The notes beneath the pieces are model-generated. The model made no database searches and was not told where the DNA came from. It saw only the letters and a list, made by a program, of their open reading frames with translations. Both the position numbers and the translations under genes were made by a program. Shown piece by piece: positions 1-34,183 of a stretch of 34,183 nt of DNA (the first letter of the stretch is position 1; every line of letters begins with the position of its first letter). This DNA comes from an uncultured Desulfotomaculum sp. (GTDB taxonomy: Bacteria > Bacillota > Desulfotomaculia > Desulfotomaculales > Desulfotomaculaceae), in assembly GCA_946411205.1 (NCBI GenBank), contig CAMKDG010000028.1, forward strand, positions 1 to 34,183. Reading direction: 5' to 3'.

Positions 1-1521
1 CTCCCGCACGGCCCAACGCAAGGTGGTGGCAGCCTTTTTAGGATTGGTAACAACCGGTGATACCAGGTGGGGAATACCATTATAGGTAGCCAATTCTACC
101 ATTTTCGGATCAATCATTAAAAACTTAACTTCATCCGGTGTTGACTTAAAAAGAATTGAAGAAATTAATGTATTAATACAAACACTTTTTCCTGCCCCGG
201 TTGCTCCGGCAATAAGTAAGTGGGGCATTTTGGTAAGGTCTGCCATGATCGGTGTGCCAGCTATATCCTTGCCCAGTGCTACGGTTAAACGAGAGGGAGC
301 TGAGATAAACTCTTGCGATTCCAGAAGATCTCGGATATGCACCATGGAGATTTCTCGGTTAGGAACTTCTATCCCTACCGCAGCTTTGCCGGGAATCGGG
401 GCTTCAATTCGCACATCAGGTGCTGCCATGGACAAAGCTATATCATCAGCCAGACTAACAATCCGGCTTACTTTAACACCTGCCGGCGGCTGAATTTCAT
501 ACCTGGTAATAGCGGGTCCCCGGGAAACCTGGGTAACCTTTGCTTTAATACCAAAATTCTCTAGGGTTTCCTCTAATTTAGCAATGTTTTCAGTAATATC
601 TTTAGCCGTAGAGATATTTTTTGTGCCTTTTAAGGGCTTTGCTAACAAGGTTAGCGGTGGCAGTTTAAAATCACTTACATCATTTAAAGATAACTGCGCG
701 TAGGAAGTAGATTTCTCTTCTTCAAAATCCGGAGCAGTTTCCAACCGTGTGTTTTCCTTTTTAGTAGCTTTGAAATTAAAGGTTAAATTAATGGGACCTG
801 TTTTCTCTAAATCGTCCTTTTCCTGAATCTCCTGAAAGGACGTGTCCGCAGCACTAAATGGCAGGTCTTCCGCATCACTATTGATAATAATTGGTGATAT
901 TTTCGTTAGGTCTTTTGACTTGTCGAGTTCAGGTTCCTCCACTTCCGTGAATAAAAAATCGTTGAGACGCTTGCCGGTGCCGGAAAAACAATCTTTAGCT
1001 CGACTGGTTGTTTTCTGTGCCAGTACTGCCATAGAAACATTGGTCATTAATAAAATTGCCACCACTCCGGTAGAGCATAACAAAATGTAAGTACCAACAC
1101 TACCAAAGGATTGCAAAAGCAAAAAGGCTAATAAGGAACCAACCAGACCGCCTCCCCGACTGGCGATCGCCTGATCTGTAACCGTCATGAGTATTTCAAG
1201 AAAGGTTGGTTGTAATGGGACCATTAAGCTTAAAACGATCAGGGTAAGGAAAAATAACAGCACTGCCCCGTAAACCTTAATATTTACTGGGGTCTTAGTC
1301 CGATCTATGATAAGTTTTATACCAAAGAGACCCAGAAATATCATTAACACGACCCCACCCAGGGTGCCAAACAAACTTTTCAGCACCCGCCCTACAAAAC
1401 CACCAATGGCTCCTAAAGGTGTATCGGCAAAACTAATCAGCCCCAGAACTGCAATGGAGAGAAGAATAATACCGAATATTTCATATTTTAAATCATCCCT
1501 TAATTTTTTTAGTAAATCCAA
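1..1521 (-). CDS. spoIIIE: SpoIIIE/FtsK DNA translocase (3' end cut off by window edge)
   Basis: Membrane-anchored ATPase that pumps chromosomal DNA, in spore formers into the forespore. The reading frame is open from a TTG at 1521 to the window edge (507 codons seen, C-terminus missing). The TTG is preceded by a strong GGGGAGGTG site. The first 150 or so residues hold about four hydrophobic segments, followed by a polar linker and then the FtsK alpha/beta motor. Walker A GATGAGKS lies at residues 439-446 (bases 184-207), followed by [10 protein letters not shown] and the family motif LRWAVRE at the edge. Its position beside tepA and ylzJ matches Bacillus spoIIIE, which favours SpoIIIE over a general FtsK; the two cannot be separated by motif alone. 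The gamma domain that reads KOPS/SRS sites lies outside the window. Confidence 0.93.
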
Positions 1522-1653
1522 GTCGGGCACCTCCCCTTACTATATACTACAGAAATTTCCAAAATCCTTTTATTGGATACCTGCCCATGTATAAAGCCTT
1601 GAAATCGTAACATATTAACTATGAATGTCACATTTAAAAGGAGGTTTCACTTT

Positions 1654-1866
1654 ATGCCACATGCTACCGGCAAAATTACCGCTAGGGAACTCATCGACTT
1701 ACAGTCCCATCTAATGTTGGAAAGCACTTTGGTAGGGCAGTTCAATCATTTTGCCCGGGAAAGTACAGATCCGCAATTTGGTCAATTATGCCAGAAATTG
1801 GCCCATAGCCGTACCGATTGCTTGCAAAGACTGGCACAGCACACCAATATTACCCCCATTCAATAA
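1654..1866 (+). CDS. small CotF-like spore coat protein
   Basis: A 70-residue protein beginning at ATG 1654, eight bases after GGAGGT. It is mostly predicted helix with the pattern ITARELIDLQSHLMLESTLVGQFNHFA, which resembles the N-terminal helix of coat-F/ferritin-like spore proteins. An upstream in-frame ATG at 1621 has no ribosome site and is not preferred. It sits 22 bases before a second coat gene and is transcribed divergently from spoIIIE, so the pair forms a two-gene unit ended by the hairpin at 2321. It probably belongs to the spore coat or inner coat and would be expressed in the mother cell. No convincing promoter was identified in 1522-1653. The family assignment rests on helix pattern and context. 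Confidence 0.7.
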   Translation: MPHATGKITARELIDLQSHLMLESTLVGQFNHFARESTDPQFGQLCQKLAHSRTDCLQRLAQHTNITPIQ

Positions 1867-1888
1867 TCTAAAGACAGGAGGTCATCAA

Positions 1889-2311
1889 ATGTATCAGGAT
1901 CAAGTAACCGATAAAAATTTATGTCTGGCGGTTATTAACCAGCTAAAATGGAGCGCTACCTGTCTGACTGGAAAAATTTTAGAGTGTGAAGATGAACAGC
2001 TTAGACAGGATTATATGCAATTGCTCAACCGTACCTTTGCTGAGCAAAAAGAAGCCTTTGACCTTGCCCACCAACGTGGCTGGTATCAACCTATGATGGC
2101 AGATCAGCAAATGATTGGTCAGGTGCAAAGTGATACGCAAAAACTCATGATGGAGCAGCAGCAAAGCATGAGTCCCATGCACCAGATGGCACAGTATCAG
2201 GGTATTCAAGCACCGCAAGGGCTAAATAATTATCAGCAAAGCTTTACCAACCCGAATCTGCAAAATCAATCCATTTATGTTGGCGGTGGACAACCCTATT
2301 ATTCCCGCTAA
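1889..2311 (+). CDS. CotF family spore coat protein
   Basis: A 140-residue protein with an ATG at 1889 preceded by CAGGAGGT. Residues 1-75 carry the coat-F helical pattern (VTDKNLCLAVINQLKWSAT, then a second helix with FAEQKEAFDLAHQRGWYQP). The remainder is a low-complexity tail rich in Gln, Met, Asn and Tyr, ending GGGQPYYSR, as is common in assembled coat proteins. The open frame can be extended upstream into the previous gene, but that extension overlaps it and lacks a ribosome site. It is co-transcribed with the 70-residue coat-like protein upstream and followed 10 bases later by a terminator. Its role is structural within the spore; no enzymatic activity is expected. Confidence 0.82.
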   Translation: MYQDQVTDKNLCLAVINQLKWSATCLTGKILECEDEQLRQDYMQLLNRTFAEQKEAFDLAHQRGWYQPMMADQQMIGQVQSDTQKLMMEQQQSMSPMHQMAQYQGIQAPQGLNNYQQSFTNPNLQNQSIYVGGGQPYYSR

Positions 2312-2320
2312 ACAGAAGAC

Positions 2321-2368
2321 AAGGAGTGCCGCAAAGCTACTTTTTATGTAGTAAGCGGCACTCCTTTT
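2321..2368 (+). terminator. terminator after the coat gene pair
   Basis: AAGGAGTGCCGC (2321-2332) pairs perfectly with GCGGCACTCCTT (2355-2366), with a further short CTAC/GTAG stem inside and a short T run after it. It starts ten bases after the coat gene stop. Because ylzJ ends at 2456 on the other strand, the hairpin may serve both converging units, although the T run is weak on the minus strand. A second GC-rich palindromic stretch (GGCCGGCC and GGCC pairs) follows at 2372-2400. Confidence 0.8.
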
Positions 2369-2455
2369 GCCGTCGGCCGGCCATAAGCCTTAGGCCGTAG
2401 GCGTGGTTAGTTTTCCATAGGACACACGTACTCTATATCTTTTGATTTGTTACTA

Positions 2456-2674
2456 TTATGTAAGTAACCCCGGATATACCCCCCGGTTTAGGAAATGGGC
2501 AGGGTCTGTACTATTGATGCGCACCACTCTTTTTTGACCATTCTCCACCTTTTCCAGTAGAACAGGAATACCTGCCACCTCTCCTGCCTCATAATCAGGA
2601 TATACATTGTCATCCAGTCCTTGTAATACTTGTTCCGGTAGCATGGGTGTCCATAAAATCACTGTAGCATACAC
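2456..2674 (-). CDS. ylzJ: YlzJ-like protein
   Basis: A 72-residue protein of unknown function. The N-terminal pattern [19 protein letters not shown] and the central [24 protein letters not shown] match the YlzJ-like family found beside tepA in Bacillus and Clostridia. It starts with GTG at 2674, inside the last codons of tepA (16-base overlap), so its translation is probably coupled to tepA. No signal peptide or membrane segment is visible. It is linked by context to SpoIIIE and TepA; no biochemical role can be read from the sequence. Confidence 0.8.
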
Positions 2675-3489
2675 CTCTCTTGACCTTTACGTTCCTCGAT
2701 AAGTTGCTTCAGTTTGCAGAGAGCCTGGCCAATGCCTCCTACCTCATCGATCAAACCGTATTCAACAGCATCCTTACCAATCACCACTGTGCCAATATCC
2801 CTCGCCAGTTCCCCGGTACGGAACATTAATTCACGAAATTGCTGCTCGGAAACCTTAGAATGCTCCGTTACAAAGCGAATGACACGATCTTGCATTTTGT
2901 CCAGATAGTCATAGGTCTGGGGAACCCCAATAACCAGTCCGTTTAAGCGAATGGGATGGATCGTCATAGAGGCTGTGGGTGCAATGAAACTACGATTACC
3001 GGAAACTGCAATGGGCACACCAATACTATGTCCACCACCTAACACCAAGGTAACGGTGGGCTTGGTCATGGTGGCTACCACTTCGGCAATGGCCAAACCG
3101 GCCTCCACATCTCCGCCAACGGTATTTAAGATCAGTAATACTCCCTCTATACTATCGTCCTGTTCAATGCCCACTAATTGTGGAATAATATGCTCATATT
3201 TCGTGGTTTTGTTTTGCTGGGGCAGGATAATATGCCCTTCAATTTGGCCAACAATGGTAACACAATGAATATTACTCTTTATTGCTTCCGGCATTGTAGG
3301 GGTTCCCAGTTCCTTAATATTTTCCAGTGTTCCTTTGGCTTGGCCCGTCACCCTTTTCGGAGCTGCAGCAGGATTTGGGTTGGCTCCGGGTAGGTTGGGG
3401 GGTGGCATCGGTGGTTGCAGCGGATTGGGATTTACCGTATTGGGGTTATAGGGCACTCCCGGATCATTATTGTAAAAATGTGGGTTCAT
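2659..3489 (-). CDS. tepA: TepA-type ClpP-like serine protease
   Basis: A 276-residue ClpP/crotonase-fold protein of the translocation-enhancing protein family. The serine nucleophile lies in [11 protein letters not shown] (S155), the histidine in SMTIHP (H178), and an aspartate candidate is in [20 protein letters not shown]. The first 45 or so residues are a low-complexity Pro/Asn-rich extension (repeated NPN, PPMPPP). The start chosen is ATG 3489, eight bases after AAGGAG; the GTG at 3498 overlaps that site. There is no signal peptide, so it should act in the cytoplasm. In Bacillus the homologue has been linked to protein export and to degradation of small acid-soluble spore proteins on germination. 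ylzJ follows and overlaps. Confidence 0.88.
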
Positions 3490-3819
3490 CAGAGTCACTC
3501 CTTGGTATTATTTAAACACTATCCTTAGTATGTATTGATAGCATTACCATAATGTATGAAATTTAAAAACTGTCTAGGCTTGTTGGGTATACAATACTTA
3601 CTAGGGTGATCTATATAAAATTCGTTCCATTAATTGATGTTGTGAATTGACCGAAGGCTGCCGGCCAATAGGTAGGGTTATCTTTTCCCTGACAAATGGC
3701 AAAAAGGGAGAGATGTAAAAATAGTTTTACACCACTCCCTTTAGGTTGTTGACAAAGCTAAAGGTTATAGGAACAAGTACCCTGCAGTAAGAGATTATCT
3801 ACTAAGCAATGATGATTTC
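3490..3819. other. gene-free stretch between tepA and ridA
   Basis: These 330 bases hold the terminator of the catabolic unit (3698-3742) and the region that must contain the tepA promoter. On the minus strand a CATACATTA sequence near 3550 fits the -10 element of mother-cell sigma factors, but I found no matching -35 element, so no promoter is called. No open frame with a ribosome site was seen. This is the left junction of the inserted catabolic block. No direct repeat, tRNA or transposase remnant is visible here. Confidence 0.6.
3698..3742 (-). terminator. terminator of the ureide/diaminopropionate unit
   Basis: On the minus strand AAAGGGAG pairs with CTCCCTTT (3703-3710 with 3735-3742), with an inner GTAAAA/TTTTAC stem, followed by five T residues. 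It lies about 80 bases after the ridA stop and closes the six-gene unit. The sequence downstream of the T run reads GCCATTTGT, which is shared with the hairpin at 22202-22248. Confidence 0.8.
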
Positions 3820-4188
3820 TTACAACTCGGCAATTGCTTCAATTTCGCAAAGTACGCCTTTGGGCAACTCCTTTACAGCAACGCAGCTGCGGGCTGGCTT
3901 CGAGATAAAATACCGCGCGTATACTTCGTTAAAGGCTGCAAAATCGGCCATATCCGCCAAAAAGCAGGTTGTTTTGACGACGTTTGCAAAGCCGCTGCCA
4001 GCAGCCTCCAACAGAGCACCCACGTTTTGGCAGCTCTGTTCCGCTTGTGCTGAAATGCCTTCAGGTACTTCACCGTTAGCGGGATTTACCGGAATCTGGC
4101 CGGAGGTATACACCATACCATTGCTGATGAACCCTTGCGAATAGGGGCCAATGGCGCCAGGGGCATTAGACGTTTTAATTTCCTTCAT
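3820..4188 (-). CDS. ridA: RidA family enamine/imine deaminase
   Basis: A 122-residue RidA/YjgF-type protein. The start is ATG 4188, six bases after GGAGGAG. Conserved landmarks are APGAIGPYSQG at the N-terminus, YTSGQIPVNPANGEV, CFLADMADFAAFNEVYARYF, and the substrate-binding arginine in KPARSCVAVKELPKGVLCEIEAIA. RidA hydrolyses 2-aminoacrylate and related enamines or imines made by PLP enzymes. That suits this unit well, because the first gene encodes diaminopropionate ammonia-lyase, whose reaction passes through 2-aminoacrylate. It is the last gene, 64 bases after the D-aminoacylase-like gene and before a terminator. It acts in the cytoplasm, probably as a trimer. Confidence 0.92.
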   Translation of the reverse strand: MKEIKTSNAPGAIGPYSQGFISNGMVYTSGQIPVNPANGEVPEGISAQAEQSCQNVGALLEAAGSGFANVVKTTCFLADMADFAAFNEVYARYFISKPARSCVAVKELPKGVLCEIEAIAEL

Positions 4189-4252
4189 AGTTATCTCCTC
4201 CATCACTTCTTACTTTGTACTCTAAACTTGTCCGGAGCATAGGAACGGTTTT

Positions 4253-5854
4253 CTATCTGACCTCTGTGCCCTTTTTGCGAAGCACCTTGCCGCTGCGGTT
4301 GCCCGTATGCTTACCTTGAGCTACGGTCAATGAGCCATTGATGATTACATATTCAAGGCCTTCAGGATACTGCACCGGTTCGGTGTAGGTGCCCTTGTCA
4401 ATGACCGTTTCCGGGTTAAAGATGGTGATATCGGCAAAGTAACCTTCACGAAGCTCGCCACGGTTTACAATCGTAAAAGTAGTGGCCGGCTTCTTGGTCA
4501 TTTTGTAAACGGCTTCTTCTAAGCTGAAGGTCTTTTCTTCCCGTACATACTTGCCAAGAATGCGGGGGAAGGCGCCAAATACACGAGGATGAGGCTTGCC
4601 TCCTAACAGACCGTCGGTGCAGGCGTTCATTTCGGGGCGCTTCATAAAGAGTTGAACATGCTCTTCGGTGCCGTAGAAATCTACCATGCCAACGGCATTT
4701 TCCTCCTGTAGCAGCAGATCAAAGGTTGCCTCATAGGGATCTTTGCCGCGCAACTGGCCCAGCTGAACCAGGTTAAGCCCGACTGTGTCTTGGTTTTTGC
4801 TGGTTTTTACACTGGTGACGAAGATCTGGTCCAGTCCGGCAAATTCTACGAAGTTGTCCCAACCGGGGATGCCATGCTCAATATCATGGATCATTTTTTT
4901 TCGCAGCTCGGGATCGGCCAGGCGCTCCAGAACCTTATCGGTGCCACCGTCGTGTACCCAAGGAGGAAGGATCACGCCCAGCATGGTGCTGCCTGCCACA
5001 TAGGGGTACTGGTCAAAGCTAACATGAATGCCTTCTCTTTGGGCTTTTTCCAGCAATTCAACAACCTTTTCAATCTTGTCCCAGTTTTTCTTGCCACAAA
5101 CCTTGAAGTGGGAATAGTGAATCTTAACCCCCGATTTACGTCCAATCTGGACAACTTCTTCCATTGACTCCAGAATGGTATCGGCTTCACTGCGCTGGTG
5201 AATGACGAAGATACCATCGTATGCCGCAACGACCTTACACATCTCAATAATCTCTTTGGATTCGGAATAGGCGCAGGGCATGTAGATCAGGCCGGTGGAA
5301 AGGCCGATGGCACCGGCCTCCATCTCACGACGGGTGATTTGGCGCATCTTTGCCAATTCTTCATCATTGGGCAGGCGGTTTTCCAGACCCATAGCTTCCA
5401 TGCGGATATTGCCATGTGGGACCAGATAGCACTCGTTCAACCCGGGCCCCACTTCTTCAATTAGTTTGAGGTAGCCTGCGGTGTTTTTGAATTCCCAGTT
5501 GATGTCGTCGCTGTCACCATCCAAACCGGCGAGATTTTTGCGCCAGGGACCGATGTACTCCATGGGCAAGGGAGCCAGAGAAATACCGTCCTGCCCCAGA
5601 ATTTCCGTGGTGATGCCCTGCAGCACCTTCGGGGCTACCTCGGGGTTAATTAAAATTTGCAAGTCGCTGTGGCTGTGGGTGTCAATAAAGCCGGGGGCCA
5701 CCACCAGACCGGTTGCGTCGATAACCAGGGCCCCTTCCGCTACAAGACCTGTGCCGATGGCGGCAATGCGGTCACCGTCCAGCAGTACGTCTGCCTGATA
5801 ACCCGCAGCACCACTGCCGTCTACAACCAATCCGTTTTGAATGAGAATTTTCAT
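4253..5854 (-). CDS. D-aminoacylase-like amidohydrolase
   Basis: A 533-residue metal-dependent amidohydrolase of the N-acyl-D-amino-acid deacylase/dihydroorotase-like group. The metal-binding HxH is in GFIDTHSHSD (H60, H62). Other family blocks are EMEAGAIGLSTGLIYMP, FVIHQRSEAD, VKIHYSHFK, ACTDGLLGGKPHPRVFGAFPRIL and the C-terminal beta-sandwich strand YVIINGSLTVAQGK. Where characterised D-aminoacylases have a metal-binding Cys (GNCGFS), this protein has GQDGIS with Asp at position 89. It would remove an N-acyl or possibly N-carbamoyl group from a D-amino acid. In this unit a ureido acid released by the hydantoinase is a reasonable substrate, but that is inferred. The ribosome site GGAGG is about 13 bases from the ATG, rather far. 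Confidence 0.85.
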   Translation of the reverse strand: MKILIQNGLVVDGSGAAGYQADVLLDGDRIAAIGTGLVAEGALVIDATGLVVAPGFIDTHSHSDLQILINPEVAPKVLQGITTEILGQDGISLAPLPMEYIGPWRKNLAGLDGDSDDINWEFKNTAGYLKLIEEVGPGLNECYLVPHGNIRMEAMGLENRLPNDEELAKMRQITRREMEAGAIGLSTGLIYMPCAYSESKEIIEMCKVVAAYDGIFVIHQRSEADTILESMEEVVQIGRKSGVKIHYSHFKVCGKKNWDKIEKVVELLEKAQREGIHVSFDQYPYVAGSTMLGVILPPWVHDGGTDKVLERLADPELRKKMIHDIEHGIPGWDNFVEFAGLDQIFVTSVKTSKNQDTVGLNLVQLGQLRGKDPYEATFDLLLQEENAVGMVDFYGTEEHVQLFMKRPEMNACTDGLLGGKPHPRVFGAFPRILGKYVREEKTFSLEEAVYKMTKKPATTFTIVNRGELREGYFADITIFNPETVIDKGTYTEPVQYPEGLEYVIINGSLTVAQGKHTGNRSGKVLRKKGTEVR

Positions 5855-5886
5855 GGATTCGTTAACGCCTCCACTTTTCTATCAAC

Positions 5887-7293
5887 TTAATCCTTCGCCG
5901 GATCAAAAAGAATTTCCTCACCAACACGCTGATCATACTTTTTGAGGGTAAATGTCTTCATCAGGACATAATACAGAACCACGCTGCAGCCCAGACCCGC
6001 AAAGAAGGCATAATCACCACACAGCAGGCCAACGCCAAAGGACACCACGATGGTAACCAGCGCACTCATATTAAAACCGTTGGTATACTTATATTGACCG
6101 TCTGCCACATACAGATCCCTTACATTCAGTTTGCACTTGCGAATGAGGAAATAGTCCACCAATAAAATACCGATAATGGGCCCAAGCATCTGGGAAATCC
6201 AAGCCTGTACCATGACCAAGAAGCCTCCTTGGCTCTGCAGCTTCCAGGGCATCATGCCCACAGACAGTACGCCGCAAATCACCGCGCTCATCCAATACTT
6301 AAGCTTCGGGAAGATATTGAGCAGCACCAGAGTGGGGGGCAAAAGGTTGGCCGCAGTATTGGTGGACCACTGAGCAAACATAATAACCAGAAAGCTAAAA
6401 ATTAGGACTATCTTGCTCTGGAAAAGGTCGGGAACAACTTGATTCAAATCCCAGTAACCGGAGGTAATGCCCGTCACAACGCCAACCAGCATGGTTCCGA
6501 TGCCTACCAGCATCAAGCCTACTACCTGTCCGATGATCGAGCGCTGGTTGCGGGCAAAAAAGCCTTTCTTCTCATATCCGTCCACCCGCTTAATCTGACG
6601 ACTAAGGTCGCTACCGTTCAGTGACATGGTAATCCAACCACCGGCAATACCCGCAATGGCATAGGCCAGGGAATATCTGCCTTCGGCAGGCGCTGCCATA
6701 ATATCTGGCAGTGAAATATTATATTTTTGCAGAGAAACCACCAGAATAGCACCAAACATAACGGCCAAGCAGGGAATGGCGACCCAATCAAATTTGGCCA
6801 TCGCTTTGAGTCCATACATGGTGTTCAAAATCTGGATAGCGGCAAAAAGAATGATCATCAGGGTCAGATTACTGAATCCAGGGAAAATAATTCCCAACAT
6901 CTGGTTAATCGCTGCCGCCCCAACCCAGGTTAGAAAACCAAACCAATACATGCCGGGGATGGCCCGAATAAGCCCTGCCACATAGGAACCCTTATAGCCA
7001 AAGGGAGCACGGGTGTACGCTGCAAAGGGAACCCCATATTTAGTGCCGATATCGCCCACCATGGCAGTTAAGGCAGTAACCAGACCGTAACCGATGGTCA
7101 TCACAAAAATCATGGTCCACGGCGACAGTCCGCGTCCGCCGTCGTAATATTGCGCGCCAAGGCTGAAGGCAACCACGTTAATCGTCATACCTGCCCAAAG
7201 AATAATGTAATCTGCCAGAGACATAGTGCGCTGATCGTCCGTGGTAGGTAACAACTCGCTGTTACGCAGGGCCTCATTACTGTTTGTTGTCAT
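5887..7293 (-). CDS. NCS1 family nucleobase/allantoin/hydantoin permease
   Basis: A 468-residue integral membrane transporter with about 12 hydrophobic segments. Family signatures are YTRAPFGYKGSYVAGLIRAIPGMYWFGFLTWVG (read in segments), LNGSDLSRQIKR and WSTNTAANLLPP, which match the Mhp1/PucI/CodB superfamily of cation-coupled importers for cytosine, uracil, allantoin and hydantoins. It starts at ATG 7293, eight bases after GGGAGG. It lies between the hydantoinase and the D-aminoacylase-like gene, which argues that it imports the cyclic ureide used by this unit. The transported compound cannot be fixed from sequence alone. Confidence 0.9.
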   Translation of the reverse strand: MTTNSNEALRNSELLPTTDDQRTMSLADYIILWAGMTINVVAFSLGAQYYDGGRGLSPWTMIFVMTIGYGLVTALTAMVGDIGTKYGVPFAAYTRAPFGYKGSYVAGLIRAIPGMYWFGFLTWVGAAAINQMLGIIFPGFSNLTLMIILFAAIQILNTMYGLKAMAKFDWVAIPCLAVMFGAILVVSLQKYNISLPDIMAAPAEGRYSLAYAIAGIAGGWITMSLNGSDLSRQIKRVDGYEKKGFFARNQRSIIGQVVGLMLVGIGTMLVGVVTGITSGYWDLNQVVPDLFQSKIVLIFSFLVIMFAQWSTNTAANLLPPTLVLLNIFPKLKYWMSAVICGVLSVGMMPWKLQSQGGFLVMVQAWISQMLGPIIGILLVDYFLIRKCKLNVRDLYVADGQYKYTNGFNMSALVTIVVSFGVGLLCGDYAFFAGLGCSVVLYYVLMKTFTLKKYDQRVGEEILFDPAKD

Positions 7294-7322
7294 AAATAGT
7301 TCCTCCCGTTCCTTCGTTCAAC

Positions 7323-8747
7323 TTAGTCCAGGCTATAGTGGGCCAGATATTGGGGATCAATCTTTCTCTTAAGGAACTTGCCGGCGCCCTTTTCACCTTT
7401 GAACTGACCATTTTCCACAATAATCTTACCCTTGGCAATGGTCATTACCGGGTAGCCTGTAACCTTCATGCCTTCATGCAGACAGTAGCTGATGTTATTG
7501 TGCAAAACCTCTTTGCTTAGTACTACTTCTTTGTCCAAGTCAACCAGCACAATGTCCGCGTCCGAACCGGGGGCGATAATGCCCTTTTGAGGATAGCAGC
7601 CATATACCTTGGCAATGTTAGTGCTGGTAAGAGCACAGAGCTTATTAATGGAAATCCTGCCCTTGTTGACCCCCTCGCTCAACAGGGTAGGGAGTCGGAT
7701 TTCCAGCCCGCTTAAACCGTTCACCACTTTGGTAAAATCCTGTTTCCAGGTGCCGTCTGGGTTTTTCTCCAAGAACATAGATTTTTCATCAATGTCAAAG
7801 GTACAGTCGTCTGAGCCGGTCAGAAGAATGGTACCGTCCTTAAGACCCTGCCAGAGATCTTCCGCCTCTTCGGGGGTGCGCAGCGGCGGTGAGCAAATCG
7901 CCAGATGGCCGTTTTCGCCTTGGTAGAGATCATCAAACAAGGTCAGATAGTGCGGGCCGGTTTCCACGTAAAGAGGAAGATCTTTAGCTTGGGCACGCCG
8001 CGCAGTGTCTAAAGCCTCACCATTCGTTGTATGAACGACAATCAACCCATTGCCGATATATTCGGTAAAATAAACAGCGCGAGCAAAGGCCTCTGCTTCG
8101 CAAAGCACCGGCTTGCATTTGGCAAAATTGACCCAGCTCATGTCGCCGGCTTGTCTGCATTTTTCAATGTTGGTTTCCGCAATGGCGTTACTCTCACAAT
8201 GCACCATGGGCAGACCGCCAACTTCTTTGGCCTTTTGAAATACCTTCAACATGGTTTCATCGTCACTCATGACGCCTTCTTTTTTATACGTCATAAACAT
8301 CTTAAAGGTTGGCATACCAGCATCAGCCATTTTTTCAATATCCGCAATGGCCTCAGGGGTTGACTCAACAAATTTGCCATGTACGCTATAGTCAATGGCG
8401 GATTCACTCATTTCCTCCGCCCGTGCCAATGCCTGTGTATAGGGAGACTGCCCGCGGCTCATGTTGGCAAAATCCATAAAGGTAGTCACACCGCCAAATG
8501 CCCCTGAAATACTCTGCTCAAAAAAGGTATTGGCGCCAAGACATCCCTGAAAGGGTGCCTGACAATGCATGTGTGCCTCAATCACACCGGGCATCACATA
8601 CTTGCCTGTCGCATCTACAACCGAAGCCGCTTCACTGGCGTTAAAATGGCCCAGTGCGGCGATTTTTCCGTCTTTTATGGCGACGTCGCATTCCATCGTG
8701 GCTGAGGGAGACACAACCTTGCCATTTTTAATGATTAAATCAAACAT
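7323..8747 (-). CDS. hyuA: D-hydantoinase/dihydropyrimidinase family ring-opening hydrolase
   Basis: A 474-residue cyclic amidohydrolase. All binuclear-metal ligands are present: HxH in IEAHMHCQAPF (H59, H61), the lysine that becomes carboxylated in TFKMFMTYK (K149), H183 in MVHCES, H239 in VVHTTNGEA and D313 in GSDDCTFD. It opens the ring of hydantoins, dihydropyrimidines or related ureides to N-carbamoyl amino acids. The start chosen is ATG 8747, eight bases after AAAGGAG; an upstream TTG overlaps that site. It follows the YgeY-like gene by 28 bases. The same trio (ygeX, ygeY and a hydantoinase) occurs in the Escherichia coli yge region and in anaerobic purine-degradation clusters. Allantoinase activity is an alternative. 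Confidence 0.9.
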   Translation of the reverse strand: MFDLIIKNGKVVSPSATMECDVAIKDGKIAALGHFNASEAASVVDATGKYVMPGVIEAHMHCQAPFQGCLGANTFFEQSISGAFGGVTTFMDFANMSRGQSPYTQALARAEEMSESAIDYSVHGKFVESTPEAIADIEKMADAGMPTFKMFMTYKKEGVMSDDETMLKVFQKAKEVGGLPMVHCESNAIAETNIEKCRQAGDMSWVNFAKCKPVLCEAEAFARAVYFTEYIGNGLIVVHTTNGEALDTARRAQAKDLPLYVETGPHYLTLFDDLYQGENGHLAICSPPLRTPEEAEDLWQGLKDGTILLTGSDDCTFDIDEKSMFLEKNPDGTWKQDFTKVVNGLSGLEIRLPTLLSEGVNKGRISINKLCALTSTNIAKVYGCYPQKGIIAPGSDADIVLVDLDKEVVLSKEVLHNNISYCLHEGMKVTGYPVMTIAKGKIIVENGQFKGEKGAGKFLKRKIDPQYLAHYSLD

Positions 8748-8775
8748 GGCCTTTGCTCCTTTCAAATTTATAATT

Positions 8776-9960
8776 CTACTTTAGCAGTGCTTGCATAATG
8801 CCATAGTAACAGTCAGTCACCTTGGTAAGCTGATCGATTTCGATATGTTCGTCCACAGTATGCGCTAAGTTTTCTTTGGAAGGACCCAGGCCAAAGGTTT
8901 TGATGCCCGCTTCGCCTGCATAATGGCTGCCGTTAGTGCAGAAGTTATATTGGGTAATAGAAGGATGGTAACCCATCTCCTTCAGTTGGCTAAAGACACT
9001 CTGCACAAAATCTGAATTCTCTTCATACAGCCAGCCGGGGAAGAACCGTTCGCCTTCAATCTCGTTGCCGGTATGACATTTTTCAACACCAACGGCATAG
9101 CTGGCCGTTACCTTCAGTTCCGGGTCCTGAGCCATCAACTGGCTAAGAAGCTGCTGAATAGGAAGCAAAACACTCTCCTTGGTTTCGCCTACCAACAGAC
9201 GGCGGTCATAGGTGGCACGGCAGTATTCCGGAACAACCGAAGCACCGGGGTAAGGACTGCTCTTGATGTCGGTAAGTTCTAAAATACCGTCCCCCAGCAC
9301 GGGATGATGGGGCGGTACCAGAGTGCGGATGGCATCGATCACCTTGGCCATCTTGTACACTGCATTAACGCCCTTTTCGGGGTTGGCACTGTGACAAGGA
9401 ATGCCAAAGGTTTCGATGACGATTTCGGCACGACCACGCTGACCAATCTTGAGATTCAGCTGGCTGGCTTCGCCGATGACGACATAGTCGGGCTGCACTT
9501 GCTTGCTGATTTCACGGGCAGCCACACCTTCAAAGCATTCTTCATGCACCACCCCGGCCACATAGATCTCACCGGCAAAGTCTTTGTTGGTGTCCTGCGC
9601 GAAGTTGGCGGCAGCACAGGTCATGGCGGCAACAGCACCCTTCATGTCGCTGGTACCGCGCCCATAAATCTTGCCATCGTGAATTTCAGCTGCGAAAGGG
9701 GGATGCTGCCATTCGGCCGTATTGGTGGCAGGCACGGTGTCTATGTGTCCGTCAAATAATAGCTTTTTGCCCCGCCGCTTGCCCTTGATACAGCCAATAA
9801 TGTTGCCATAACGATCTACAGTGACTTCGTCAAAGCCCAAGGCCTTCATATTCTCCTGCAGAACCTGAACTACCCCCTGCTCTTCGCCGGAGTAGCTCCG
9901 CTGACGAATAAGCTTTTGGCACAGTTCCACCACAGTAGATTCACGTTCTTTGCTCAACAT
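8776..9960 (-). CDS. ygeY: YgeY-like M20 family metallohydrolase
   Basis: A 394-residue M20 (ArgE/DapE/carboxypeptidase G2) hydrolase. The zinc site is clear: LLFDGHIDTVP (H72, D74), GRGTSDMKG (D105), VVHEECFEG (E140 as general base and E141 as ligand) and a late His in LAHTVDEHIEI. The dimerisation lid is inserted between about residues 195 and 300. Overall motif order and spacing follow YgeY, the hydrolase once tied to selenium metabolism and now to anaerobic purine breakdown. Start: ATG 9960, with GGAGGG upstream; the open frame extends further upstream but would run into ygeX. Likely job: removing an N-carbamoyl or N-acyl group to give diaminopropionate. This is inferred from neighbours. 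Confidence 0.85.
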   Translation of the reverse strand: MLSKERESTVVELCQKLIRQRSYSGEEQGVVQVLQENMKALGFDEVTVDRYGNIIGCIKGKRRGKKLLFDGHIDTVPATNTAEWQHPPFAAEIHDGKIYGRGTSDMKGAVAAMTCAAANFAQDTNKDFAGEIYVAGVVHEECFEGVAAREISKQVQPDYVVIGEASQLNLKIGQRGRAEIVIETFGIPCHSANPEKGVNAVYKMAKVIDAIRTLVPPHHPVLGDGILELTDIKSSPYPGASVVPEYCRATYDRRLLVGETKESVLLPIQQLLSQLMAQDPELKVTASYAVGVEKCHTGNEIEGERFFPGWLYEENSDFVQSVFSQLKEMGYHPSITQYNFCTNGSHYAGEAGIKTFGLGPSKENLAHTVDEHIEIDQLTKVTDCYYGIMQALLK

Positions 9961-9994
9961 AGTTTTTTCCCTCCAGTATTTATATGGATTGGGT

Positions 9995-11197
9995 CTACTT
10001 TTCACTGGGAAATTTGCCGTCCCAGACAACAGCGCGGTAATTTTCGCGGTCGGTATCGCCTTCGGTGCTGAAGAAAAGCACACGGGAGTTTTCGTCCAAC
10101 TTCAGAACCTCTTTGAGATGCTTCAATTCGGGATTGGTCATGATTTCGGCTACATAACCTAAGGTTGCGGCGCCGCTTTCACCCGAGATCACCCGCTCAT
10201 CCTGGGCGGCTGGGTTGCCTAGCATGCGCATACCCTTGGCGGCAACATAGTCGGGGCAGGAAACAAAGTTATCTGTGTAGTTTTTCAAAATCTCCCAGCC
10301 AATGCTGCAGGGTTCGCCACAGGCCAAGCCAGCCATGATGGTATCCATTTGCCCGGTAACAAAGTGCAGTTTGCCATCGTTTGCTTCGGCGGTGCGATAT
10401 AAGCAGTCTGCTTTGTTGGGTTCCACTACGGTCATGATGGGGCGGTCGTCGCCATACAGAGCAGAGAAGAAACCGACGATGGAAGCAGCCAGAGAGCCTA
10501 CACCAGCCTGTACAAAGATGTGTGTGGGCTTTTCAGGAAGTTGCTCATAGGCTTCCAGACCCATGGTGACATAACCCTGCATGATCCAGGCGGGAATGTC
10601 CTCATACCCATCCCAGGCGGTATCCTGAACCATAATCCACCCTTTATCTTCGGCCTGCTTATTTGCCAAACGAACTGCATCATCATAGTTCAGATTAGTG
10701 ATGGAAGCCTCAGCCCCTTCTGCACGGATGTTTTCCAGACGTTCAATGGCACTGCCCTTGGGCATGTAAACCACAGAATGCTGTTTAAGCTGGTTAGCGG
10801 TCCAGGCTACGCCACGTCCGTGGTTACCATCGGTAGCAGTAACAAAGGTCAGATCGCCAAGTTTTTCCCTTATCTCAGCAGAAACCATTCTTTTATAGGG
10901 CAGTTCGGCAATGTCCATCCCCAGTTCTTTGGCTATGTAGTTACCGATGGCAAAGCTGCCACCTAAGACCTTGAAGGCGTTCAGACCAAAGCGGTGAGAT
11001 TCATCCTTTACATAAAGGGTACCAAGTCCTAAAACCTGTGCAGTATTCTTCAACTCAACCAGAGGAGTTTTTTGATAAACCGGAAAGCTGGCATGAAAAC
11101 TCTGCACTTTTTTTGCTTCTGCCAAACTCAAAAATGATAAATCGTCTGTTTGTTGTTCGTCTCGCTTGTACGAAACCAACTTAAATAGCTCTTTCAT
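9995..11197 (-). CDS. ygeX: 2,3-diaminopropionate ammonia-lyase
   Basis: A 400-residue fold-type II PLP enzyme that converts 2,3-diaminopropionate to pyruvate and two ammonia molecules. The PLP lysine is K76 in GLNAFKVLGG, the catalytic aspartate corresponding to E. coli Asp120 is D123 in TATDGNHGRG, and GNHG holds the context of the cofactor phosphate site. VQAGVGSLAASIVG and FFSTEGDTDRENYRAVVWDG also match the family. It is the first gene of the unit, about 40 bases from the predicted sigma-54 start point. The GGAGGG site is 13 bases before ATG 11197, longer than usual. The lyase acts on D- or L-isomers in characterised homologues, and its 2-aminoacrylate intermediate explains the RidA gene in the same unit. 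Confidence 0.93.
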   Translation of the reverse strand: MKELFKLVSYKRDEQQTDDLSFLSLAEAKKVQSFHASFPVYQKTPLVELKNTAQVLGLGTLYVKDESHRFGLNAFKVLGGSFAIGNYIAKELGMDIAELPYKRMVSAEIREKLGDLTFVTATDGNHGRGVAWTANQLKQHSVVYMPKGSAIERLENIRAEGAEASITNLNYDDAVRLANKQAEDKGWIMVQDTAWDGYEDIPAWIMQGYVTMGLEAYEQLPEKPTHIFVQAGVGSLAASIVGFFSALYGDDRPIMTVVEPNKADCLYRTAEANDGKLHFVTGQMDTIMAGLACGEPCSIGWEILKNYTDNFVSCPDYVAAKGMRMLGNPAAQDERVISGESGAATLGYVAEIMTNPELKHLKEVLKLDENSRVLFFSTEGDTDRENYRAVVWDGKFPSEK

Positions 11198-11251
11198 AAG
11201 ATGATTTCATCCCTCCGTTATTCTTCGCTCAACAGCGTTTTTCTATTATTT

Positions 11252-11267
11252 AGCAAATTTTGTACCA
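11252..11267 (-). promoter_or_regulatory. sigma-54 (-24/-12) promoter of the ygeX unit
   Basis: The minus strand reads TGGTACAAAATTTGCT. This gives the invariant GG and GC doublets exactly ten bases apart and matches the TGGYRYR-N4-TTGCW consensus. Transcription would start near 11240, leaving a leader of about 43 bases before ygeX. The presence of a sigma-54 activator gene immediately upstream supports it strongly. No sigma-70-type promoter of comparable quality is seen before ygeX. Confidence 0.9.
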
Positions 11268-11290
11268 ATAATTTGTTTTTGTTGCAAAAT

Positions 11291-11328
11291 AATAAAAAAT
11301 GCGACATATTCTAAAAAATATCGCATTT
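11291..11328 (-). terminator. terminator of the sigma-54 activator gene
   Basis: On the minus strand AAATGCGATATT pairs with AATATGTCGCATTT (two-base bulge), followed at once by six T residues. It sits about 110 bases after the activator stop and just upstream of the sigma-54 promoter. It therefore keeps activator transcription from running into ygeX, making the unit depend on its own promoter. Confidence 0.8.
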
Positions 11329-11389
11329 CCGTTAAAAATCTAACAATAATTTTTTGATGCCTATCGAATATAGTGAATGAAAAAAGAAA

Positions 11390-11434
11390 TCTCAATTCTC
11401 GATTTGAGAAAAATTCTCGAAATAGGAATTGAGA
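11390..11434. promoter_or_regulatory. two tandem activator-binding dyads (candidate UAS)
   Basis: TCTCAA-N8-TTGAGA occurs at 11390-11409 and TCTCGA-N8-TTGAGA at 11415-11434, giving two 20-bp dyads with starts 25 bp apart. A further half-site TTGAGA lies at 11446 across the end of the activator gene. They lie about 120-170 bp upstream of the -24 element, the normal range for bacterial enhancer-binding proteins. The outer pair ATCTCAATTC and GAATTGAGAT is also a perfect 10-bp inverted repeat. Binding by the neighbouring Fis-type HTH protein is inferred. Confidence 0.75.
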
Positions 11435-11440
11435 TAATTA

Positions 11441-13222
11441 TTATTTTGAGAATTCCTCTGTCTTGCGGTACAAGGTAGCCAAGCTGATACCCAAGCTTTT
11501 GGCAGCCCTCTTTTTGCCTTGGGTGTTTTCACCAAACAGTTGCAAAGCCTTTTGAATTTCGCGGCGCTCCACTTCTTTTAGTGGCAGGACGGTTTGCACA
11601 TCGGTTGGTGGCGAAGAACCTTTTACCGAGTTAGCACTCCAATCAGGTTTGTCTGCCGTTCTACGCTGGTGCTCAAAAAAATCTCTTGGCAGGGTATCCA
11701 AATCCAAAATGCCTTCTTTATCGCTCATGTTGACCATAAATTCAATCGTGTTTTCCAATTCCCGTACATTCCCGTACCATGGATATGCCAATAATGCATC
11801 CATTGTTTGAGGTGGAATTCTGCACTGCGATTTACCAAAAAGGGCTGCATACCTCTGTGCAAACAGATTGGCGAGATCCGGAATATCCTTTTGCCGCTGC
11901 CGTAAAGGCAGAATATGTAAAGGAATGACATTCAGGCGGTAATACAGGTCTTCACGGAATTTACCGTCGGCAATCATTGATTTCAGATCTTTATTAGTGG
12001 CGGCAATCACCCGTACATCAACAGGTATGAGTTGGTTTGAGCCGATACGAACGATTTTTCTATCCTGTAGAATACGCAGCAGCTTTGCCTGCAGATACAG
12101 CGGCATGTCCCCAATTTCGTCTAAAAAGATGATGCCCTGGTTGGCCAATTCAAACTTGCCGATTCTTCCGTTGGGATCTGCCCCGGTAAAGGCACCTTTC
12201 ACATACCCAAACAGCTCCGACTCCAATAGGCTTTCTGGGATTGCCGCACAGTTGAGTGCAACAAACTGCTGGTCACGGCGATTGCCGGCCCGCCAAATAG
12301 CGGTGGCTGCCACCTCTTTGCCGGTGCCGCTTTCTCCAGTGATCAATACGGTGGAGGTACTGTTGGCTACCTTTTGAATTTCCGTACGTAAAGCGTCGGT
12401 TTCTTTGCTACTGCCTATTATGTTGCCGGTGGAAATTGCGGCCGTCAAAGCATACATCTTTTGATGCAGATTTTTAGAACGGGTAAATACCAGAACCTCT
12501 GCATAGCTTTCATCTGCCTTAAAGGGATTATAAATTTCACCTAATATAGATGTTTTCTTGTCCGCTACAGAGAGCAGGTACTCACTTTGGCCATTTATTT
12601 TATCCCGGGTGGAGATTAATTTTACTGGGCTTCCTTCTACTATTTCCATCTTCAGTTGCTTGCGGGCTTCATTGTTTGCCAGGGTGATTGTGCGGTCGCT
12701 GCCTAAAATCAAAATGCCCTGCTCCATATGGTCGATGGTACAGGATAATGCTGACAGCATTGACTCTTGTTTCTTTTGGTCAATTCGTTCGGTAGCTTTC
12801 GCTGCAATAAAGTTGGCAATTTGCTCAATGAGGCCAAGGTAGGTTCCCTCGTCCCGCAAAATAGTGTTTCTCTGCCACTCACTGGAACCCACCAAGCCAA
12901 TTATCCCGATGGTTTTTCCTCGGGCAAGAATGGGCATGGCGATTTCAATTTCCTCGGTGCAGTTGTTCTGCTTGGGGCAGTCCTGACAGATAGGATCACA
13001 GCCCGGCGTATAGATAATCTGCAGTTTGCCGGTTTTTAAAACCTGACGGTAAGTGTATCCTTCTGCCGACATGTCCATGTTAACAAAAGGGGCAAAAATT
13101 CCTGTCCCAGCTACGCGGAACAGGTCAGCATCCACTACCTCAACATCAACGTTTGAAATTTTGGCCATGATGGCGGCATATTTTTCTACCGTTTCCTGAA
13201 TCTCTAACAGAATACCAGCCAT
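11441..13222 (-). CDS. sigma-54-dependent transcriptional activator with Cys-rich sensor region
   Basis: A 593-residue enhancer-binding protein. Residues 1-145 form a GAF-like sensor region with the Cys set C75, C79, C82 and C88 (CDPICQDCPKQNNC). Residues from about 155-260 look like a PAS domain. The AAA+ domain has Walker A GESGTGKE (296-303), the sigma-54 contact loop GAFTGA (343-348) and Walker B IIFLDE (364-369). A Fis-type helix-turn-helix closes the protein (KKRAAKSLGISLATLYRK). The start is ATG 13222 after GGAAAGGAGACCT; the longer frame from 13249 overlaps that site. It almost certainly drives the ygeX unit through the dyads and promoter just downstream. The ligand is unknown; the cysteines suggest a metal or redox-sensitive centre. 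Confidence 0.92.
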   Translation of the reverse strand: MAGILLEIQETVEKYAAIMAKISNVDVEVVDADLFRVAGTGIFAPFVNMDMSAEGYTYRQVLKTGKLQIIYTPGCDPICQDCPKQNNCTEEIEIAMPILARGKTIGIIGLVGSSEWQRNTILRDEGTYLGLIEQIANFIAAKATERIDQKKQESMLSALSCTIDHMEQGILILGSDRTITLANNEARKQLKMEIVEGSPVKLISTRDKINGQSEYLLSVADKKTSILGEIYNPFKADESYAEVLVFTRSKNLHQKMYALTAAISTGNIIGSSKETDALRTEIQKVANSTSTVLITGESGTGKEVAATAIWRAGNRRDQQFVALNCAAIPESLLESELFGYVKGAFTGADPNGRIGKFELANQGIIFLDEIGDMPLYLQAKLLRILQDRKIVRIGSNQLIPVDVRVIAATNKDLKSMIADGKFREDLYYRLNVIPLHILPLRQRQKDIPDLANLFAQRYAALFGKSQCRIPPQTMDALLAYPWYGNVRELENTIEFMVNMSDKEGILDLDTLPRDFFEHQRRTADKPDWSANSVKGSSPPTDVQTVLPLKEVERREIQKALQLFGENTQGKKRAAKSLGISLATLYRKTEEFSK

Positions 13223-13350
13223 AGGTCTCCTTTCCGGGTAGTATCGCACTGGCTACCTTTCATGAACAAACTTATGATTTAGTGCATAAAATGCATCATC
13301 TTATTGAAATCGCTGCCAAACAATAGTTTTTATTTTACCATATTTTATAG

Positions 13351-13387
13351 AGAAATTAAAACTCCCACCATAAAATGTGGGAGTTTT
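13351..13387 (-). terminator. terminator after RNase J gene
   Basis: AAAACTCCCAC (13358-13368) pairs perfectly with GTGGGAGTTTT (13377-13387) around an 8-base loop, with TTTT then AATTT following on the minus strand. It starts 7 bases after the rnj stop. It separates the conserved backbone from the activator gene, whose own promoter must lie in 13223-13350. A TGCAT-AAA-ATGCA palindrome at 13283-13295 lies in that gap and may be an operator. Confidence 0.85.
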
Positions 13388-13394
13388 CTCGGTA

Positions 13395-15059
13395 TTATAC
13401 TTCCATGATGATCGGTAAGATCATTGGCCTTCTCCTAGTTTTTTCATAAAGAAACTTTCCTAAATCATCTCTAATTACAGATTTCATAGCTGCCCATTCT
13501 GAAATTCCCCGGACACAGCATTTATCCAAGGCCATCTTAACCTTTGTTTTAGCCTCTTCCATCAACATCTCTGATTCGCGGACATAGACAAAACCTCTAG
13601 AAACGATATCTGGTCCAGACAATACTTGATTGGTTTCTTTGTTCATGGTAACCACCACAATCAAAATACCATCCTGGGATAATTGTTTTCTATCTCGTAA
13701 AACAATGTTCCCCACATCGCCGACACCAAGGCCGTCCACCAGTACTCTGCCGGAGGTTACCCTCCCCAGCGTCCGACCGGTTTTACGATTAAATTCCAGA
13801 ACTTGTCCATTTTCACCGACAAAGATATTTTCTGAGGGAATCCCCAGCTCTTTCGCTAGTTCTGCATGTCTTTTTAACATCCGGTATTCACCGTGTACAG
13901 GAATGAAAAACTTCGGTCGAATCAGGTTCAGCATAAGCTTTAATTCTTCCTGACTGGGGTGACCGGAAACGTGGATGCCAGAAACTGCTTCATAGATAAC
14001 CTTGGCCCCCAGTTTAAACAAATGGTCAATAATCCGGGCTACCAGTTTTTCATTGCCAGGTATTGGCGTGGCAGAAATCATGACGGTATCACCAGGCATG
14101 ATATCCACCTGGCGATGATCGTTCATAGCAATACGGGTTAACGCAGACATGGGCTCTCCTTGGCTGCCTGTGGTCAGTAAAACGACTTTATTCTTGGGCA
14201 GTCGATTCGCTTCATCCAGTTCAATCAAGGTTCCTTCGGGTATATGCAAATAGCCTAGGTCACCCGCTACCTGCACAACATTCGCCATACTCCGACCCAC
14301 CACGGCCACATGTCGTTCGTATTTGTGTGCTACTGTAATAGCTTGCTGCAACCGATGTACATTGGAAGCAAAGGTTGCAATAATAATTCTTTCCTGAGCA
14401 TGTCGGAAGGTATCATCAAAGGTATTCCCTACTACCCGCTCGGACATTGTGTAGCCAGACCGCTCAACATTTGTACTATCCGAGAGCATCACCAATACAC
14501 CCTTTTCTCCCAGAGCAGCAAACCGAGGTAAATCGATTACCTCGCCATCCACAGGAGTTTGGTCAATTTTAAAATCTCCCGTGTGCAGGAGAGTTCCCAC
14601 CGGTGTATGGATAGCAATGGCCATAGAATCAGGAATACTATGGCAAACTCGAATAAATTCTACCTTAAAGGGTCCTATGGGTATAATATCCCGGGGTTTC
14701 ACGGTCGTAAGCTTAACCTGTTCCAGCATATTGTGCTCTTTTAATTTTCCCTGCACCAAACCCAAGGTAAGCTTCGAACCATAGACCGGGACATTAATTT
14801 GCCGTAAAACGTAGGGCAACGCTCCAATATGATCTTCATGACCATGCGTTAGGAGTATACCTAATACCTGCTCCTTATGTTCCAAAAGATACGTTATATC
14901 AGGAATCACAATATCAATTCCTAACATTTCCTCTTCTGGAAACATTAAACCACAATCGATCAAAACAATATTTTCCCCAAATCTCACCACGGTCATGTTT
15001 TTACCGATCTCGCCTAATCCCCCCAGGGGAATTACAGCTAATTTTGGTTCCTTGGCCAA
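13395..15059 (-). CDS. rnj: ribonuclease J
   Basis: A 554-residue metallo-beta-lactamase/beta-CASP ribonuclease with endonuclease and 5'-3' exonuclease activity on mRNA and rRNA precursors. The zinc motif HGHEDH is at residues 72-77 (GILLTHGHEDHIGALP), with HTGDFKID and SDSTNVERSGYT further on, beta-CASP motifs up to SGHPSQEELKLML, and FIPVHGEYRMLKRH. The length matches RNase J. The start is TTG 15059 preceded by AGGAGGT. Its place next to dapA corresponds to Bacillus rnjB. It has its own sigma-A-like promoter (15204-15233) and terminator, so it is expressed independently of the dap genes. Whether a second RNase J exists elsewhere cannot be told. Confidence 0.95.
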   Translation of the reverse strand: MAKEPKLAVIPLGGLGEIGKNMTVVRFGENIVLIDCGLMFPEEEMLGIDIVIPDITYLLEHKEQVLGILLTHGHEDHIGALPYVLRQINVPVYGSKLTLGLVQGKLKEHNMLEQVKLTTVKPRDIIPIGPFKVEFIRVCHSIPDSMAIAIHTPVGTLLHTGDFKIDQTPVDGEVIDLPRFAALGEKGVLVMLSDSTNVERSGYTMSERVVGNTFDDTFRHAQERIIIATFASNVHRLQQAITVAHKYERHVAVVGRSMANVVQVAGDLGYLHIPEGTLIELDEANRLPKNKVVLLTTGSQGEPMSALTRIAMNDHRQVDIMPGDTVMISATPIPGNEKLVARIIDHLFKLGAKVIYEAVSGIHVSGHPSQEELKLMLNLIRPKFFIPVHGEYRMLKRHAELAKELGIPSENIFVGENGQVLEFNRKTGRTLGRVTSGRVLVDGLGVGDVGNIVLRDRKQLSQDGILIVVVTMNKETNQVLSGPDIVSRGFVYVRESEMLMEEAKTKVKMALDKCCVRGISEWAAMKSVIRDDLGKFLYEKTRRRPMILPIIMEV

Positions 15060-15203
15060 AACCGCACCTCCTATTATCTATATAATAAATCGATTCCTAA
15101 TACGTCAGTAGTTACTAAAATTACGGTGAGAAACTAGGAGAAGGCGGGGAAAATATGAAATTGTCCGAAATGTGGAAACCCGTTCCAGTAACCTACGCAA
15201 ACC

Positions 15204-15233
15204 ATTATACTAAAAAAATAGCTCTAACGGCAA
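15204..15233 (-). promoter_or_regulatory. sigma-A-like promoter for rnj
   Basis: On the minus strand TTGCCG (15228-15233) and a perfect TATAAT (15204-15209) are separated by 18 bases. The predicted leader before the TTG start is about 140 bases, long enough for post-transcriptional control. It lies downstream of the dapA terminator, so it is the only evident source of rnj transcripts. Confidence 0.6.
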
Positions 15234-15254
15234 TATAATTGCCCATAAGTGCCA

Positions 15255-15287
15255 AAATAATACAAACAGGGCTATCACCCTGTTTGT
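15255..15287 (-). terminator. terminator after dapA
   Basis: ACAAACAGGG (15262-15271) pairs perfectly with CCCTGTTTGT (15278-15287) around a 6-base loop, followed on the minus strand by ATTATTTT. It lies 22 bases after the dapA stop and ends the asd-dapG-dapA unit. Confidence 0.85.
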
Positions 15288-15308
15288 ATAGATAGTATTC
15301 GATCAAAT

Positions 15309-16199
15309 CTATAAAAGTTCAAGGTTTTGCAACAAACCTTTTACCGAATCAATCTCACTGGTGGTGGCATCCACCAAGGGCAACCGCACACTACCTACCG
15401 CTATGCCCTTTAAGCTCAAGGCTGTCTTAACAGGAACAGGATTGGTGGTAATAAATAATCCTTTAAATAACGGGAACAGTTTCTTATGCAGGTTAGCAGC
15501 CAGAGTGGTATTGCCTGCGGAAAAAGCATCGATCATCTCTTGAATCTGCTTACCAGCTACATGGGCTGCTACGCTAATAATTCCCTTAGCTCCCAGAGAC
15601 AGCATCGGGAGAGTCATGGAATCGTCACCACTGTAAATAGCAAAATCCTCGGGTAATACTTTCTTTAGTTCTGAAACCTGATCAATACTGCCTGCGGCTT
15701 CCTTAATGGCTACAATATTAGGAACATCTTCAGCCAGTCTTTTTACCGTTGCAGGTAAAACATTAATGCCGGTACGACCGGGAATGTTGTAAAGAATCAC
15801 CGGCAAAGTGGTACTTTCTGCAATGGCTTTAAAATGCCGATAAAGCCCTTCTTGGGAAGGTTTGTTATAATAAGGTGCCACCAACATAACCCCATCGCAG
15901 CCTACTTTCTCGGCTTCTTTGGTTAAGGCCATACTACTGGCGGTATCATAACTACCGGTACCAGCCACCACCGCTGCTTTGCCCCCCACTTCTTCCACCA
16001 CAGCCGTGAATAACGCAATCTTTTCATCTTTGGTCAGAGTTGGCGATTCTCCAGTGGTGCCACAAACTACCAGGCCGTCTGAGCCGTTTTCTACCAAATA
16101 TCGAGCTAATTTTTTTGCCTGCGCGTAATTAACAGACAGGTCGGTATTAAACGGGGTAACCATGGCAGTTAGCACACGTCCGAAATCAATCGCTGCCAT
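15309..16199 (-). CDS. dapA: 4-hydroxy-tetrahydrodipicolinate synthase
   Basis: A 296-residue TIM-barrel class I aldolase that condenses pyruvate with aspartate semialdehyde, the first committed step to diaminopimelate and dipicolinate. The Schiff-base lysine is K166 in [10 protein letters not shown], the catalytic tyrosine is Y137 in YNIPGRTG, and the substrate loop is [14 protein letters not shown] 16199 follows AGGATGGTG. It lies 40 bases after dapG and is the last gene of the asd-dapG-dapA run. Its product feeds DapB (lysine, cell wall) and the DpaAB enzyme (spore dipicolinate), both encoded just upstream. Confidence 0.95.
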
Positions 16200-16239
16200 T
16201 GACTTTCACCATCCTTTAAATTTATTCCACCGTGGATAT

Positions 16240-17475
16240 TTATTGGGTTTTGTTTCGATGACCCAGTTCAAACTTCCGGTGCAGGGCACGGATGGCTTTT
16301 TTCATATCATCTCTCTCCACCAGCACCCAGATGGTGGTATGGGAGTCGGAAGACTGTAGTATTTCTACTCCTTCTTCAGTCAGAGCCTGAACGATGCGTG
16401 CCATCACACCGGGCACCCCTGTAATACCTGCACCCACTGTAGAAACCTTGGCACAGTTGGAGCGTACCTGAGGCGTAATCCCTAGGTTTTCAAGAACGTC
16501 CAGTGCCTTCTTAGCCACTTCATCTTTAACCGTAATCATGATTAATTCAGGACTGACATTGATAAAGTCGATACTAATGTCTGCTAGAGCCAGTGAACGG
16601 AAAATGCGTAAGGCTGGATGTTCTACATTGATATCTTTGACCAGAATTTTTAGCTGAGTTACTCCCGCCACATGGGTGACTCCACAGGCCAGACGGTCTC
16701 TGGTAATATCAATGGTGCCATACACCCCGTAATGACTGGTAACCAGTGTACCCGTTGTCTCGGAAAAGGTAGACCGCACCCTGAGAGGGATATTACTTTG
16801 CATGGCAATTTCCACAGCCCGGGGATGAATTACTTTAGCGCCTTCGTGAGCCAATTGGCAGATCTCATTATAGGTGACGGTATCTAGAATCCGTGCATCC
16901 TCCACAATTCGAGGATCAGCAGTCATAATCCCTTCCACATCTGTATAGATGTCAATGCAATCCGCATTTAAAGCAACTCCCAGGGCAGAGGCGGTTGTAT
17001 CACTACCGCCCCGCCCCAGGGTGGTGACTTCGCCGTTTTCACTAACGCCTTGAAAACCCGTAACGACTACAATTTTCCCCTGCTCTGCTTGGGTAATGAT
17101 GTTCTTAGGGTCTACTCGGATAATTCTTGCGTCATTATGATTATTGTCGGTAATAATACCTGCCTGTGCTCCTGTTAGCAGCACCGCCTGACGACCCATA
17201 CGCTGTAGGGTGTTAATCATAGCTACACCGGAGATAATCTCGCCACAGGACATCAGTAAATCCATCTCTCTGGCCGGTAAATCACGGTTAATGGCTACAG
17301 CAAAATTGATCAGAGTATCTGTGGCATAAGGTTCGCCCACTCGCCCGATAGCCGATACCACTACTACTGGCACATAACCTTCATCTGCCGCGGTGATAAT
17401 CCTGTGGGCCACATGATCCCTGGATTCCTGGGTCACCAGTGAAGTGCCGCCAAATTTCTGAACCAGAAATTTCAT
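16240..17475 (-). CDS. dapG: aspartate kinase
   Basis: A 411-residue aspartokinase phosphorylating aspartate to start the aspartate-family pathway. Seen are KFGGTSL near the N-terminus, GRGGSDTTA, YTDVEGIMTADPRIV, and two C-terminal ACT domains for allosteric control (KILVKDINVEHPALRIF and VSTVGAGITGVPGVMARI regions). ATG 17475 lies two bases after the asd stop, so the genes are translationally coupled. Its position between asd and dapA matches Bacillus dapG, the diaminopimelate-sensitive isozyme; the effector here is inferred. Like that protein it may also have an internal start for a small ACT subunit, which was not tested. Confidence 0.94.
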   Translation of the reverse strand: MKFLVQKFGGTSLVTQESRDHVAHRIITAADEGYVPVVVVSAIGRVGEPYATDTLINFAVAINRDLPAREMDLLMSCGEIISGVAMINTLQRMGRQAVLLTGAQAGIITDNNHNDARIIRVDPKNIITQAEQGKIVVVTGFQGVSENGEVTTLGRGGSDTTASALGVALNADCIDIYTDVEGIMTADPRIVEDARILDTVTYNEICQLAHEGAKVIHPRAVEIAMQSNIPLRVRSTFSETTGTLVTSHYGVYGTIDITRDRLACGVTHVAGVTQLKILVKDINVEHPALRIFRSLALADISIDFINVSPELIMITVKDEVAKKALDVLENLGITPQVRSNCAKVSTVGAGITGVPGVMARIVQALTEEGVEILQSSDSHTTIWVLVERDDMKKAIRALHRKFELGHRNKTQ

Positions 17476-17477
17476 AA

Positions 17478-18500
17478 TTATCTCTTCTCCATTAGACAAT
17501 CGTACTTGAGTAACAATTCTGCTATTTGTACAGTATTGGTTGCCGCTCCCTTACGAATTTGATCGCCTACCACCCACAAGTTGAGACCATTCTCAATGGT
17601 ATTGTCTTCCCGTATCCGTCCCACGAAAACCTCATCTTTATCAGAGGTAAATAATGGCATGGGATACACTTTATTCTCTACATCATCCTGGACAATCAGT
17701 CCAGGTGCTTTGGCCAGTATTGCTTTAGCCTCAGCTGCCGACAGTTTACGGTCAGTTTCAATGTTGATAGATTCTGAATGACTGCGGTAAATAGGTACCC
17801 GTACTGTGGTAGCAGTAATCTTCACTTGCTCATCATGCATTATTTTCTGAGTTTCTTTAACCATCTTCCATTCTTCCTTAGTATAGTCCATATCCTGGAA
17901 GACATCAATGTGGGGGATTAGGTTAAAGGCAATTTGGTGCGCAAATTTATTGGGGGGATACTCCTGGCCATCTAAAACGGCCTTCACTTGGCCGGTTAAT
18001 TCTTCGATGCCTTCTTTGCCTGCACCAGAAACAGCCTGGTAGGTAGAAACAACCACACGTTTAATTCCCGCCGCATCATAGAGGGGCTTTAAAGCCACCA
18101 CCATGATAATGGTAGAACAATTAGGATTGGCAATAATACCCTTGTGCCACTTAACATCCTCAGGATTAACCTCCGGCACCACCAAAGGAACTGCCGGGTC
18201 CATCCGGTAGTTGCTGCTGTTGTCAATAACTACACAACCACTTTCCACTGCCGCCTGGCTAAACTCTAAGCTGGCCTTACCACCTGCAAACAGTGCCATA
18301 TCCATACCCTTAAAGGAATCCTCAGTGGTTTCTTCTACAATATACGTACGTCCCTGAAATTCTATTTCAGTTCCTGCAGACCGGGAAGTAGCACACAATT
18401 TCAATTCATTGATGGGGAAATTGCGCTCTCTTAATATATTTAAAAGTTCCTGACCTACTGCTCCGGTAGCACCGACAATAACAACATTTGCTTTTTTCAA
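17478..18500 (-). CDS. asd: aspartate-semialdehyde dehydrogenase
   Basis: A 340-residue NADP-dependent enzyme that reduces aspartyl phosphate. The nucleotide site is VGATGAVGQELL, the active-site cysteine is C128 in ANPNCSTI, and the catalytic region includes STYQAVSGAGKEGIEEL and RVPIYRSHSES. The start is TTG 18500, seven bases after GGAGGGG; there is no in-frame ATG nearby. dapG follows directly. The 166 bases upstream hold the perfect 20-bp inverted repeat at 18561-18606 and no clear promoter. Confidence 0.95.
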   Translation of the reverse strand: MKKANVVIVGATGAVGQELLNILRERNFPINELKLCATSRSAGTEIEFQGRTYIVEETTEDSFKGMDMALFAGGKASLEFSQAAVESGCVVIDNSSNYRMDPAVPLVVPEVNPEDVKWHKGIIANPNCSTIIMVVALKPLYDAAGIKRVVVSTYQAVSGAGKEGIEELTGQVKAVLDGQEYPPNKFAHQIAFNLIPHIDVFQDMDYTKEEWKMVKETQKIMHDEQVKITATTVRVPIYRSHSESINIETDRKLSAAEAKAILAKAPGLIVQDDVENKVYPMPLFTSDKDEVFVGRIREDNTIENGLNLWVVGDQIRKGAATNTVQIAELLLKYDCLMEKR

Positions 18501-18560
18501 CTTTCTTCCCCTCCAAAATCTTTTTACCCCCCCGGCTTAAGAAAACTTGGCTTGTTTACC

Positions 18561-18606
18561 TGCCTGTGACCTATAGGGTATGCCAGTACCCTATAGGTCA
18601 CAGGCA
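18561..18606. repeat. perfect 20-bp inverted repeat between dpaB and asd
   Basis: Two 20-base arms (18561-18580 and 18587-18606) are exact reverse complements around a 6-base loop. The element sits midway, 60 bases from the dpaB stop and 60 from the asd start. No T run follows on either strand, so it is not a standard terminator. It may be an mRNA-processing or stabilising hairpin separating the sporulation pair dpaA-dpaB from asd-dapG-dapA, or a dispersed palindromic element. Confidence 0.85.
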
Positions 18607-18666
18607 AGCTGGCAGAAGCCCAGTTTGCCTTGCAAGTTTCATAGTTTCCAATATGCCTAGGAACCT

Positions 18667-19251
18667 TTATAGTTGGACTAAAATGGGCTGGATTTGCTTA
18701 CCCTGTAACGCTTGTAAAATGGTGTCCATGATCAAATCCATACGACTCTTTAAAGAATTGGGCTTTCCGGTGGGGCTGTCCTGACCAAATGGTACCATAT
18801 AAACATTCTTGGTGTTAAGCAATAATCCAATATTTTTTGCATTCATACCCAACCCATCATTCGTAGAAATCGCTAAAATGACTGGTCTTTGGTTTCTTAG
18901 ATGGGCCTTGGCGGCCATTAATACCGGAGAATCGGTGATACCATTGGTCAATTTAGCTAAGGTATTGCCTGTGCAAGGGGCAATCACTACTACATCCACT
19001 AATTTTTTAGGGCCTACCGGTTCCGCTCCGGGGATGGTATTAATCGGTTTTTTACCTGTAATTTGGGTTAATTGTTCCCGCCATTTCTCAGCGGTACCAA
19101 AATAGGTATCCATGGTATCTACTGAGTGGCTGACAATGGGAAATACCTCTGCGCCTGAATCCACCAACTCTTGTATTTTAGGCATTACTTCATCTAATGT
19201 ACAATGGGAGCCTGTTAGGGCAAAACCAATTTTTATTCCTTGTAAACGCAT
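18667..19251 (-). CDS. dpaB: dipicolinate synthase subunit B
   Basis: A 194-residue flavoprotein-like subunit (also spoVFB). It has the Rossmann-type start KIGFALTGSHCTLDEVMP, the central VVVIAPCTGNTLAKLTNGITDSPVLMAAKAHLRN region and VILAISTNDGLGMNAKNIG, as in the phosphopantothenoylcysteine decarboxylase-like fold of SpoVFB. The start is ATG 19251, after GGAGGTG; the upstream GTG lies within that site. With DpaA it oxidises dihydrodipicolinate to dipicolinic acid in the mother cell, for import into the spore core. It starts 14 bases after dpaA. Confidence 0.93.
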   Translation of the reverse strand: MRLQGIKIGFALTGSHCTLDEVMPKIQELVDSGAEVFPIVSHSVDTMDTYFGTAEKWREQLTQITGKKPINTIPGAEPVGPKKLVDVVVIAPCTGNTLAKLTNGITDSPVLMAAKAHLRNQRPVILAISTNDGLGMNAKNIGLLLNTKNVYMVPFGQDSPTGKPNSLKSRMDLIMDTILQALQGKQIQPILVQL

Positions 19252-19265
19252 ATGCCGCACCTCCG

Positions 19266-20177
19266 TTAGCCATTCCTATTATCCGCTATTCTTGCCAGTT
19301 CATTGGCTAATAGAGTAGGTATCACCTTAGACAGGATCTGTCCTGCTGTTTTGGGAGCTACTTTACCCGGTAATCCCGGTGCCAAAAGGGCCTTGATACC
19401 AAGTCTTTGGGCCGCTTCAAAATCAGTACCTCCGGGTGGGGAAGCCACATCAATAATCACTGCATCTTCCCTGGCTTTGCTCAACATACAGCTAGACAAC
19501 ACCATGGTTGGGACGGTATTAAATATAATTTCCGCCTGACCAATTTGTTCCTGTAATTCTTCATAGGTGATAGAGTTCATACCCATCTCGTAAACTCTGG
19601 CCCGATCAGCAGCTTTTCTAGCTACCACTGTAACCTTAGCACCCATACCCTTTAGCAGTCTGGCAATGCTGGCCCCGGTACGCCCAAACCCCAAGACAAA
19701 GGAGTTACTATTGTGAATGGTTATGGCTGTATTCTCCATAGCCATCTGAATAGCTCCTTCCGCTGAAGGGATGGAGTTTAAAATTGCCACTTCGTCCAAA
19801 TCTAGTAGTGTAATGAGCTTTACACTACTGCGCTGAACAATCTCCTTAAGTTTTTCCCGTGCATAACCACAAAAGACCGGTGTCTCGGGAGGCAATTTTA
19901 CCAATAAAGTTTCTGACAATAGAAAGGGCCTCTCTTCATAGACACAATAGAGGTTGCCGCTCTCTAAAATACCAGGTATAGGTAGAATAACTGCTTTCAC
20001 ATCAGCCAAAGCCTCTTCCAGGCTTTGGTAGAGGATTACATGTGGTGGGTCATGCTTGACCGGTAAACCGACTACCCGAACATGGGCACCAAGACGAGAT
20101 AAGGTTGAAACCAGTTCTATTTCTCTGGCATCACCACCGAGGACAGCCACTTTAACGCCCTTTAGATCAGGCTGCAT
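19266..20177 (-). CDS. dpaA: dipicolinate synthase subunit A
   Basis: A 303-residue dehydrogenase-like subunit (also spoVFA). The N-terminal domain has VAVLGGDAREIELVSTLSRLG and the second Rossmann fold VLGFGRTGASIARLLKGMGAKVTVVAR, typical of dipicolinate synthase A. ATG 20177 follows GAGGAGG. It works with DpaB on dihydrodipicolinate, the product of dapA chemistry encoded downstream, so substrate supply and use are physically linked. A weak sigma-K-like promoter is present upstream, consistent with late mother-cell expression. Confidence 0.94.
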   Translation of the reverse strand: MQPDLKGVKVAVLGGDAREIELVSTLSRLGAHVRVVGLPVKHDPPHVILYQSLEEALADVKAVILPIPGILESGNLYCVYEERPFLLSETLLVKLPPETPVFCGYAREKLKEIVQRSSVKLITLLDLDEVAILNSIPSAEGAIQMAMENTAITIHNSNSFVLGFGRTGASIARLLKGMGAKVTVVARKAADRARVYEMGMNSITYEELQEQIGQAEIIFNTVPTMVLSSCMLSKAREDAVIIDVASPPGGTDFEAAQRLGIKALLAPGLPGKVAPKTAGQILSKVIPTLLANELARIADNRNG

Positions 20178-20215
20178 CTTGTTTTCCTCCTCTCCAACCC
20201 TTCACTGACACATTA

Positions 20216-20243
20216 CATGATATGAGTTGGCAGAGAGCGTGGT
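20216..20243 (-). promoter_or_regulatory. possible sigma-K promoter for dpaA-dpaB
   Basis: On the minus strand CATATCATG (20216-20224) matches CATA-N3-TA except for the last base, with AC 17 bases upstream (20242-20243). The match is imperfect and the -35 element is only two bases, so this rests mainly on the known sigma-K control of spoVF in Bacillus. Confidence 0.25.
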
Positions 20244-20290
20244 GCTTGTACTGGATGGCTTAACAGAGGTGCGTAAATTGCCATATTTAG

Positions 20291-21088
20291 TTATTCAAAG
20301 AGTAAATTTTCCAGTCCGTAGACCAAATGCTGCAAGGACATTACTTTGCGAACCGCTAGCACCAAACCAGGCATAAAGGATTCCCGGGAAATAGAATCAT
20401 GTCGAATTGTTAAAGTTTGTCCAATCCCCCCGAGAATAACCTCCTGGTGAGCCACAAAACCGGGTAAGCGAACACTATGAATACGCATACCTTCATAGTT
20501 ACCGCCCCGCACTCCTTCAATCTTTTCCAATTCACTGGGCATGCCTTGGGACATGTTGCCCCTTACTTCGCTAATGGCTTCTGCTGTTTTAATAGCGGTG
20601 CCCGAGGGGGCATCCATCTTTTGGTCATGATGCAATTCAATAATCTCTACGTGAGGAAAATACTTGGCAGCCTCCGCTGCAAATTTAATCATCAGCAATG
20701 CTCCAATAGCAAAATTAGGAACAATGAGAGCACCTGTCTGATTTTGAGTAGCCATTTCTTGAAAATGTTGAATTTCACTTGAAGACATCCCGGTGGTGCC
20801 GACGACCGGTCTCACACCATGTTTAAGAGCTACTTCAATATTGCCCTGCACCACACCCGGCCGGGTAAAATCGATTACCACATCTGGTTTTAGTTCCTGC
20901 AAGGTCTTTTCCAAGTTATCGGATATCTTAATATCTAGGTTTGCTATTCCCAGGTGAATCCCCAGCGGGCTACCAATCTCCCTGGTATCTATCGCCCCTA
21001 TCAGTTCCATGCCCTCTGCCTTCAATACCGTTTTGCAAGACTCCTGTCCCATTCTGCCAAGGGCCCCTGCCACGACTACTTTAATCAC
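20291..21088 (-). CDS. dapB: 4-hydroxy-tetrahydrodipicolinate reductase
   Basis: A 265-residue NAD(P)H-dependent reductase acting on the DapA product. The cofactor loop is VAGALGRMGQE, GTTGMS follows, and the catalytic signature ELHHDQKMDAPSGTA is complete. The start is set at GTG 21088, preceded by AGGATGG; the longer frame from ATG 21112 has no ribosome site and would translate through this one. In Bacillus dapB lies elsewhere, so its place upstream of dpaA is a lineage feature. It competes with DpaAB for the same substrate. A REP-like repeat lies just upstream. Confidence 0.93.
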   Translation of the reverse strand: MIKVVVAGALGRMGQESCKTVLKAEGMELIGAIDTREIGSPLGIHLGIANLDIKISDNLEKTLQELKPDVVIDFTRPGVVQGNIEVALKHGVRPVVGTTGMSSSEIQHFQEMATQNQTGALIVPNFAIGALLMIKFAAEAAKYFPHVEIIELHHDQKMDAPSGTAIKTAEAISEVRGNMSQGMPSELEKIEGVRGGNYEGMRIHSVRLPGFVAHQEVILGGIGQTLTIRHDSISRESFMPGLVLAVRKVMSLQHLVYGLENLLFE

Positions 21089-21193
21089 GTTTCCCACCAT
21101 CCTTTGATTCATTTATCTAAAAATTTTTATGTAGAATTTATGCTATATTATCTATTACCTTATTTATTCTTGTCAAGTTAGTTAAGACGTCAA

Positions 21194-21281
21194 ACACAAA
21201 GGGACGGTTCTCTTGTGTTTTGCTGGCTCGCATAGACCTTGGAGCAGCAGCCAAAAACACGAGAGAACCGTCCCTTTGTGT
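21194..21281. repeat. REP-like imperfect inverted repeat (28-bp arms)
   Basis: The arms 21194-21221 and 21254-21281 are reverse complements with a single G-T type mismatch, around a 32-base centre with smaller pairings. Each arm carries GGGACGGTTCTC flanked by ACACAAA and TGTGTTTT. From memory this core resembles palindromic elements moved by REP-associated tyrosine transposases in Firmicutes and other bacteria. No transposase gene is present here, so it would be mobilised in trans. It separates ymxH from dapB and has no T run for termination. Confidence 0.75.
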
Positions 21282-21291
21282 CTAAATGGGG

Positions 21292-21561
21292 TTAATAGGA
21301 ATACTTATGCAGCATCGGATTGCATTGATCCATTTCTACAATAATTACTTCCTCACCGATTTTTCGAATGCTATCCCAAGGGATCACCATTTGTTGTTTA
21401 TCCATCCACATATTGATAAAATTATTACGTCGCGGCAGTATAATGGAACGAATGGTCCCTGTTTCCAGGTCAATGGTTACATCAGACTCCCCTACCACTC
21501 CGAGGCGGGCCCCGTTATTAATATTAACAATCTCTTTACCAACCAATTCTCCTAAACGCAC
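21292..21561 (-). CDS. ymxH: YlmC/YmxH family sporulation protein (PRC-barrel)
   Basis: An 89-residue PRC-barrel protein: MRLGELVGKEIVNINNGARLG, then DVTIDLETGTIRSIILPRR and MVIPWDSIRKIGEEVIIVE are the family strands. The start is GTG 21561, after AGGAGGGG. Family members are widespread in spore formers and lie next to dipicolinate or protease genes as here; the molecular role is unknown, though PRC-barrels usually bind partners. It starts 11 bases after the small membrane protein gene and probably shares its transcript. Confidence 0.88.
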   Translation of the reverse strand: MRLGELVGKEIVNINNGARLGVVGESDVTIDLETGTIRSIILPRRNNFINMWMDKQQMVIPWDSIRKIGEEVIIVEMDQCNPMLHKYSY

Positions 21562-21572
21562 GGAAACCCCTC

Positions 21573-21920
21573 CTATCTGAATCTAAATTTCAATCGCTTT
21601 AATCCTTTACTAAGTCGATTTAGATAAGGACTGACGATAGCCAAAACAAAAGAAATTGCTGCCATGGGTTCCACACTAACTGTCGATACGCTTACTCGGG
21701 TGGGAATCTCCACCTCTAAGAAGGTTTTGAGCATCACCAAAGATAAATAGATGCCCCCGGCAGTTCCTACCAATCCAGCCAGGGATTCGGAAAGGGGGGA
21801 CATCTTGCTCTCTCCGATGACATCCCATTCCTTCCTGTATCTTTTCAGTCTGATTCGTTCGTTCAAGGAAAAAAATATCAGCAGGGCCACCACGACACCC
21901 AGGATAATGCTGCCTACCAT
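21573..21920 (-). CDS. small membrane protein of unknown function
   Basis: A 115-residue protein with a first hydrophobic segment at residues 1-18 (MVGSIILGVVVALLIFFSL), a basic stretch (ERIRLKRYRKEW), then two more hydrophobic segments around residues 45-65 and 80-100 and a very basic tail (KGLKRLKFRFR). The start is ATG 21920, six bases after GGGGGTGG; the frame's upstream ATG at 21962 has no such site. I do not recognise the family. A good sigma-E-like promoter directly upstream and the following ymxH suggest a mother-cell sporulation role, which is inference. Confidence 0.7.
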   Translation of the reverse strand: MVGSIILGVVVALLIFFSLNERIRLKRYRKEWDVIGESKMSPLSESLAGLVGTAGGIYLSLVMLKTFLEVEIPTRVSVSTVSVEPMAAISFVLAIVSPYLNRLSKGLKRLKFRFR

Positions 21921-21940
21921 TTTTAACCACCCCCTGCTAC

Positions 21941-21968
21941 ATCTTATGAGCAAGGTGGACAAATATTC
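21941..21968 (-). promoter_or_regulatory. sigma-E-like promoter before membrane protein/ymxH unit
   Basis: On the minus strand GAATATT (21962-21968) matches the KMATATT -35 element fully, and CATAAGAT (21941-21948) matches six of eight bases of CATACAHT. The spacer is 13 bases, one short of the common range. Transcription would start about 14 bases before ATG 21920, just upstream of its ribosome site. This would place the downstream genes under early mother-cell control. Confidence 0.45.
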
Positions 21969-22201
21969 ATGAAAAAGGATTTGTTACGTAATGAATTGAT
22001 GTTGTTCATTAGCAGTCGGACATCAGTTTTGTTTGTGGTGGTTGTTGATGTGGACTGCTTTTATAGGCCTTTAGCCCTTTGCCCTTGGCTTGATTAGAAA
22101 ATTAATGCGGTTGATATAAATTTCTTACCCTGTAGGATAAATGTAAATATCTTATATAGAAAACCTGAACATCAAGAAGCCAAAGGCTAATGGCTAACAG
22201 C

Positions 22202-22248
22202 AAAAAAAGGGGGTATCGCAAAAAAATAGTTTTGCGACAAGCCCCTTT
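22202..22248 (-). terminator. terminator after M16 protease gene
   Basis: AAAGGGGG and GCCCCTTT pair at the base and TCGCAAAA (22216-22223) pairs with TTTTGCGA (22230-22237) near the loop. Seven T residues follow on the minus strand. It starts 29 bases after the protease stop. The flank GCCATTTGT and stem layout resemble the hairpin at 3698-3742. Confidence 0.8.
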
Positions 22249-22276
22249 GCCATTTGTTAGATCATTTTAGCCAGTT

Positions 22277-23545
22277 CTAATCCTTTAAGGTTTCTAGAAC
22301 CTTCTGTAAGTCTCCGCAGTCCGTCCAGGGTCCGATAGCAGCCATGGAAAATTTGTCAGGCTGGAATAACTGAGTAGCCACCCGTACGGTATCTTCTACG
22401 GTTACCCGGTTTAATTTCTCCACAATTTCTTCTGGGCTGTATACCTTGCCCAAGTAAAGTTCTGACTTACCCAGACGGCTCATGTGGGTGTTGACACTCT
22501 CCATGGACAGCAACAGGTTGCCCTTAAGCTGATCCTTGGCTCGCTGTAGTTCTTCTCTACTGACACCATTTCTCTTTAAGTCATTTATTTCTTTAAAAAT
22601 AAGCTCCATGGCCTGATTTACATTTTGTTTGCTTAAACCTGCATAGACACCAAAGATACCGGTATCGTAATAGGAACTGTGATAAGAATAAACTGTATAA
22701 ACAAGACCACGCTGTTCCCTAATCTCCTGGAACAAACGGGAGGATAACCCTCCACCCAGTATGGTATTAACCACTTGGGCAATGTAAACATCGTCATGGC
22801 CCAGACATAAACCGGGGGCACCAATGACCATATGTACTTGTTCTGTTTCTTTACTCCGACAATTCACTTGAGCAGCAGGATTGGGAATCTCCAATCGTCG
22901 ATTTACTTGATTACCAGATAAATTCTCTAACAGAGGTGTTAATTTTTCTACCACCTGTTGATGCGTAATATTACCCGCAGCCGAGATCACTAAACGATTG
23001 GGCGTATAATGCTGCTTCATATATTCCCGGAGATCCTGATGATTAAAGCTGCTGACTGTTTCTATGGTACCAATAATCGGTCTGCCTAGAGGATGCCCAG
23101 ACCAGATTGTTTTGGCAAACATATCATGAACCAGTTCATCCGGGGCATCTTCGTACATTTTTATTTCTTCTAGAATAACATTTTTTTCTCTTTCTACATC
23201 CTGCTCGGCAATTTTAGAGTGAAACAGCATATCTGTAAGCACTTCCACTGCCAAATCAAAATGTTCATCCAACACCTTGGCATAATAACAGGTATACTCT
23301 TTGGTGGTAAAGGCATTGAGCTGACCGCCAACAGCATCCAATTCTTCGGCAATTTGCTTGGCAGTTCTGTTTTCTGTACCCTTAAACATCATATGTTCTA
23401 TGTAGTGCGAAATTCCCGCGGTTGCATCACTCTCATCGCGGGAACCTACATCCACCCAAATGCCAAGGGCTACGGAACGTACATGGGAAACTTGTTGTGT
23501 GAGGATTTTTACTCCATTTGCTAGTACTTCTTTTTGGTAAAACAT
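22277..23545 (-). CDS. mlpA: M16 family zinc protease (MlpA/YmxG type)
   Basis: A 422-residue inverzincin (pitrilysin/processing-peptidase type). The inverted zinc motif HYIEH is at residues 47-51 (GISHYIEHMMFKGT), with the distal glutamate in EEIKMYEDAPDE, and the C-terminal half has the usual RGLVYTVYSY region (R/Y motif). ATG 23545 follows GGGGGTG. Length fits the single-chain family rather than the 900-residue insulinases. In Bacillus the homologue lies in the same place near pnp and ymxH and has been reported to affect protease gene expression. The substrate is unknown. Confidence 0.92.
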   Translation of the reverse strand: MFYQKEVLANGVKILTQQVSHVRSVALGIWVDVGSRDESDATAGISHYIEHMMFKGTENRTAKQIAEELDAVGGQLNAFTTKEYTCYYAKVLDEHFDLAVEVLTDMLFHSKIAEQDVEREKNVILEEIKMYEDAPDELVHDMFAKTIWSGHPLGRPIIGTIETVSSFNHQDLREYMKQHYTPNRLVISAAGNITHQQVVEKLTPLLENLSGNQVNRRLEIPNPAAQVNCRSKETEQVHMVIGAPGLCLGHDDVYIAQVVNTILGGGLSSRLFQEIREQRGLVYTVYSYHSSYYDTGIFGVYAGLSKQNVNQAMELIFKEINDLKRNGVSREELQRAKDQLKGNLLLSMESVNTHMSRLGKSELYLGKVYSPEEIVEKLNRVTVEDTVRVATQLFQPDKFSMAAIGPWTDCGDLQKVLETLKD

Positions 23546-23681
23546 TACAACACCCCCTGGAAGCGCAATATGCTATGTTTCTCCAAAGAAAATCTAAAAT
23601 CCTTTAAAAAAACGCTAATTTATCATGATCTTGTTAAGATCAGCTAAATTATTGTAAGTATGCCCCAATCTACGCTCTCTA

Positions 23682-24422
23682 TTAATTTTCTTTACTTTTT
23701 ATTTCTTCTTTTGGAAGGTTACTCGTTAATTCACCCACCGTAACAAATTGATATCCTTTTTCCTTTAATTGTCTGATTATTTGTGGTAGTGCTGTTGCCG
23801 TAGGGGCGGTAGGATGCATTAAGACAATGGCACCGTTGTGTGCTTTGTTAACTACCCGTTGAATGATGACTTCCGGTGAGGGTCTTTGCCAGTCGATGGT
23901 ATCGATACTCCATAAAATAAATGAATAATTTTGTTCTTCAGCAGCTTTTACAACAGTGGGGCCTTTTTCGCCATAGGGAGGAGCATATAGCTTTGGCCGT
24001 TTTTGAATGCAATCAAAGATAAGTTTTTCAGCCTTTTGCATATCTTTCAGGTTACCACTTTGGGATAATTGGTCTGGATGTGGGTGCGAATAGCCATGGG
24101 AACCAATCTCATGACCGGCTGCATCCATCTTTTTTAAGAGATCAGGAAAATCTTCCACCCAAGTGCCACCGGCAAAGAAGGTAATTTTAACATTGTTCTC
24201 CTGTAATACTTCCAACATTTTCGGAATGTATTCCTCACCCCAAAAGACATTACAAGCTAAAGCAATTTTTTTCTCCTTATCACTTCCTTGGTAAATGGGG
24301 GCTAAAACTCGTTCGTTTTTTTCATTGGTAGCCATAACACCCAGGAAAATTAAGAAAGCAGCAATCATAGCATAAAGAATACATTTATACAGCGGCCCCC
24401 TGCGAATAAACAATATCCGCAT
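23682..24422 (-). CDS. ylxY: YlxY-type polysaccharide deacetylase-like protein, catalytic Asp motif altered
   Basis: A 246-residue NodB-homology protein with an N-terminal membrane anchor (residues 11-32). Motif 2 SHGYSH (H109, H113), motif 3 APPYGEKG, motif 4 WSIDTIDW and motif 5 GAIVLMHPT are present. The region normally reading FDDG is ALACNVFWGEEY (N58, V59, F60), so both aspartates, the base and a metal ligand, are missing. It is therefore doubtful as a deacetylase and may have a structural role. ATG 24422 follows GGGGAGGATG; the longer frame upstream has no better site. Location between pnp and the M16 gene matches Bacillus ylxY. Confidence 0.88.
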   Translation of the reverse strand: MRILFIRRGPLYKCILYAMIAAFLIFLGVMATNEKNERVLAPIYQGSDKEKKIALACNVFWGEEYIPKMLEVLQENNVKITFFAGGTWVEDFPDLLKKMDAAGHEIGSHGYSHPHPDQLSQSGNLKDMQKAEKLIFDCIQKRPKLYAPPYGEKGPTVVKAAEEQNYSFILWSIDTIDWQRPSPEVIIQRVVNKAHNGAIVLMHPTAPTATALPQIIRQLKEKGYQFVTVGELTSNLPKEEIKSKEN

Positions 24423-24494
24423 GTCATCCTCCCCTTCAAAATTGTCTTCTTTTCCCATCTTTATGCCACAGGAGGAAGGTTTATTTCTCAAAAA

Positions 24495-24520
24495 AGGAAA
24501 AACTCCTCAAATGGAGGAGT
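24495..24520 (-). terminator. terminator after sleB-like gene
   Basis: ACTCCTC (24502-24508) and GAGGAGT (24514-24520) pair around a 5-base loop and are followed on the minus strand by five T residues. It lies 18 bases after the sleB-like stop and isolates it from the ylxY-like gene. Confidence 0.75.
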
Positions 24521-24538
24521 CTTCTGTCATTATTTCTA

Positions 24539-25261
24539 TTAAGTAGCAAAGACATGTTGTCCAATTTTATTAATAATAGGCCGGCTCCAAATCCACTTGC
24601 TAGTGGCCGTGCGTGGATTCCAGTAATATAAAGCACCACCGGAAGGATCTGAACCTCCTAATGCTTCCTGAACAGCTCTGTAGGAAGAGGAATCCGGTTC
24701 TAGGTAAAACTGCTTGTCGTTTACGGCTGTAAAGGCCCAGGGCTGAAAAATGACATCTCGTACGGTATTACCAAACTGTCCAGATTGCAAACGGTTCAAT
24801 ACCACTGCGGCCACCGCAACCTGACCTGCGAAGGATTCTCCCCTAGCCTCACCATGTACCACCCTGGCTAAATCGTAAATATCCTGTCTCGAAAACTGTA
24901 AGTTCCCTCTAGATGCAGTAGTAGTACGAGGGCGCTCTACCTGACCGCCACCACTAGCCTGTTGAATCAACAGGGAAGCTGTCTGGCTCCCCACTATGCC
25001 ATCTACCGTTAAACCATTTCGCATTTGAAAACTCTTAACAGCTTGCTGGGTTTGCCAACCATAGATACTATCCGTTGATCCTACCGGGTAACCAAGATAC
25101 CCTAAATTCTTTTGCAGTTGTAATACATCATCACCCGAGATACCTACTTTAAGTGTACGCTCTCCCAAGTATGCTTCGGCACTTAGAACAGGGACTGTTA
25201 ACATTGCTACAACTGCAAAAACCACAAATAATGTCATGAATTTTCTTTTGTAAATTGCCAT
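24539..25261 (-). CDS. sleB: SleB-like spore cortex lytic/cell wall hydrolase
   Basis: A 240-residue secreted hydrolase. A signal peptide (MAIYKRKF, hydrophobic core, AEA around residue 30) is followed by a peptidoglycan-binding domain (residues 35-100, LQLQKNLGYLGY and QAVKSFQMRNGLTVDGIVG) and the SleB catalytic domain (residues 125-240). The catalytic glutamate is E138 in RVVHGEARGE, and ALYYWNPRTA closes the fold. The start at ATG 25261 has GAGGTG very close to it; ATG 25237 is an alternative but would shorten the basic signal region. SleB homologues are lytic transglycosylases that degrade spore cortex on germination; a vegetative role is possible because the promoter looks sigma-A type. 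Confidence 0.88.
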   Translation of the reverse strand: MAIYKRKFMTLFVVFAVVAMLTVPVLSAEAYLGERTLKVGISGDDVLQLQKNLGYLGYPVGSTDSIYGWQTQQAVKSFQMRNGLTVDGIVGSQTASLLIQQASGGGQVERPRTTTASRGNLQFSRQDIYDLARVVHGEARGESFAGQVAVAAVVLNRLQSGQFGNTVRDVIFQPWAFTAVNDKQFYLEPDSSSYRAVQEALGGSDPSGGALYYWNPRTATSKWIWSRPIINKIGQHVFAT

Positions 25262-25305
25262 CACCTCATAGTTAAAATAACACTGCACAGAATAATACAA
25301 TGTCT

Positions 25306-25335
25306 ATTGTAACTATTCTCTGAGGCATTTGGCAA
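25306..25335 (-). promoter_or_regulatory. sigma-A-like promoter for sleB-like gene
   Basis: On the minus strand TTGCCA (25330-25335) and TACAAT (25306-25311) are 18 bases apart, each one mismatch from consensus. The start point would be about 40 bases before ATG 25261. A forespore sigma-G promoter was sought: CATTGTA is present at 25300-25306 but lacks a -35 element at the right distance. Confidence 0.5.
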
Positions 25336-25384
25336 AGTGTGTATAAGCTTCATGTTATTGAAAATATAGTTTCACTTTTTATAG

Positions 25385-25442
25385 AAAAAATATAGCCGGT
25401 AAATGAGATTTAAATCAAGGTCTAGCTCCCATTTACCGGCTA
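25385..25442 (-). terminator. terminator after pnp
   Basis: TAGCCGGTAAATG (25393-25405) pairs perfectly with CATTTACCGGCTA (25430-25442) around a 24-base loop, followed on the minus strand by TATTTTTT. It begins 8 bases after the pnp stop. Confidence 0.85.
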
Positions 25443-25450
25443 CTGTGATT

Positions 25451-27673
25451 TTATTCCTTGGGAACCCTTGGGCGACTAAAGGGTCTTCTTTCTCTCTCTT
25501 TTTCCTTCTCATTGGCAGCTTCCGGCGGTGCCATGCCTAGATCCCGCATAGCTTCCTTCTTGGACAGTTTCAGGCGGCCCTGTGGATCATAACCAATGGC
25601 TTTAACCATAATAGTTTCTCCCTCTTTGACAACATCCTCGGTTTTTTCAACTCTTTGGAAGTCCAACTGGGAGATGTGTACCAGACCCTCTTTGCCTTGT
25701 AAGCCCATAGCACCGGGGATTACCTCGACAAAGCAACCAAAATCCGTTACTCTGGTAACTTTACCATTATACAGTTTACCAACTTCTACCTCGGCAGTAA
25801 TAGCTTGGATAATTTCCAACGCTCTCTTACCCTTTTCACGGTCAACGGCGGCAATGAATACTCTGCCATCGTCTTCAATATCGATATTAGCACCGGTTTC
25901 CTCAACCAGCTTCTTAATAATCTTGCCACCGGGTCCAATAACATCCCTAATTTTATCGGGATGAATGCTTGTCCGGATAATGCTGGGAGCAAATTGAGAA
26001 ATCTCTGGTCTAGGAGCGGGCAAAATTTCTAGCATTTTGCCTAATATAAACATCCGCCCCTGATGGGCCTGAGCCAAAGCCTGTTCAAAAACTTCTCGGG
26101 TAATCCCGGCAATCTTGATATCCATTTGTAAAGCAGTAACACCCTTAGCGGAACCGGCCACTTTGAAATCCATATCTCCCAAGTGGTCTTCCAGACCTTG
26201 GATATCTGTTAAGACAGTAAACTTATCTTCTTCCATAATTAGTCCCATGGCCACACCAGCCACCGGTGCCTTCAGGGGTACCCCGGCATCCATCAGTGCC
26301 AAGGTACTGCCACAAACGCTCCCCATAGAGGTGGAGCCGTTTGATTCAATCGCCTCGGATACCACCCGGATGGTGTAAGGGAATGCTTCTTCCGCAGGAA
26401 TCATCGGTTCTAAAGCTCGTTCAGCCAATGCACCGTGGCCAATTTCCCGACGTCCGGGAGACCGCATGGGTTTGGTTTCCCCTGTACTAAATGCCGGGAA
26501 GTTATAATGATGCATATACCGTTTGGTTTCTTCTATACCAAGACCATCTAGGATCTGTTCTTCACTGACAGAACCCAAGGTGGCTACAGAGAGTATTTGG
26601 GTCTGACCTCTGGTAAATAAACCAGTACCATGGGTCCGGGGCAGTACACCCACTTCCACAGAAATAGGCCGAATCTCATCAATCGCTCTACCGTCAATTC
26701 TCAGTTTATCATGGGTAATAATTCTGCGAACGACTTTCTTTTCTGCTTTTTCAATCAGTAGTAAAACTTCTTTGGGGTTATCAGGGAATTGCTCCAGGTA
26801 GGTGGTTTTGAGGTTGGCCATAACCTCGTCCAGATAAGCTTCCCTTTCCTTCTTGGTGAGCTTTTCCGAAGAACAATGCAACACAGCCTGACGAATGGCA
26901 TCTTCAGCATTGGCCAGGATAGCCTCTGTCAGGGTCGGATCCACTTCCTGTTCGGCAATGTCCATCTTTTCGAAGGCTAAGCCCATAGCTAAGGCATCTG
27001 CTCTGAATTGTTCAATGAATTGAACAATCTCCTGAACAGTACGATGTCCAAACATAATGGCTTCCAGCATTTCATTTTCGGGGACTTCTTTTGCTCCTGC
27101 CTCTACCATCATAACCGCATCGTCTGTACCGGCTACCACTAGATGCATATCGCTGACTTCAGCCTGACGAACCACCGGGTTAACGACATATTGCCCATCA
27201 ATCCGGCCTACAATAACACCACCAATAGGCTTCTTCAAAGGAATTTTAGAAATATGCAGCGCAGCGGAAGCTCCAATCATCGCTGCAATTTCCGGAGCAT
27301 TATCTTGATCCACAGATAAAACAGTAGCTACTACTTGAACTTCATTTCTCATATGTTTCGGGAATAAAGGACGAATAGGACGGTCAATTAAACGACCAGA
27401 TAAAATTGCCTTTTCACTGGGCCGCCCTTCCCTTTTTATAAAACCACCCGGAATTTTTCCTACCGCATAAAGTCTTTCTTCATAATCAACAGTGAGAGGG
27501 AAGAAATCTATATCCCTGGTATTTTTAGCCACGGTAGCGGTTACTAAAACCACTGTTCCACCGTAGGTTACTAGTACGGCTCCGCTGGCCTGTTTGGCCA
27601 TCCTGCCGGTCTCCAGGGTCATCGTTCTCCCTCCTAGGGACAATTCCCTGATTAAAACGGATTTCTCTGACAC
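25451..27673 (-). CDS. pnp: polyribonucleotide nucleotidyltransferase (PNPase)
   Basis: A 740-residue phosphorolytic 3'-5' exoribonuclease. Two RNase PH domains are joined by a helical linker, with [27 protein letters not shown] marking the second, active one. A KH domain ([20 protein letters not shown]) and an S1 domain ([20 protein letters not shown]) follow. The S1 domain has about six extra residues (AMGLQG) between VIPG and KEGLVHIS compared with B. subtilis as I recall it. The tail is short, charged and Arg-rich. The start is GTG 27673, ten bases after GGAGG. Located downstream of rpsO as in most bacteria, but with a terminator between, so partly separate expression is likely. Confidence 0.97.
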
Positions 27674-27792
27674 TCTTCTCTTACCTCCATAATCTCCAAC
27701 GTATTTACAAATCTTAACAATTCGACATTTTTAATAGTATTTCCTTCTTGGGATAAGAAAAATACAAACAATTTATACTGAGGTGAGGATAT

Positions 27793-27824
27793 AAATAAAA
27801 AAGTGGGCAATTAAGCCCACTTTT
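27793..27824 (-). terminator. terminator or attenuator after rpsO
   Basis: AAAAGTGGGC (27799-27808) pairs with GCCCACTTTT (27815-27824) and six T residues follow on the minus strand. The stem begins two bases after the rpsO stop, the usual place for the rpsO-pnp intergenic terminator, where partial read-through feeds pnp. Confidence 0.85.
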
Positions 27825-27825
27825 A

Positions 27826-28092
27826 CTACTTGCGAAGACCAAGTCTTTCTAAAATTTTACGATAGCGGTCGAAGTCACGATCACGCAGGTAATTCAGCAA
27901 TGCACGACGTTGACCAACCATTTTTAGTAGGCCACGACGAGAGTGGTGATCTTTTTTGAAAGACTTCAGGTGTAAAGTTAATTGATTGATACGCTCGGTT
28001 AGCAGAGCAATCTGCACCTCGGGAGAACCAGTATCGTTTTCATGGGTTTTGAAATTCTGAATAATTTCATTCTTCTTTTCAATAGATAGCAC
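27826..28092 (-). CDS. rpsO: 30S ribosomal protein S15
   Basis: An 88-residue S15, one of the primary 16S rRNA-binding proteins. Family blocks are [54 protein letters not shown] and [12 protein letters not shown]. The start is GTG 28092, with AAGGAGGTG upstream; the longer open frame upstream is not coding. A strongly structured leader precedes it and is a candidate for autogenous control by S15. It is followed by a terminator and then pnp. Confidence 0.97.
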
Positions 28093-28120
28093 GTAGTTCA
28101 CCTCCTTGTAGTAATGATCC

Positions 28121-28175
28121 CTGTTATCCAAGACAACCGTCGGAGTGAACAAATCCCCTAGATAACAGTTCTTGG
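28121..28175 (-). promoter_or_regulatory. structured rpsO leader with two interleaved helices
   Basis: In the transcript CCAAGA (28175-28170), then CTGTTATC (28168-28161), are followed 27 bases later by TCTTGG (28133-28128), then GATAACAG (28128-28121). The two pairings cross, so they form a pseudoknot or alternate as a switch; one G is shared. The element ends about 28 bases before the GTG start. Autogenous regulation of rpsO through leader folding is known in several bacteria; that S15 binds this one is inference. Confidence 0.55.
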
Positions 28176-28181
28176 GAAATA

Positions 28182-28403
28182 TTATTTCCCTATTATGGTT
28201 ATCACCAAACGGCCGTTTTCAATATCTTTAGCAACAATATCAAACATCCGGCCTGATTTGGCAAAGAAACCGCGAAATCGGGTGGCAGTCGGTACACGAC
28301 CAGGAATTCCCCTGGCAGCAGTGATGATGTCATTAGCATTAATCTTGTCCTGGCGCAGATCCTTCAACCTTTTACGAGCATGCTCTGTAATAATGATCCG
28401 CAT
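28182..28403 (-). CDS. conserved small protein, DUF4258/RelE-like pattern
   Basis: A 73-residue basic protein: [21 protein letters not shown], then [45 protein letters not shown]. The ITEHARKRL start and terminal [10 protein letters not shown] beta strand resemble DUF4258-type proteins with a RelE/ParE-like fold. No antitoxin gene is evident, and its setting in the rpsO-ribF transcript suggests a housekeeping role rather than a toxin. ATG 28403 follows AGGGTG. The gene sits 12 bases after another small unknown gene and just upstream of the rpsO leader. Function unknown. Confidence 0.65.
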
Positions 28404-28415
28404 ACTGCACCCTGG

Positions 28416-28646
28416 CTAACAACTATGAAAGCGATAGATCTGTCCATTATCCTCTTCTTGTGCCAAAAAGGCATAAAGAGCATCTTGGAAAGCAGTAATT
28501 CTCACATTGTCCATATTGGATTGAACATAAAGAGATTCCAATTCCCGTTTAAGGTGTTGAAAATCCTCACTGAGACAAATCAAAGCAATATGGTTAAGCC
28601 AGCGTTTAACCTCCTCTTCAGGAGTATCAAATTTTGGATACCCCAC
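28416..28646 (-). CDS. hypothetical protein
   Basis: A 76-residue soluble, acidic and helical protein (VGYPKFDTPEEEVKRWLNHIALICLSEDFQHLKREL read in segments, then MDNVRITAFQDALYAFLAQEED). I do not recognise a family. The start is placed at GTG 28646, nine bases after AAGGAG; TTG 28652 is three bases from it and less likely, and the longer frame upstream lacks a site. A sigma-A-like promoter is present upstream. It forms a short run with the following DUF4258-like gene and rpsO. Confidence 0.6.
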   Translation of the reverse strand: MGYPKFDTPEEEVKRWLNHIALICLSEDFQHLKRELESLYVQSNMDNVRITAFQDALYAFLAQEEDNGQIYRFHSC

Positions 28647-28692
28647 GGACAACGTCTCCTTTCTTTGTGGTCTTGGGACGTATGCCGGATTT

Positions 28693-28721
28693 ATTGTAGC
28701 ATAACTAGTACAAGAAGTAAA
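28693..28721 (-). promoter_or_regulatory. possible sigma-A promoter for the small genes and rpsO
   Basis: On the minus strand TTTACT (28716-28721) and TACAAT (28693-28698) are 17 bases apart. The -35 element matches four of six bases. The start point would be about 40 bases before GTG 28646, within the 121-base gap after ribF. Confidence 0.4.
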
Positions 28722-28767
28722 TGTAGACATTATAAATATATTAGGGGTATCCTTTATTTATGCGATT

Positions 28768-29700
28768 TTACTCCAGGTGGTCAAATCTGGCACTTTGTAC
28801 ATCCAACTGTATTTGATTCACCAATTCGGTAATAGAAGAAAATTTCCTCTCATCCCGTAACCTTCGCAAATAATTTACTTTAATTTTTTTTCCGTAAATA
28901 TCTCCGCAAAAGTCCAACAGATGCACTTCTATGTTGGACTGCTGGTTATGATGATGAAAGGTAGGCTTCGTTCCTACGTTGGCCACACCTAAGAAGGTTT
29001 CTCCATCTAGACCCACTTGGACGCTATAGACTCCCTTGGCCGGGACCAGCATACCTTCTGGACAGTCTATATTCGCTGTGGGAAAACCTAATGTATTGCC
29101 TCGACGGTCTCCCATGACAACGATTCCTTCGGTAAAGGGATAGTAACCTAGCAATTTTTGGGCTGTACTCACATTCCCTTCAGCCAATTGATGCCGAATT
29201 AATGTACTGCTGACCACTTGGTTGCCTAGCTTCACAGGTGGTATCACGTGTAGGGCATAGCCATACTCAGCAGCATATTTCCACAGTGTCTCCGGAGTAC
29301 CTTGGCCTTTATGGCCAAAGGTATAATTATAACCAACCACAATTCCCTTTACCTGTAATTGTTCAACCAATATTTGTTTTATAAATTCTTCTGGACTTAG
29401 TCTAGCAAATTCCCGTGTAAAGGGTACTAAGAGCAATACATCTACACCTAATTTGGCCATCTTATGCCTTTTAGCATCCCGGTCTAAGAGCATCTGAGGA
29501 GCAAGCTCAGGTTTTAATACCATCATGGGATGTGGGTCAAAGGTCAAAACCGCAGCTGTCCCGTTCGACCTGCGGGCAATTTCCACTGCCTCCCCTATCA
29601 GCCTCTGGTGACCTAGGTGAATACCATCAAAATTCCCCAGAGCTAAGGTGATATCAGCATATCTGTCTTTTAGCCCGGACAGATTTTCATATACTCGCAA
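28768..29700 (-). CDS. ribF: bifunctional riboflavin kinase/FAD synthetase
   Basis: A 310-residue enzyme that makes FMN and then FAD. The N-terminal adenylyltransferase has LGNFDGIHLGHQRLI and VVGYNYTFGHKGQG, with SSTLIRHQLAEGNV. The C-terminal kinase has GNTLGFPTANID and the GVYSVQV and KPTFH regions. The start is TTG 29700, preceded by AGGGGGT; no in-frame ATG is available nearby. It lies 82 bases after truB in the conserved infB-rbfA-nrnA-truB-ribF order. Confidence 0.96.
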   Translation of the reverse strand: MRVYENLSGLKDRYADITLALGNFDGIHLGHQRLIGEAVEIARRSNGTAAVLTFDPHPMMVLKPELAPQMLLDRDAKRHKMAKLGVDVLLLVPFTREFARLSPEEFIKQILVEQLQVKGIVVGYNYTFGHKGQGTPETLWKYAAEYGYALHVIPPVKLGNQVVSSTLIRHQLAEGNVSTAQKLLGYYPFTEGIVVMGDRRGNTLGFPTANIDCPEGMLVPAKGVYSVQVGLDGETFLGVANVGTKPTFHHHNQQSNIEVHLLDFCGDIYGKKIKVNYLRRLRDERKFSSITELVNQIQLDVQSARFDHLE

Positions 29701-29782
29701 TTTAAATTACCCCCTGCCAGAGAACATCCGCTTTTTATTCTATCACACACTTTTAATGAATTGCTTTAAAATTTCTTTGTCT

Positions 29783-30715
29783 TTAAGCCGGAAACACTAC
29801 TTCGGGTTTAAAGATCATCCTTACCGTCTCTTCATAATTCTCCTGCTTCGCTATAAAAATTCCTAGCAACTGATTGTTGCATTGAATCCGCACCAAGTCT
29901 TCTGGAAAGATCCTCGTTGATACTGTTCGAATACCCGAAGGGTACAGGGTACCTCCAGAGGATATTGATTTTAGCGCAGAAGGATGGATTTCTACCACAG
30001 GTAAATGCGGTACCGCCTGAACCATCGGGATAATCGCTTGGCCTATTTGATGGTTCCTTATCAACTCAGACAGTTTCTCCAACGTAATAGCCTGTTCCAA
30101 GCTAAAACTTCCTACACAGGTGCGTAACAAAAAAGACATATAAGCGCCACACCCCAATGCCTTACCTATATCCGAGCACAGGGTACGCACATATGTCCCC
30201 TTTGAGCAGGTTACATCAAACAATACTCTTGGATAAGGTGTTGACCAGTCCCAACTATTTATCACTTTTAAATCAAAAATAGTTATTTGACGACTCGGAA
30301 CATCTACAACCTTGCCCGCTCTCTCCAATTCGTACAATTTTTTGCCGCCTACCTTAATGGCTGAAGACATCGGCGGAGTTTGCCTAATCTCGCCCCGGAA
30401 GGAACAAAAAACCTCTTGGAACTGCTCCAAGGTAACAGAAGATGCACCTACCTGTTCCAGAATATCTCCAAAACTATCCTGAGAGCTAGTAGCCATCCCC
30501 AAGGTTAGCTCGGCTCGGTAGGTTTTATTCCCCTCCGTCACAAAGCTTGCCAATTTGGTCGCTTTTCCCAGACAAATGGGTAGTACACCGGCCGCTCCAG
30601 GATCGAGGGTACCGGTGTGTCCACATTTCTTAACACCGCTTAACCGCCGTACATAGGAAACTACGTCATGGGATGTCATGCCGGGGGGTTTTAAGATCGT
30701 CATAATACCGTCCAA
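29783..30715 (-). CDS. truB: tRNA pseudouridine(55) synthase
   Basis: A 310-residue TruB that makes pseudouridine 55 in the T loop of tRNA. The catalytic aspartate is D38 in GHTGTLDPGAAGVLP; KPPGMTSHDVV at the N-terminus, KTYRAELTLG, and the CSKGTYVRTLCSDIG block are typical. A C-terminal PUA-like region follows. The start is TTG 30715, one base after the nrnA stop, with GGGGGTG as ribosome site inside nrnA, so the two genes are coupled. Confidence 0.96.
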   Translation of the reverse strand: MDGIMTILKPPGMTSHDVVSYVRRLSGVKKCGHTGTLDPGAAGVLPICLGKATKLASFVTEGNKTYRAELTLGMATSSQDSFGDILEQVGASSVTLEQFQEVFCSFRGEIRQTPPMSSAIKVGGKKLYELERAGKVVDVPSRQITIFDLKVINSWDWSTPYPRVLFDVTCSKGTYVRTLCSDIGKALGCGAYMSFLLRTCVGSFSLEQAITLEKLSELIRNHQIGQAIIPMVQAVPHLPVVEIHPSALKSISSGGTLYPSGIRTVSTRIFPEDLVRIQCNNQLLGIFIAKQENYEETVRMIFKPEVVFPA

Positions 30716-30716
30716 A

Positions 30717-31688
30717 TTAACACCCCCTAAAAAGGCCTTGGGCCTCTTTAACCACTCTATCCTTTACCTCCGACAGCGTACCCTCCACAGTACAACCCGA
30801 CGCCCTTACATGGCCCCCACCGCCAAATCTTTTGGCGAAAAGGTTGACATCAATATAATATTTTGAGCGAAAGCTTATCTTAATCCGTTGTTCATCTAGC
30901 TCACGGAAGAACATAGCTACTTCCACATTTTGAATATTACGGGCATAGTTGATCATACCTTCAATCTGCTGGTCATTAGCACCAACACTTTCCTGCGTTT
31001 GTCGGGAAAGGCTGATAGTGGCTAGCTGACCATTCTCACTAACTTCTAAAGTGCTCAACACCGCTTCCAATAAGCGAATTTGAGATATCGGTTGCTCACT
31101 AAAAATCAAATTCGATAACCGGGCCACAGGAACATTATATTCCAACAACCTAGCAACTCTCCGATGAGTCTCTGAGGTAGTATTTTCGTAACGGAAAGAT
31201 CCGGTATCGGTAACAATGGCCGTGTAAAGATTGATCGCCAAATCAGTATTTAATGGAATCCCCAAGACTTCCAGCAAATCCATAATGATCTCACCGGTGG
31301 CCGCAGCAGATGACCGCACATAATTAAAGTCTCCAAAGGGCTGGTCATTCACATGGTGGTCAAGCACCACGGTGGCTAAGCCTCTTTCATATAAAGGCAA
31401 CAGAGCCGAACCTAAACGATCCGGCACTGAGCAGTCTACTACAATAAGCAAGTCAAAAGCCTCTGGGGATACTTCACCAACAATCATTTCGTTAATGCCA
31501 GGGAGAAAACTATAAAGCCCCGGTAGTGGGTCAGAGCTAGCCATGGTGACCTGTTTACCTAACAGGCCTAAGCCCAGGCCCAAAGCCAGCACTGAACCTA
31601 GGCTATCCCCGTCGGGCATAACGTGTCCACAAATGATCGGACGCTGACACCGTAAAATACTTTCAGCTACTACACGTAAATCGTTCAT
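30717..31688 (-). CDS. nrnA: DHH/DHHA1 nanoRNase and pAp phosphatase
   Basis: A 323-residue phosphoesterase degrading 2-5 nt RNAs and probably 3'-phosphoadenosine 5'-phosphate. DHH motifs: GHVMPDGDSLGS, VVDCSVPDR, LDHHVNDQPFGDFNYV and TAIVTDTGSFRYENT. The DHHA1 domain ends with RSKYYIDVNLFAKRFGGGGHVRASGC. ATG 31688 overlaps the rbfA stop (TGATG). Its AGGAGG lies 13 bases away and can pair with CTCCT nearby (31691-31707), so initiation may depend on ribosomes finishing rbfA. Confidence 0.94.
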   Translation of the reverse strand: MNDLRVVAESILRCQRPIICGHVMPDGDSLGSVLALGLGLGLLGKQVTMASSDPLPGLYSFLPGINEMIVGEVSPEAFDLLIVVDCSVPDRLGSALLPLYERGLATVVLDHHVNDQPFGDFNYVRSSAAATGEIIMDLLEVLGIPLNTDLAINLYTAIVTDTGSFRYENTTSETHRRVARLLEYNVPVARLSNLIFSEQPISQIRLLEAVLSTLEVSENGQLATISLSRQTQESVGANDQQIEGMINYARNIQNVEVAMFFRELDEQRIKISFRSKYYIDVNLFAKRFGGGGHVRASGCTVEGTLSEVKDRVVKEAQGLFRGC

Positions 31689-32044
31689 CAAGGAGAATTA
31701 TCCTCCTGATTATTGATCTCATGCAGCAGTTCCATGATTCGGCTACCGTGATCCAAGGACACATCTAGCTTAAAAATCAATTCTGGAGCATGGCGAACCT
31801 TGATCCTACGTCCAATTTCTGAACGCAGATATCCAGCAGCCTTTTGAAGAACCTCTAAGGTTTCCTTTCGCTGCTCTTCTTTTCCCATGACACTGATAAA
31901 TACCTTGGCATAGGATAGATCTCTGGTCACTTCTACCCCGGTAATGGTAACAAAGCCCACTCGGGGATCTTTTATCTCGTTTCTTAGCAAATCGGCAATT
32001 TCTTTTTTAATTGCTTCCGCCATACGTTCCGGTCGGTGTGACAT
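31688..32044 (-). CDS. rbfA: 30S ribosome-binding factor A
   Basis: A 118-residue late-stage 30S assembly factor with a KH-like fold. Conserved features are RPERMAEAIKKEIADLLRNEIKDPRVGFVTITGVEVTRDLSYAKVFISV (read in segments) and RIKVRHAPELIFKLDVSLDHGSRI. The start is ATG 32044, with TAGGAGGTG upstream; the longer frame by three codons is unlikely. It lies 25 bases after infB and overlaps nrnA. Confidence 0.95.
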   Translation of the reverse strand: MSHRPERMAEAIKKEIADLLRNEIKDPRVGFVTITGVEVTRDLSYAKVFISVMGKEEQRKETLEVLQKAAGYLRSEIGRRIKVRHAPELIFKLDVSLDHGSRIMELLHEINNQEDNSP

Positions 32045-32069
32045 ACTACACACCTCCTAAAGGGTTATA

Positions 32070-34183
32070 TTATTTAAGCTCCCTCTTAATGGTCTCAACG
32101 ATGTAGGCTTCGATAATATCCCCTTCCTGAACATCGTTGTACCGTTCAAGGGTAATACCACATTCGTAGCCCTGGGCTACTTCCTTGGCATCATCTTTGA
32201 AACGTTTCAAGGAATCCAGTTTACCTTCATGGACTACAATGCCATCACGAATCACTCTGATACCAGCGTCTCTGGAAATTTTACCTTCGGTGACGTAACC
32301 ACCGGCAATGGTTCCAATCTTAGAAGCCTTAAAGGTCTTACGAACCTCTACATGACCGATGATAACTTCCTTAAATTCGGGATCCAGTAGGCCACTCATG
32401 GCTTTTTTAACGTCATCAATTACTTCATAGATAACGCGGTAAAGGTTAATATCAACCTTCTCCGTCTCCGCTATCCTACGGGCATTATTATCGGGTCTTA
32501 CGTTAAAACCGATAACGATGGCATTGGAAGCCGAAGCCAGCATAATATCCGTCTCATTGATAGCACCAACACCGCTGTGAATCATATTTACTTTCACTTC
32601 ATCATTAGACAGTTTTGCCAGTGCCTGGCCTAAGGCTTCGATAGAACCCTGTACATCTGCCTTAACAATGATCGGTAGTTCTTTAATCTGTCCCTCTTGG
32701 ATGTGTTTAAATAAATCATCCAGTGAAATCTTGTTGGTGGACTTAAGAGCCTCTTCCTTTTTACGCTGCTGTCTTTTTTCTGATACATCTCTAGCCAGTT
32801 TTTCATCTTCAACAGCGACCATGATATCGCCGGCTTCCGGTACATCGGAGAGTCCGAGGATTTCAACGGGTGTACACGGTAATGCCTTTTTCACACGGCG
32901 ACCTTTGTCATCAATCATAGCTCTAACCCGACCCATGACATGACCCGCTACAATAGTATCTCCTATATGAAGAGTTCCATTCTGCACTAAAACAGTGGCT
33001 ACGGGGCCTCTTCCCTTGTCCAATTCTGCCTCTACCACGGTACCTCTGGCAGGACGGTTCGGGTTAGCCTTTAATTCATGAACTTCTGCCACTAAGAGAA
33101 TCATTTCTAACAGGTTCTCTAAACCAATCCGTGCTTTAGCAGAAACCGGTACAGCAATAACATCGCCGCCCCAATCTTCCACCACTAATTCATGTTGGGT
33201 AAGCTCTTGTTTCACTTTATCCGGGTTAGCGGCAGGTTTATCCATTTTGTTAATGGCTACGATAATAGGCACATTAGCTGCTTTAGCGTGGTTAATCGCC
33301 TCCACAGTCTGAGGCATGACGCCATCGTCGGCAGCAACCACCAAAATGGCAATATCGGTGATCTGCGCTCCGCGGGCCCGCATAGCAGTAAAGGCTGCGT
33401 GGCCGGGAGTATCCACAAAGGTAATTTTCTTTCCGTTGTGTTCTATCTGATAGGCACCAATATGTTGGGTAATACCTCCAGCCTCACCAGCTGTAACATT
33501 GGCTTCCCGAATGGCATCCAACAAAGAGGTCTTCCCGTGATCCACGTGACCCATAATGGTTACTACCGGTGGACGAGTGATCATTTGATCAAGGTCATCT
33601 TCCGGTTCTGCCATGATAATGGCTTCTTTATCTACAGCTACCTTTAGCTCAGTTTCTATGCCAAATTCACCAGCGATTAAAGTAGCGGTATCATAATCAA
33701 CTTCTTGGTTGATGGTAGCAAGAGTGCCCATAGCCAAAAGCTTTTTAATAACTTCGGCTGCAGTTTTCTTTAATCTTTCGGCCAATTCTTGAACGGTAAT
33801 CGTTTCCCCAATAGGTACCGGTCTTTTGTCCATGACCACCGGAGCTGGTGCCGGTGGTTCCGGTCTTCTCCGATTTTTGGGTTGCCGATGTTTATTGAAC
33901 TTGGTTTTTTCGATTTGACCGTCTGCCCATTTACCATCTTTTTCGTAACTCTTACGACGATCACCCTTGGTTTTATCCGGTGCCTTGGTTGGTTTGGGCT
34001 GAGCAACCTGTTCCGGTGGCTTCGGAATTACGGGTGCTGAACCTCTGGGGCCACCGGGACCGCGACCACCTTGGGGCGGTCTACCCTGGCCGCCTTGACC
34101 ACCATAAGGGGGCCTGCCTTGACCACCCTGGCCACCCTGACCATAAGGAGGTCTGCCTTGACCACCCTGGCCGCCCTGACCAC
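32070..34183 (-). CDS. infB: translation initiation factor IF-2 (N-terminus outside window)
   Basis: GTPase delivering initiator tRNA to the 30S subunit. 704 codons are visible and the frame is open at the window edge, so the start lies beyond it. From the edge: Gly-Gln-rich tandem repeats (34071-34181), a charged linker, the IF2N helix ([25 protein letters not shown]), then the G domain with [19 protein letters not shown] and INKMDK, and the C-terminal domains ending [14 protein letters not shown]. The long apparent ORF starting near 33839 is only an internal GTG. It heads the rbfA-nrnA-truB-ribF run seen here. Confidence 0.97.
34071..34181 (-). repeat. tandem in-frame repeats in the IF-2 linker
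   Basis: Two copies of a 39-base unit encoding [13 protein letters not shown] (34143-34181 and 34104-34142) are followed by a shorter 33-base copy encoding [11 protein letters not shown] (34071-34103). The copies differ mostly at third codon positions, so selection on the peptide is likely. More copies may lie beyond the window edge. The segment is predicted to be disordered and Arg-rich. Confidence 0.9.

Follow-up and report, generated by a model that had tools for sequence, protein, structure and literature searches.

A stand-alone operon resembling the lower part of reductive urate breakdown, with a putative importer and predicted sigma-54 control, in an uncultured Desulfotomaculum

The reductive urate pathway was rebuilt in vitro in 2025, with HyuA, UacY, YgeY and YgeX forming its lower half (PMC12507026). 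In that work, which assayed CdHyuA, CdUacY, EcYgeY and EcYgeX, HyuA opened 5-ureidomethylhydantoin (UMH) and 5-ureidodihydrouracil, UacY turned the product into albizziin, and YgeY together with YgeX yielded pyruvate. UMH was detected in supernatants of urate-degrading E. coli Nissle, both in the wild type without glucose and in an engineered strain, and albizziin rose in the engineered strain only. A word search of the paper placed RidA and an importer outside its account of the pathway, and a further paper names the question of which ureido group leaves first as open (PMC12990295). Regarding regulation, a C. difficile urate paper names DioR as a predicted sigma-54 activator for purine genes (PMC11448449); a word search of a 2019 study of sigma-54 regulons in Clostridiales gave no match (PMC6615313).

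We analyzed a 34,183-nucleotide stretch of DNA from an uncultured Desulfotomaculum sp., hereafter called the window. Positions 3820-11197 hold six minus-strand genes, transcribed in the order ygeX, ygeY, hyuA, NCS1, uacY, ridA, and an activator gene adjoins them:

9995..11197, minus strand: ygeX-type diaminopropionate ammonia-lyase (YgeX1); TIGR03528; solved relatives 5ygr and 4d9g
8776..9960, minus strand: ygeY-type M20 hydrolase (YgeY1), proposed 3-ureido hydrolase; NF009555
7323..8747, minus strand: hydantoinase HyuA1; TIGR02033; open frame from 8765
5887..7293, minus strand: NCS1 permease, Mhp1 (hydantoin transporter)-like; PDB matches 4d1a and 2jln; PF02133
4253..5854, minus strand: UacY1, D-aminoacylase-like amidohydrolase, proposed 2-ureido hydrolase; named by identity to UacY2
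3820..4188, minus strand: RidA1, proposed 2-aminoacrylate deaminase; TIGR00004, PF01042; open frame from 4206
11441..13249, minus strand: sigma-54 activator with an N-terminal C-x2-C-x5-C motif and a GAFTGA loop; PF00158, PF25601, PF02954
11252..11268, minus strand: predicted -24/-12 sigma-54 promoter TTGGTACAAAATTTGCT, a pattern match
11438..11452, minus strand: candidate activator site 1 (TTCTCAAAATGAGAA-like), 2 mismatches, overlapping the end of the activator gene
11396..11410, minus strand: candidate activator site 2 (TTCTCAAAATGAGAA-like), 2 mismatches
3557..13358, no strand: approximate extent of the stretch inserted relative to locus L107, to which the flanks align up to there

Along the direction of transcription the intergenic gaps are 34, 28, 29, 32 and 64 bases, sizes that depend on the ATG starts chosen for ygeY, hyuA and ridA within longer open frames. 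These coordinates agree with an earlier note on this DNA, which described six co-directional genes separated by 28-64 bases; its gene list stands for the six and omitted the activator gene and the sigma-54 promoter. The set is not a chance arrangement, because its order is kept in other genomes: the activator and six genes recur in a congener (L091; same order, 91-95% identity, different genome region), and the six genes follow the same order in [Clostridium] symbiosum (L020). The window gave no match when scanned for Rfam families and tRNAs; a sigma-70 scan gave 17 sites, against 13.3 in shuffles, and a terminator scan 11, against 11.9, and neither count entered the interpretation.

YgeX1 exceeded the cut-off of the diaminopropionate ammonia-lyase equivalog model TIGR03528 (654 bits; cut-off 532), and RidA1 that of the Rid model TIGR00004 (161 bits; cut-off 106), with PF01042 also matched. 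YgeY1 scored 523 bits against NF009555 (cut-off 321) and fell under the cut-off of a second YgeY model, TIGR03526 (263 versus 321.5). HyuA1 belongs to the D-hydantoinase/dihydropyrimidinase family, passing the D-hydantoinase model TIGR02033 with 408.3 bits (cut-off 393.25), and in an alignment its catalytic motifs, whose residue roles we presume, were intact. It lies nearest to broad D-hydantoinases and is only 29% identical to HyuA2 of the same genome, so that homology does not fix its ring substrate. UacY1 exceeded the cut-offs of two general amidohydrolase Pfam models and passed none among the 25 NCBIfam models listed; its best solved relatives are D-aminoacylases, and it is 67% identical to UacY2, from the other cluster of its own genome, and 65% identical to the C. 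difficile protein of locus L041. Being a D-aminoacylase homologue that is linked to ygeX and ygeY and replaces ygeW, it qualifies as UacY. UacY1 and YgeY1 retain the motifs that are conserved in their urate-type counterparts, with 235 positions invariant in both types and 8 fixed differences for UacY, and 171 and 9, respectively, for YgeY.

Homologues of the four lower-half enzymes, HyuA, UacY, YgeY and YgeX, are thus gathered in one operon. The D-aminoacylase-like member, which the earlier note counted among the additions to a module it did not recognise as described, is the UacY published in 2025 (PMC12507026). The route that the note proposed, from import through ring opening and N-carbamoyl removal to diaminopropionate cleavage, with RidA acting on the enamine, agrees in direction with that lower half; RidA and the importer lie outside that paper's account. 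Allantoin, one of the compounds that the note proposed to assay, was rejected as a substrate, the allantoin permease and allantoinase models scoring far under their cut-offs (164 bits versus 620 and 283 versus 631).

In the PDB, the NCS1 protein matched only sequences of the hydantoin transporter Mhp1, namely 4d1a and 2jln (E about 7e-52). It passed PF02133 and scored 238 bits against TIGR00800, under the cut-off of 353. In an alignment with Mhp1, Trp117, Gly219, Trp220 and the Asn of the AAN motif were conserved, and the position of Gln121 was Leu in 4 of 6 aligned NCS1 proteins, that of the window included; we take all of these to be hydantoin-contact residues of Mhp1.

The activator is 36% identical to E. 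coli YgeV, and a homologue lies at most 12 kb from uacY in 27 of 37 related loci. The -24/-12 search pattern, written after the site had been read by eye, matched once in the window where 0.10 matches were expected, and 10 of 100 shuffles contained one. Of 31 upstream regions of the window type, 28 contained a sigma-54 site scoring at least 10; loci in which the YgeX match was broken or short, L041 among them, were left out of this count. The first candidate activator site was equalled in none of 300 single-base shuffles, the TTCTCAAAATGAGAA consensus having been drawn up by visual inspection of those same loci. With its activator gene and -24/-12 motif, the operon is predicted to be sigma-54 regulated.

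The module interrupts a pairing of rnjA with a clpP-like gene. The clpP-like gene comes after rnjA in all seven loci fetched, at a spacing of 111-285 bases in six and 1275 in L105. The G+C content was 0.47-0.52 at 4001-11000, 0.39-0.48 at 11001-13000 and 0.40-0.48 at 14001-34000. The terminator scan placed a hairpin directly past rnjA, at 13387-13358. A PLSDB search with the hyuA-NCS1 stretch gave no plasmid match, a result compatible with a plasmid origin. We infer that the module moves horizontally, as we would any direction of its movement between genomes.

Contig C6 of the same genome carries a second, fuller urate cluster of the C. difficile type, encoding YgeX2, YgeY2, UacY2, SsnA, an NCS2 permease, UacX, HyuA2 and RidA2; the window set is thus not needed for urate. 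The window module is not a complete reductive urate pathway, since SsnA and UacX sit elsewhere in the genome. A congener in which the gene order recurs has a single-contig genome (G036) that carries the module without any SsnA above the cut-off; together with the C6 cluster, it lends support to the earlier note's view of the module as self-contained. A molybdenum-hydroxylase domain search matched 8 of 10 genomes, G036 included, and such matches therefore do not identify XdhD; only the location of a single match, at the C6 contig end, hints at that enzyme.

Loci counted as close when their UacY was at least 75% identical to UacY1, which held for 37 of 80. Neither ssnA nor uacX was found nearby in any of the 37, several of which end at contig edges, where a missing gene is not evidence of absence. 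SsnA exceeded the cut-off in 3 of the 37 genomes (2 of 23 and 1 of 14), many of the genomes compared being MAGs; the SsnA search covered 30 genomes and the HyuA search 31, and the remaining 14 type-1 genomes were screened for SsnA alone. Among 200 sampled Lachnospiraceae, one family rather than a matched control for the 37, 35 had SsnA over the cut-off, and UacY1 was matched in three, namely the centre genome and a pair with 66-70% identity, each of which also has SsnA.

A sodium symporter was present in 28 of the 37 close loci, and HyuA with NCS1 in four. A symporter without a hydantoinase is the usual state of related modules, and of 19 genomes with such modules, 18 had no HyuA match at E 1e-60, a threshold that barely admits the window genome's own HyuA2 and may miss distant hydantoinases; a hydantoin is thus not a family-wide substrate. 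In Anaerocolumna (L036), a related core was accompanied by a hydantoinase, a PF01177 racemase and an ECF-like carrier. Overall, the importers attached to the same or related cores were NCS1, sodium symporter, ECF-like, amino-acid ABC or MFS proteins. The names "type 1" and "type 2" were assigned by best match and operon content, and they do not map simply onto function, because L032 and L034 have cores nearer the urate type, yet no SsnA over the cut-off. Trees were built for YgeX and YgeY after removal of proteins that contained an internal stop or fell short of 85% of the expected length. The window type was grouped in the YgeX tree (32 rows including L043, 100/96); in the YgeY tree the two types were not cleanly separated, and the genome's own urate copy fell in an unresolved fork.

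Taking the genes, their order, the promoter motif, the paralogy, the conserved motifs and the insertion as established at the sequence level, we consider that the locus is, on balance, probably a stand-alone, horizontally moving salvage module made up of the lower-half enzymes of reductive urate breakdown. We infer all of its substrates and its transport step. NCS1 would import UMH or a close 5-substituted hydantoin, and HyuA1 would open the ring to give 2,3-diureidopropionate; in the sodium-symporter versions, a linear product would be imported instead. UacY1 would act as the 2-ureido hydrolase and YgeY1 as the 3-ureido hydrolase, after which YgeX1 would eliminate ammonia via 2-aminoacrylate to yield pyruvate and a second ammonia, with RidA1 helping to hydrolyse 2-aminoacrylate. 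The adjoining activator would turn the operon on through the sigma-54 promoter.

An unlikely but serious alternative is that the core (UacY1, YgeY1, YgeX1, RidA1) degrades another external N-substituted diaminopropionate or 5-substituted hydantoin, for example a diaminopropionate derivative from plants or diet, with no tie to urate. The variety of importers found on the same or related cores in different genomes, the strong dissimilarity of HyuA1 and HyuA2 and the lack of SsnA in most carriers would fit such a substrate, whereas both ureido-cleaving enzymes retain urate-type motifs and a need for both activities is most simply explained by diureidopropionate. It is improbable that the window set is a mere extra copy raising the cell's own urate flux or recapturing UMH leaked by the same cell: D. 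aeronauticus, like the present genome with its C6 cluster, has both the module and a fuller urate cluster, but the window set has its own activator, promoter and importer, congener G036 retains the module without SsnA, and SsnA over the cut-off is missing from 34 of the 37 genomes with a close UacY. General salvage of D-hydantoins and N-carbamoyl-D-amino acids, with YgeX1 acting beyond diaminopropionate, would suit the nearest relatives of HyuA1 and UacY1 and is very improbable, given the equivalog score of YgeX1 and the distribution of partners, a YgeY or YgeX homologue adjoining none of 26 UacY homologues under 49% identity and YgeY being present in 45 of 54 at 49% or above.

Beyond the salvage module itself, we tentatively suggest, at less than even chances, that anaerobic urate breakdown is a division of labour, in which a guild without urate-entry enzymes lives on hydantoin and ureido acids that leak from uricolytic neighbours, by means of a mobile core and exchangeable entry cassettes. 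The core would be UacY-YgeY-YgeX-RidA under its own sigma-54 activator; the cassettes would be NCS1 with hydantoinase where the ring form is taken up; where the linear form is, a sodium symporter or else an ABC or MFS carrier; and, as a third kind, an ECF-like carrier with hydantoinase and racemase. If so, part of the urate nitrogen and carbon in gut and sediments would be passed from one species to another in the form of hydantoin or ureido acids, and counts of ygeX and ygeY genes would overstate the number of urate degraders. Compact and assayable, the module could further help in resolving the order in which the ureido groups are removed (PMC12990295).

With the C. difficile-type urate cluster (XdhD, UacX, SsnA, HyuA, UacY, YgeY, YgeX; PMC12507026), the window shares homologues of HyuA, UacY, YgeY and YgeX, and a sigma-54 activator homologue lies near that cluster too (L041, 39% identity to that of the window). 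By contrast, the window module has no XdhD, UacX, SsnA or NCS2 permease, has a divergent HyuA1 and an NCS1 importer, and stands apart from the fuller cluster of its own genome. The E. coli ygeV-ygeW-ygeX-ygeY-hyuA-yqeA cluster likewise has YgeX, YgeY and HyuA, with YgeV as its related sigma-54 activator; relative to it, the window module has UacY in place of YgeW and YqeA, no upper half and an importer within the operon. Mhp1 belongs to the same sequence family (NCS1) as the window importer, in which Gln121 is replaced by Leu. We did not find the stand-alone form with NCS1 and HyuA in print among open-access papers. The enzyme combination is already known; what is new is its stand-alone arrangement with an importer and a divergent hydantoinase.

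The earlier note had read the module as six co-directional genes with gaps of 28–64 bases, and this arrangement was borne out on the minus strand when the most likely start codons were used; family searches were consistent with the names given there. Two further parts, a σ54 activator gene and a −24/−12 promoter motif, belong to the module.

3820–11197, minus strand: ygeX, ygeY, hyuA, NCS1 permease gene, uacY (D-aminoacylase-like) and ridA
11252–11268: −24/−12 promoter motif, its end 54 bases before ygeX
11441–13249: σ54 activator gene directly upstream of the module, with Sigma54_activat, AAA lid and Fis-type HTH domains
Farther upstream than the −24/−12 motif: candidate repeats like TTCTCAAAATGAGAA

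The −24/−12 pattern, which was composed after the window site had been read, matched once in the window against 0.10 expected. Upstream of ygeX, 28 of the 31 window-type loci and 5 of the 8 others had a site scoring at least 10 (of 13); when the window region was shuffled by single bases, 14 of 2000 shuffles reached this score. Repeats with at most two mismatches to TTCTCAAAATGAGAA, a consensus read by eye from the very loci then counted, occurred in 24/31 window-type loci and 2/8 others. A C-x2-C-x5-C motif in the N-terminal domain of the activator was conserved in all 34 aligned proteins (the activators of 32 loci, with E. coli YgeV among the 34) and is possibly a metal or redox site.

In all seven relatives fetched (the single-contig congener G036 included, G037 outside the set), rnjA is followed by a clpP-like gene, at a distance of 111–285 bases in six and 1275 bases in locus L105. 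In the window the two genes are separated by about 9.8 kb, which is the module, and the first seven kb of the inserted stretch are richer in G+C (0.47–0.52) than the flank (0.40–0.48). G036 carries a counterpart of the activator and of each of the six genes, at 91–95% identity and with the gene order unchanged. Its module lies near 0.26 Mb and its rnjA copies at 1.99 and 2.13 Mb, so the same module occupies different genome places. The G036 search gave one UacY match at E 1e-100 and no SsnA above cut-off. Window-type UacY was found in three of the nine genus members searched, namely the window genome, G036 and G035, in which SsnA has the same coordinates as in D. aeronauticus (G001). At E 1e-100, UacY was matched in 4 of 80 related genomes searched, the fourth being G057 (72%).

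Elsewhere in the window, two 28-base arms (96% complementary, separated by 32 bases) form an inverted repeat at 21194–21281, upstream of a dapB-like gene; it may be a small mobile repeat. The asd-like gene and the dipicolinate synthase B gene flank a perfect inverted repeat of 20 bases with a spacer of 6 bases (18561–18606), a plus-strand ORF at 1751–2311 encodes a Coat F (spore coat) domain, and three tandem copies of a 33–39-base repeat (34068–34178) adjoin the IF-2 gene at the window edge.

A search of the window's own genome for SsnA gave a match of 684 bits on contig C6, which carries a reductive urate cluster of the C. difficile type, here in a Desulforamulus relative.

Contig C6 (L088 7266–17411): YgeX2, YgeY2, UacY2, SsnA, NCS2 xanthine-type permease, UacX, HyuA2 and RidA2
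Contig C6, upstream of the urate cluster: selenium-molybdenum cofactor genes (yqeB, yqeC, mocA-like)

The C6 UacX is 73% identical to the protein at the corresponding place in C. difficile (L041), and a molybdenum-hydroxylase domain at the end of the contig is a candidate XdhD. Identities between the window and C6 copies were 67% for UacY, 65% for YgeY, 62% for YgeX, 54% for RidA and 29% for HyuA. The window module is therefore a paralogue of the lower half whose hydantoinase and importer both differ from those on C6.

UacY1 was used as the query against 84,980 species genomes; of the 291 relatives obtained, the 80 best were retained, and 37 of these loci, several cut by contig ends, matched the window type with at least 75% identity. 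Among these 37, YgeX and YgeY were each present at 30, the activator at 27 and RidA at 25, and neither SsnA nor UacX at any. A sodium:solute symporter was found at 28 and HyuA with NCS1 at four (L001, L005, L007 and L020, the last from [Clostridium] symbiosum), L007 having both. Of the 37, 29 loci had YgeY and over 6 kb of sequence ahead of uacY: 26 had the symporter and three NCS1, one of these both, and L049 had neither. At the genome level, SsnA exceeded the cut-off in 2 of 23 and 1 of 14 window-type genomes, compared to 35 of 200 sampled Lachnospiraceae. Among the 19 symporter-type genomes searched, 18 gave no match to a hydantoinase at E 1e-60, and HyuA1 was matched at 61% or more in 5 of 31 genomes searched (G000, G001, G005, G014 and G030), each time adjoined by NCS1.

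More distant cores carried other importers, of the amino-acid ABC type in L037 and of the MFS type in L032 and L034. The last two loci are urate-type-like in sequence, yet their genomes had no SsnA above cut-off. The Anaerocolumna version has an ECF-like importer composed of a CbiQ-type membrane protein and two ATPases; its racemase is suggestive only, because PF01177 takes in other racemases too.

L036 4445–15790: hydantoinase, PF01177 racemase, ECF-like transporter, UacY, YgeX, activator and YgeY

In a Veillonellaceae locus (L044 8784–21584), a window-like YgeY–UacY pair lies next to YgeX, a second E. coli-type YgeY, YgeW, YqeA, an NCS2 permease, SsnA and YgfK.

Three lines of evidence favour a linear intermediate shared with the urate pathway. 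First, the window and urate types share their conserved motifs, with 235 shared invariant positions against 8 fixed differences in UacY and 171 against 9 in YgeY, the urate-type sets being small (five UacY sequences, three of them from C. difficile, and four YgeY sequences). Second, the hydantoin transporter Mhp1 was the sole PDB match of the window importer, and HyuA1 retains the hydantoinase catalytic motifs. Third, 5-ureidomethylhydantoin (UMH) was measured in supernatants of urate-degrading E. coli Nissle, for an engineered strain as well as for the wild type when glucose was absent, so UMH, at the least, can be found extracellularly; albizziin was already present at a low level in fresh LB and increased only with the engineered strain (PMC12507026). 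The most economical account would be that the NCS1–HyuA1 form salvages UMH and the symporter form linear ureido acids. Against this account stand the remoteness of HyuA1 from HyuA2 and one altered contact residue in the window transporter.

Searches of the open-access literature found no description of a mobile, stand-alone form whose entry cassettes are exchangeable; most subscription journals lay outside this search, so the absence is weak evidence. The reductive urate pathway rebuilt by Li and colleagues comprises XdhD, YgfK or UacX, SsnA, HyuA, YgeW or UacY, YgeY and YgeX; HyuA and UacY together convert UMH to albizziin, and the C. difficile UacY, a D-aminoacylase homologue, is assigned to the 2-ureido group (PMC12507026). 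A commentary treats the order in which the ureido groups leave as unsettled (PMC12990295). The D-aminoacylase-like protein of the window shares 65% identity with its C. difficile match at L041, so the window enzymes are, by homology, the lower half of the reductive urate pathway. The chemistry of the module is already known.
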